Origin: Salvelinus alpinus
Lineage: Eukaryota; Chordata; Actinopteri; Salmoniformes; Salmonidae
Assembly (NCBI RefSeq): GCF_045679555.1
Contig: NC_092098.1
Coordinates: 16,754,538-16,818,537, forward strand
Reading direction: 5' to 3'
Length of the DNA: 64,000 nt
The translations under genes were made by a program, and so were the position numbers. The notes beneath the pieces are model-generated. The model was given only the letters and a program-made list of their open reading frames with translations, was not told where the DNA came from and did no database searches. Within the stretch, counting starts at the first letter, position 1. Each line of letters opens with the position of its first letter. This document shows, one piece after another, positions 1-64,000 of the stretch.

Positions 1-514
1 GGAGAAGTACTCCAGGTATAACCAACTGACCCTAGCCCCCCGACACATAAACTACTGCAGCATAAATACTGGAGGCTGAGACAGGAGGGGTCAGGAGACA
101 CTGTGGCCCCATCCGATGATACCCCCGGACAGGGCCAAACAGGAAGGATATAACCCCACCCACTCTGCCAAAGCACAGCCCCCACACCACTAGAGGGATA
201 TCTTCAACCACCAACTTACAATCCTGAGACAAGGCCGAGTATAGCCCACAAAGATCTCCACCACAGCACAAACCAAGGAGGGGCGCCAACCCAGACAGGA
301 AGATCACGTCAGTGACTCAACCCACTCAAGTGACGCACCCTTCCTAGGGACGGCATGAAAGAGCACCAGTAAGCCAGTGACTCAGCCCCTGTAATAGGGT
401 TAGGGGCAGAGAATCCCAGTAGAGAGAGGGGAACCGGCCAGGCAGAGACAGCAAGGGCGGTTCGTTGCTCCAGATCCTTTCCGTTCACCTTCACACTCCT
501 GGGCCAGACTACAC

Positions 515-3094
515 TCAATCATATGACCTACTGAAGAGATAAGTCTTCAGTAAAGACTTAAAGGTTGAGACCGAGTCTGCGTCTCTCACATGGGTAGGCA
601 GACTATTCCATAAAAATGGAGATCTATAGGAGAAAGCCCTGCCTCCCGCTGTTTGCTTAGAAATTCTAGGGACAATTAGGAGGCCTGCGTCTTGTGACCG
701 TAGCGTACGTGTAGGTATGTACGGCAGGACCAACTCGGAAAGATAGGTAGGAGCAAGCCCATGTAACGCTATATAAGTTAACAGTAAAACCTTGAAATCA
801 GCCCTTGCCTTAACAGGAAGCCAGTGTAGGGAGGCTAGCACTGGAGTAATATGATCAAATTTCTTGGTTCTAGTCAGTATTCTAGCAGCCGTATTTAGCA
901 CTAACTGAAGTTTATTTAGTGCTTTATCCGGGTAGCCGGAAAGTAGAGCATTGCAGTAGTCTAACCTAGAAGTAACAAATGCATGGATTAATTTTTCTGC
1001 ATCATTTTTGGACAGAAAATGTCTGATTTTTGCAATGTTACGTAGATGGACAAAAGCTGTCCTTGAAACAGTCTTGATATGTTCGTCAAAAGAGAGATCA
1101 GGGTCAAGAGTAACGCCGAGGTCCTTCACAGTTTTATTTGAGACGACTTTACAACCATCAAGATTAATTGTCAGATTCAACAGAAGATCTCTTTGTTTCT
1201 TGAGACCTAGAACAAGCATCTCTGTTTTGTCAGAGTTTAAAAGTAGAAAGTTTGCAGCCATCCACTTCCTTATGTCTGAAACACAGGCTTCTAGCGAGGG
1301 CAATTTTGAGGCTTCACCATGTTTCATTGAAATGTACAGCTGTGTGTCATCCGCATAGCAGTGAAAGTTAACATTATGTTTTCGAATAACATCCCCAAGA
1401 GGTAAAATATATAGTGAAAACAATAGTGGTCCTAAAATGGAACCTTGAGGAACACCGAAATGTACAGTTGATTTGTCAGAGGACAAACCATTCACAGAGA
1501 CAAACTGATATCTTTCCCACAGGTAAGATCTAAACCAGGCCAGAACTTGTCCGTGTAGACCAATTTGGGTTTCCAGTCTCTCCAAAAGAATGTGGTGATC
1601 GATGGTGTCAAAGGCAGCACTAAGGTCTAGTAGCACGAGGACAGATGCAGAGCCTCGGTCTGACGCCATTAAAAGGTCATTTACCACCTTCACAAGTGCA
1701 GTCTCAGTGCTATGATGGGGTCTAAAACCAGACTGAAGCAGTTCGTATACATTGTTTGTCTTCAGGAAGGCAGTGAGTTGCTGCGCAACAGCTTTTTCTA
1801 AATTTTTTGAGAGGAATGGAAGATTCGATATAGGCCGATAGTTTTTTAGATTTTCCGGGTCAAGGTTTGGCTTTTTCAAGAGAGGCTTTATTACTGCCAC
1901 TTTTAGTGAGTTTGGTACACATCCGGTGGATAGAGAGCCGTTTATTATGTTCAACATATGAGGGCCAAGCACAGGAAGCAGCTCTTTCAGTAGTTTAGTA
2001 GGAATAGGATCCAGTATGCAGCTAGAAGGTTTAGAGGCCATGATTATTTTCATCATTGTGTCAAGAGATATAGTACTAAAACACTTGAGTGTCTCCCTTG
2101 ATCCTAGGTCCTGGCAGAGTTGTGCAGACTCAGGACAATTGAGCTTTGGAGGAATACGCAGATTTAAAGAGGAGTCCATAATTTGCTTTCTAATGATCAT
2201 GATCTTTTCCTCAAAGAAGTTCATGAATTTATTACTGCTGAAGTGAAAGCCATCCTCTCTTGGGGAATGCTGCTTTTTAGTTAGCTTTGCAACAGTATCA
2301 AAAATAAATTTTGGATTGTTCTTATTTTCCTCAATTAAGTTGGAAAAGTAGGATGATCGAGCAGCAGTGAGGGCTCTTCGGTACTGCACGGTACTGTCTT
2401 TCCAAGCTAGTCGGAAGACTTCCAGTTTGGTGTGGCGCCATTTCCGTTCCAATTTTCTGGAAGCTTGCTTCAAAGCTCGGGTATTTTCTGTATACCAGGG
2501 AGCTAGTTTCTTATGACAAATGTTTTTCGTTTTTAGGGGTGCAACTGCATCTAGGGTATTGCGCAAGGTTAAATTGAGTTCCTCAGTTAGGTGGTTAACT
2601 GATTTTTGTCCTCTGACGTCCTTGGGTAGGCAGAAGGAGTCTGGAAGGGCATCAAGGAATTTTTGTGTTGTCTGAGAATTTATAGCACGACTTTTGATGC
2701 TCCTTGGTTGGGGTCTGAGCAGATTATTTGTTGCGATTGCAAACGTAATAAAATGGTGGTCCGACAGTCCAGGATTATGAGGAAAAACATTAAGATCTAC
2801 AACATTTATTCCATGGGACAAAACTAAATCCAGAGTATGACTGTGGCAGTGAGTAGGTCCAGAGACATGTTGGACAAAACCCACTGAGTCGATGATGGCT
2901 CCGAAAGACTTTTGGAGTGGGTCTGTGGACTTCTCCATATGAATATTAAAATCACCAAAAATTTGAATATGATCTGCTATGACTACAAGGTCTGATAGGA
3001 ATTCAGGGAACTCAGAGAGGAACGCTGTATATGGCCCAGGAGGCCTATAAACAGTGGCTATAAAAAGTGATTGAGTAGGCTGCATAGATTTCAT
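515..3094 (-). CDS. LINE ORF2 main part: endonuclease C-terminal half plus reverse transcriptase
   Basis: An open frame of 859 codons. The C-terminal half of the AP-like endonuclease shows YRPPGP, FGDFNIH and LSDHHF. The reverse transcriptase follows, with motif [13 protein letters not shown], motif [11 protein letters not shown], catalytic YADD at residues 580-583, and the thumb-like LHWLPV segment typical of L2/CR1/Rex1 elements. The enzyme would nick DNA and copy its own RNA by target-primed reverse transcription. The frame begins after a break near an A11 run (sense strand), so the N-terminal part of the endonuclease is in another frame. The RT itself has no internal stop, which suggests a fairly young copy. 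It is a transposon gene, not a host gene. Confidence 0.85.
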
Positions 3095-3096
3095 GA

Positions 3097-3591
3097 CTAG
3101 AAGCTCAAAAGACGAAAACGTCTTTTTTTTTTTATAAATTGAAATTTGCTATCGTAAATGTTAGCAACACCTCCGCCTTTGCGGGATGCACGGGGGATAT
3201 GGTCACTAGTGTAACCAGGAGGTGAGGCCTCATTTAACACAGTAAATTCATCAGGCTTAAGCCATGTTTCAGTCAGGCCAATCACATCAAGATTATGATC
3301 AGTGATTAGTTCATTGACTATAACTGCCTTTGAAGTGAGGGATCTAACATTAAGTAACCCTATTTTGAGATGTGAGGTATCACGATCTCTTTCAATAATG
3401 GCAGGAATGGAGGAGGTCTTTATCCTAATGAGATTGCTAAGGCGAACACCGCCATGTTTAGTTTTCCCCAACCTAGGTCGAGGCACAGACACAGTCTCAA
3501 TGGGGATGGCTGAGCTGACTACACTGACTGTGCTATTGGCAGACTCCACTAAGCTGGCAGGTTGGCTAACAGCCTGCTGCCTGGCCTGCAC
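3097..3591 (-). pseudogene. LINE ORF2 N-terminal endonuclease part, frame-shifted from the rest
   Basis: A 164-codon frame carrying the start of the endonuclease: LLNVRSL with the metal-site Asn and GLTETWL with the catalytic Glu, followed by a glycine-rich RKGGGVA loop. The sense frame is lost at an 11-base homopolymer (T11 on + at 3123-3133), where it runs into KKKRRFR and stops. The remaining endonuclease motifs continue in the neighbouring frame (515-3094). The break could be a real indel or a sequencing error at the homopolymer. Confidence 0.75.
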
Positions 3592-3597
3592 CCTATT

Positions 3598-4131
3598 TCA
3601 TTGTGGAGCTAGTGGAGTTAGAGCCCTATCTATGTTTGTAGATAAGATGAGAGCACCCCTCCAGCTAGGATGGAGTCCGTCACTCCTCAGCAGGTCAGGC
3701 TTGGTCCTGTTTGTGGGTGAGTCCCAGAAAGAGGGCCAATTATCTACAAATTCTATCTTTTGGGAGGGGCAGAAAACAGTTTTCAACCAGCGATTGAGTT
3801 GTGTATACCACTCCAGCCGAAGCTTGGCATTGCACCTGGTGATCTTAGGCTTGTGTGCGGCTGCTTGGCCATGGAAACCCATTTCATGAAGCTCCCGACG
3901 AGGAGTTATTGTGCTGACGTTGCTTCCAGGGGAAGTATGGATCTCGGTAGTGAGTGTTACATCCGAGGACAGACGATTTTTACGCGCAACGTACTTCAGC
4001 ACTTCGCGGCCCTGTTCTGTGAGCTTGTGTGGCCTACCACTTTGCGGCTGAGCCGTTGTTGCTCTAAGATGTTTCCACTTCACAATAGCAGCACTTACAG
4101 TTGACCGGGGAGGCTCTAGCAGGGCAGACAT
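3598..4131 (-). pseudogene. Chimeric open frame: Tc1 transposase N-terminus fused to LINE ORF1 tail
   Basis: This 177-codon frame is not a host gene. Its first part (about 105 residues) is the helix-turn-helix end of a Tc1-like transposase: GRPHKLTEQGREVLK, a Tc1-type RRELHEMGFHGQAA segment and KPKITRCNAKLRLEW. After the sequence GAGTGGT (near 3817) the similarity to the Tc1 copy at 34480-34500 stops. The frame then encodes the C-terminal end of a LINE ORF1 of the esterase type (FVDNWPSFW, SDGLHPSW). The fusion results from LINE insertion with 5' truncation inside the transposon. Confidence 0.7.
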
Positions 4132-4314
4132 TTGATGAATTGACTATGACGGTGGCACGTTGAAAGCCACTGAGCTCTTCAGTAAGGCCATTTTACTGCC
4201 AATGTTTGTCTATGGAGATTGCATGGCTATGCACTCGATTTTATGAACATCAGCAACGGGTGTGGCTGAAATAGCCAAATCCATAAATTAAGGGATTTCC
4301 ACATACTTGTGTAT
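3818..4314 (-). mobile_element. Tc1-like element, 5' portion, interrupted by the LINE
   Basis: Read on the minus strand, this matches the element at 34000-35042: terminal repeat with CACATACTTGTGTATAT near 4298-4314, then the leader containing CCATGCAATCTCCATAGAC, then the transposase N-terminus. The other half would be left of the LINE and outside the window. Confidence 0.75.
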
Positions 4315-4559
4315 ATTTTTCACACTCTTAAGATCGATTCTGTGACTTGAGTCTAGACAAGAAAATATGCTAAAAAACATCAATACAGATGCTCCACACA
4401 TGTATACATTCTTTCCAGGTGTCCCTTGTTCTATCAAATGCCATGAAAGATCCGTTCTGTACATTTATTGTACTGCTTTATGGCAAGATGTGATTGTGTA
4501 ATGTCACTGAATTAATTGGAGTAGCTAACATATTAGCCAATGTTACAGATTACATTACA
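4315..4559. other. Short unassigned AT-rich stretch
   Basis: No convincing frame, terminal repeat or SINE box was seen. By position it belongs to an nf1 intron. Confidence 0.4.
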
Positions 4560-4768
4560 CAGGGTGTCTGCGGGTCCTTAAAAAGTCTGAAATTAATTTA
4601 TCTGATTTAAAGGCTTTAAGTCTTCATGTCTTAAATTCAGTTTTCAAAGGTCTTGACGGAGTAACTACAGTGTTTCCATTATATTGTGCCGCTGCTTAAT
4701 ACCACCGTGGCAAAACAAATGAACAAATAGAGAAGCATTCTGACAGCTGAGCAACATTTCAAAATGTA

Positions 4769-6134
4769 CAGTGCCTTCAGAAAGTATTCACACCCCTTTT
4801 TCCACATTTTGCTGTGTTAGAGCCTGACTTTAAAATGCATTACATTTAGATTTTGTGTCACTGGCCTGCACACAATACCCCATAATGTCAAAGTGCAATT
4901 AATTGTTTTATTGCATCTTTTACAAATGAATTAAAAATAAACAGCTGAAATGTCTTGAGTCAAATATTCAACCCCTTTGACTTACTCTGTGTGCAATAAT
5001 GGTGTTTAACATGATTTTTGAATGACTACCTCATCTCTGTACCCCACACATACAATTCTCTGTAAGGTCCCTCAGTCGAGTAGTGAATTTCAAACACAGA
5101 TTCAACCACAAAGACGAGGGAGTTTGCCTCGCAAAAAGGGCACCTTTTGGTAGATGGGTAAAGAAAAAAGCAGACATTGAATATCTCTTTGAGCATGGTG
5201 ACGTTATTAATTACACTTTGGATGGTGTATCGATACACCCAGTCACTACAAAGATATAGGCGTTCCCGGAGAGGAAGGAAACCGCTCAGGGATTTCACCG
5301 TGAGGACAATGGTGACTTTAAAACAGTTACAGAGTTTAATGGCTGTGATGGGAGACAACTGAAGATGGATCCACAACATAGTAGTTATTTCACAATACTA
5401 ACCTAAATGACAGTGAAAAGAATGAAGCCTGTACAGAATAGTTTTTATTCCAAAACATGCGCAATTAACTCATATGTCCTGAATACAAAGTGTTATTTTG
5501 CGGGAAATCCAACACAACACATTACTGAGTACCACTCTTCCTATTTTCAAGCATTGTGGTGGCTGCATCATGTTATGGGTGTGTAAAACTAACCTGGTTG
5601 TCTGCTTTCCAACAGACACTGGGAGACAAATTTACCTTTCAGCAGGACAATAACCTAAAACACAAGGCCAAATTTACACTGGAGTTGCTTACCAAGACGA
5701 CATTGAATATTCCTGAGTGGCCTAGTTACAGTTTTGACTTAAATCGGCTTAAATCTATGGCAAGACTTAAATGGCTGTCCAGCAATGATCAACAACCAAC
5801 TGGACAGAGATTGAAGAATTTTAAGAATAATGTGCAAAATATTATATCATCCAGGTGTGCAATGTTCTTAGAGACTTACCCAGAAAGACTCATAGCTGTA
5901 ATCACTGCCAAACATTATTCTAACATGTATTGACTCGAGGGGTTGAATACTTCTGTAATCAAGATATGAATGTTTTTTTATATATTTTTTGACTAATTTT
6001 CAAATTTATCTTCTACTTTGACAGAATATTTTGTGTTGATCATTTACAAAAAATGACATATATTTTTATCCCACTTTGTAACGTAACATAATGTGGAAGA
6101 CGTCCTGGGGTGTGAATACTTTCTGAAGGCACTA
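4769..6134 (+). mobile_element. Tc1-like transposon of the CAGTGCCTTCAGAAAG family, degenerate
   Basis: The left terminal repeat CAGTGCCTTCAGAAAGTATT follows a TA at 4767-4768. The right end is its reverse complement (ACTTTCTGAAGGCACT, ending about 6133). The interior keeps a 3' transposase relic. It is nested inside the 4560-7170 element. The same family occurs at 41147-41333, 51826-52699 and 62798-64000. Confidence 0.85.
5556..5933 (+). pseudogene. Tc1-like transposase remnant
   Basis: A 125-codon piece of a DD34E transposase. It includes the segment around the second catalytic Asp (FTFQQDNNLKHKAK) and a damaged version of the region that should carry the catalytic Glu (PEWPSYSFDLNRLKS instead of the usual LNPIE-type motif). 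The N-terminal DNA-binding half is not in this frame. Not functional. Confidence 0.75.
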
Positions 6135-7176
6135 ATTGTAGGAAAGACCATTGTTAAAATAGAGGAGAGCTTCATGTGAGTATGTCAATATAGAGGAAAT
6201 AACACCACTTTACAGAGTATGTCATTGAGATGATGTGCCAGCGGAACGGAGATGAGCGTGCCATTTACGGTGAATATATCAGGAGGCCTATATAGGCCTA
6301 CCAATGGAACGTTTTTGCGTGGCTATCTAGCAATAATAGCATATTTAGAGTTAACAATCTAGCTAATGGGTTTTAAATTCCCACTTCCTCAATTTGTAAA
6401 TTATGTAGCGTTATAGCCCCTAGGCCAATATGCACAAAAAACATTCAGGCAAATTAATTTCTAAAGATATTGGATTACTCTGGATCCTATTTTGACATGT
6501 TGCACATAAAAATATCCATCATGCATTCCCTGAACTTGTTAGATTAAATGTCTGTTCATGTCTTACTTGGCACTGGAAAAAGTCAGTCAAGAGCCCTCCC
6601 GCTTAGCTACCCTGCTTTCGAAGTACATCCGTTTGATACCTGATTCACTGAATGAGGGAAGGACCTTGTGTGTTTGAGCAGTGCTGGATCAAAAGCCTGC
6701 ACACCCAGAGTTGACCACTATTTTATACAGTAACAGTGATGTAAATTTGACTAAGGCATTTTTTCACATTGGTATTGTTTTGGTATTGAGTATAATTTTC
6801 TGAACACTTAAGAGTTTGTGATCCAGCTATTGATTAGCCCATTGAGGTAGCCTTAAAAAATGCAGATGGGCAACCCCATGCTTCAGCCATCTATAACCTA
6901 GCCACTATGCTACTACTCCGTTAGTCTACAGGTGAATGCTCATTGTTAAAATAGCACATCTGCCTGATTTAATATGCTCCATGTAGGCTATAGTCTTTGG
7001 GGAAAGAGCCAGCCCTAAAAATACTACTTTTTGCCAACATGGGCTCATTTCTGGAGGAGAATATTAGCAGATGTGTGCTGCATGCATACTTCAAAATTGG
7101 TATTAAATTGCATTCCAAGTTGTATTAAAAAAGTGTTAAATTAAACTTAATAGAACCTGCAGATACCCTGATTACA

Positions 7177-7787
7177 GTTAGATGTTGAACCATACCACTA
7201 GAGTATGTATGAAAGCCTGTTTTAAACATCTCACAAACCGAACATACAAGCAGACACATTTTAAGTGCCTACCCTATTTATGTCACATGTGGTGTCCTTC
7301 CTTTACTTGTCATTTCCTTTTGACTGTTGAGCTACTTTTCTACTAAAGAGAGCATTGAGTGTATTGCCCAATGAAGTATCCATAACTTACCTCACAAAAT
7401 GCTGATCATGTGATCTAGTACCAGGAACAGTATGGCCACTGAATACAAAGGCCAGTCTGTGTGGGGTGACGTCTCTTTTCTCTTCTATCTGTACTTGTAT
7501 GTCAAGGCAAAACACTGAACACAGGTTTAAATTGTTATTGCACAATTGATGAACACCAGACTGGGATATAAAACATTACTTGCTGCATAACCAATTCTGC
7601 CTGTAACCTTTAACTACAGGACAGTGATGCTAGCTAAATGACATGAAAGAGTCCTGAATCATCCTGCTCTTTATCATCGGTGGATGGGAGAGATAATAGA
7701 AGATGGGGATGTCAAATGTGGTAATGTGATGTGCTACGTACCAGACCTTTGATGTAACCTTAACTCTATCCCTTGTCTGGTCTGCAG
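7177..7787. other. nf1 intron sequence, nothing recognised
   Basis: No transposon end, RNA gene or coding frame was identified. The stretch ends in a pyrimidine-containing acceptor (TCTGCAG at 7781-7787) serving the first nf1 exon of the window. Confidence 0.5.
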
Positions 7788-8067
7788 GTGATCATCCGCA
7801 TGTGTAAGATCATCGATAAGACGTGTCTGTCTCCCACGCCCACCCTGGAGCAACATCTGATGTGGGATGACATCGCCATCCTGGCCCGTTACATGCTCAT
7901 GCTGTCCTTTAACAACTCTCTGGACGTGGCCACTCACCTGCCCTACCTGTTCCACGTGGTCACTCTGCTGGTGGCCACCGGCCCCCTGTCCCTCCGCGCC
8001 TCCACACACGGCCTGGTCATCAACATAATCCACTCCCTCTGTACCTGCTCCCAGCTCAACTTCAGTG
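7788..8067 (+). CDS. nf1: nf1 coding exon (280 nt, human exon 33 equivalent)
   Basis: Starts in phase 0 after TCTGCAG and ends in phase 1 at AGTG|GTGAGG. It encodes [15 protein letters not shown] through CTCSQLNFS, part of the helical repeat region. Same length as recalled for human. Confidence 0.93.
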
Positions 8068-11000
8068 GTGAGGAGGCCACACACAAAACATCCTGGCCCC
8101 GGCTGTAGAGAGAGAGGACAGACCGAGAGACAGAGAGAGAAGTGAAACAATTTAAAAGGCAGAGGGTTGATGAGTGTCATGTCTTGATTCAGTGTTTTGA
8201 AAGTAGATGGATAGCTAGAGATGTATACTTTTGGGAGATTTTTCATTGATGTACTGTATAGCCTTGCTGAAACTAACTGATAACTATTCCCCTGTGTGCT
8301 GCTCTCTTCCAGAGGAGACCAAGCAGGTCCTGAGGCTGAGCCTGACAGAGTTCTCCCTGCCTAAGTTCTACCTGCTGTTCGGTATCAGTAAGGTCAAGTC
8401 TGCTGCGGTCATCGCCTTCCGCTCCAGCTACCGCGACCGCTCCTTCTCCCCCGGGTCCTACGACAGGGAGACCTTCGCCCTGTCCTCCCTGGAGACAGTC
8501 TCTGAGGCCCTGCTGGAGATCATGGAGGTCAGGAGATAACCACACTGACATCGTCACTCATTATTCCATCGTCTCTATGAAACTACTGTCTGTACCGGTT
8601 TAGATGCTGGGTGAACACCAACCAAATGTAATATTCTACTTGCCCAGTCTAGCAAACAAAAATATATATATATTTTTTTTTTTGAATTTGCTCAAACTGT
8701 TTCCTCTTTTCCACAAGGCCTGTATGAGGGATATCCCTGGCTGTAAGTGGCTGGACCAGTGGACAGAGCTGGCTCAGAGGTATGGTAACAACATTTACAC
8801 TTTTCTAATGAACGGAACCAACCACACTGTTTGCTCTAAATCAATTATCTGATGCTTATATTACTATTGGTGCTAATGTCAGAGCAATGTAGAGAGGCTT
8901 CAGATCATCATATTTTTTTTTGTTATTTAGCATACGCGCTTATCCAGAGCGACTTACAGGAGCAATTAGGGTTAAGTGCCTTGCTCAAGGGCACATAGAC
9001 ATATTTTTCACCTAGTCGGCTCTGGGTTTCGAACCAGCGACCTTTCAGTTACTGGCTAGGCTACCTTCCGCCGTCAACTTGACTGACTTTTATAAGGCAT
9101 GCGTGTGAATGGAGTCTGTGTATTCATCCGTGCTCTCTCTTTTTCTCTCCCTCTGTCAGGTTTGCGTTCCAGTACAACCCGTCCCTGCAGCCCAGAGCCC
9201 TGGTGGTGTTTGGCTGCATCAGTAAGAGGGTGACCCACGGCCAGATCAAACAGATCATCAGGATCCTCAGCAAGGCCAGCCCCCTGCTCAGCATAGACCG
9301 GGTCTGTGTCCCATCACTCTGCCCTGTTCCTCGCTACATTCTGTCATACATAGAATCAGGACATGCATCTCATTGAAACCACTTGAATGACTGTACTGTA
9401 TCTTGTAAAAGACAATGGTCAGTGCAATTTTTTTTTTTTAAAGCAGCGCTATTGTCAAAATAGAATCTATCACTTCAAGTAACTGTGCTTCCATCTCGTG
9501 CACTTTTTATCTGCCAATTGGCGTTCTAAATCTACAGACATGACCGCTACTCTCGTGGGAACGTTGCAAGTCTTTGAATAGATTCTGCTACAAGTTTTGG
9601 AAGTAGTTGTGAATGCTGGAGCAGTGTCTGATCCTGTCTCATTAGGGTCTGTCTGTTGAAAGATGCTGTGTGTAGCATAACCTGTGCTGCGCAGACTGAA
9701 TTGACCTGTTGTCTTGTCTGTCAATAGGGTCTGGAGAGCTGTCTAAAGGGACCTGATAACTACAACAGCCAGGTGTTGATAGAAGCCACAGTAATCGCTC
9801 TCACCAAGCTACAGCCTCTCCTCAACAAGGTACACACACGAAGACACAGATGGCCGATCTCAAAGGATAATTTAAGAGATGGATGTGTTAAATGTTCTGG
9901 TGAGCTAACTTATTTGTGTGTGCGTGCGTATGAACCGCATTCTAAAAAGTAGAACCCAAAGATCCTTCTGACACGCAGAGAGGAGGGAAGTTACTTTGGG
10001 CCTGCCTGTATGTGGTAAATAGGCTGCTGATAGATGGTAGATGGTGGCAGTAAATGGTCGTGTGAGACTCGCTCTGACTGCAAGTGTGTCTGTTGGCGAC
10101 TCGCCTACGCACAGGGCCCTGTGTGTGTTGGATTGTGAGTCTGTGTGCGTGTGTGTGTTGGATGGTAATAGTGGTGAGGCTAAATAACAGCCTCTGTGTT
10201 TCCTCCAGGACTCCCCCATGCACAAGGCTCTGTTCTGGGTGGCCGTGGCTGTGCTCCAGCTGGACGAGGTCAATCTCTACTCTGCCGGCACCGCCCTGCT
10301 GGAGCAGAACCTCCACACACTGGACAGCCTCAGGGTCTTCAACGACAAGGTACTAAACACACAGACAACTTTTCAAAAGGATGGTCTTCCACAAATCTTC
10401 AGCTCAAACATTCATACTTTTTTTTGGGCCAGGTCTTCTCACAGTTTCACTTTGATTTAATTATTTCCAAAAAATGTAAACCCTATCTGCGCCTCTTTTC
10501 CCCTGTAGAGTCCAGAGGAGGTGTTTATGGAGATCAGGAAGCCTCTGGAGTGGCACTGTAAACAGATGGACCACTTTGTGGGCCTCAACTTCAATTCCAA
10601 CTTCAACTTTGCACTAGTGGGTCACCTGTTGAAAGGTAAGTGGGCGGGGGTGTCTAAGCATTGGGTCGGCATGGTTGAGCTCTCTAACCAACCACGTCTC
10701 TGTCCAGGGTACAGACACCCCTCCCCCAACACAGTGGCGCGGACCATCCGGATTCTCCACACACTGCTAGCCCTGGTGGGAAAACACCTCAACTGTGACA
10801 AGTTTGAGGTGAACACCCAGAGTGTGGCCTACCTGGCAGGTGAGTTCAGGAGGAATCCTCAATGAAGCCATACTAGGAATATTCATGATTGTTGGATTTT
10901 TATTTTTAACCCCCTTTTCCTCCCCAATTTCGTGGTATCCAATTGTTAGTAGTTACTGTCTTGTCTCATCGCTGCAACTCCCGTGAGGCGAAGAGGTTGA

Positions 11001-14000
11001 GAGCCATGCGTCCTCCGAAACACAACCCAACCAAGCCGCACTGCTTCTTGACACAGCGCGCATCCAACCCGGAAGCCAGCCGCACCAATGTGTCGGAGGA
11101 AACACTGTACACCTAGCGACCTGGTCAGCGTGCACTGCGCTCGGCCCGCCACAGGAGTCGCTAGTGCGCGATGAGACAAGGATATCCCTGCCGGCCTAAC
11201 CCGGACGACGCTGGGCCAATTGTGCTCCGCCCCATGGGCCTCCTGGTCGCGGCCGGCTGCGACAGAGCCTGGGCTCGAACCCAGGATGCCCATGTTCATA
11301 TTGACTTTAAACAAAAGTGATTTTCGTTCCGGCCTCCCGGGTGGCGCAGATTTTCATTGATATTCTTAATTTGCATGCCAATGGTTTCTGCGTCGAAAAC
11401 AAACTGATCTCGTAGTGAAATGACGCCTGTCTGTGTGTGTAGCTCTCCTCACTGTTTCAGAAGAGGTCCGCAGCCGCTGTAGCCTCAAGCACAGGAAGTC
11501 CCTGCTCCTCTCGGAAGTTACCATGGGGAATGTTCCCATGGACACGTACTCTGTGCACCACAGCGACCCCTGCTGCAGGTGAGTCTACAGGGCTGACAGA
11601 GCAGCTGAATGAATATTAGTTTCAGCTCTCTGTATTGTACAATGTCAAAAAGGAATTGTACGGACAATATGTGTTCACCTTTCATTAATGTTTTTTTCCC
11701 CCCTGCTGTGTCAGGACTCTTCGGGAGAGTCAGCCGTGGACGTCCCCCAAGGTGTCAGAACGCTACCTAGTGGCTCACTACTCCTCGGTGGGGCAGATCA
11801 GCCCCCGCACACGCAAGTCCATGAGCCTGGACATGGGCCAGCCTTCCCAGGCAAACACTAAGAAACTGCTGGGTAAGACACCTGTCAATCATTCTGCACT
11901 GCTAGAGACCAACAGAAGCATTTTAACATGAGAGAACTGGTCAGAGGGAGTTAGCCTATATAGACATGCTGACCTAGATATCCATAGAGGATCCGCCAGG
12001 TCTGTGTTAGTTTAGGTATTGTTAGTGTTTAAGTGAATTGACCTGTGTGTTTAACATGGCCATCATGTATTTTTCTATGCTGGCTCACCAGGCACTAGGA
12101 AGAGTTTTGATCACTTGATATCAGACAACAAAGCACCAAAGAGGCCAGATATGGAGTCTGGCATCACTACGCCTCCAAAGATGAGGAGGGTGGCGGAGAA
12201 CGATTATGAAATAGGTGAGTGTCCAGGTCAGTGTCTGTCTCCTGTTCACCTGACACTTACATGTTTGTGGCAGGGATGCTAGAGGTTTGACACTGACTCA
12301 TGTCTCTCTCCATCCCACAGAATCGACCCAAAGAATCTCCCACCACACCCTGAGGAAGGTGTCTGTGTCGGAGTCCAACGTGCTGCTGGATGAAGAGGTT
12401 CTCACAGACCCCAAGATCCAGGCTCTGCTGCTCACGGTCCTGGTGAGACCACTCGCTCAGCTCTCCTCCACCACCTCTGTCTTTCTCTGTCTCTCTCTTT
12501 TAAACTCCCTCTCTCACAGTTCCTCGTCATTAGTTTGTGCCTATTTCTAACATGCTGGTATAAAGTATCTCACTGTTCCTTCCTGTCTTGCCTCTATGCT
12601 ACAGGCTACGTTGGTGAAGAATACAACAGATGATTTTGACCAGAGAATCCTCTACGAGTTTTTAGCTGAAGCTAGTGTTGTCTTCCCTAGGGTCTTTCCA
12701 GTTGTGTAAGTGTTTCATTTCAACACTAAAGCCATGAACAAATATATACAGTACCAGTCTAAAGTTTGGGCACACCTACTCATTGAAGGGTTTTTCTTTA
12801 TTTTTTACTATTGATCACATTGTAGAATAATAGTGAAGACATCAGCACTATGAAATAACACATATGGAATCATGTAGTATCCAAAAGTGCTAAACAAATC
12901 AAAATATATTTTAGATTCTTCAAAGTAGCCACCCTTTGCCTTGATGACAGCTTTGCACACTCTTGGCATTCTCTCAACCAGCTTCATGAGGAATGCTTTT
13001 CCAACAGTCTTGAAGGAGTTCCCACATATGCTGGGCACTTGTTTGCTGCTTTTCCTTCACTCTGCAGTCCAACTCATCCCAAACCATCTCAATTGGGTTG
13101 AGGTTGGGTGATTGTGGAGGCCAGGTCATCTGATGTAGCACTCCATCACTCTCCTTCTTGGTCAAATAGCGCTTACACAGCCTGGAGGTGTGTTGGTTCA
13201 TTGTCCCAACACACGCAAACCAGATGGGATGGCATATCGCTGCAGAATGCTGTGGTAGCCATGCTGGTTAAGTGTGCCTTGAATTCTAAATAAATCACAG
13301 AGAGTGCCACCAGCAAAGCACCATCACACCACCATCTCCATACATCACGGTGGGAACCACACATGTGGATATCATCCGTTCACCTACTCTGTGTCTCACA
13401 AAGACACAGCGGTTGGAACCAAAAAACTCAAATTTGGACTCATTAGACCAAAGGACAGATTTCCACCGGTCTAATGTCCATTGCTCGTGTTTCTTCACCC
13501 AAGCAAGTCTCTTCTTATTATTGGTGTCCTTCAGTAGTGGTTTCTTTGCAGCAATTTGACCATGAAGGCCTGTTTCACGCAGTCTCCTCTGAACAATTGA
13601 TGTTGAGATGTCTGTTACTTGAACTCTGTGAAGCATTTATTTGGGCTGCAATCTGAGGCTGGTAACTCTAATGAACATATCCTCTGCAGCAGAGGTAACG
13701 GTGGGTCTTCCTTTCCTGAGGCAGTCCTCATGAGAGCCAGTTTCATCATAGCACTTGATGGTTTTTGCGACTGCACTTGAAGAAACTTTCAAAGTTCTTG
13801 ACATTTTCCAGATTGACTGACCTTCATGTCTTAAAGTAATGATGGACTGTTGTTTCTCTTTGCTTATTTGAGCTGTGCTTGACATAATATGGACTTGGTC
13901 TTTTACCAAATAGGGCTATCTTCTGTATACCACCCCTACCTTGTCACAACACAACTGATTGTTTCAAACACATTAAGAAGGAAATATATTCCACAAATTA

Positions 14001-14959
14001 ACTTTTAACAAGGCACACCTGTTAATGAAAATGCATGCCAGGTGAATACCTCATGAAGCTGGTTGAGAGAATGCCAAGAGTGTGCAAAGCTGTCAGTAGC
14101 AAATGGTGGCTACTTTGAAGAATCTAAAATATATTTTGATTTGTTTAGCACTTTTGGTTAATACATGATATGTGTTACTTCATAGTTGTGATGTCTTCAC
14201 TATTATTCTACAATGTAGAACATATTAAAAATAAAGAAAAACCCTTGAATGGGTAGGTGTGTCCAAACTTTTCATTGGTACTGTATATTCCTGTTAGTGT
14301 GTACACAAGCCTTCATATCATGTTGTGGTCTTCTTTCCAGTCACAACCTGCTGGACTCGAAGATCAACACCCTCCTCTCACTGTGCCAGGACCCTAACCT
14401 CCTAAACCCCATCCATGGCATCGTGCAGAGTGTGGTTTACCATGAGGAGTCACCACCCCTGTACCAGCCCTCCTACCTACAGAGTGAGAGTACACCCACT
14501 CCTCCCCCTCTCCACACACCATTACAGTTAGAACTATGGGTTCTGTGGTGATAATGTCGATTTATTAATAGTTGTTTCTTCACTTTCTCTCTCAGGCTTT
14601 GGGTTTAATGGTCTATGGCGATTCGCTGGGCCCTTCTCAAAGGTGAGCAGACAAATTGTTTGCCTCTTTAGAGTATGGAAGGTTTATTGTCTGTTTAACT
14701 TCCTTTCCATTCTGCTGTGCACACAGCAAACCCAGATCCCGGACTACGCTGAGCTGATAGTGAAGTTCCTGGATGCTTTGATTGACACGTATCTGCCGGG
14801 GATCGACGAGGAGACGAGCGAGGAGTGTCTGCGTACGCCCACGTCGCCCTACCCCCCGCCGGGCCAGAGCCAGCTCAGCATCACAGCCAACCTCAATCTC
14901 TCCAACTCCATGACCTCACTGGCCACCTCCCAGCACTCCCCAGGTCTGCACACAGATAC

Positions 14960-15055
<96 letters not shown>

Positions 15056-18000
15056 GAGCCCTTCTGTCTCTTAACAGTTTTTATTCTTTCAAATTAACTA
15101 GCTGTGATGCTTTACAGTAGCCTCCATCGCAAACTAAATAGACCTTTGACCTATTTGCGTTTTCTCGTCATCATAATAATATTCTGGCCTGTTTAGTCTT
15201 TCCATTTGACCAATCAGGAGAATCAACATGCACTAACAAATACATAGAATTAAAGAGAAATATAAAATATCAATCCATTTCCCACTGAATTCAACCTCAC
15301 CTGAAAAGTTCCATCCACTATATTGAAGCAATAAGGCCCGAGGGGGTGTGGTATATGGCCAATAAACAACAGCTAAGGGCTGTTCTTCTGCACGACGCAA
15401 CACGGAGTGCCTTGATACATCCCTTAGCCGTGGTATATTGGCCATATACCACAAACCCCTGAGGTGCCTTATTGCTATTATAAACTGGTTACCAACATAA
15501 TTAGATCAGTAAAAATAAATGTTTTGTTATACCCGTGGTATACAGTCTGATATACCACGGCTGTCAGCTAATCAGCATTCAGGGCTCGAACCACCCAGTT
15601 TATATGTAACGTTACATAGTGGGTTCACCAACTTGGTCCATGTGTAAGGCTGATTCTCTCTCTAACCTTGCATTATGTTTTTAGGTCATATTTTATTATT
15701 TAGTGTTCATCATAGACATTCCATTTCATGTTTTTGTTAACTTTTCTTTCGCCTCATTTGTTGTGCTGGATGCGGTGTAGTTTATAGACGATCTCCAACT
15801 TTGTCCCGTTTGAGGTCCCCCAAGGTGGTGCCCCCCAAAATGATGGATACAATTAAACTATAGAGCTGCAATGGCAAATAGGGTCTCAGCCTATAATATG
15901 TGCATTAGTGGTAACAACTTATTTATGTATTGTAATGTCATACTGTATGTCTTAACCATTTATTCAATTTTATACTTTTGGAAATGTTTCATTATTTGTT
16001 TTCTTAATTTAAGACATTTTTGTCATTTCTGCTATTTGGATGAAAGAATGAGCCCCCTTTTTCTATATCACTTTTCTCATGATTTATTTCTCTGTCACTC
16101 CTTTGTTAAGTTGGGTTAAGTGTTGTTTTTGTTAATCATGTTGCTCTTTGTTTGATGTCATTCCTCTTTTTGGGTTGCCATGGACACTCACTCCTGTTTC
16201 TTTCTCACTCTGTGTCTGTGAAGCTTCTCTGCCTTGCTCTAAGTCCGCTGTTTTCGCCCCACACCACGTCCGGCCAGGTATTACAGCCCCTCGTCCCCAT
16301 GCTGCTCCTCACTCCCAGGCACACGACACAGCCTCTCAGAGGTGTGTGGGGTAGCAGAGGCCCATCACAAAGCCCAACAACACAACGAGTATTTGTGATG
16401 GAAGTTGATGTACATCATGTTTCAATGCCCATACACCGTATGTCCTGTTTGAACAAAACCAGTGGCAAACCTTGACTATAGGACCTAGGCCTTCAGAGGG
16501 ACAAAAAATCTTCCAATACGTTGTATCAAAATCAAGGAAAGAACTGAAAACATAGCATCTCTTAATGCGCCCGACATTATATATTTTGTAGTCAGACCGT
16601 TCTAGATGTAGTGAAGAAGGAACAATGCTTTTTGATGATATTATGAATGAATCAAATAGGCCTGGCCGCGCTTTGGGCTCCTGCACACACAGAGACAGAA
16701 CCAGCATGGACAGTGGACACAACATAACACAAAGCATAAAATAATGTAACCAGCAAAACCAAAAACACACTGTTTACACAACCTATGGTAGCCTAACACC
16801 ACTATCACCAATAGCGACAACAGTGTCGCATCAAAGGTGAAAGGCTTGTGGTGCTGAAAGGACAGCGGCCGTCATACCTGTGCACTCCATGGCGCTGAAG
16901 GAGAGCTCGTTTTGGTGAAACACAGACACGGCTGATAGACAGGCTGCAGTCACACACACAATCAAATAATGTTAAAGAATAAGCAGCCCATTCACTCTAG
17001 TAGGCCCCGTGAAATAAGAACAATACAAAAGCACAACCATTTCATTTAAAAAATGTAATTAACAAACCAGCTATTACTTCCACGTTCATCACACTAACCG
17101 GTGATCTGAAGTTTAAATGCAACACTGTTTTACAGTCATTATTTTCAAATAGATAGCGAACAGCAAGCGAGCTGCAACCAAAAACGGTGCCACTGCAACA
17201 AAGTTTGAGAGTTCATCTTGAAATGGGGAATAGTAACGAATTAACAACAACATTCACCTTGAAGTTGATAACAACTGCTGCAGCCGCCGTTGTCACACTA
17301 CCACAACACAAGCTAGCTAACATTGTCACACTACTACAACACAAGCTAGCTAACATTGTCACACTACTACAACATAAGCTAGCTAACATTGTCACACTAC
17401 TACAACATAAGCTAGCTAACATTGTTACACTACTACAACACAAGCTAGCTAACATTGTCACACTACCACAACATAAGCTAGCTAACATTGTCACACTACT
17501 ACAACACAAGATTGCTAACATTGTCACACTACCACAACACAAGCTAGCTAACATTGTCACACTACTACAACACAAGCTAGCTAACATTACTAGTGTTACA
17601 CCTCGATCACACCTACAGGTTATTGCGTTTTGGTACACCAGAAGTACATTAATTTCCCATGGAACGCTGCCTTGCAGAATTGCGTTGCAGATGCAGTTGC
17701 AGTGCGTTCTGTGCAGTGGTGGAAAAAGTACACAATAGTCACATTTGAGTGAAAGTAAAGATACTTTAATAGAAAGTGAAATACTACTTGAGTCAGTCTC
17801 AAAGTATTTGGATTTAAATATACTTTATTAAAAGTACATGTAATTGCTAAAATATACTTAAGTATCAAATTTACTTAAGTATCAAAAGTAAAAGTATAAA
17901 TCATTTCAAATTCCTTATATTAAGCAAACCAGATGGCACAATTTTCTATTTATCTTATTTTATTTACAGATAGCTAGAGGCACACTCCAACACTCAGACA

Positions 18001-19308
18001 TCATTTACAAATGAAGCATTTGTGTTTAGTGAGACTGCCAGATCAGAGGCAGTAGGAATGACCAGGGTTTTTCTCTTGATAAGTGTGTGAATTTGATTAT
18101 TTTCCTCTCCTGCTAAGCAATCAAAATGTAATGAGTACTTTTGGGTGTCAGGGAAAATGTATGGTGTAAAATGTACATAATTTTCTTTAGGAATGTAGTG
18201 AAGTAAAAGTTGTCAAATATAAATAGTGTAGTACAGATGAACCCTAAATGTCTTTAATACTTTAAAGTATTTTTACTTAAGTACTTTACACCACTGGTTC
18301 TGTGTGGTGCATACATTGGATTTTTTTCAAGTATGCATCAAATTCTATGCGTAGATGGCTTGACAGAAATGGTAGCAGAAAAGCTGAATTTTTAACTTTT
18401 GTGGCACACATCCAGATGATGCTGCATACCATTTTGTGCAATGACACTATAGGTGTGTTTGAGGCATTAGTTTGGGAAACTACTGCTTGCACCACAAGAT
18501 TTTCCCAATGGTCCCACCATTTGCAAGCCAAATTATGATTGGTTCATTCCACTGTCACTCCAAAATTCTGCTCTGATACCGTTGAATGGTAGAGGCCTTA
18601 TGTACAGCTTCTTAAGACTTAGCCAATGGCTGGCTGAGCTAGCTAGATTTTTCTACCCAGAGACCACCAAAGAAAATCCTGATTGGATATTTCTTTCTCT
18701 TCACCGTTAACACTTCTCTTTCCAACACAAACTGAAGAGATGAAATCAGAAGATCATTACATTTATTGTAAAGATTAAATAGAAATAAAAAATATATATT
18801 TCAAAGAATATATATATTTTTTATAAATCCTTAGGCCTTCCCTGAAGGCCCTCATGGTTCACCACTGTTCAAAATACAGAGCAATCCTTTGCAGAAGTCG
18901 TGGGCACTTAGGTCAGAAATGGTGCATTTGTTTTCAGCCATTGGTACATGGGTTCACTGCTCCCCCTGCTGTTGGATTTGTAGCTTTAGAATCTGTGTTT
19001 TTTACAGTATTGATAGCCATATAAAGGTAGATTACATTTACATTTAGTTTTTCAGGTAGATAACTTAAAAGCGTTTGCATTACTTTAGAATTATAGAATA
19101 GTTTTAATGTATTAGTGTGACACATTATACCTGATGGCCTGTGTTTGGCGTGTGTCCTCCGGCAGGAATCGACAAGGAGAATGTGGAACTCTCTCCAACC
19201 ACGGGTCACTGCAACAGCGGACGCACGCGCCACGGCTCTGCCAGCCAGGTGCAGAAGCAGCGCAGTGCAGGCAGCTTCAAACGGCCCAGCATCAAGAAGA
19301 TCGTATGA
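7788..19308 (+). CDS. nf1: Neurofibromin (nf1), C-terminal 796 residues, 17 coding exons
   Basis: Join: 7788-8067, 8313-8527, 8718-8779, 9160-9301, 9728-9829, 10209-10349, 10509-10635, 10708-10839, 11443-11578, 11715-11872, 12092-12214, 12321-12442, 12605-12705, 14341-14483, 14596-14642, 14727-14943, 19166-19308. The spliced frame is 2391 nt with no stop until TGA at 19306. It is near-identical to vertebrate neurofibromin C-terminal to the Ras-GAP domain. It covers the helical HEAT-like C-terminal region, a bipartite nuclear-localisation-like KR...KMRR motif, and the terminal SIKKIV. Neurofibromin is a cytoplasmic Ras GTPase activator; the GAP domain lies upstream of the window. Seventeen exons keep the phases expected, and fifteen have the same length I recall for human exons 33-49. 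The exceptions are +27 nt (9160-9301) and -9 nt (12321-12442). Salmonids have several nf1 copies, and which one this is cannot be decided here. Confidence 0.95.
8313..8527 (+). CDS. nf1: nf1 coding exon (215 nt)
   Basis: Acceptor CTTCCAG, donor GAG|GTCAGG. It encodes [14 protein letters not shown] to ALLEIME and ends in phase 0. Confidence 0.93.
8718..8779 (+). CDS. nf1: nf1 coding exon (62 nt)
   Basis: Acceptor CCACAAG, donor AGAG|GTATGG. It encodes [20 protein letters not shown], ending in phase 2. Confidence 0.92.
8915..9074 (-). mobile_element. tRNA-derived SINE with L2-like tail, in an nf1 intron
   Basis: On the minus strand the sequence reads from a tRNA-like head with B box GGTTCGAAACCC (about 9025-9036) to a tail with the TAAGTCGCTCTGGATAAG-type motif (8939-8957), which is shared with the LINE 3' end at 28637-28660. 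This is a typical salmonid SINE that borrows a LINE tail for mobilisation. It is slightly diverged, and its flanking duplication is not clear. Confidence 0.75.
9160..9301 (+). CDS. nf1: nf1 coding exon, 142 nt, extended by 27 nt at its 3' end
   Basis: Phase 2 start completing Arg (AG|G), donor CGG|GTCTGT. The exon encodes [11 protein letters not shown] to IRILSKA and then nine codons (ASPLLSIDR) that I do not recall in mammalian neurofibromin. There the equivalent exon is 115 nt and stops after SK. At the ancestral boundary (after 9274) the genomic bases are GCCAGC, so no GT donor exists. The next GT is the one used here, with a weak consensus. Confidence 0.8.
9728..9829 (+). CDS. nf1: nf1 coding exon (102 nt)
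   Basis: Acceptor TCAATAG, donor AAG|GTACAC. Phase 0 at both ends. It encodes [14 protein letters not shown] to KLQPLLNK. Confidence 0.92.
10209..10349 (+). CDS. nf1: nf1 coding exon (141 nt)
   Basis: Acceptor CCTCCAG, donor AAG|GTACTA. It encodes [17 protein letters not shown] to SLRVFNDK, one of the most conserved stretches. Confidence 0.93.
10509..10635 (+). CDS. nf1: nf1 coding exon (127 nt)
   Basis: Acceptor CCTGTAG, donor AAAG|GTAAGT. It encodes [17 protein letters not shown] to VGHLLK. Confidence 0.93.
10708..10839 (+). CDS. nf1: nf1 coding exon (132 nt)
   Basis: Acceptor TGTCCAG, donor GCAG|GTGAGT. The intron before it is only 72 bp. It encodes [15 protein letters not shown] to NTQSVAYLA. 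Confidence 0.93.
10898..11283 (-). mobile_element. Long tRNA-derived salmonid SINE in an nf1 intron
   Basis: On the minus strand it runs from a B box (GGTTCGAGCCC, about 11271-11281) through the conserved core (ATTGGTGCGGCTGGCTTCCG near 11069-11088, and GATGAGACAAGACAGTAACT near 10956-10975) to a tail reading TTGGATACCACGAAATTGGG and an A-rich end. The tRNA-like A-box head is missing from this strand. A 19-bp head in the opposite orientation occurs at 11332-11350. Confidence 0.7.
11332..11350 (+). repeat. Orphan SINE head fragment
   Basis: GGCCTCCCGGGTGGCGCAG is the start of the same class of salmonid SINE in + orientation. The sequence after it is not SINE. Confidence 0.5.
11443..11578 (+). 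CDS. nf1: nf1 coding exon (136 nt)
   Basis: Acceptor GTGTGTAG, donor GCAG|GTGAGT. It encodes [19 protein letters not shown] to HHSDPCC. The segment after VPMDTY is less conserved. Confidence 0.92.
11715..11872 (+). CDS. nf1: nf1 coding exon (158 nt)
   Basis: Acceptor TGTGTCAG, donor CTGG|GTAAGA. It encodes [12 protein letters not shown] to [20 protein letters not shown], a Ser-rich, probably phosphorylated linker. Confidence 0.92.
12092..12214 (+). CDS. nf1: nf1 coding exon (123 nt) with nuclear-localisation-like motif
   Basis: Acceptor CTCACCAG, donor ATAG|GTGAGT. It encodes [19 protein letters not shown] then [16 protein letters not shown]. The KR (13 residues) KMRR arrangement is the bipartite NLS described for neurofibromin. 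Confidence 0.92.
12321..12442 (+). CDS. nf1: nf1 coding exon (122 nt, 9 nt shorter than human)
   Basis: Acceptor TCCCACAG, donor CTG|GTGAGA. It encodes [19 protein letters not shown] to IQALLLTVL. The Ser/Gln/His-rich piece after RIS is three residues shorter than I recall in mammals. Confidence 0.91.
12605..12705 (+). CDS. nf1: nf1 coding exon (101 nt)
   Basis: Acceptor TGCTACAG, donor GTTGT|GTAAGT. It encodes [19 protein letters not shown] to VFPRVFPV, ending in phase 2. Confidence 0.92.
12749..14283 (-). mobile_element. Complete Tc1-like transposon filling an nf1 intron
   Basis: Inverted terminal repeats: left CAGTACCAGTCTAAAGTTTG, right ending in TTTTCATTGGTACTG. TA dinucleotides flank both ends (12747-12748 and 14284-14285). 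At 1.53 kb it is full length for the family. It lies 43 bp after the upstream donor and 57 bp before the downstream acceptor, so the intron would be about 100 bp without it. Transposase is on the minus strand, antisense to nf1, and broken. A sibling lies at 57807-59356. Confidence 0.92.
12974..13909 (-). pseudogene. Tc1-like transposase, frame-shifted, first catalytic Asp lost
   Basis: Three successive minus-strand frames cover the protein. 13909-13637 has the paired-like helix-turn-helix ([29 protein letters not shown]). 13636-13295 has [17 protein letters not shown] and the first catalytic block [11 protein letters not shown], where canonical WSDE has become WSNE. 13201-12974 has [13 protein letters not shown] with the catalytic Glu. 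The segment with the second Asp (DNEPTH in another frame, near 13205) is separated by frameshifts. Cannot make an active enzyme. Confidence 0.85.
14341..14483 (+). CDS. nf1: nf1 coding exon (143 nt)
   Basis: Acceptor TTTCCAG, donor CAGA|GTGAGA. It encodes [17 protein letters not shown] to PSYLQ. Confidence 0.93.
14596..14642 (+). CDS. nf1: nf1 coding exon (47 nt)
   Basis: Acceptor CTCTCAG, donor AAG|GTGAGC. It encodes [15 protein letters not shown]. The 47-nt length is diagnostic of the penultimate region of NF1. Confidence 0.93.
14727..14943 (+). CDS. nf1: nf1 coding exon (217 nt)
   Basis: Acceptor ACACACAG, donor CCAG|GTCTGC. It encodes [18 protein letters not shown] to [12 protein letters not shown], ending in phase 1. 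The donor is weak, and a (CA)45 array starts 20 nt after the exon end. This exon is joined either directly to 19166 or to the 54-nt exon at 16224. Confidence 0.93.
14963..15052 (+). repeat. (AC)45 microsatellite downstream of an nf1 donor site
   Basis: Ninety bases of pure AC dinucleotide, starting 20 nt after the end of the exon at 14727-14943. CA arrays near donors can act as hnRNP L-dependent splicing elements; a role here is inference. Confidence 0.97.
15328..15605. mobile_element. Foldback MITE-like salmonid repeat
   Basis: An imperfect palindrome: the left arm starts GCAATAAGGC and includes GTGTGGTATATGGCCAAT (15345-15362). The right arm has TATTGGCCATATACCAC (15435-15451) and ends GGTGCCTTATTGC (15462-15474). 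A second half continues with GTGGTATACAGTCTGATATA to about 15605. This is a repeat I recognise as common in trout and salmon; no coding capacity. Confidence 0.7.
15606..16223 (+). other. nf1 intron, nothing recognised
   Basis: AT-rich intronic sequence with only short chance frames, ending in a pyrimidine-rich tract (CTCCTGTTTCTTTCTCACTC, about 16191-16210) that serves the acceptor at 16223. Confidence 0.5.
16224..16277 (+). CDS. nf1: Alternative nf1 exon, counterpart of human exon 48a (54 nt)
   Basis: Acceptor CTGTGAAG (16216-16223), donor CCAG|GTATTA (16278). Spliced in phase 1 it adds 18 in-frame residues, [18 protein letters not shown], between HSP and GIDKEN. Human alternative exon 48a is also 54 nt at the same position, and I recall its product beginning ASLPCSNSAVF. 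That match in length, phase, location and first eleven residues (one difference) makes the assignment strong. Human 48a inclusion is reported mainly in muscle. The last seven residues have diverged from the human sequence. Inclusion in fish transcripts is untested here. Confidence 0.85.
16278..17291 (+). other. nf1 intron, nothing recognised
   Basis: Non-repetitive as far as I can see; only short chance frames. Confidence 0.45.
17292..17588. repeat. Minisatellite, nine tandem 33-bp units
   Basis: The unit starts GTCACACTACTACAACACAA and ends GCTAGCTAACATT. Nine units fit 297 bp exactly. Variation is mostly ACTACTAC versus ACTACCAC, CACAAG versus CATAAG, and GATTGC replacing GCTAGC in one unit. 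Because 33 is divisible by three, both strands stay open (for example an 11-residue QHKLANIV-type repeat). That is a by-product of the period and not evidence of a gene. It lies in the last nf1 intron. Confidence 0.95.
17714..18296. mobile_element. hAT-type MITE with perfect 8-bp target duplication
   Basis: Ends CAGTGGTGGAAAAAGTAC and (reverse complement of the right end) CAGTGGTGTAAAGTAC. GTTCTGTG is duplicated exactly at 17706-17713 and 18297-18304. The interior is AT-rich with repeated ACTTAAGTA motifs and no frame. Length 583 bp. The 8-bp duplication and CAGTGG ends are hallmarks of hAT elements. Confidence 0.93.
18305..19165 (+). other. nf1 last intron, 3' part, nothing recognised
   Basis: No repeats or frames recognised. 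It ends at the acceptor GTCCTCCGGCAG. Confidence 0.45.
19166..19308 (+). CDS. nf1: nf1 terminal coding exon (143 nt including stop)
   Basis: Phase 1 start (G|GA), encoding [17 protein letters not shown] to [14 protein letters not shown] at 19306-19308. Same length as recalled for the human last coding exon. The terminal KRNS of mammals is KRPS here. Confidence 0.95.
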
Positions 19309-20396
19309 GAGAGGCCCACCACTAGGACCACTTACTGGGGTCGCCCACGCCAGTCATCATGCTGCACTTTTACTCCAACTCTCCTCTTCTCTTTCTATCT
19401 CTCGTTCTATCTATCTATCTCAGCCTTGATTCTCCTCAGTTTCTGTTGTTTTTTTTGTTGTTTTTTTTTACCCTAAACTGTCCAGTCAGCCATATTTGCT
19501 TGACGATCAAGAACTTTGAATATGATGCAGTTTTGTTTATGAAACAGTCAGTGTATGAGATGTCATTGAGAAAGTCTGGCGGTTTTTATGTTTTGTGTAT
19601 TTTTGTGTCACATACTGAACCACATCGGAATCTTTTTTTTAAAACAGCATAAATTGAAAGAAAGCATTGACATTGACAACACAGCAGTAAAAGTAGGGAA
19701 CATAGTGTCTGAAGCCATTTTGTTGTCTTGCTTCTTTCTGGTTTTAATTTTGTTTCATAATGACAAAGTATTACGAGAAGACCATTTCTGTGATTTGCAC
19801 AATTTTCTGTAATTCAACATGCTTGTACGTTTGTTTTTGTTTTTTTGCCTTTTCTAAGTGGTGTTAGTAGGACATTTTTCTTCAAGCTGAGAGAGCTTTG
19901 CCAATGGGGCTGAACTAGATCAAAGGACAAGCTGCAGATGCATCTCATTGGGACACATAGCCATGAAGAGGCATTGTGCCTTGGGACCCAGCGTTGAGGA
20001 AAGGGATCCCTCTCACCCACCAGAGAGACGCTACAGAGGGAGAGCAGTACCCTGACACACACACCATTGTGGAGGAAATCGCTGAATGCCCTAAACCCTC
20101 CTGTAGTAGCAACATCTGTGAAAAGCATGACCAACAATAGACATTAGTGGTTTACGGTGCTATTGAGGGCTGGACTATCAATTGGCCCTGTTTTGAGCTG
20201 TGTCAGGGACAATCTAATGATGGCCAAGCCATGTGTCTTTATTGATTAGTGATTGTCAAAGCTGTGGGGATTTCTGTTAGGCAGTATTTTTATTCCCACA
20301 TGAGTCAGAGAGGGCCAACTGGGCGGCAGGTTGATGTTTATTGTCATAAGCCTTGTCCTGGAGGCAGAACTGAGCGATTTCCCCTTAGATAGCCCA

Positions 20397-20531
20397 GCTG
20401 TAAAGTCAAAATTGGCTATATTGTAAAAATTCATGAAAACAAAAATGTGCTTTTTGGTCTTAATTTAAGATTAGGGTTAGCAGTGTGTTTAAGGTTAGTG
20501 CTAGATTTTATGATTTTGTGGCTGTGCCAGC
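20397..20531. mobile_element. Short MITE-like segment inside the nf1 3' UTR
   Basis: The ends mirror each other (AGCTGTAAAGTCAAAATTGGC left; ATGATTTTGTGGCTGTGCC right). Its interior, with AATTTAAGATTAGGGTTAGCA, is the reverse complement of the interior of the element at 24186-24395. A common salmonid repeat pattern. Confidence 0.55.
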
Positions 20532-23500
20532 TAGGGACCACTGTGGGGCTGCCTCTAGAACAAGATTTGTGATGTAAAAAACGCTAACCTGCCAGGTGGG
20601 CCACTCTGGTGTTGGAGAACAGCAGCCCTGCAGGTTTCAGAGCGTTCGCTTTTAATCAGCACCCTATTCACGTTTTATAACACTATGTCAAGGAAAGTAA
20701 AGGAGCAAAATCTGGAAAACAGGAATAGATATTGTCCAATGTTGGAAATTTGGATTGGACATTTGAAATTGTCCTTAGCTTTGAGATTTGAAATATATCT
20801 ATAGTGGGAGTCTTTCTCAGTAATAATTGTTTCATTCTTGTCCCAATTTACTGTAAACACACATACAAACCATACACTTGGGAGGTTGTTTTGTTCATTG
20901 TGTGCCTTTTCTAGGGTTTTCAGATGTTTATAATGAAATAAGAAATGAAAAAATTGCTTCATACAGCATTAAAGGTATTGTAGATGGTTACTCTGAATAA
21001 ATGTATATTTATATATACAGTTATAAGTATTGTAAACAATACCTTATGAATGACAAGCATACAGGCATTATTAATCTGCTGCCTGATAATTGCCTTGTAT
21101 GGTTAAATATTTATGTAAAACATTAACATTCGGTACCTCTTGTCAAAACAAGTATTCACACACAAATTCCATGACACTAGGGACCAGATTTGCAGAGTAA
21201 GTGCATGTGCACCTGTTTTTTCAAGAGTGAATGAAATGTTGAAGTCAGAACAGTGATGGCTTTTATGTTTGTTTTTATCTTTGTTTTAGGAAAATTGGTG
21301 TCAATTATGTTCTGGTTCAAAAGCTTTAGTAAATCTGTCCCTGTTCATGATGTAAATAGTACAATAAGGTATTTGTTATATAGTAATTACAATGACATAG
21401 TTGTGATTTGTTTTAGTGAGCTTTGAATTTTATCATTGCAAAAAGTCTGATTTAATTTGAAAGATTTGAAATATGGATTAATTAAAGAAACTATGGTTGT
21501 AATTAATCACCTCAAGACACACACCTGCTGAATAGTGTTCTCCATGTTTAAAATCAGCATAAGGAAATGATGCCAAAAAATAACTTTGTGCGGGATTGAG
21601 ACTATAGTTAGGCTGTCTGTTCGCAGATAGAATTGTGTGTATTGGGAGTACAGCTGTACAGGGTGTTATTGGCTCTCTTGCCATTGTCTTCCCCTCATTA
21701 GTCTGTAGTGTGGCATGTGTAAAGGTCTAGGCAGGCATAGGGGTCAGTTCCATGATGCAGTACGGCAGGCCCTGGGATGCTGCACCAAAGACTAGCAAAT
21801 CTGTTCGGTAGTTTTATCATTGTTGACTTTCTCTCAGCCTTTGCAGTTGGTCCAGTAGGCCTTGCACAGATAGACGTGTGGCAAACAGAGACGTTCCTTT
21901 CTCTAACAACATGGTGCAGTTTGTTAGGCAGCAGAGGAGTTCTCTGGTCACACCATTCCATTTCCTCGTGGAGCCTGGTTCCTAGTTTCTGCTGTTTGAG
22001 GTTGTGTACCAAGAAACCAACCAGTGCCATACACAGAGTCTCTCTGAAGTCATGGTTGTTTTGGAAGCTTGTGCCAACTCCTTCAGAATGTTTTTGTAAG
22101 TGTGCTTGTTAACATTGATGTTAATCCTGGGGTCAAACACAATTCCATTAGCAAAAGCAAGTCAAAAATGTCTAAGGCCAGCGTGTGCATTAAGTGAATT
22201 ATGTAAACTGAGTAGGAGTCAGTGTATAGAGATGGGGGAAGGGAGGATATGAGGATATGAAGACTGACAGTTTTAGTTTTTCACCTACATCCAGACATTT
22301 TAACAATTAACAACCATGCTCAAACTTACATTTGTTTTCTTATTCTATTAATCTGGTTTAGATTGGACATGATGACCACAAGAAAATGAACAATGTGCGC
22401 ACTTAGTTTTTTCCAAAATCAAAGTGTGTTGGTGCTGTTGAGAGGTAATGAACCTTGTGTAATGAAGTTGATTCCAATGCCTAGATTTTGTTTACAAACG
22501 TTAATATACTTGAATCAGGAGGCTATATGTCTAGAAGAAGCACTTCCTCATCATGGAAAGGGGAAAAATTACATTTTTAGAAGTCAAATGGAACAAGTTT
22601 TACCAAACACAACATTTTAAAAGATGAAAGGAAACCAAAGTTTAGGAACTGCAATATAGTACACACAAACTCGGAAACTACTGTGTTTGATAAACAGTCC
22701 TCTGAGAGAAGTCTAATGTACTAATCCACAACTTAGTTTGCTTTCATATGGGGGTGAGAGATGATTCAAGTAGTGAAAGAGATGGACCAAGCTATGAATC
22801 AATGCAAACCACAATGTTTTCTTTTTGTATGTGCTTTTTGTACAGTTAATGATAATTATAACCACAGCATTCTTCATAATGTGCTATGATGTGTGTATTG
22901 TAAAATTATTAATTATTTAGTTCTGGACTCATCAGACTTTAGGAACTACAGATCTCTGTTTCTAGCTCATGCTTTGAAGGGTAAACCCAACCAACTGTTT
23001 TTATTTGTATTTATTTTAGTTTATACCAGACAGAGCACACTTTGTATATTCAATGGATCCCTTTTTCTCAGTGTCTCTTCATAAAGGGTAGTAGGCCAGA
23101 GGGAATGTGTTTGCCTTGCTTTTACTTCATGGAAATGTGCCACTTTAAAGAACTGAAAAGAATTGTCCTAATTTGAGTGAATTGAACATTTTTCTGTTCA
23201 TGTGAAATTGAAAATGGTCACTTAAAGGCTCTAAAATGTACTAGCAGTAGCTCAGGAGAGACAGTATTATAGATATCAGTTAACCACTTTGTTCAATGCA
23301 AGGATAAAACAATGTCAAAATAGCTTTTCTCCTCAAACATTGCTTTAATATACAGTAATGGCCAATCGGTCTTCCTTTTAAGATGATAAAGCATAGAAAT
23401 GAAAGCTGAAAAGTTCTGGATGCAGAGCACCCTACCACCTGTTATCACACCATTAACAGACAAAAGTATTGGGAGCAGAAACGGTCTCCGAAAGGTAGAC

Positions 23501-23880
23501 TGAGCTCTCTGTAAATGTATTGTAGGTTTTCATCATTCTCAACTGAAGTCAATTGTGTCTTGCGCTGGTGTGATATCTCCTAATTTGGCACATCTCAAGG
23601 TTATGCAAAATATGTTTAACCATTGGCCACTGTTTTACTGTTTCTTTCCCTCATTTTTTATGCAGTAAGCTCCACCTCTGTAAATAATTTTGTGTAAAAA
23701 TTGATAAAGGTATATTTACTACACTGTAAATACATGTGATGATATATTGTATTATTTAGCTTTTTGTAAAGCAGTTAGTTGCTGTACATGTAAAACATAC
23801 AAATTGAATGATTCTAGTGTTAGTAATGATAACCTCTGTCCACCATGTCACTGCATTGTGTCATTAAATATATTGAGGAA

Positions 23881-23886
23881 AATAAA
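23881..23886 (+). terminator. Candidate polyadenylation signal AATAAA for nf1
   Basis: Canonical hexamer near the end of the long 3' UTR. Confidence 0.5.
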
Positions 23887-23979
23887 GGTTTAAATCGAGG
23901 ATATAGATGACTGTGTACTCTAAAACCTCCACTGTATGATCGGTTGCTGTCCTCATCTGACATTTACAGATGTTGCCCT

Positions 23980-23985
23980 AATAAA
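23980..23985 (+). terminator. Candidate distal polyadenylation signal AATAAA for nf1
   Basis: Canonical hexamer followed within 40 bp by a GT-rich stretch (GGCTGCTGGTGTC, 24004-24016), as expected downstream of a cleavage site. Confidence 0.6.
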
Positions 23986-24185
23986 GAATTTCTGTCCAAA
24001 CTTTGGCTGCTGGTGTCATACTTGTAGATCATAGCATTTGTGTGCTTTTGATGGTTGTTTAATTCATTATTTAAAAAATTACTAACCTCTACCTCTGCAC
24101 CTCATTGTCATTAATGGTAAAATAAAAGGTGTAGACTACCTGCCACTCCGCCATTATGCTCATCTGCATGCGCATGAAACCGGTC

Positions 24186-24395
24186 GTCACTAGTTACCAC
24201 AGCCACAAAGTCAGAATTATGACTAAACCCAAACCCTCCTATTTCTACAAATTGTATTCTTAAACTGTGATTTTAAACCTATCCTTAACCACACTGCTAA
24301 TCTTATGCCTAACCCTTACCTTAAATTAATGATGTTTTTTTCCCCATACATTTTTACGGTAGGTTTTACCCAATTTTGACTGGTTGTGGAAGTGA
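24186..24395. mobile_element. MITE-like repeat between nf1 and akap1
   Basis: Left end GTCACTAGTTACCACAGCC then CACAAAGTCAGAATTATGAC. The right end CAATTTTGACTGGTTGTGG then AAGTGAC is a diverged inverse. The interior is rich in CCTTAACCACACTGCTAA and TAACCCTTACC. Related to 20397-20531. Confidence 0.55.
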
Positions 24396-24591
24396 CAACC
24401 TATGAAACCATGCAGTCTCCCTCCCTGGGCAATACTATCGCGAGGGTTGATTGGCTGCTGTATTTGGAGCAAAGCTGCTGGACTTCTAAGAGTGACTGTG
24501 TGCTGAAAGAAACAGGTGGACATATCCAAGAGGCAGCTAGAGCAATTTACTGGTGTGCTGTTATATAGCTAAGCGGGATATTAAAAACGTG
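24396..24591 (+). promoter_or_regulatory. akap1: Candidate akap1 promoter and non-coding first exon
   Basis: Directly after the nf1 end there is a short region with ATCGCGAG (24439-24446) and an inverted CCAAT box (GATTGGC, 24450-24456). A potential exon follows, ending ACGTG|GTGAGT at 24591-24592, a strong donor. The coding exon of akap1 starts 7 kb downstream with an acceptor 30 nt before its ATG (31624), so a spliced 5' UTR exon must exist upstream. This is the best candidate I see, but it is not proven. Confidence 0.45.
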
Positions 24592-25213
24592 GTGAGTAGA
24601 TATCTAGCTACCTTAACATGTTTGTTTGGCTAACTATCAACCTGATCTTGCACCATTTTCAAATGCATTGTATGTCAATGGGGAGAAACCAGAGGAAACG
24701 TTCGATTGTTGCAAGTAAAGATGATCCGCAAACATCTCTGCTCTGGTAACTGGCTAACTTATCTGTATTTAACTAGCTAGTTACTTCTAACTGCGGTAAT
24801 TAAAGTGGGAGCTAGCTAAGGTTAGCGCTGTATTAATTAGTAACAATCTAGCTAACTAACTAGCGAGTGGTCCAACGCATCTGATTCCCATGTAACACAT
24901 TAGCCGGTCAGAATGACAACTGCGGAGGCTAACATTTGGTGATAGTTATATTTCGGCCGTGCAAACGAAGGATGAAATGTCAGTGTCGTTTTTGGGGGAA
25001 AAAGTGATGCTGATAGTTGGATAGCTGTTAGTGCAATATGGATGCGTTTACCACAGGCAGCCCAATTCTGATATTCTTTAAAAAATATTTGAATTGGGCT
25101 GCCTGTGTACACCAATTTGAGTGCCATTCAGTCATGTTTAGTTTTTATCAGCCCCATCAAACTCGGAACACAGGTTCTCTTGGCTTTTAAAACATTGGCT
25201 AGTCAGACCATTT

Positions 25214-25273
25214 GGGGCGGCAGGTAGCCTTGTGGTTAGGTTAGAGCGTTGGACTTGTAACCGAAAGGTTGCA
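25214..25273 (+). mobile_element. HpaI-type SINE, 5' half (split by a LINE)
   Basis: GGGGCGGCAGGTAGCCTTGT with TGGTTAGGTTAGAGCG (A-box region) through GTAACCGAAAGGTTGCA. The SINE breaks off inside its B-box region and resumes at 28691. Confidence 0.85.
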
Positions 25274-28200
25274 TTACAACTTACATTACAACGGAACGAC
25301 TTGATTAGCGTAGTGTTAGCTAGCTACATAGTTGTCTTTGCTGTCCTTGTATCCAAGATAATTGTGTAGTTTTGAGAAATTGTCGAGGTTACCTAGCCAG
25401 CTACACTTTCAAACAAAGTCAACAACGCAGCCACTGCTAGCCAGCCTACTTCACCGCCAGCAGTACTATATCATTTTAGTCAATAAGATTTTATTTTATT
25501 TTTGCAACGTAAGCTTAACTTTCTGAACATTCGAGACGTGTAGTCCACTTGTCATTCTAATCTCCTTTGCATTAGCGTAGCCTCTTCTGTTGCCTGTCAA
25601 CTATGTGTCTGTCTATCCCTCTTCTCTCCTCTCTGCACAGACCATACAAACGCTTCACACCGCGTGGCCGCCGCTACCCTAACCTGGTGGTTCCAGCACG
25701 CACGACCCACGTGGAGTTCCAGGTCTCCGGCAGCCTCTGGAACTGCCGATCTGCGGCCAACAAGGCAGAGTTCATCTCAGCCTATGCGTCCCTCCAGTCC
25801 CTCGACTTCTTGGCACTGACGGAAACATGGATTACCACTGATAACACTGCTACTCCTACTGCTCAATCCTTGTCTGCCCACGTGTTCTCGCACACCCCGA
25901 GAGCTTCTGGTCAGCGGTGTGGTGGCACTGGGATCCTCATCTCTCCCAAGTGGACATTCTCTCTTTCTCCCCTGACCCATCTGTCTATCGCCTCCTTTGA
26001 ATTCCATGCTGTCACAGTTACCAGCCCTTTCAAGCTTAACATCCTTATCATTTATCGCCCTCCAGGTTCCCTTGGAGAGTTCATCAATGAGCTTGACGCC
26101 CTGATAAGTTCCTTTCCTGAGGATGGCTCACCTCTCACAGTTCTGGGTGACTTTAACCTCCCCACGTCTACCTTTGACTCATTCCTCTCTGCCTCCTTCT
26201 TTCCACTCCTCTCCTCTTTTGACCTCACCCTCTCACCTTCCCCCCCTACTCACAAGGCAGGCAATACGCTTGACCTCATCTTTACTAGATGCTGTTTTTC
26301 CACTAATCTCATTGCAACTCCCCTCCAAGTCTCCGACCACTACCTTGTATCCTTTTCCCTCTCGCTCTCATCCAACACTTCCCACACTGCCCCTACTCGC
26401 ATGGTATCGCGCCGTCCCAACCTTCGCTCTCTCTCCCCCGCTACTCTCTCCTCTTCCATCCTATCATCTCTTCCCTCTGCTCAAACCTTCTCCAACCTAT
26501 CTCCTGATTCTGCCTCCTCAACCCTCCTCTCCTCCCTCTCTGCATCCTTTGACTCTCTATGTCCCCTATCCTCCAGGCCGGCTCGGTCCTCCCCTCCTGC
26601 TCCGTGGCTCGACGACTCACTGCGAGCTCACAGAACAGGGCTCCGGGCAGCCGAGCGGAAATGGAGGAAAACTCGCCTCCCTGCGGACCTGGCATCCTTT
26701 CACTCCCTCCTCTCTACATTCTCCTCTTCTGTCTCTGCTGCTAAAGCCACTTTCTACCACTCTAAATTCCAAGCATCTGCCTCTAACCCTAGGAAGCTCT
26801 TTGCCACCTTCTCCTCCCTCCTGAATCCTCCTCCCCCCTCCTCCCTCTCTGCGGATGACTTCGTCAACCATTTTGAAAAGAAGGTCGACGACATCCGATC
26901 CTCGTTTGCTAAGTCAAACGACACCGCTGGTTCTGCTCACACTGCCCTACCCTGTGCTTTGACCTCTTTCTCCCCTCTCTCTCCAGATGAAATCTCGCGT
27001 CTTGTGACGGCCGGCCGCCCAACAACCTGCCCGCTTGACCCTATCCCCTCCTCTCTTCTCCAGACCATTTCCGGAGACCTTCTCCCTTACCTCACCTCGC
27101 TCATCAACTCATCCTTGACCGCTGGCTACGTCCCTTCCGTCTTCAAGAGAGCGAGAGTTGCACCCCTTCTGAAAAAACCTACACTCGATCCCTCCGATGT
27201 CAACAACTACAGACCAGTATCCCTTCTTTCTTTTCTCTCCAAAACTCTTGAACGTGCCGTCCTTGGCCAGCTCTCCTGCTATCTCTCTCAGAATGACCTT
27301 CTTGATCCAAATCAGTCAGGTTTCAAGACTAGTCATTCAACTGAGACTGCTCTTCTCTGTGTCACGGAGGCGCTCCGCACTGCTAAAGCTAACTCTCTCT
27401 CCTCTGCTCTCATCCTTCTAGACCTATCGGCTGCCTTTGATACTGTGAACCATCAGATCCTCCTCTCCACCCTCTCCGAGCTGGGCATCTCCGGCGCGGC
27501 CCACGCTTGGATTGCGTCCTACCTGACAGGTCGCTCCTACCAGATGGCGTGGCGAGAATCTGTCTCCGCACCACGTGCTCTCACCACTGGTGTCCCCCAG
27601 GGCTCTGTTCTAGGCCCTCTCCTATTCTCGCTATACACCAAGTCACTTGGCTCTGTCATATCCTCACATGGTCTCTCCTATCATTGCTATGCAGACGACA
27701 CACAATTAATCTTCTCCTTTCCCCCCTCTGATAACCAGGTGGCGGATCGCGTCTCTGCATGTCTGGCAGACATATCAGTGTGGATGACGGATCACCACCT
27801 CAAGCTGAACCTCGGCAAGACGGAGCTGCTCTTCCTCCCGGGGAAGGACTGCCCGTTCCATGATCTCGCCATCACGGTTGACAACTCCATTGTGTCCTCC
27901 TCCCAGAGCGCTAAGAACCTTGGCGTGATCCTGGACAACACCCTGTCGTTCTCAACTCACATCAAGGCGGTGACCCGTTCCTGTAGGTTCATGCTCTACA
28001 ACATTCGCAGAGTACGACCCTGCCTCACACAGGAAGCAGCGCAGGTCCTAATCCAGGCACTTATCATCTCCCGTCTGGACTACTTCAACTCGCTGTTGGC
28101 TGGACTCCCTGCCTGTGCTATTAAACCCCTACAACTCATCCAGAACGCCGCAGCCCGTCTGGTGTTCAACCTTCCCAAGTTCTCTCACGTCACCCCGCTC

Positions 28201-28685
28201 CTCCGCTCTCTCCACTGGCTTCCAGTTGAAGCTCGCATCCGCTACAAGACCATGGTGCTTGCCTACGGAGCTGTGAGGGGAACGGCACCTCCGTACCTTC
28301 AGGCTCTGATCAGGCCCTACACCCAAACAAGGGCACTGCGTTCATCCACCTCTGGCCTGCTCGCCTCCCTACCTCTGAGGAAGTACAGTTCCCGCTCAGC
28401 CCAGTCAAAACTGTTCGCTGCTCTGGCACCCCAATGGTGGAACAAACTCCCTCACGACGCCAGGTCAGCGGAGTCAATCACCACCTTCCGGAGACACCTG
28501 AAACCCCACCTCTTTAAGGAATACCTAGGATAGGATAAAGTAATCCTTCTAACCCCCCCCTCCCCCTTAAAAGAGTTAGATGCACTATTGTAAAGTGGCT
28601 GTTCCACTGGATATCATAAGGTGAATGCACCAATTTGTAAGTCGCTCTGGATAAGAGCGTCTGCTAAATGACTTAAATGTAAATG
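25274..28685 (+). mobile_element. L2-like LINE (RSg-1-like tail), apparently complete, inserted in a SINE
   Basis: 3.41 kb: a 5' UTR of about 330 bp, a 976-codon ORF, and a short 3' UTR with GTAAGTCGCTCTGGATAAG (28638-28656) ending in the TAAATG-type repeat. TTGCA is present at both junctions (25269-25273 and 28686-28690), a 5-bp target duplication inside the host SINE. A second, shorter copy at 41668-43230 is almost identical, so the family was active recently. Confidence 0.9.
25603..28533 (+). CDS. LINE ORF2: intact endonuclease and reverse transcriptase, 976 aa
   Basis: Uninterrupted from ATG 25603 to TAG 28531. Endonuclease motifs: NCRSAANK, ALTETWI (about residue 70), IYRPPGS, LGDFNLP, LDLIFTR, SDHYLV (about 244). 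Reverse transcriptase: [28 protein letters not shown], motif [11 protein letters not shown] (about 606), motif B GVPQGSVLGPLLF, catalytic YADD (696-699), [20 protein letters not shown], then [13 protein letters not shown]. All expected catalytic residues are present. The first codons before the endonuclease look arbitrary, so the true start may differ. No ORF1 is seen, which is usual for many fish L2 elements. The element lies in sense orientation in akap1 intron 1. Confidence 0.9.
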   Translation: MCLSIPLLSSLHRPYKRFTPRGRRYPNLVVPARTTHVEFQVSGSLWNCRSAANKAEFISAYASLQSLDFLALTETWITTDNTATPTAQSLSAHVFSHTPRASGQRCGGTGILISPKWTFSLSPLTHLSIASFEFHAVTVTSPFKLNILIIYRPPGSLGEFINELDALISSFPEDGSPLTVLGDFNLPTSTFDSFLSASFFPLLSSFDLTLSPSPPTHKAGNTLDLIFTRCCFSTNLIATPLQVSDHYLVSFSLSLSSNTSHTAPTRMVSRRPNLRSLSPATLSSSILSSLPSAQTFSNLSPDSASSTLLSSLSASFDSLCPLSSRPARSSPPAPWLDDSLRAHRTGLRAAERKWRKTRLPADLASFHSLLSTFSSSVSAAKATFYHSKFQASASNPRKLFATFSSLLNPPPPSSLSADDFVNHFEKKVDDIRSSFAKSNDTAGSAHTALPCALTSFSPLSPDEISRLVTAGRPTTCPLDPIPSSLLQTISGDLLPYLTSLINSSLTAGYVPSVFKRARVAPLLKKPTLDPSDVNNYRPVSLLSFLSKTLERAVLGQLSCYLSQNDLLDPNQSGFKTSHSTETALLCVTEALRTAKANSLSSALILLDLSAAFDTVNHQILLSTLSELGISGAAHAWIASYLTGRSYQMAWRESVSAPRALTTGVPQGSVLGPLLFSLYTKSLGSVISSHGLSYHCYADDTQLIFSFPPSDNQVADRVSACLADISVWMTDHHLKLNLGKTELLFLPGKDCPFHDLAITVDNSIVSSSQSAKNLGVILDNTLSFSTHIKAVTRSCRFMLYNIRRVRPCLTQEAAQVLIQALIISRLDYFNSLLAGLPACAIKPLQLIQNAAARLVFNLPKFSHVTPLLRSLHWLPVEARIRYKTMVLAYGAVRGTAPPYLQALIRPYTQTRALRSSTSGLLASLPLRKYSSRSAQSKLFAALAPQWWNKLPHDARSAESITTFRRHLKPHLFKEYLG

Positions 28686-28690
28686 TTGCA

Positions 28691-28823
28691 TGATCGAATC
28701 CCTGAACTGACAAGGTAAAAATGTCGTAATGCCCCTGAACAAGGCAGTTAACCCAGGCCGTCATTGAAAATAACAATTTGTTCTTAACTGACTTGCCTTG
28801 TTAAATAAAGGTCAAATTTAAAA
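28691..28823 (+). mobile_element. HpaI-type SINE, 3' half
   Basis: It resumes with TGATCGAATCCC, then GAACAAGGCAGTTAACCCAG, the GCCGTCATTGAAAATAACAA core, and the AACTGACTTGCCTTGTTAAA tail. Together with 25214-25273 it makes one SINE. Confidence 0.88.
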
Positions 28824-29129
28824 AAGTTATACTGTTCCAGCTGGCTAATAGCAGTTGATATCTGTTAGCGCCTTTAGGAACAGCTGGGCTGTAGTAAATG
28901 GCAACTGAATTGCGAGAAAATTCGCCTTCCTGCGGTCCTGGTTGTCAGCTCAGCTTGAATGTTGTCATTAAAACATTGATTGGTTGACAAGATGAACTCT
29001 GCTCATTGGTCAACCATGCGCTATGGGGGGTGATACATGCCAGAATTAAGCCTCATAAAGCTACTGATACTTCTCACGAAGTCACGGGAGCGAACCGTGC
29101 TGCTTGCGAAACTGCGGCCCTTAGGTAGT

Positions 29130-29494
29130 GTAAAGCATAGCACAGTTAATTTTCGACCAGCCTTTACTTGGCGATACTTCCTCAATTCCTGACTTGGAAG
29201 ACAATGCATGTCTTCTAAACTTCCATGGCTAGTTGCAGATGGTTTGTCTCATTGATTGAGACAGGTGGATGTCCACACAAGTGCTGTATGTCATGAGCGC
29301 TATCTAGAAATCAAGCGTTGCGTTTAACAACACTAGCCTGTCTTGACAAATGAGAAGATTTGAAGTAGACAAGATGGCGACATACTTCATGGAACAAAAC
29401 AATTATTTTATTTAATGACCACCTGACCCAACTACATTGTTTTCCAAGTCGGGAAATGAGGAAGTATAGCCGGAAATTCTGTGCTATGCTTTAC
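29130..29494. repeat. Foldback structure: two inverted arms around a 228-bp loop
   Basis: The left arm 29130-29206 and the right arm 29435-29494 are inverted copies. Sixteen bases (GTAAAGCATAGCACAG) are identical, and ATACTTCCTCA and GACTTGGA pair further in. The left arm has about 17 extra bases. The loop contains no recognised gene. Origin unknown; it resembles a damaged foldback or MITE-type element. Confidence 0.7.
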
Positions 29495-29554
29495 TCTGCC
29501 TACGGCTATCAGCCATCAGTAGTAATGGTCTGACTAGCCAATGTTTTTAAAGCT

Positions 29555-31623
29555 AGTTATTTCAGTGGGTCCATGCTTGCTGACTTGACTTTTTGACCTA
29601 ATGCAAATAGCTAGAGGTCCCTCAATCCTGTTAGGGTAATTAGCTAGGCATTAAATAGAAACTGTTTTGATGTGTACCATTGCTATTTTCCTATGCCATG
29701 TACTGTCTCGTCTTTTCTGACACCACCTTCAGTTTAATGTTACATTCATTATCAAAATTGAACAGCAACATAACTTCTAGGAGCATGTTAATAATTTACT
29801 ATTCCTTACAAGGATTCAACCAATGTTATCGATTCATAAGTTTAGCCTAGAATTCAATATAAACAAACATACTTTAGTCAAAGACCACAGTCGGATTACT
29901 ATTGACTGTGCTGTGGTCATGCTGTGCAGCAGAGGGAAAATTATGCATTTAGGACTAAGGTTCTATCTGTATTTTTTTTTAATTTTTGTTATTGACATAG
30001 CTTTGTTCTGTTCAATATTCTCTACCTGACATAGTACTTTAAATACCCTGATTCATGTTCAGAAGAATACAAGATGAAAGATTGCTGACACATTAAACCA
30101 ATGAGGGTTCTGAACTTTAAAGGGATACTTTTTTGGCAATGAGGCCCTTTATCTACTTTCCCATAGTCCGATGAACTTGTGGATACCATTTTTATGTCTG
30201 TATCCAGTATGATGGAAGTTAGCATTGACTCGCGAAACTACCTCTAACTAACGTGCGTTACCCAATGACTTCCAGTCAGTGCGCTATCTGCTAGCATGCT
30301 AACTGGGGAAGTAAAGGGCATCATTGCCAAAATCCTGAAGTATGCCTTTAAAGCCAATTATCTCCATATTTTTGCAGATAGAACCTTTTATAATCCCTAG
30401 CTCTCAATGTCTGCACTCAGAGGGCTAGTTGTTGAGGGTAGATATTGCTGAGCATGGGACGTTAGGCCTATCACTCCCCTTTCCTGTTGGTTGTGGAGAG
30501 GATGCCCTGCAAATGGAAATGGATATTGAGCATAGCTTTGGAAATCCTCTGAGGAATACTAAGACAGGACTGTCACATGATCCTGCTTGTTTGTCAAACA
30601 TTTAGGCTACTCCTCTTCTCCAGTCTCTAAGATCACGTTCATAAATGAACTGCTGTAGCCTATAGGCATTAGTTTTCAGAACCATACATTTGCGTGGCTC
30701 AGATGTTTGATGCTATTAATGGTTATTATTCCGTTGTTCAGTGGAACTTGAAACGAACTCTAGGAAATTAGAGCTTTCCTCCTTGAAGATGAGTACTAGA
30801 GTATTTGCCACAACACACCCTGCCTGGCACTTCTTCCATGAGGGTCAAAGTCAAGTCACACAACGGCCCTCTGAGACTTTGCATATGTCACGGTAGGGCT
30901 GGCATGCCTGGCGAGAGGCGTAGCCAACTTGTCCGTATGCCAAAACCTGAAGGTCACAGGCTTAAGTGGAACTGCAATGTAGCCCATTGCGTTGTTTCAT
31001 TGGACTGACCGGATCTGTGAAGGAATGGCATGCCTTTCATGCTCACCTCTTTTTATAATTTTCTACCAAAAGGTTTTGGGTCAACCTGCATGTAGGACAG
31101 CCGGTCAGGGTCTGGCCAAACTGCAAACAATACTTCTAGCTTGCTACACTGTATAATCTTCTGTTCTGTGGCAAAAAACTATTGGGCAACATAATTACTG
31201 ATATTTAGCCTATTAGTTATAACACAGATAATGAGGGATAGTTGATTCTCCCCCCACAGTAGGTAATAATGAGTGAGTTTCTATTGGTAATGCACCAATC
31301 AGGGCCCGGCCCCTTAGCCCCAGACCCAGCTTCCCAGAGTGAACTTCTGCAGAAGGTAACGTGACACGTGTGCTTTGTTCGCTGCAACCAGATGCTGTCA
31401 CTATGGCCTGGCTGGTAATGGGATTGCTGCTCAGAGGGGTGGTGTGGTGGAGACAGAGGGGTTTTTCTCGCTAAACTAGAATAGTGTGACCATGCCCCCT
31501 TAGCTCTCCCCTCAATGGAGTTTTATCATCAGTGCTTCACACCTTTCTAGCCCAGCTAGAAGTAAAGAGACGGGGCGTGTTGTGATTCGTTTCTATGGTG
31601 TTAACTTGTGTATGTCTTCTCAG
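29555..31623 (+). other. akap1 intron 1, 3' part, nothing recognised
   Basis: About 2 kb without a clear transposon, RNA gene or coding frame. It ends in the acceptor TCTTCTCAG at 31615-31623. Confidence 0.45.
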
Positions 31624-33079
31624 GTGTTGCTGTTAGCAGCAGGAGATTAGGTGATGGTGCTGAGGCTTCAATCCGTTCTGGTCCTCTCCCTGTCGGGAGT
31701 GTTGGCTTTCCTAGGCCTGTGGTGGTACACCTCTCGGAAGAGAGAACAACCCACTGACAAGGATAAGACGACCACAGACCAGGCGCACCTGTCCTCCTCC
31801 ACCAGAGACAGAGGTATCGGTGTTGTGGGGAACGGACACTCCACTGGGACAGATCGGGACAGGTATGCAGTGAGGCAGAGGTCGTTAGTGGAACAGGAGC
31901 TTGTTGATTGTACAAACACACAAGCGGCAGCAAAGCTGGGTAACGTCCCGCTCTGCCAATCACAACTGGAGGAAAGGGTTGTGGCTGCAGAGTGTCTGAG
32001 TAGAGGCCTCGATACTGCTACTGTGAAACCCGTTACGGAGAGAACTGAGTCTTCAGCTCAAGTACTCCCAGAGACTGCACCTAAGAGCCAAGCCCAGGAG
32101 GGACCTGAGAAGGATTTATCATTACAAAGGAAACACCAGCCATCCTCTGATGAGGAACAAGTTTCCTCTATCTTTGACCTAGGCTCTAATCCTAACCCTG
32201 GTGAGAGTGCAGGCCTAAAGCCACACGCACCGCCACTCTCTGAGACGCTGGAGGACACTACAAACAGAATTTTCAACAAAGAGGCTGCAGAGGAGGTTCG
32301 ACTAGACCCAGAGGGAGAGGTTGGAGAAGACAAGATTACATTTTGTTTTGCAGAGATGAAGCCTCAAACCAATCTGGCTGAGAACTGCCTCCTCTCCAAA
32401 GACAACCTATCTATCCTGCCTGCTGTGGAAGAACCAACCAGTGAGTCAAGTCTACAGGATGACTCCTGTCTGGCTTCCCCCATCAACCTCCTTACCAGTC
32501 AGGTGTCCCCCTCAAGGCAGCCATTGGGCATTCTGAGGTCACCTCAGAAGAAAGACCAGTCTGAGGAGTGTGAACTTAGCAGGAGTAACACAGCGGAAAT
32601 TAACCAGCTGGCGTCAAGTCTGATTACTGACGTGGTCTCAGTAGCAGTGAGTCAAGTCCTGAAGGAAAAGACCCTGCTAGAACATAATGTTGGGCCTCTC
32701 TGTAACAGGGACCCCTTCACATCCCCAGATATCATCTCAATGGGTAACAGTGAGACTGGGAGAGAGATGCCTGGTCTATTGCAGGAAGATCAGTGTTCAA
32801 CAACTGGCAGGGAGAACATATGTTCATCTCCTATAGTCTATGAGGATGTGAAACATGACTGCAGCAGTAGAGCTGAGACTGAGCAGGCAGAGCTAGCAGA
32901 AGAAGATTCTGCAGTAAGTGATTCTGGCTCCAGCTCAGGTCATTCCGAGGAGAGCTCCAGTGGCGAGGACTCGAGCCCAAGTGTGAGCCCGCAACCACCC
33001 AGGGGACCCGCTGAAGGACTGTGGGCCACCAGCATGGCCCTCCCTAACGGTCACATGACAGAGGAGGTGGCTGTTCCAG
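31624..33079 (+). CDS. akap1: akap1 first coding exon (ATG at 31654)
   Basis: Acceptor TTCTCAG, 30 nt of 5' UTR, then one large exon of 1426 coding nt ending CCAG|GTGAGT in phase 1. It encodes the mitochondrial anchor, the disordered region and the PKA-binding helix. The acidic run near the end ([20 protein letters not shown]) has the pattern of a casein-kinase-rich segment. Confidence 0.92.
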
Positions 33080-36000
33080 GTGAGTCGCCTCATAGCAGAT
33101 TTTCAATTTCTCACAATATGTCAGTATCTTTCTGTCCAAGCTGACCTGTCTCTTTTATTTCTTAGTGTTGCTGTGTAGCTGTCACACACCAGTGGTTGGT
33201 GTCCTGTTTTAGCTGTGCCTTATGAGTTCAGGACGGATTTTACTGCAGTGAAGAAATATCTTTATTTTGCATACTCTAGCATGCAGCTGCTAGAGTTCCC
33301 ATACAGAATGTGAACCTGGTTTAGTCCCAGTACTAGCTACACACCATACCGTAGACTGTTTTTACAGCTGATGATGAGGGAACATTCCCCTGCATGCTAA
33401 TTTAACTTTTTGTATTGCCTTCTTGGCGCAGTATTTTCAGGTAAGAGAACTCTCACCATGCCAGAATGTTTTTTCTTTCTCCCCTGTTACTGCTGTATGT
33501 GGGTGTTTTGTGTGCTGCTGTGTTTGCGAGGTTACATTGTGTCCACAACACAAGTGACTGTTTTTAGTGACTGGTCCGTACTGCCCCAGGCTCTGGTGTG
33601 AACAGCATGGACTCTGTAGACCGTTACGTTGAACACGAAGCCAGGGACAACCAGCATATCAACAGTCCAAGTCCGCTAAGTCAACTGCTGAACACCGATC
33701 AGCAAATTGAAAAATACGTCCAGAGTTACAACAGCAGCCAGCCACCGACTGTTTGGGACATAGAGGTGCCAAAGGTGAGTCTACCTCCCCTGTCTAACCC
33801 TCTCATCACTTCACCACATTATTGATAATATATTTTCTCTGGCTACTGATTGCCATGTTAGGTTCTCTAATGTAGGTACTTCTTTGGCTTGTAGTAGGGA
33901 CTTCAAATGTTGGACGCTATAGTCTTGAGCATCTAGTTAAATTGTGCTTAGAAAAAAATAAATAATAATCTCTACATAGTTGAACTAGTGAGAAATATAC
34001 ACTATATACAAAAGCATGTGGACACCCTTTCAAGTTTGTGGATTCGGCTACTTTTAGCCACACTCGTTGCTGACAGGTGTATAAAATTGGACACATAGCC
34101 ATGCAATCTCCATAGACAAACATTGGCAGTAGAATGGCCTTACCGAAGAGCTCAGTGACTTTCAACATGGCACTGTCAATTGATGCCACCTTTCCAACAA
34201 GTCAGTTTGAAAAAGATCTGCCCTGCTAGAGCTACACTGGTCAACTTTAAGTGTTGTTATTGTGAAGTGGAAATGCGGCAGGCTACACAAGCTCACAGAA
34301 CGGGACCGCCGAGTGCTGAAGCGTGTAGCATGTAAAAGAATAATCTGTCCCTACAGAGTTCCAAACTGCCTATGGAAGCAACGTCAGCACAATAACTGTT
34401 CGTCGGGAGCTTCATGATATGGGTTTCCATTGCCGAGCATCCGCACACAAGCCTAAGATCACCATGCGCAATGCCAAGAGTCGTTAGGAGTGGTGTAAAG
34501 CTCGCTCCCATTGGACTCTGGAGCAGTGGAAACATGTTCTCTGTAGTGATGAATCACTCTTCACTGTCTGGCTGTCCGACGGTTCGGGCAACTTATTTCC
34601 AGTGAAGGGAAATCTTCTTGCTACAACATATGACATTCTAGACGATTCTTTGTTTCCAACTTTGTGGCAACAGTTTGGGGAAGGACATTTCGTGTTTCAG
34701 CATCACAATGCCCCCATGTACAAAGTAAGGTCCATACAGAAATGGTTTGTTGATCAGTGTGGAAGAACTTGACTGGCCTGCACAGAGCCCTGACCTCAAC
34801 TCCATCGAACACCTTTGGGATGAATTGTCTAATCGCCCAACATCAGTGCCCGACCTCACTAATGATCGTGGCTGACTGGAAGCAAGTCCCCGATGCAATG
34901 TTCCATCTAGTGGAAAGCATTCCCAGAAAAGTGGAAGCTGTGATAGAAGCAAAGGGGGGACCAGCTCCATATTAATGCTTATGATTTTGGAACGATATGT
35001 TCAACGAGCAGGCGTCCACATACTTTTGGTCATGTAAAGTGTGTTTATTAAAAACACATACTACAAAAATCTTACTAAACCTAATTTAAGATGTTTTATT
35101 TTTCTATATCTTATACATTTTTATTATGCTACCTTCCATGATGTGGACAGTATGTGATACTACATTACACAAGCTGCTGTTTTTGACCACATCAAATTGG
35201 GGGGAAATACACCCTTTTTACCTCCAATTGGGGATGTTGGTATAAAAATGTATAGTCAACATGATCACACGATCAATTGCTTAAAACAGATCAATATTAT
35301 TATTATTATTATTATACCTCCCTGACCAAGGCCCTTCTTCCCTGATTGATTTGGCTGGGCGGCCAGCTCTAGGAAGAGTCTTGGTGGTTCCAAACTTCTT
35401 CCAGTTAAGAATGCTGAGGCCACTGTGTTCTTGGGAACCTTCAATGCTGCAGAAATGTTTTGGTACCCTTCCCCAGACCTGTGCCTCGACAATCCTGTCT
35501 CGAAGCTCTACGGAGTGTTCCTACGACCTCATGGCTTGGTTTTTGCTCTGACATGTACTGTCAACTGTGGGACCTTTTTATATAGACGAGTGTGTGTCTT
35601 TCCAAATCATGTCCAATCAATTGAATTTACCACAGGTGGATTCCAATCAAGTTGTAGAAACATCTAAAAAATGATCAATGGAAACAGGATGCACATGAAC
35701 TCAATTTTGGTTCTTATAGCAAAGGGTCTGAATACTGAATACTGTTTATTTTAAATTTGCAAACATTTCTTAATTTGTTTTTGCTTTGTCATTATGTGGT
35801 ATTGTGTGTAGATGTAGGAATTATAAATATTTAATCATTTTTAGAAAAAGGCTGTAACAAAATGTGGAACATGTCAAGGGGTCTGAATACTTTCCGAATG
35901 CACTGTATAGGTTATTCCAAGTTTCCCAGTGGCTTTTGTATAATGTATGTTTAAACAGAACTTTTTGGTTAAATGTGTTGCCCCTGTTCTATTGTTTTCA

Positions 36001-39000
36001 ACGTGTAATGATATGAGTGATTTAACAAAAGTTTTACCAGGTATTGTTCAGAACAGGTTTTTTACATGGACGATACATTGGAGATAATGTACGACAACTA
36101 ATAGAACAACACGAAACATCTAAGAAGCCAGACCTGGTATTCATAGCAGATTTTGAAAAGGCCTTTATATATAAAATCCAGCCTTAGTATATTAAATGCC
36201 TGGATTTTTTTCAATTTCGGGGAGTCTCTTATTCAATGGGTAGAAGTAATGTATAGCAACCCCAGCTGTAAAATAGTAAATGTAAATGGAGGCTATTTCT
36301 CAGAGCTTAACTGTCGGAGTTAAACAAGGGTGTCCGCTGTCACCATATCTATTCATTATAGCGATCGAAATGCTAGCTATTAAAATCAGATCAAATAACA
36401 ACAAAGGATTAGAAATCCAAGGCTTAAAAACAAAGGTGTCCATGAATGCCAATGACTCAAGTGCTATATTAAGTCTGGATGCTAGATCCCTGCAATATCT
36501 CATTGAAGATCTAAACTTTTTTGGCCTCTGGACTAAATTAATTATGATAAGTGTACCAACTTTTGCATTTACCCTGCACTTTACCTATACAATGGGCTGA
36601 TGGTGAAGGAGACATACTTGGTATTCATATCCCAAAATATATAAATGAGCTCTCCAATGAATTTGAATAGAAAACTAGTAAAATAAATAAGATCCTGCCA
36701 TGGAGAGGTAAATACCTGTCTAACTCCTTAGTCATATCGCCGTTTACTCACTTACGTATGGTGCTACCTACTCCTGAAATTTTTATTTCTATTTTATTTT
36801 TATTATTATTATTTTTTCAAATCATGTGAGTAAAAAGTATTTTGTGCCCATCTATATAATGAATATGAACTGGGTGGGTTGAAATTTATAAAAGCACTAA
36901 ACCTCTCTCTAAAAGCTTCACAAAAGTTTTACTTGAACCCAAAATGTGACTCACCACCTAAATTTGATCTTATGTAGCAACATTTGAATGTCTTTTAAAA
37001 AAATTTTTTTTACATTGGATAAAAGTAGAGACTCGGAGCTAGAAAATGGTATATCATACACTGCATTTGTGGAAACAATGGGAAAGTAATTCTGCTTTGA
37101 AAGTTGAACAAATTTTAAACTCACTTTTGCAAACTGTTTTTCAATGTTTTGGTACAACTTTTGGAGAGTCCTTCTGTGTTTACACCCATTCAGTATTTTT
37201 CACACCCTCTTAAGCCTTAGTCCCACCCATCTCTTTAAGGGTTGATCCAACCGTTCTGTACCATCTTGCCAGCTACTTCCAGACATCAGAGAGCGAACAG
37301 CTCATTGAACATTACTCTCCCTATCGCTCTCTGTGGTTTTGCGCTCAGAGCACACACTGAATCCTCTGGCCAATAAGTACAGTTGTCCGGAAAGCTCTGA
37401 CATCACAACTACAGTCAAGCACTGGCTAACATTGGCTAGCTACTTCCAGACACATAATAAGAGAACACCCCACTCTGACCATTTTACTCGCCCTAGCAGA
37501 GCTAGTTAGGCTTTTTTCATGTTATCTAGAGCGTTGGTGACGAACTGTGCTGCAGGCAACAATTGAATTACGCTTTGTTGCCGACGTTTACTGACACCGG
37601 ACATATTCAACGGGTGTTGAGCATTCAAAAATGCATCAGTTATTCTGCGCTCTTGCACGCAAAGACGAATCTTTTGTTAAGAAATGTAGCTAGCTAGGTA
37701 AACGATGAATCCCAACGCATGACGTAACTTTAGTTAGTTAGCTAACAGTACACTTTAACTTGACATAAATGCTTTGTCTAATTTAGTGGAGTCTTTTGTT
37801 AAGACATGTTGCTAGCTAGCTAAATAATGGACCATAATCACAACTCATGACGTTACTACCCTGCATGAATCAGCAGGTAGCTAACCAACCAGGTTATATG
37901 GCTATAGCTAGTGTCTTAAAAACGAAGAATAAGATCATATACATAACATTAACTAGAGAACCAGCCAGCTAACGTTAGCTAGCTAACAGTACACTTGAAA
38001 TGAAACCACTTTGTGTCAAAATTAGAAACGTGTAATATCTGAATCTTACCAGTATACATCATGGTTTGACGCATCTCCGGTCTGATACCATGCATCGTTG
38101 CCTTAGTTTGACCATGTAATCCAGACTGTTGTTTTCTCCCTAGCTATCATACTCGAATTCCACTTTTTCTTTGGCTAAACAAACTAAGCTTGTAATTGAA
38201 AATTTTTATTCGTATTTACAGATGGCATACAAGTTTGATATTAAGGCACATCAAAGTTGTTCGAGAATGCATTTCTGCCAAAAGAAACGCATTTTGATAA
38301 AACATTTTTTACGTTCAAACAGCTCTCCTGTGACTTGCGACATACGCCTAGTTTCTTGAATCGTGTCACAAATGGCTCTCAAGTAGATTACTAAGGAAAT
38401 CATTTTCGATTTAATTGAAAATTAAATATTTTTCAAAGTATCTTTCTTTTTCAAACAAGTACTGCAGAGCTGCTTTCAATTTCATCCCCCAGAAACGATA
38501 GAACAAATGATGGTTGAACTCAAATGTACTGGTTGGTAAAAGAACTCTGAACTGTGGGGGGCAGTTGATTGCCTGGTGGTTGGGAGCTTGGGCCGGTGGC
38601 TGGTAGGTCGCTGGTTTGGGTCGCCCTTTTTGACTTGGTGGGAGATCTGTCGACATGCCCTTGGGTGGGACACTTGACCCTGGTAGCTCCTGTGGGTCAC
38701 TTTGGATGGGAGTTAGTTAGATCACGTAATGTAAATGTTGAGTGGCTTCACTGCAGATAGATTGTATGCTGGCGACCCACTTCAGAGGTTGAAAGACTGG
38801 GGCCCTAGTCAGACTGCGTCTTTCATACCATCCACTGCTTCCGAGTATATTACTGGCTAAAGTTTATTCCCTGGACAATAAAGTAGATGAGCTCAGGGTC
38901 TCCTTCCAGAGAGACATCAAGCACTATAACATACTGTTTTATGGAATCATGGCACTCTCCGGATATATTGCCCCGTCCATTCAGCCAGCAGAGTTATCCG

Positions 39001-42000
39001 TCCATCACATGGACAGAAAGGACTCTGGGCAGAATAAGAGAGGCGGAGGAGTTTGTTTCATTACTAACATTCATGGTGTGATTGTGATAACGTACAGGAA
39101 CTCAAGTCCTTTTGTTCTCCCAATCTGGAATGCCTCACCATCAAATGCCGACAGCATTGCCTCCCGAGATGATCATTTTCTTTGGTCATATTCCCCGCCC
39201 ACCCCACCCCAAGTCGACACGACTGCTCTAAAGGAACTGCACTCCACTGTGCCAACTGGAATCTGCATATCCCGAGGCCACATTTATTGTAGCTGGGGAC
39301 TTTATTAAAGGAAGTCTGAGGAAAACACTACTGAAATTCTGTCAGCACTTCTTCTGTGCAACACGGACCCTGGCTCATTGCTACTTTCCCTTCCTGGACA
39401 GAAACAAGGCCCTCCCTTCGGCAAATCACGCCTCCATTCTGCTCCTCCCCATCTATAGGCAGAAAGTTAAACAGGAAGCTCCCGTGGTAAGGACTGTTCA
39501 ACATTGGCCTGACCAATCAATCTGTGATTTTTTTTTTTTAGATAAAATGTTTAAAAAAAGGTATAATCTTTGTAAATTATATCATAAATAGGACTGGTGG
39601 ACATTTCTGCTCTACCCAAAATTACAACTAATTGCAGCATTACTACAAAAATGGAAGAGGCAAGTGGAAGGGCGAAAAAGTAAAGAACTTGTCTGTATAT
39701 TTGAATTTAAACCACAATATTTGTTGTATTATTTGTTTTGTCTTTTTAGGTGGATTAAACTGAAATTGCAACCAACTTTCTATGGCTTGTTTTAAATAAA
39801 AAATAACCATATTTTGGAGATTCATCTGCATTAAAGACCAAAAATGGTTGAAGAGAATTGCGATAAATACAAATATACTAGTTTCATTTAAGGACCCAAA
39901 AAATTGACAGCTGTGCCATTGAAATGGCAAAATAGTTGGGAAGAGATTTTCTATGTGCCGATTCCATGGCACATGGTTTATGAATTGACACGCAAAATGA
40001 CGCCAGATTCAAAACTTAGAATTTTCCCATTTTTTTATTTATTATACTAAATTCTTGCAACCAAAAGAATGTTATATGGGGGATACAATCTTCCCAGCTC
40101 TGCAGATTTTGCTGTGAGGAGGCAGATCATGTTGGTACAGTCCATATGTACTGTAGCTCGTTTTTGGTCACCGGTCCAGGAATGGATGAAGAATTGCAAC
40201 ATTTACCTAGAACTAACTCTGCAGATACTGGGTGATTTTGAAAAGTCCTAGTCAATCGATCAACAACATTATTTTAGATTTTTATTTTTTTTTAAATTTA
40301 CAATCTGTAGAAACTATGAGAATATAAAGGTTCAGTACTTTTGTGAAGCATCACAGCAGAGTTGGCAAATAGAAATCCAAAATGGATGGATGTCAGAAAT
40401 GGGACTAAAAACAAAATATAACTATTGTAAAATAGGCTTCTACTTTCAGTTTATATATAATCTAAGTGTTATTAGTTTACTCCAATTGAGGGAGGGGTGG
40501 TAGGGTTTGCGGGGAATAATAAAGGTATATTAAAAATTTACCCAACAAATATATGGGGGATTGGAAATGATGCAGACAATTACATTGATGGAAGCAATAA
40601 TCTATCCACAATATTAAATCTGATCCACCCCCTAAACAAAAATCAAATGTATTTATATAGCCCTTCTTACATCAGCTGATATATCAAAGTGCTGTACAGA
40701 AACACAGCCTAAAACCCCCAAACAGCAAGCAATGCAGGTGTAGAAGCACGGTGGCTAGGAAAAACTCCCTAGAAAGGCCAAAACCTAGAGGAACCAGGCT
40801 ATGAGGGGTGGCCAGTCCTCTTCTTGCTGTGCCGGGTGGAGATTATAACAACATGGCCTAGATGTTCATAAATGACCAGCATGGTCAAATAATAGTAATC
40901 ACAGTGAACAGGTCAGGGTTCCATAGCCGCAGGCAGAACAGTTGAAACTGGAGCAGCAGCACTGCCAGGTGGACTGGGGACAACAAGGAGTCATCATGCC
41001 AGATAGTCCTGAGGCATGGTCCTAGGGCTCAGGTCCTCCGAGAGAGAGAAAGAGAATTAGAGAGAGCATACTTACATTCACACAGGACACTGGATAAGAC
41101 AGGAGAAATACTCCAGATATAACAGACTGACTGAAAAATATAAAAAATTATATTGCATCAGGGGTGTGGATACTTAGGTATTTTTGTATTTAATTTTCCA
41201 TAAATTAGCGAACATGTTTTCACTTTGATATTATGGGGTATTGTGTAGATGGGTGAGAATCTTATTGGTTTGGGCTGTAACACAACAAAATGTGGAATAA
41301 GTCAAGGGGTATGAATACTTTCTGAAGGCACTGTACATAGTCATTGAATATTGGTCACTTTAATAATGTGTACGGCCTTTTTTTTTTTTACCCACTTTAT
41401 ACCGTATTCTAGTTAAGGCTTATCCTATATAATGACTGCTGTACACCGTTTCTATTCATATACTGTTTTACACCATTATAACAATATATTTATGACATTG
41501 CTCGTTCTGATATTTTTTTATTTTAGAATTTTTCTGTATTGTGAGTATTTATTTAGCTAGGTATTACTGCACTGTTGAAGCTAAAAACACAAGCATTTCG
41601 CTGCACCTGCAATAACATCTGCAAACGACCAATACACTGATTTGATCAAAATGCAACACTTCCAAATGTTGCCACCTTCTCCTCCCTCCTGAATCCTCCT
41701 CCCCCTCCTCCCCCCTCCTCCCTCTCTGCAGATGACTTCGTCAACCATTTTGAAAAGAAGGTCGACGACATCCGATCCTCGTTTGCTAAGTCAAACGACA
41801 CCGCTGGTTCTGCTCACACTGCCCTACCCTGTGCTCTGACCTCTTTCTCCCCTCTCTCTCCAGATGAAATCTCGCGTCTTGTGACGGCCGGCCGCCCAAC
41901 AACCTGCCCGCTTGACCCTATCCCCTCCTCTCTTCTCCAGACCATTTCCGGAGACCTTCTCCCTTACCTCACCTCGCTCATCAACTCATCCTTGACCGCT

Positions 42001-45000
42001 GGCTACGTCCCTTCCGTCTTCAAGAGAGCGAGAGTTGCACCCCTGCTGAAAAAACCTACACTCGATCCCTCCGATGTCAACAACTACAGACCAGTATCCC
42101 TTCTTTCTTTTCTCTCCAAAACTCTCGAACGTGCCGTCCTTGGCCAGCTCTCCCGCTATCTCTCTCAGAATGACCTTCTTGATCCAAATCAGTCAGGTTT
42201 CAAGACTAGTCATTCAACTGAGACTGCTCTTCTCTGTATCACGGAGGCGCTCCGCACTGCTAAAGCTAACTCTCTCTCCTCTGCTCTCATCCTCCTAGAC
42301 CTATCGGCTGCCTTCGATACTGTGAACCATCAGATCCTCCTCTCCACCCTCTCCGAGTTGGGCATCTCCGGCGCGGCCCACGCTTGGATTGCGTCCTACC
42401 TGACAGGTCGCTCCTATCCATTGTGTCCTCCTCCCAGAGCACTAAGAACCTTGGCGTGATCCTGGACAACACCCTGTCGTTCTCAACTAACATCAAGGCG
42501 GTGGCCCGTTCCTGTAGGTTCATGCTCTACAACATCCGCAGAGTACGACCCTGCCTCACACAGGAAGCGGCGCAGGTCCTAATCCAGGCACTTGTCATCT
42601 CCCGTCTGGATTACTGCAACTCGCTGTTGGCTGGGCTCCCTGCCTGTGCCATTAAACCCCTACAACTCATCCAGAACGCCGCAGCCCGTCTGGTGTTCAA
42701 CCTTCCCAAGTTCTCTCACGTCACCCCGCTCCTCCGCTCTCTCCACTGGCTTCCAGTTGAAGCTCGCATCCGCTACAAGACCATGGTGCTTGCCTACGGA
42801 GCTGTGAGGGGAACGGCACCTCAGTACCTTCAGGCTCTGATCAGGCCCTACACCCAAACAAGGGCACTGCGTTCATCCACCTCTGGCCTGCTCGCCTCCC
42901 TACCACTGAGGAAGTACAGTTCCCGCTCAGCCCAGTCAAAACTGTTCGCTGCTCTGGCACCCCAATGGTGGAACAAACTCCCTCACGACACCAGGACAGC
43001 GGAGTCAATCACCACCTTCCGGAGACACCTGAAACCCCACCTCTTCAAGGAATACCTAGGATAGGATAAAGTAATCCTTCTGACCCCCCCCCCCCCCCCC
43101 TTAAAAGATTTTGATGCACTATTGTAAAGTGGTTGTTCCACTGGATGTCATAAGGTGAATGCACCAATTTGTAAGTCGCTCTGGATAAGAGCGTCTGCTA
43201 AATGACTTAAATGTAAATGTAAATGTAGCTGGCTGTCTTCTAAAAGTTGTCCTTTACCAGTGATATATAAATTATTCCCAGATTCTGTGTTTTTTTTTTA
43301 TTTTGTTTTTTTTATACAGGATGTGCAACCTGTATCTTTTTAAAATATTTGTGTCACTCTATTGATTTCAATGTGATATCGATAGAAGTCATTTACAAAA
43401 GTGTTGCGTTTCTGTTTTGGTGACCCCCCCGTATCACAATCCAACATTCTGGATTTTGATCATTGTCATCTAACCAGTGAGGTAAAAGATTTCTCCCGTT
43501 TCCATGTTTTTTTGGTTGTTGTTGTTGTGGGGGTGTACAACCAGATTTTCACCCGCTAATCAATCTGAATGACTTATTGACATTTGTCAAAACAAGTGGT
43601 TGGTGCTTGTGCTTTAAAAAAGAAATAAGACTGAAATACTATTGTTGCATGTGTAGATGTTACATTTTAGGTTTTCAATATCACAAACTGTTTCTGCATA
43701 TTGGTTATTGATTTGGACACCTTTTAAAGCTGTGCTTTGACATGGGTTATTTATCCAAATGTGTGGTCCACAGGAAGTTTTAGGAATAAACTATGTAAAT
43801 GTAACTTTCAATATTCATTTCCAATGGTATTGTACTTAATCAAAAACTGCTGAATAATTCAAGTGCTGCAATATTTATTTATTTTGATATACCAGAAGTC
43901 ACCGACTCCGCTGAACTGGGTACAGCTCTCTGATTCGTAGTGCTATGGGGAACGGTGGTTGGGGCTGTGGTCTGGTAGTGTGTAATGGGAATCCTGCTGC
44001 AAGCCTGCTGATGCCATACTGTCCTCATGTTCTCACTCAAGGACATGCTGCCTGACTCTGATCTGTGGCACACACACACACACACAGACCTCTCCTTCCA
44101 ATTACTCTGAGAGGTGCTCGGTGGAATTGGTTACATCTGAGCAAGCTGAGCACATGTTATCAGAGCAAGCCATGCAAAGGGTGACATGGACAGCCTATAT
44201 GCCACTCAGAGAAACACACACACACACACACAGACACCTAGTATGGTATAGGAACTTACGCATGATTATCTTTCTTTGAATTCTGTTTCACTGTCCGACA
44301 GCATCTTGTTGGGAGATTGATTGGGAAGCAGGGGCGATATGTGAGCTACCTGAAGGAGACATCCGGCGCAAACATCTTCATCGCCACCCTGCCTTACACC
44401 CAGGAGTTCCAGATCTGCCATATAGAGGGTGAGTGCATGAGACGCTGGCTCTCCACAACAGAACATCACTTGTAGTCAGGCACCTAGGCTTTGGTAGCTG
44501 CATTGCCCCTTGTGGCTTGCTCATTTTGTCCCTCTGTTTCCTCCAGGGTCAAAGGAGCAGGTGGATTGTGCTCTGGATCTGATCAGGAAGAAGTTCAAAG
44601 ATCTGGATGTGACCAGCTGTTATGTCCATCCTCCAGTGGCCAGCCTGCCCTCTCTCCCCATCACATCCTGGGTAAGTAGTATCTTCTGCTTGGCTGAAGT
44701 AGTGTGGAACTGTGGGTAGTGCTTTGACTAAAAGCCTCTCTCTCTCAGCTGCTGCTTCCCCATAGGGTGACAGTTGAGGTAACCGTGATCCAAGTAGCCT
44801 CTGGGAACTATGTGTTCCTCCAGCAGCACACACACCCCACCTTCCATGCTCTCCGCAGCCTGGACCAACAGATGAGCTTGTGTTACTCTCACCCAGGGTG
44901 CCCTTCCTTGCCGGCCCCAGTGGAAGGTAGGCATGCACAGCCAGGGCATTGGGACTCCTTACCCTCAGATGATAAAGTCTCTTTCTGTAGTGTCATTTTC

Positions 45001-46963
45001 TTTCTCAAATGTTTTCTTCTCACACTCTCTCACACACACACTCTCTCTTACACACACACACACAGTGGGAGTGATCTGTGCTGCCCAGATGCCTGAGGGT
45101 GCCTGGTGGAGAGCGCAGGTGATGGGTTACTATGAAGAAACCAAGGAGGTGGAGCTCTGCTATGTGGACTATGGAGGCTATGTCATGGTGAAGATCGACA
45201 CCCTCCGCCAGATCAGGTGACACACTCACTGTGGGGAGTCTAAATATAACTGGAATAGAAGTTGATGTTGGATTTTACCAGTGTTTCCATTACCTGGTAA
45301 AACCGTCTTTTGGATGATTTTATTTATTTTTATGAATACAATCTGACCAAATAAAAACATGTCCAGCAGAAAATATTCTATTGAATAATCAACATTCTCT
45401 ATAAATCACATTGGTTATTCATGGAGGTTGGTTCAGGTTCTTTCAATAGCATCATCTCTCTACTCTGCCGGTCGGTTTTGAGAGCACACTCTCGCAAACA
45501 CACTTTCAATGTATCAACTGGTGCTGGCCAGCAAAGTTTCCCTCGCCTGTAAGTCTGTGACTGACACAGAATTGTCCACCAAAGAGGAGTATTTAGATCA
45601 GCATTTCCCAACTCCAGTCCTCCAGTACCCCCAACAGTGCACACAGCCCTGGACAAGTGCACTCAACTTGTCAACTAATCATCCAGCCCTCAATTAGTTG
45701 AATCGGGCGAGTTTGTCTGGTGCTACAAAATACAATTGTGCTGTTGGGGGTACTGGAGGACTGGGGTTGGAAAATGCTGATTTAGAGGAAGTAAAATTAC
45801 TTCCAATGCCTCATCGTGTAGTTTGCTTAAACTGCAAATAATTTAAGCAATCTAGCTAACTAGCTACTGTACCAAGGATGGAGGCACAGATAAGTGGGTA
45901 AATAGATTGACACTGAAACAGAGAATATTTACAAGCCAGCTGGACAAAGACATGCATTATGCAAGGAGCCAACGTTCACTTGGTAGGCTCATTCCTCCTT
46001 GCATAATTATTGTAGTCATTTCCATAAGGTGTCAATGAATCGGCAGTGGGTAGTCCTAAAGAAAGCATTACCTTACACGTCAACTAGGCAAGTCCGTTAA
46101 GAACAAATTCTTATTTACAATGGCGGCCTACACCGGCCAAACCCGGACGACACTGGTTCAATTGTGCGCTGCCCTATGGAACTCCCAATCACGGCCGGTT
46201 GTGATAGCCTGGATTCGAACCAGGGTGTCTGTAGGGACGCCTCTGGCATTGAGATGCAGTGCCTTAGACCGCTGCACCACTTGGGAGCCCCAAGATTTTG
46301 AATATGATATATTTGTTATGGCCAGTAAAGCTCAATTTTGATCTGCACATTTTTTCCTATGGAAACGTGGGATTGACTTTGCTGTTGGTCTTCCCACAGA
46401 TCAGACTTTGTTGCCTTGCCTTTCCAAGGATCTGAGGCAATCCTGGAACATATTGCACCCCTTCCAGGTATGTTTCAGCTGTATTTAAACATCAATTAAA
46501 GTTCATGCTCTCATATCACTGACATCTCTTCCCTATCTACTAGGAGAAGAAGGGTTCTCCGCTGCAGCCAAATCTGCACTGGAGGAAATGACACAAGGAT
46601 TGCCACTACTTGCACAGGTAGAGGAAAGTGCATGGATATGTCTCCTTCTGCTGGTGTACAGTCAGCACAATGACAATAAGGAAAGGTAGTCTCTGTTCTT
46701 ACCCTGTATCTGCACACTCCCCAGGTCACAAACTGTCACACCAGTGGCATTCCCTTGGTACAGATATGGAGAACTGAAGGAGAGGTATGCAATACTTTTT
46801 ATTTTTTAAAGCATCCACTGTTTGTAACTATGTGTATGTTAAACTTCTTAATTTATAAAGGTATTCTAATGGGTTCATGTTGCTAATGTTTCTCTTGGTC
46901 TTCCAGTTGGTGTCTGTGAACCGTGCTCTGGTGGATAACGGACTGTGTAGCTGGGTAGACTGA
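31654..46963 (+). CDS. akap1: A-kinase anchoring protein 1, mitochondrial (akap1), 816 aa, ten coding exons
   Basis: Join: 31654-33079, 33590-33774, 44302-44428, 44547-44671, 44749-44926, 45066-45216, 46400-46467, 46544-46617, 46725-46784, 46907-46963; total 2451 nt, TGA at 46961. AKAP1 tethers PKA and RNAs to the mitochondrial outer membrane. The N-terminus ([16 protein letters not shown], then SRKR) is a membrane anchor with flanking positive charge. A long acidic, Ser-rich, probably disordered region follows. Around residues 315-340 an amphipathic helix ([20 protein letters not shown]) fits the PKA regulatory-subunit binding site. A KH domain starts at residue 538 ([11 protein letters not shown] with the GKQG loop), and an extended Tudor domain follows at about 680-760 ([25 protein letters not shown]). 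The ATG at 31654 gives the family-like start MVLRLQS. Human AKAP1 is longer, mainly in the disordered part. Confidence 0.93.
33590..33774 (+). CDS. akap1: akap1 coding exon 2 (185 nt)
   Basis: Acceptor TGCCCCAG, donor AAAG|GTGAGT. It encodes [19 protein letters not shown] to [10 protein letters not shown] and ends in phase 0 just before the KH domain. The VW-IEVPK ending matches vertebrate AKAP1. Confidence 0.9.
34000..35042 (+). mobile_element. Tc1-like element, about 1 kb, degenerate, in akap1 intron
   Basis: Left end after TA: CACTATATACAAAAGCATGT then GGACACC. The right end GTCCACATACTTTTGGTCAT is its diverged inverse. The transposase is recognisable only in pieces: CACAAGCTCACAGAACGGGA for the helix-turn-helix, ATGGGTTTCCATTGCCGAGC, and CTCAACTCCATCGAACACCT for the LNSIEHLW block. 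It has many stops. Same family as 3818-4314. Confidence 0.85.
35318..35905 (-). mobile_element. Tc1-like element fragment (CAGTGCATTCGG-type end)
   Basis: The right end GGTCTGAATACTTTCCGAAT then GCACTG precedes TA at 35906. Minus-strand interior codes a transposase N-terminal relic ([15 protein letters not shown], 35492-35265). The left part is missing. A (TTA)n run at 35295-35315 marks the break. Confidence 0.75.
36020..37180 (+). mobile_element. L1/Tx1-type LINE ORF2 remnant
   Basis: Pieces of a reverse transcriptase: a motif A relic ([10 protein letters not shown] near 36140-36166), motif [21 protein letters not shown] (36316-36375), and the position of the catalytic box mutated to NAND ([10 protein letters not shown]). 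Decayed downstream segments follow. Inactive. The matching 3' UTR appears at 39560-40635 after an interruption. Confidence 0.75.
36286..36600 (+). pseudogene. L1-like reverse transcriptase fragment
   Basis: A 104-codon frame with [13 protein letters not shown] and [13 protein letters not shown]. The usual YADD is NAND, so the metal-binding pair is damaged. Confidence 0.75.
37181..38551. repeat. Unclassified repetitive-looking block in the akap1 intron
   Basis: It interrupts the L1-like remnant. It contains repeated TAGCTAGCTAAC-type motifs and two copies of GCTAACAGTACACTT (37740-37754, and near 37984-37998). No coding frame and no clear ends. It probably belongs to a transposon I cannot name. 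Confidence 0.35.
38552..38735 (+). mobile_element. tRNA-derived SINE with L2-like tail
   Basis: Starts GTGGGGGGCAGTTG, has a tRNA-like stretch TAGGTCGCTGGTTTGGGTCG (B-box region), then TCTGTCGACATGCCCTTGGG, and ends with a GTGGGTCACTTTGGATGGGA tail and ATGTAAATG. Confidence 0.7.
38770..39330 (+). mobile_element. LINE endonuclease remnant
   Basis: The conceptual pieces [30 protein letters not shown] and [16 protein letters not shown] are characteristic of a fish non-LTR endonuclease. Frameshifts separate them and the catalytic residues are not assembled. Inactive. Confidence 0.65.
39560..40635 (+). mobile_element. 3' UTR of an L1/Tx1-type LINE
   Basis: Recognisable by GGGGGATTGGAAATGATGCA then GACAATTACATTGATGGAAG near 40555-40595, a common salmonid L1 end, and by the preceding pieces encoding relics of the RT C-terminus. 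Probably the same insertion as 36020-37180. Confidence 0.6.
40636..41132 (-). mobile_element. 3'-end copy of the LINE family at 1-3817
   Basis: Minus-strand 3' UTR, 5' truncated. Its right end (AGGAGAAATACTCCAGATAT, 41101-41120) corresponds to positions 1-20 of the window. Its left end reads ATGTATTTATATAGCCCTTC. Non-coding. Confidence 0.75.
41147..41333 (+). mobile_element. Tc1-like element, right-end fragment
   Basis: Ends GAATACTTTCTGAAGGCACT then G before TA at 41334-41335. The left part is absent. Same family as 4769-6134. Confidence 0.8.
41334..41640 (+). mobile_element. LINE 3' UTR fragment (ACAAGCATTTCGCTGCACCT family)
   Basis: Matches 53957-54389: ACATAGTCATTGAATATTGG at the start, ACACAAGCATTTCGCTGCAC near the end, TTTGAT tail. 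It is contiguous with the Tc1 end at a TA, suggesting the Tc1-like element inserted into this LINE. Confidence 0.75.
41668..43230 (+). mobile_element. L2-like LINE, 5' truncated, internally deleted
   Basis: A near-identical copy of 26807-28685. It starts inside ORF2, lacks the part corresponding to 27540-27885 (346 bp, junction at about 42416), and ends in the same GTAAGTCGCTCTGGATAAG tail with ATGTAAATG repeats. The deletion removes the YADD catalytic box and shifts the frame. Confidence 0.92.
41881..43064 (+). pseudogene. LINE ORF2 remnant lacking YADD
   Basis: Two frames: 41881-42459 (RT fingers to motif [11 protein letters not shown]) and 42384-43064 (thumb and C-terminus, [13 protein letters not shown] to FKEYLG), offset by the 346-bp deletion. 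Not functional. Confidence 0.88.
43231..44301 (+). other. akap1: akap1 intron, 3' part
   Basis: No transposon recognised. It includes a homopolymer-rich start and two short CA runs (44070-44086 and 44215-44233). One 93-nt open segment between splice-like signals (44088-44180) is discussed as a finding. It ends at the acceptor TGTCCGACAG. Confidence 0.45.
44302..44428 (+). CDS. akap1: akap1 coding exon 3 (KH domain start)
   Basis: Phase 0 start after CCGACAG, donor GAGG|GTGAGT. It encodes [19 protein letters not shown] to QICHIE, with the RNA-contacting GKQG loop. Confidence 0.93.
44547..44671 (+). CDS. akap1: akap1 coding exon 4 (KH domain end)
   Basis: Acceptor CCTCCAG, donor TGG|GTAAGT. 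It encodes [19 protein letters not shown] to LPSLPITSW. Confidence 0.93.
44749..44926 (+). CDS. akap1: akap1 coding exon 5
   Basis: Acceptor CTCTCAG, donor GAAG|GTAGGC. It encodes [20 protein letters not shown] to SLPAPVE, with the conserved [18 protein letters not shown] segment of AKAP1 leading into the Tudor domain. Confidence 0.93.
45028..45065 (+). repeat. CA/CT microsatellite overlapping an akap1 splice acceptor
   Basis: ACACACAC, CTCTCTCT and ACACACACACACAG run into the exon at 45066, replacing a normal polypyrimidine tract. Confidence 0.9.
45066..45216 (+). CDS. akap1: akap1 coding exon 6 (Tudor core)
   Basis: Acceptor ACACACAG, donor TCAG|GTGACA. It encodes [18 protein letters not shown] and [18 protein letters not shown], the Tudor barrel with its aromatic residues. 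Confidence 0.93.
46075..46289 (-). mobile_element. tRNA-derived salmonid SINE in akap1 intron 6
   Basis: Minus strand: head GGCTCCCAAGTGGTGCAGCG (about 46268-46287), B box GGTTCGAATCC (about 46212-46222), core, and a tail with AACGGACTTGCCTAGTTGAC. This is the HpaI/SmaI-like tail seen at 28770-28800. Confidence 0.8.
46400..46467 (+). CDS. akap1: akap1 coding exon 7 (68 nt)
   Basis: Acceptor TCCCACAG, donor CCAG|GTATGT. It encodes [20 protein letters not shown]. Confidence 0.92.
46544..46617 (+). CDS. akap1: akap1 coding exon 8 (74 nt)
   Basis: Acceptor TCTACTAG, donor CAG|GTAGAG. It encodes [18 protein letters not shown] to LLAQ. Confidence 0.91.
46725..46784 (+). CDS. akap1: akap1 coding exon 9 (60 nt)
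   Basis: Acceptor CTCCCCAG, donor GAG|GTATGC. It encodes [20 protein letters not shown]. Confidence 0.92.
46907..46963 (+). CDS. akap1: akap1 terminal coding exon
   Basis: Acceptor TCTTCCAG. It encodes [18 protein letters not shown] then TGA. Mammalian AKAP1 continues a few residues past WVD; here it stops. Confidence 0.92.
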   Translation: MVSVNRALVDNGLCSWVD

Positions 46964-47490
46964 CTCTGACTGTGAAGGCCAATCCTGGCCCTGTTTGGAT
47001 AGTTTTCAAATGTATCCTCTCTCCCTTTTTAAGCACAGATCTCTAAGGGATTGTATATGTGTGAGTAAGGTTACCAGCCCTATTACCCTCACCAATCTAC
47101 CAATTTAGATCTGTGATTACTTCAAGGAAGGTAGGAAGGAACATTGGATATCTGAAGTATTCAAACATGGCCCCTGTCTTGCAGTCTTTCACCGTTCTAC
47201 CCCCTCAGTACCATCCTCTGGACTGCTGCCCTGTTGGGGCACAACAATGTCTTCCTTCTCAACTCGACTGTTCATGCTTGTTGTTTCTTTATCATCATGT
47301 ACACTTTCTGATGTATTTATTTTGTGAAGTCTTATTTACACCCCCCCCCCCCCCCCCCTTATATAAATGTTTGTTAATTATGCTTACATGATTTTTGACC
47401 AATATTATTCATGATTAATCAAATTACTGTTTTGTTTTCAATGGATCCAATCCTATTAAGAAACTAAATAAAGATGAACTGTCCTTTCTG
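46964..47490 (+). other. akap1: akap1 3' UTR
   Basis: From the stop to just after AATAAA at 47467-47472. It includes a C-run (47341-47358). No other gene. Confidence 0.7.
47467..47472 (+). terminator. akap1: akap1 polyadenylation signal AATAAA
   Basis: Canonical hexamer 504 nt after the stop codon. Confidence 0.7.
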
Positions 47491-47682
47491 AGTTCTCCAC
47501 TTTGACCATAGCCACAGACTGTTATGTTGTAAGATGTACAGTATAATGTAGCTACAGTCTGTATTGACTTCAATCAGATCTCATTAAATTAATGCATGTT
47601 GTGTACATTTTGTGAGTTTGTTAGATGATACACAAATTCAGGAACCTTTTGTATATTGACCTCGATGTCCAAACTAAATATA

Positions 47683-48141
47683 CACAGTGTACTAAACATT
47701 AGGAACACTTTCCTAATATTGTGTTGCACGCCCTTTTGCCCTCAGAACATCGTCAATTTGTTGGAGCATGGACTAACATTCCACAGGGATACTGACCCAT
47801 GTTGACTCCATTGCTTCCCACAGTTGTGTGAAGTTAGCCAGGTGTCTTTTGGCTGGAGGGCCATTATTGATACACATGGGGAAACTGTTGATTGTGCTAC
47901 CATACCCTGTTCAAAGGCACTTAAACATTTTGTCTTGCCCCTCTGAATTGCACACATACACAACACATGTCTAAATTGTCTCAAGGCTTAAACATCCTTC
48001 TTTAACTGGTCTCCTCCCCTTCATCTACACTGATTGGATTTAACAGGTGACATCAATAAGGTGTCATAGTTTTCACCTGGATATACCTGGTCAGTCTGTC
48101 ATGGAAAGAGCAGCTTTTCCTAATGTTTTGTACATTCAGTG
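47683..48141. mobile_element. Tc1/mariner-type MITE, 459 bp
   Basis: Left end CACAGTGTACTAAACATTAG, right end inverse CACTGAATGTACAAAACATT. TA flanks both ends (47681-47682, 48142-48143). No coding capacity. It lies about 190 bp after the akap1 transcript end. Confidence 0.88.
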
Positions 48142-51100
48142 TATTGAGGCTCTAGAGAAGGACATTTTGACTTGGTCAACCAGTGCCCGTGAGGAACTTG
48201 TCTGGACTGTTAAACTCACTGAGGTTTATTGTGCTTCAGCTTTGATCCCCGGAGTGTTTGTATCTATGTTTTAAGGGAGAGCTTCAGTTATTTGTATGTC
48301 TCTGATGTTATGAGTAGTTTTTGAAGTGGATGTTCTGGGGAATGATGGAATGAATAAACAAGAACCTAGTGAATTCAGTAGATGGCGCCAAAGGCTTAGT
48401 TTTTGCTATTCCTATTAGACAAGCACTAGACCGGGAGTGTTACAAATACAGAGAGCACCTGTTGTCTTGATAAGCACAGACAAATGTTTCAGTCAATTGA
48501 GTACTGTGTAAAGAATGAGCGTGTGTGACTAAATGTTATATATAAACTCCGCAGTTACATTTGTAATCAAACATTGTCTACTTGTGAGGCAACTTGGTAG
48601 GCCCATCGTTCAAGGCAGCTGAAGACTTCGTTATTATTTTGCAGCTAACTACTCATCACATTCAACTGAAATATGGAATGAATCACTTGCAGGACCAAAT
48701 TAGAGCCATTCTGAATTAATACTGTATACAGGAAACCATGCCAGTGTCTGAAGGAGAACTAAATGAATTTGTAATCCACTTCTGTCTAGATTCATCCCAT
48801 GTTTGAATTTAACACAGTAAAAAAAAAAAAAAGGTATATATGTGTGAAGATGTGTTCTCTGTTTCTTTGCCTTTACATCCTTCGATTGTATCTTAATTCT
48901 GCAACTCCTAGTCTTCTCTTTCATCAGCTTCTATCCAGGTTTTTTGGGGGGGGTCATTACTTTTTGTTTTAATTTAAGGGTTGTTTCACCACATTTGTTA
49001 CGTTATTTGAGTTGGAACTGAATGAAAATATTATATACATATGGTAATTATTTTTTGTTGTATTCACTATAATTGTCAGTGGTGTACATTGAAGACTGGG
49101 TGACAGTTGTGTCTTCCAGCATGCCGTCTGGGCATTTCAGTTCAGAAGTCAGAGTTGTTCTGCTGATAGGATAATAGGGAGGGAGTTGGGAGGATTTCAG
49201 AAATCACCTGTGGTGCACATTAATTTTCCAGCAAAGGCCCCATAATAATGCAGCAGCATGCACTCCTTGGTGTCTTTGATGAGACTAATTAAAGGCATGA
49301 GGCATGTAAAAAAAATATATATATATATTTAAAAAAATAAAATAAAGATAATCGGAGGGCAGGACTATGAGGAGGCTCATCCAAGACCCCTATTGATTAA
49401 TGAAGTCACACTGTCATTCCCCATTATCTTCGCTGCTTATAATAGCACACTCACTCACCCACCAACAGTGGAGAGAGATTGAAGGATTAGCAAAGGTCTC
49501 CTCACGTTGCTCTCCATAAATGCTCTCTTTAGTCATGATGCTCAACTCAAGTCAGTGCTATACTTCATGTTTTGATTGTGCTGCTGAGTGCAAGGATTCA
49601 TTTGTATTTTATGTTACATGTCAGTTCTCTTTTTATAAAATGTAATATTATTTCTTAAAAGAGTAATGTTAATTTGTGATAGTTGAAACAGAATACAAAG
49701 CTTGCCTTTTCATGGAAGAAACTAGTGATCTATTTAGGGTTATGAATGACTCCCAACTTTATTGTTGAATAGTTTTTTTTCTTCTTTTTTTTCTATATCT
49801 ATATTTTATTTCTATATTAACCAAATTGCTATATTGTTGTAGGCCTACGTTACGTTATCCTGCAAATGATTGTACTGGATATTTCGGTGAAGTTGTGTGG
49901 GTGGCTAACCAACACCGGTGCAATTGATTAGTCAATTATGGGACCTAATGTAGGACACAGGTGTGCTAGGAATTAATAGGAGGGTGGTAAAGGTAAAAAC
50001 AAAATGTATCATCCAATCACAGGTATTGCTTTTTAACAGTTTAAAATCCTCTGGTAAAAATAACTTTTATATCCCCCTGTATTTGGCTTGACACATTTCC
50101 TCTTTTAAAAATACAGTAATAATATAGCAAGACAGAGCAATCACTACCAAATAGGAAGATTATATCTGCTATTTAGGCTCCTCTATTTATTACGAAAAAT
50201 GGCCTTTCAGGTTAAAGGTTGTTGAATCACTCCTTTTTGTTTTTAATAAATAATATCAACATTAAGAATTGACATGCATGGCATCAAAACCATGGTTGTA
50301 TCTGGGGAATACTGCAGACCAGGGCAATGTTTTGAAGTAAATGTCATCATTACAATATGGGTTGAATATGTGAAGTCATTATTAGGCATTATTAGACAGC
50401 AGCAGAGCCCCCTAACACAGAACAGCAGAGCCCCCTAACACAGAACAGCAGAGACCCTAACACAGAACAGCAAAGCCTCTGACTGTCACTGAGATCTATG
50501 CATCGATCTCTGCTGGAGCTCGCAGTAGGAGGACAAGGGACTGTGTGACAGCTGCAGCAGACAAGGATGTTCCCAGCTGTCCTCTCACTCAACTTCCCCT
50601 CTGCTCTCCTCTCACACTAATTTCTCCTTCTTTCCCTTTAAATCTCCAATAGCTCCACGCGATCAGCATCCACAGGCCTGGTTATCTCTCTGCCGTCCTG
50701 CATGCTGAGTGCCATCACTACTGAGGAGCTGTGTGAGAACAAAGTCTTTATGTTGAATGCTTGTCAATGCTATGTTCAATATATCAATGCTCTCAGGACA
50801 ATGTTTCCTTGTCTCTAGGCTCAGCTTTCTGGGTGGAGGGGTTCACTTTATTGAGCTAGTGTTACATTTCTTAGCTTCTTGTTTTAACCTTACTAGATGG
50901 ATACAGTCCCCACATTTTTCCTCAATGAAAGATGCATCAGTAACTTCTGGGAGTTTTTTAAAAGTGTATTTCAATGTGCAAAACAGGAACATATATGTTT
51001 CACATTTCAATAGGGAATCGAGTCATAGATGTTTTGATGTGCAAAAGTATCAAATTTAAATGTTCAAAGCATGTAACAGATGTAGGATATAAAAATGTAA

Positions 51101-51825
51101 ACGTCCTTTAAATACTTTATGCGTTCATTAATCAAACACAGATGCTATTGTGACTGCAGGAGCACGCACAGAAGTGTCCATGCCGTAGAATGATATAATG
51201 CAGTTTCTTCACTGTTGTCAAGGGTATTCCCATGCATTTTACGTATTGTATCTAACCTTGATCATTAAAAGACCAATATTTTCCCATTACTTTTCAGCAC
51301 TGAACAAACCTTTGACTGTGTGTATTGTTAATTACTAGGTAGGGATTGATCACATTAATATGTAGAGAGGAAGGGTTTATCATATATCATCATGACTGGT
51401 GAAAGGGATCTCAGCTGGTAGGCTGGAAAGCAGCATCGCCCATGTTGTTTGAAGGCTGAACTGCATCTCAGACATGCTCACTTAACACTAGTGGCTGCTC
51501 AGATTAAAGGGAATGCTCCACCACTCCATAAACCTTGGCTTGGAGTGTTTGCATTTCATTGAATACAACAGCAGTCACAATTACTGCGATATATCCACAT
51601 TGTGATGTTTACTTGCCTTGTGTAAAGTACTTTGATGTATTTGGCTGTTTAGAGCTCAGCTTAACCGTGTGCGTGCCTGCTAGAGAAACACAGAGAAGAG
51701 AATACGATAAACAGTATAAATTGACTCATTTACCAGAGTAAGCATCAACATTTAGTTGTTGTAATATTGATCATTTCAAGTGGCTTTTTCCTCTGAGTGG
51801 TGGTTCATACAAAAATAATCAATTG
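48142..51825. other. akap1-msi2 intergenic sequence
   Basis: AT-rich with homopolymers (A-run about 48819-48831) and an AT microsatellite (49310-49329). No gene, SINE or transposon end recognised other than the short tandem repeat at 50402-50477. Confidence 0.45.
50402..50477. repeat. Short tandem repeat, about 23-bp unit, three copies and a partial
   Basis: Unit GCAGAGCCCCCTAACACAGA then ACA, repeated at 50402, 50425 and 50448, the third unit one base shorter. Confidence 0.85.
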
Positions 51826-52699
51826 CAGTGCCTTCAGAAAGTATTCACACCCCTTGACTTTTTAAACATTTTGTTGTTACAAAGTGGAATTAAAATGGAT
51901 TTAATTGCCATTTTTTGTCAATGATCTACACAAAATACTCTAATGTTAAAGTGGATTTTTTTTAAATATATATATTTTTACAAAAAAAATAAACCAATAT
52001 ATCTTGATTATATAAGTATTCAACCCCCTGAGTCAATTCATGTTAGAATCACCTTTGACAGCGATTACAGCTGTGAGTCTTTCTGGGTAAGTCTTTAAGA
52101 GCTTTCCACACCTGGCTTGTGCAACATTTGCCCATCATTCTTTTCAAAATTCTTCAAGTTCTGTCAAATTGGTTGTTGATCATTGCTAGACAACTGCAAC
52201 ATTCACTGTCTTCTTGGTAAGCAACTCCAGTATAGATTTGGCCTTGTGTTTTAGGTTATTGTCTTGCTGAAAGGTGAATTTATCTCAGTGTCTTAGCTCC
52301 ATTCCATTTTTTTTACCCTGAAAAACTCCCCAGTCCTTAACGGTTATAAGCATACCAATAACATGATGCAGCCTCCACTATACTGGAAAATATGGAGAGT
52401 GGTAGTCAGTAATGTGTTGTATTGGATTTGCCCTAAACATAACACATTTTTTGCAGTATTACTTTAGTGCCTTGTTGGAAACAGGATGCACGTTTTAGAC
52501 TGTTTTTATTCTGTACGGGCTTCCTTATTATCACTGTCAATTAGGTTAGTATTGTGGAGTAACTGCAACATTGTTGAGCCATCTTCAGTTTTCTATCACA
52601 GCCATTTTATGGGGTATTGTGTGTAGTAGACCAGTGACAAAAAAATCTCAACATAATGTGGAAAAAGTCAAGGGGTGTGAATACTTTCGAGAGGCACTG
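51826..52699 (-). mobile_element. Tc1-like element, internally deleted (874 bp)
   Basis: Left end CAGTGCCTTCAGAAAGTATT. Right end ATACTTTCGAGAGGCACTG before TA at 52700. The minus strand shows the transposase segment around TTCAGCAAGACAATAACCTA (52247-52272). Same family as 4769-6134. Confidence 0.85.
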
Positions 52700-52701
52700 T
52701 A

Positions 52702-53744
52702 CATGTGAAAATAAATTCTACCTACCAATGTTGTACCTCCTCTACGTTTGGTTTCTGTCTAGGAATAAGAGTAGGTTCAACATTGGTTAGAATAGCTTCA
52801 TATAAAATCATGTTTATTGTAAAAAAAAAGAAAAAAGAAAGGTTGACCTGTGTGACTTGTGACCGACACTGAAACTAGCTCTCATAGACAAACCAGTTCA
52901 AAGTCAGCAATGACCACTTTGCAACTGGTTCTAAGTGCCTTACAAGGGTTCTACTGAAGAAAAAAAACGATTCATTCCAGGAACTGAGTGTGTGTGACAT
53001 GCCTTAAAAGTGTTCTTCAAAAAAAAAAAGATAAATGATTGTGTGTGCGCGCGTCTTCCTCCCTCCGTCTCAGGCCGCAGTAAGGAAATAAACAGCAATC
53101 ACTGTACCATGACTTGAAATCCACTGAGCATCCAGCTTTAATTGAGCTCTCACTTGTGTTCAGATTTAATGGAAAACAAGGCCCGCTTCCCTCAGTTACT
53201 GAGTAATGAACATGCATATTCAGAGGTTACAATTAAATCCACCTCTCTTTTTTCTCTCCTTTTTCATCTTCAGGTGGACTGTGTTTCTTGTACTGTAGTG
53301 TTTCAACATTCAACATGGAATACAATGCTAAAATGTTTTCCTATTAAAATAGTCTCTTATTATAAGTGATGTGAGGTAACACATTTCTGAAACAATTTTG
53401 AACACCATTTGAACAAAATATCCCCCTTCTATGCATAGCTCTGCAGTGTACCTGTGGTTATTAGAAATATAGGCCTTTTCTATACAGTATAATACAACAC
53501 ATATTGCAGGCTAATACTGTGGTACCGTAGACCTACTTTAACCTGTCTCTGCAAGAGTTAAATATTAACAATCTACTGCACACGTTCATACAAACATGCA
53601 TCAAATATTAATGCATTTATTTAGGTTAAATAATGATAATATTGGTAATTTAAAGGCGCAAACAATTAGTTATTCACAATATATATCAATAGTATAGTTT
53701 AACATCTGTAATAGCCAATATGCTTATTTTGAGCCACAGCCTGT
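52702..53744. other. Intergenic sequence, nothing recognised
   Basis: No transposon end or coding frame identified. Confidence 0.4.
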
Positions 53745-54389
<645 letters not shown>

Positions 54390-54539
54390 AATTGAATAGA
54401 TTTTTTGCAAATATCATTAATCGTTTCTCTAATTGCATGTGCGCCCTGGAAGGAAATGATGCATTGAATAAAATGTTGCCATTAGGGAATGTAAAATATC
54501 TATATCGACATTGTAACTAATCAATTGTTACATTGTCAT

Positions 54540-54821
54540 GGGAACGTTATGACCAATATGGGGAGTGGTTTTCTGAATTTTATAGGCGGGTTTAGTGTAT
54601 TGACGTCAATTGGATTGGTTAGGTGACGAGCCCTCGCCCCGCCCAGTGTGGGGTAAGGGAGGGTATGCAGAGAGAGGGAGGGAGCTAGACTGAGTTGATC
54701 CCACGTGTGACGATTCCATTCCCGGCTCAGTAATATTCTCATAGCGGGGCTTTGCATAGCTTTTGCCGTGTCTGTGTGTGTGTGTCTGTTACTGTAGTTA
54801 CTGCCTATAGTTTGGTTAGCT
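54540..54821 (+). promoter_or_regulatory. msi2: Candidate msi2 promoter and 5' UTR
   Basis: GACCAATATG (CCAAT box, 54551-54560), a perfect palindromic CRE TGACGTCA (54601-54608), an adjacent inverted CCAAT (GGATTGG, 54612-54618) and a GC box in CTCGCCCCGCCC (54633-54644). All lie 180-270 bp upstream of the start codon in a locally GC-rich stretch. The transcription start is not determined. Confidence 0.55.
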
Positions 54822-54883
54822 ATGGAAGGAGACGGGAGTCAAGTCACATCTGGAAGCCCAAATGATTCACAACATGACCCGGG
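54822..54883 (+). CDS. msi2: msi2 exon 1 coding part
   Basis: ATG 54822, donor CCGGG|GTAAGA, ends in phase 2. Confidence 0.92.
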
Positions 54884-56169
54884 GTAAGATTATAACATTT
54901 TCGAATTTTATTTATTTATTGGATTTTTCATGTGAGAATATCTGGCAGAGGATTTAGCGCTGTGCCGTGCTGGATTCAGTTTGCAGTGCGCACATAACCA
55001 TTGGTCTTTCCTTCCGGATGCAGTTAGTGATAGCTACGAAGCTTCTGCTTTGCTTTGGCAGATTACAGTAGCATGTGTGGCCTCCCCCTTTTAACAAAAT
55101 ACATTATTGCTATCGAGCGAATGTTTTTTTTTTGCTTCTCTCTATTTAAGATCGCTTTTATAAGTAGTTAGTCTTCAAAATGGCCGATCTAACATCTGGA
55201 CTCACTTCTGCTATGTTTTCTTCTTACAGTAAAATGTTTATCGGTGGCCTCAGTTGGCAAACCTCACCAGGTGAGACAATTATTCCCTTACATGTCCCAT
55301 CTTTCATGTTGTTTTGTTGCAATGATTGATTGTGCGTGCACGCGTTCTCTGTGTGTGCGTGTGTGCAGTATACTATATGGATATGTGTGTGCCTGTGTGC
55401 GTGCAAGGTTGTTTGTTATTTCCAATCATCTGAAGTCCTCTATTCGACCCCTATGTGCATTGCAGGGCGTGTTTGAATCACACTGACAACAGTATGACGA
55501 CCATTTGTACTTGACTAATTACCCAATATATTTTCTCTATTCACAGACAGCCTTAGAGACTATTTTAGCAAATTCGGAGAGATAAGAGAATGTATGGTGA
55601 TGAGAGACCCCACGACAAAACGTTCCAGGTAAAATAAAAGGTTTTTACTTTTGCTTTCCAGTAGGTGAAATTATATCCTACACTTGTGTACATGCCACAT
55701 TTTAACCCGGGCTGTTTGTCCCGCGTTGTGTTTCACAGAGATAGCTGCAGCTGTATTGCTCGCAGTAAACTGCGGGCAAATGCAATTTGACATTGACTTT
55801 GGGAATTGGGACTGCAATAACGTCATATAACTTAAATATCAGTGTCCGCAATTACTATAGTAATCTATAATTCAGGATAGTCGTATCTCTATCATCTGAA
55901 TGAATGGTGGTTAATTAGGATAGTGTAAATACATGTGTGTGCGGTTCTATTTTTTGAAAGCTAATGAAATTCCTGATACATGTTAATGCACTGAGAGAAT
56001 CAGCTGAGCTTATATTCAATGTTCTCATTTGCATAAATAATGTGTAATCTAATTGATGTTTCTTTGTGTTTCTTTGTTTTGCAGAGGATTTGGGTTCGTT
56101 ACGTTTGCAGATGCTGCCAGTGTAGATAAAGTCTTAGCTCAACCACACCACGAATTAGACTCAAAGACG
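54822..56169 (+). CDS. msi2: Musashi RNA-binding protein 2 (msi2), first four coding exons
   Basis: Join: 54822-54883, 55230-55270, 55547-55628, 56085-56169 (270 nt, 90 codons, continuing outside the window). It encodes [20 protein letters not shown], then the first RNA recognition motif: RNP2 MFIGGL (residues 23-28), [36 protein letters not shown]1 RGFGFVTF (about 62-69), then [20 protein letters not shown]. Musashi-2 binds UAG-containing mRNAs and controls translation in stem and neural cells. The N-terminus ([15 protein letters not shown]) is MSI2 rather than MSI1. The next exon should encode IDPKVAFPRR; I did not find it before 64000, consistent with the large introns of this gene. Which salmonid paralogue it is cannot be resolved. 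Confidence 0.93.
55230..55270 (+). CDS. msi2: msi2 exon 2 (41 nt)
   Basis: Acceptor TTCTTACAG, donor CCAG|GTGAGA. It encodes [13 protein letters not shown] (RNP2). Confidence 0.92.
55547..55628 (+). CDS. msi2: msi2 exon 3 (82 nt)
   Basis: Acceptor ATTCACAG, donor CCAG|GTAAAA. It encodes [19 protein letters not shown] to TTKRS. Confidence 0.92.
56085..56169 (+). CDS. msi2: msi2 exon 4 (85 nt)
   Basis: Acceptor GTTTTGCAG, donor ACG|GTATGT, phase 0 end. It encodes [19 protein letters not shown] to HELDSKT (RNP1). Confidence 0.92.
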
Positions 56170-57037
56170 GTATGTTTGTGTTTTGATGTAATTTGCAATG
56201 ATATTTTACTGTCTGTGTTGCACATTTTAAATGTTCATCATTGCCTTCATTTCACAGGCATGCTTGAGTTGTAATAATACTGTAATATAAGTTCCACATA
56301 GAAAAATAATACCACATTAAAACCAACAACAACTGCAGTACATCCATGTGTGGCAGGTGGCATCTCAGAATACTCAGAATGCCATGTACCGGTCACTGGG
56401 TCGGCCCTCTTGGTAAAGACCTCTTTGGTAAAACCATACATTTTATCAAAGCTGTAGATGTGGAATAAGCCCATGATAACACCGCTGCCTCCTCCATGCA
56501 AACTCTTGCAGTAAAACGCCACTCAGAGGTGAATCTCATATCTGCTCAAATTCCCTTTTCTGAATGAATGAAGCTCTCATGCCCCCTTTCCCCATTACCA
56601 TTATGGCTCCACATGTGCACATATCCCATGTCACTCAAATGGGCTGTCTCTCACAGACCTCCCACGTCCATGCATATGACCTTTCAGATCATACATGTCA
56701 CTCTAGTCAGTTTGATGTATATCACATCATTGGAAGTGGAAAGTTACAAATGTGATTGTATTAAATAATTGTTGATGTCCAAAGGGTCCATTAATCCTGT
56801 AGATCTCAACAAATATTTGGTATTTCTTTACGTCAGTGGATGCTTCTTATACATAAGTGTATTTGAAATATTAGAACTGTTGCTTCTAAGTTTAAAGCAC
56901 AGTACATTGTCAAATCTATAAAATGCCAACACCTTCCCAATTACCAAAACCTATTTTCTGTCTTCTTATAATATCCACAAACCTGGTGCTTCTCCCATCA
57001 GTTTATCTCATGTACCTTTCCATCAGACCAAGGCATC

Positions 57038-57085
<48 letters not shown>

Positions 57086-57806
57086 GCATCCCCATCCCCA
57101 AGCCTTGAACTATTGTGTTGTGCTTCCCTTTTGAAATGTGGCAGTAGATGAATAATTAAGCATGTCAGTAATCTGTGTAGCGGTGAATTAGACAGCGTTC
57201 AGATGAAATCATATTTGTCTGAGATATCTGCTCAGTGGGTGGTGATATCCAGTCATGCTCACACAGCTCTGGAAATGGAATAGTCCAAACCGAGAAATAA
57301 ACGCTTTGTTTGCAGCCTTCTGTGAAAGTCAAGTTCAGAGGGGAGTGTCTTTCAGATATATTTGGCAAGACAAACCTATTGTACTTCAGCAAGCAGTGTA
57401 CAATTACAGTGGAGCCTGGCTGAAAGCAGTGCTATAACTTGTTGTAAGGCTGTCCTGACCTGACTGGCAAGTCACTGGAGGGTGCTTGTAAAGGCTTTCC
57501 GTTTTTATCTTGATACTTGAAAGTGAAAGAGGAGCGGGTTCATGTTTTGCATGTCATAAAAGGAAAGTAGCACCTGTAAGCTGTTGCAGATAATATTGGG
57601 ATGTACAATGCAGATAGTGGGGAGAAAGCCACAGAGTGTTTCATTTAATGTGTGATTATTTGATACACACACCATGACAGAATGTTATCGCTTAGAGCAC
57701 TGTGACATATTAGAATATATGGCATACATGTAGGAATTAAATCATTGATAAACAGCCTACACACATGCAGTATAAATACTGACGATTAGCATGTGTTCTA
57801 TATGTA
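56170..57806 (+). other. msi2: msi2 intron 4, first part
   Basis: No exon or transposon recognised, only a CA microsatellite at 57040-57082. Confidence 0.45.
57040..57082 (+). repeat. (CA)n microsatellite
   Basis: About 21 CA units in msi2 intron 4. Confidence 0.95.
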
Positions 57807-59356
57807 TAGTACAAGTCAAAAGTTTGGACAAATCTACTCATTCAAGGGTTTTTCTTTATTTTACTATTTTCTAGAATAATAGTGAAGACATCAAAATTAT
57901 GAAGTAACACATATGGAATCATGTAGTAACCAAAACAGTGTTAAACAAATCAAAATATATTTTAGATTTCAGATTCTTCAAAGTAGCCGCTCTTTGCCTT
58001 GTTGACAGCTTTGCACTCTTTTGGCATTCTCTCAACTCGCTTCATGAGGTAGTCACCTGGAATGCATTTCAATTAACAGGTGTGCCTTGTTAAAAGTTCA
58101 TTTGTGGAATTTCTTTCCTTCTTAATGTATTTGAGCCAATCAGTTGTGTTGTGACAAGGTAGGGGTGGTGTACAGAAGATAGCCCTATTTGGTAAAAGAC
58201 CAAGTCCATATTATGTCAAGAACAGCTCAAATAAGCAAAGAGAAACAACAGTCCATCATTACTTTAAGATATGAAGGTCAGTCACTTAGGAAAATTCCAA
58301 GAACTTTGAAAGTTTCTTCATGTGCAGTCGCAAATACCATCAAGTGCTATGATGAAACTGGCTCTCATAAGGACCGCCACAGGAAAGGAAGACCCAGAGT
58401 TACCTCTGCTGCAGAGGATATGTTCATTAGAGTTAACTGCACCTCAGATTGCAGCCCAAATAAATGTTAAATAGTTCAAGTAACAGACACACCTCAACAT
58501 CAACTGTTCAGAGGAGACTGCATGAATCAGGCCTTCATGGTCGAATTACTGCAAAGAAACCACTACTAAAGGACACCAATAATAAGAAGAGACTTCCTTG
58601 TGCCAAGAAACACGAGCAATGGACATTAGACTGGTTGAAATCTGTCCTTTGATCTGATGAGTCCAAATTTGATATTTTTGGTTCCAACCGCTGTGTCTTT
58701 GTGAGACGCAGAGTAGGTGAATGGATGATCTCCCCATGTGTGTCTCCCACCGTGAAGTATGGAGGAGGAGATGTGGCGGTGCTTTGCTGGTGACACTGTC
58801 TGTGATTTATTTAGAATTCAAGGCACACTTAACCAGTATGGCTACCACAGTATTCTGCAGCGATACGCCATCCCATCTGGTTTGCGCTTAGTGGGACTAT
58901 CATTAGTTTTTCAACAGGACAATGACCCAACACACCTCCAGGCTTTGTATGGGTTATTTGACCAAGAAGGAGAGTGATGGATTGCTGCATCAGATGACCT
59001 GGCCTCCACAATCACCTGACATCAACCCAATTGAGATGGTTTGGGATGAGTTGGACTGCAGAGTGAAGGAAAAGCAGCCAACAAGTGCTCAGCATATGTG
59101 GGAAGACTGTTGGAAAAGCATTCCAGGTGACGCTGGTTGAGAGAATGCCAAGCTGTCATCAAGGCAAAGAGTGGCTACTTTGAAGAATCTAAAATATATT
59201 TTGATTTGTTTATCAATGTTTTGGTTACTACATGATTCCATATGTGTTATTTCATAGTTTTGATGTCTTCACTATTATTCTACAATGTAGGAAATAGTAA
59301 AAAAGTAAGAAAAACTCTTGAATGAGTAGGTGTGTCCAAACTTTTGACTTGTACTG
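57807..59356 (+). mobile_element. Complete Tc1-like transposon in msi2 intron 4
   Basis: Left end AGTACAAGTCAAAAGTTTGG, right end CCAAACTTTTGACTTGTACT then G, with TA following at 59357-59358. 1.55 kb, sibling of 12749-14283 but in + orientation, i.e. sense to msi2. Confidence 0.9.
58189..59140 (+). pseudogene. Tc1-like transposase, broken by a stop and frameshifts
   Basis: 58189-58470 carries the helix-turn-helix ([29 protein letters not shown]). 58464-58652 has RRLHESGLHGRITAKKP and ends at an in-frame TGA where Trp is expected, just before SDESKFDIFG, so the first Asp is intact but behind the stop. 58759-58977 has the second Asp (VFQQDNDPTHLQ). 58922-59140 has [12 protein letters not shown] with the Glu in another frame. 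Not functional. Confidence 0.85.
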
Positions 59357-60422
59357 TATGTCTGAATATGGTACGTACAGTATACTGTAGATATACAGTA
59401 CTTTTGATACATCTACATTAGGGAGGGAAGAACTCTTTATTTGTGATAATGAATATGCTTTAGTAACCTTAATTGAATAACACTCGTTTTGCCCCTCGTG
59501 GTGTAGATAGAATGCAGGTGGTACAACAGTTGGTTATTGACAAAGCACTCATACCAATGCACTTTATGTTCTCTGTAGAGATGAGAAGTCTCATCTGGTG
59601 TCTTTGCTTGGTGTGTCCTGTATCTGTATTTGTTTCATCCACATTTCTTACTATAACCGAACAACTAATACGACTCAAAGATAAACAATTCTGTCTGACA
59701 AACTAACCATAGTTATTAACAATTGAGTTGCCTGTAGTTACATTGTAAGTCGACATATTGTCAAATAAAACATTGGTATTAGTTCCGTTGAATTTATTGT
59801 TTGGATTATTTAATGTAAAGTATAAATAAAGCTCTCGCCTTAATAAAGCCATTTGGTTTCCATTTTGTCTGTACAGTGTGTAATGAATAAGACTTCCTTT
59901 GAGTGAAGTAAGCTATAATTGAAATTGCAGGTTATAGCTTGATATATTTTATCGAGAACATTTTTGAAACATACAATCACGTTGTAATGTTTTATTTGTT
60001 TATTTTTTTCCAGAACATTACACATTTATTAATTACTGTTAGTTAAATTTCCCTTGCACTAAGGTGTGTTGTGTTAATAAAATTGACAGACGGCATCTTG
60101 ATAAGCAAGCGAGAATACCCCGTGAAAATCATTCGGATTAAGATTCTGAAAGCGCAGTGGTTTAGCAGTTGAAGAGATGGAGGATGTCATGTTCTTTGTA
60201 TGAGCTGAGTTATTGAAGGACCTAAAGTGTGGCCCTATTAATACTAAGCAACGCTGAGATCAACATTTGATAGTTCCTGATGTGCCACTGAGGTTAAATA
60301 GGGCACTTTGCCGGCATGCAAAGGAAGCAACTGTTGTTTCATCACATAGACCAGAGCCAGCAGTGTTCTGCCTTATTTTCCATTCCATCAGTCTTTCTGC
60401 AGAAGCGCACATGTAGGATGTA
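59357..60422 (+). other. msi2: msi2 intron 4, nothing recognised
   Basis: AT-rich, no repeat ends or exon-like frame seen. Confidence 0.4.
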
Positions 60423-61179
60423 CAGTTCCTTGCACAGTCTTCACATTTTGCTGCCTTAAAATTCAAAAGGGATTAAAAATTGTAGAACAAAAAATATATA
60501 TATGTCTTGATTGCCTATGTCTTCACACCCCAGAGGTAATACCTGATGGAAGCACCTTTGGCAGCTATTACAGCTGTGAATCAATTTGAATAAGATTCAA
60601 CCAACTTTGCACAACTATTAGGGTAACATGTATATTGTTTTTGTAAAAATTGCTTAAGCTCAGTAAATTTGGTTGGGAATCATTGATGGGCACTAATATT
60701 CAAACATTGTCTCAGATATTCAAGCAAATTTAAGGCAGGAGTGAGACTAGACCACTCAGGAACACTCAACCCCTCTTGTAAAACAATTCTGGTGTGTCTT
60801 TGTCATAAACATTTGTGTAATTGTCTCTATCCCAGGGTTACATTTTCTGAAGACTGAGGCGGGTTTTCCTTTACCTTTTTACCTGGGCTTTGCTTTTTCC
60901 ATAATTATTTAGATCCTAACAAACTCCCCAATCCCTGCAGATGACAAGCATACCCATAACATGATTCTGCCACCACAATACAATCAATACGTCCTCATTT
61001 TGTATTTATTACTAATTTGGAAAATGCTCTAGAATTTTTTTATTTCACTTACAAAGTGTGGAATAGGTTGTGTAGATCAATAATAAACAACATCAAATGT
61101 TATCCCTTTTTAGATGTAATTTTAAGGCTCCAAAATGTGAAGATTGTGCAAGGGTTGTGTAGACTTTCACTAGCGACTG
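60423..61179. mobile_element. Short Tc1-like derivative (757 bp)
   Basis: Left end CAGTTCCTTGCACAGTCTTC then ACATTTTG. The right end, inverted, reads CAGTCGCTAGTGAAAGTCTA. TA lies at both sides (60421-60422, 61180-61181). The interior has the ACAGCTGTGAATCAATTTGA-type Tc1 leader but no transposase frame. Confidence 0.8.
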
Positions 61180-62797
61180 TATGTATTACACTGTATGTAC
61201 TAACTACAGTGTTGAAGAGCGCAATGCAGTCTCGTACCAGGTCGCTCTTGCAAAAGAGATTTGATCTTAGTGAGACTACATAAACTAAATACAAGAAATC
61301 TACCAGTTTATGTACTGACATTTTTTTTCATAGAACACTTACTGTGTAGAGATGAGTCAAGATCTAATCATCCTCCCACATTGCTATTTCAACAACAACA
61401 CTAGAGAATGTTCATTATGTTGAACTTCGATTGCTCTTCATGTGTTTTTGTGGAGATGCTAGGTTGGTAGGAAGCTTGAAAGTACAGCATTTTGACGCTT
61501 GAATGGATTCTTCTCTCTCAGTGGTGACCTTGAAGGGACTTAGTGAAAGAGTTTACTTGCAATAGCCTACAAGGCTGCAGGTTTAGAAATAAACTAATGC
61601 AACTGAGATAAAAAAGAAGAAAAAAACTCATTCAATGGTACAGTGTTTATAAATATTTGATCTATTTCTCACAGTTAGCATACTCCAGTTCCAAACAGTA
61701 TGACATTTTACAACATATTCCTCCTTTGTTTGTTGTAGTGGATGTTCTCTAGTGCTAATGGCCTCAGTGTGGAAGCAGGATAACCCCGTGGAGAAAGATG
61801 TCAGCGAGAGACGTGGACAATGAGCACATGTATGCTTTCATAATGCACACACCATCATAATGTGCCACGGCTATTGTTCAATCCACCCTGATTGCATGGG
61901 TTGCTTTCTGTCCAGTTATTAAAACAGAGTGCTTTCAGACCAGGATGAATGTGAATGGAGACATATGGCCAAGTAGAGCCTGAGGCTTCAAAACACAAAG
62001 CAATTCAGAACATATTTAGAATGTTATATTTGATATTATCCTATATCCCATTTGGAAAAGTATAAGTTATTTTTTTACGTACAGTTAGTTTAAGAAATGA
62101 TGACGAACATGATTTGAAGTGATTATAATTCTTCATTATGTGAGGAGTTGTAGAGTTAGATTACTGCGTCACAGTATCAATGTCCAGGTCGGGATTATTC
62201 ACTCTGGACTCCTGCCAGAGGAGATGTACTGTACTGCTAAATAAGTGATTTTTTTCTTCCAAGACAAAGGTAGCCTATTTTGTCCACAGATATTTTCAGC
62301 CATTATTGAATGACCTCTGGCCAACCCCTGTTTGCTGTTTTGATGTAGCGTTTGAAATGACAGAATGGCTGGTTGAGGTGAGGGGGATAACAACAGAGAG
62401 AGAGAGAGAGAAAGAAGAAAGGGCTGGTACAGATAGGAGCAGCTGCTCTGAACAAATCTAAGCCTCCTCTGTCAGATATAAATTGAAAGTAATGTCAGCT
62501 GTGAGCTCACCTCCACCGTGCCCCTTGTTGGTTCAGGTCTAGCAGGTGCTTTGTCTTCGACAGTTAATCATGTAAGGTATACATACCTTTCCCAGGCTTA
62601 GAGCCAACAGATCCTATGATGGATTTTGTCTTCTTCTCAGACTTTTCTCTTTACAGTATTATGCATCCAAACATGCAGTACTTTTTGCATTGTCATCATT
62701 CGTTGCACTTATAATAATTACAGTGATTGTATTTTGAGCAAATGAATACCTGTGGCATACTACAAAACGTCAATTGAATTGAATCAACACAGACATA
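61180..62797 (+). other. msi2: msi2 intron 4, nothing recognised apart from a (GA)n run
   Basis: Contains (GA)n at 62395-62411. No other feature. Confidence 0.4.
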
Positions 62798-64000
62798 CAG
62801 AGCTTTCAGAAAGTGTTCACACCTCTTGACTTTTTCTACATTTTGTTGTGTTACATCCTGATTTCAAAATGGATTAAATGTTGTTTTTTTGTAACTGATC
62901 TACACACACTCCCCCATAATGTCAAAGTGGAATTATGTTTTTCAATGTGTTCACAAATTAATAAAAAATGAAAAGCTGAAATGTCTTGAGTCAGTAAGTA
63001 TTCAACCCTTTTTATGGCAAGCCTAAATAAGTTAATGGGTAAAGATTTGCTTAAAAAGTAACATAATAATTTGCATGGACTCACTCTGTGTGCAATACTA
63101 GTGTTTAACATGATTTTTGAATGACTACCTCATCTCTGTACCCCATACATACAATTATCTGTAAGGTCCCTCAGTCAAACAGTGAATTTCAAATACAGAT
63201 TCAACCACAAAGACCAGGGAGGTTTTCCAATGCCTTGCAAAAAGTGCACCTATTGGTAGATTAAAAAAAAATATAATTGAATATTTCTTTGAGCATGGTG
63301 AAGTTTTTTATTACAGCTTGGATGACCAAGTCACTACAAAGATAAACGCATCCTTCCTAACTCAGTTGCCGGAGAGGACGGAAACCGCTCAGGGATTTCA
63401 CCATGAGGCCAACAGTGACTTTAAAACATTTACAGTGTTTAATGACTTTAATTGGATATAACTGAGGATGGATCAACAACATTGTAGTTACTCGACAATA
63501 CTAACCTAATTGACGGTGTGAAAAGAAGGAAGCCTGTACATACCAAAAATATTCCAAAACATGTATCCTATTTGCAACAAGGCACTAAAGTAATGCTGCA
63601 AAAAATTGGCAAAGCAATTAACTTTTTTCCCTGAATACAAAGTGTTATGTTTGGGGCAAATCCAATACAACTGAGGACCACTCTCAATATTTTCAAGCAT
63701 AGTGGTGGCTGCATCATGTTATGGGTATGCTTGTAATCGTTAAGAACTGGAGAGTTTTTCAGGATAAAAAATAAACGGAATGGAGCTAAGCACAGGCAAA
63801 ATCCTAGAGCAAAACCTGGTTCAGTCTGTTTCCACCAGACATTGGGAGATGCATTCACCTTTCAGCATGACAATAACCTAAAAAAAACAAGGCCAAATCT
63901 ATAATGGAGTTGCTTACCAAAAAGACAGTAAATATTCTTGAGTGGCCGAGTTACAATTTTTACTTGAATTTACTAGAAAATCTGTGGCAATACCTGAAAA
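62798..64000 (+). mobile_element. Tc1-like element, right end outside the window
   Basis: Left end CAGAGCTTTCAGAAAGTGTT after TA (62796-62797). The interior matches the element at 4769-6134, for example ATGACTACCTCATCTCTGTA at 63119-63138 and TTTCAGCATGACAATAACCT at 63861-63880. The transposase is broken by stops. Positions up to 64000 are still inside the element. Confidence 0.85.

Follow-up and report, generated by a model that had tools for sequence, protein, structure and literature searches.

A probable fish counterpart of mammalian NF1 exon 48a recurs in each nf1 locus found in the Salvelinus alpinus genome

Does the long intron that precedes the last coding exon of a salmonid nf1 gene hold an optional coding exon equivalent to exon 48a of mammals? 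Mammalian NF1 exon 48a is described as a 54-nt exon encoding 18 residues near the C-terminus of neurofibromin, with the corresponding protein present in heart and muscle (PMC7692384, available section). The exon is also treated in the accessible portions of PMC4171599 and PMC8891636, the latter giving the alias 56alt57, which places it between the exons that flank the intron considered here. For the stretch of DNA analyzed, a window of 64,000 nucleotides from S. alpinus, an initial annotation made from the letters alone had proposed such an exon on the plus strand. Our literature search, with most subscription papers and database isoform predictions outside its scope, found no report of exon 48a in a fish nf1 gene.

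The assignment of the surrounding gene to nf1 holds, in that the coding exons of the window match PDB chains of human neurofibromin, on the plus strand; those from ~7.77 kb to 15 kb correspond, in three frames, to human residues ~2024 to 2771. The window contains the part of nf1 downstream of the position of exon 23a. The constitutive coding exon before the intron, at 14727-14943 (+), covers human residues ~2700-2771 and ends in phase 1, its start being read from an AG in the sequence, while the last coding part, at 19166-19308 (+), runs from GIDKENV to SIKKIV with its stop at 19306-19308 and matches the human C-terminus. The intervening intron, given earlier as 4.2 kb, measures 4,222 nt.

The candidate exon occupies 16224-16277 (+), and re-checking found its coordinates, its length of 54 nt, its splice dinucleotides and its phase (1 at either end) to be exact. 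With a slash marking each junction, its acceptor reads ...CTCTGTGTCTGTGAAG/C at 16223/16224 (AG) and its donor CCAG/GTATTA at 16277/16278 (GT). When spliced in silico, inclusion of this in-frame segment keeps the frame and reaches the same stop, the product ending ...SIKKIV-stop; upon skipping, the product reads ...HSPGIDKENV..., i.e. ...SQHSPGIDKENV.... A longer chance frame was said to cover the segment, and one does exist: 121 codons at 16110-16475 in another frame, compared with the 72 codons over which the segment's own frame is open (16136-16354). On a simple scoring scheme that uses general splice-site frequencies, the acceptor is ordinary and the donor, CAG/GTATTACAGC at 16278-16287 (+), is weak (3.9 vs 12.6 for the consensus). 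Ranked by this score, the segment comes second among 70 candidates in the intron (open in-frame AG...GT segments, 30-150 nt long), so the splice sites alone would not single it out.

In length, position and frame, the segment fits the equation with human exon 48a that had been drawn for it. It shares with the human and rodent exon, which defines neurofibromin types 3 and 4, a length of 54 nt (18 residues) and a C-terminal place, the length agreeing with the section of PMC7692384 and the place, in the intron that leads to the final coding exon, with that of PMC8891636. Exon 23a of the same gene (type 2 neurofibromin) is likewise a short in-frame cassette, of 63 nt, but it falls within the GAP-related domain and reduces Ras-GAP activity (PMC7692384, as far as available). 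The fish phase 1 also fits the codon of human residue 2772, which is split at the insertion point. We take the human exon to be in phase 1 as well, in agreement with the junction residue in the human chain. Three differences from human 48a stand beside these likenesses: the last seven fish residues are unlike those we presume for the human exon, fish residue 7 is K where the human residue is presumably N, and one of the fish copies discussed below is 51 nt long. Taken together with the genomic comparisons that follow, these features make it very probable that this fish segment corresponds to mammalian 48a and is an optional coding exon of nf1. Weighing against this reading, weak splice sites also fit a dying exon, the last seven residues vary and one copy has 17 residues, and the human peptide is a presumed sequence, its BLOSUM match being by itself within reach of shuffles.

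The exon could instead be constitutive in fish and always included, and the reading frame, which is kept upon inclusion and skipping alike, would allow it. The donor, however, is weak by the simple score, a property suited to regulated use, and the mammalian counterpart is alternative and tissue-restricted (PMC7692384 and PMC8891636, sections available). Constitutive inclusion is accordingly judged very improbable, though marginally the least so of the alternatives to an optional exon.

The window's own genome (2.37 Gb in 928 contigs) was searched for further copies. A 254-nt nucleotide query around the exon gave four matches: itself (C13) and matches designated C1, C21 and C22. The C1 match extends over the whole query at 95% identity, while C21 (79%) and C22 (78%) match only over query positions 51-157, which comprise the exon together with the tract just upstream. 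A protein query combining the neurofibromin C-terminus with 48a gave 10 places among the matches listed: four last exons, four preceding exons, 48a of the window itself, and an unrelated match on C16 with 40% identity and five stops. The genome thus holds at least four nf1 loci, four being the number found by a search that scores the best candidates. The exon is present in 4/4 of these loci, each time bounded by AG and GT and open in frame, at lengths of 54, 54, 54 and 51 nt, the 51-nt copy (17 residues) being that of C22. The flanking coding exons are without stops in each of the four copies, and a TAG marked in two of the protein-search matches is intronic, lying just past the exon end. Of the 16 upstream exon peptides of the window, 15 are matched in C1, and the eight nearest in each of C21 and C22, all without stops; the remaining peptides gave none or short weak matches, the fetched stretches ending there or the exons lying further off.

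Intron and flanking-exon identities define two close pairs, C13/C1 and C21/C22. These pairs may represent a salmonid duplication inside an older teleost duplication, as judged from pairwise identity rather than from a tree. In the 10 kb that follow each of the remaining nf1 copies, there was no match to the window's downstream open frames, which says little because in the window these frames lie at least 12 kb beyond nf1. In the C21 copy (L004 2063-2205), the protein ends KRPCVNKMV rather than KRPSIKKIV, which puts a cysteine at the position equivalent to Ser2813, the PKA site. Scans for the nf1 C-terminus outside this genome returned one weak match among viral contigs (42% over 35 residues, L001) and no relative among prokaryote genome contigs.

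How the segment has been conserved bears on what it does, the sample being four copies from one genome. Between the two paralog groups, the exon and the ~50 nt before it form the best-conserved part of the intron: 16174-16280 is the top between-group intron match in 4/4 comparisons (71.6-94.2 bits), and the stretch at 16174-16223 (+), which carries the pyrimidine tract and acceptor, belongs to the 78-79% identity that 16174-16280 shows with C22 and C21. Local matches that include the exon show 78.0-88.7% identity with the other three copies. Across the four copies, the first 11 codons call for six changes at four sites, all of them synonymous, an outcome with a chance probability of 0.0006-0.0017 for transition biases from 1 to 6; codons 2-7 are identical in all four, synonymous sites included. 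The last seven codons vary freely: the three pairs counted, which leave out C22 for its gap, differ there at 2, 4 and 5 non-synonymous positions. The divergence of these last seven residues, first noted against the human peptide, therefore also holds between fish copies, C22 being one codon shorter there. By these substitution patterns, selection as coding sequence is evident for the first 11 codons, which encode the 11-residue core, and does not extend to the tail.

Between groups, no amino-acid-changing difference occurs in the 11 core codons, compared with 16 nucleotide differences in changed codons for the last 62 codons of the preceding exon and 11-15 for the following 47 codons. The 26 constitutive codons directly before the insertion, however, encode identical protein in all four copies, so the core is not uniquely constrained. 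A proposal that the core is held more tightly than both neighboring exons was dropped, given those 26 unchanged codons and the small number, 11, on which it relied.

The same pattern of conservation could be read as that of an intronic RNA or DNA regulatory element whose open frame is incidental. Identity of codons 2-7 even at synonymous sites, conservation extending ~50 nt into the intron, and the presence nearby of a second conserved element would all be in keeping with such an element. Against it, none of the six changes inferred for the first 11 codons alters an amino acid, 4/4 copies retain the splice sites, the sole length change removes exactly one codon (51 nt), and frame and place match those of mammalian 48a. 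An incidental frame is on these grounds highly improbable, slightly more so than constitutive inclusion.

The second element, at 15771-15800 (+), lies ~425 nt upstream of the exon and is 86.7% identical to its C22 counterpart (E 4e-5); the C1-C22 match is 81% (E 2e-4). At 30-37 nt, it is the sole other between-group intron match and appears in 2/4 comparisons. No BLAST match to it was found in C21, where a similar stretch was recognized by motif, as read by eye. It is apparently non-coding, to judge from its sequence, and possibly a splicing enhancer. Its candidacy as a further exon was rejected, as, by eye, it lacks a pyrimidine tract and the frame after it is not kept between copies: C21 is without two bases near the start, and C22 would give 43 nt. 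Predicted folding was no better than that of shuffles for either region (z 0.12 for 16174-16290 and -0.83 for 15771-15820). In motif scans made without a shuffle control, two QKI-like ACTAAY motifs follow the exon in each of C21 (L004; +68 and +97) and C22 (L005; +85 and +120), with none within 200 nt downstream in C13 or C1; GCATG was absent within 200 nt on either side of the exon in all four copies; and YGCY is present at exon positions 7 and 12 in four of four, again without a shuffle control. Such splicing-factor motifs, read from sequence, are leads only, and the QKI and MBNL/CELF papers (PMC9122611, PMC3558374), in the parts available, concern exon 23 or 23a, not 48a. The same intron also carries a tandem array at 17290-17588 (33-nt units, 9.1 copies, 94% matches).

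The comparison with the human peptide depends on a sequence that we take to begin ASLPCSNSAVF and to comprise 18 residues. The fish segment shares 10/18 residues with it, all of them within the first 11 (10/11). The best of 1000 dinucleotide shuffles of the intron reached 8 identities, and the best of 1000 peptide shuffles against the whole plus strand reached 9. The BLOSUM score of 41 was equaled by the intron shuffles (maximum 41) and exceeded by the peptide shuffles (maximum 47), and a score of 38 is reached by an unrelated segment on the minus strand of the window; because shuffles attain the observed score, the four genomic copies are stronger evidence than the peptide match. No paper containing the first 11 human residues was found in the literature search, and exon 48a is absent from the human neurofibromin PDB chains. 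Conservation of the exon over 430 million years would follow from the match to this presumed peptide. That a random open AG...GT segment, one of the 70 in this intron, was matched by chance to the presumed human peptide, at a BLOSUM score that shuffles reach, is in our view refuted and can be given almost no weight, because each of the other three nf1 copies carries the segment at the corresponding place (78.0-88.7% identity in local matches) and 10/18 identities were unreached in 2000 shuffles.

As an optional exon, 48a would act as an in-frame cassette placed within the split codon of human residue 2772; many transcripts would skip it, and some tissue would include it. By analogy with mammals, inclusion in heart and muscle is somewhat favored for the fish exon. 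Its inclusion would lengthen the C-terminal tail by 18 residues at a point 36 residues ahead of Ser2808 and 41 ahead of Ser2813. These serines are named as PKC-epsilon and PKA sites, respectively, and phosphorylation at these sites is linked to entry into the nucleus and to 14-3-3 binding (PMC7692384, section available). The added residues might create or shield a short binding motif near this region of 14-3-3 and nuclear-entry control, and a docking motif in the tail might change which partners read Ser2808 and Ser2813; this docking step is put forward tentatively, as less likely than its contrary. More doubtful still is an extended reading in which the core is both an ancient binding motif of muscle neurofibromin and an exonic splicing signal, with 15771-15800 serving as the inclusion switch. 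That reading starts from a core, retained in all four fish copies, that is conserved to the same degree as the tightest constitutive sequence next to it and has six consecutive codons without even synonymous variation; its odds are lowered because the 26 preceding codons are equally unchanged.

Elsewhere, the window carries several other features. A long frame of non-LTR retroelement type at 25576-28533 (+) matches reverse transcriptase and endonuclease families (Pfam), and a long open frame at 515-3148 (-) and a piece at 41641-43064 are non-LTR retroelement-like by eye. Tc1/mariner remnants lie at 5610-5909 (+), which matches Sleeping Beauty transposase (5cr4, E 1.2e-5), and at 13295-13636 (-), recognized by eye. 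Downstream of nf1, an open frame at 31651-33144 has an N-terminal hydrophobic segment and no Pfam family, and a Tudor domain (Pfam) is present at 44876-45220, ~12 kb past that frame. The two together are probably akap1, a gene that we take to lie 3' of nf1 in pufferfish.

Exon 48a in fish is thus a well-supported but ordinary case, a known kind of alternative exon. Information on the muscle forms of neurofibromin is limited, according to the available section of a review (PMC4171599). In zebrafish, nf1 is duplicated and its total loss is lethal (PMC6476535, in the part available), so that deletion of the exon alone would pose a cleaner question; in such a duplicated-gene system, the exon could be taken out and the remainder of the protein left intact. 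The presence of the exon in every nf1 locus found, of which there are at least four, suggests a specific role for its first 11 residues. The result amounts to a sound, ordinary gene annotation, together with a useful hint that this 11-residue core matters.
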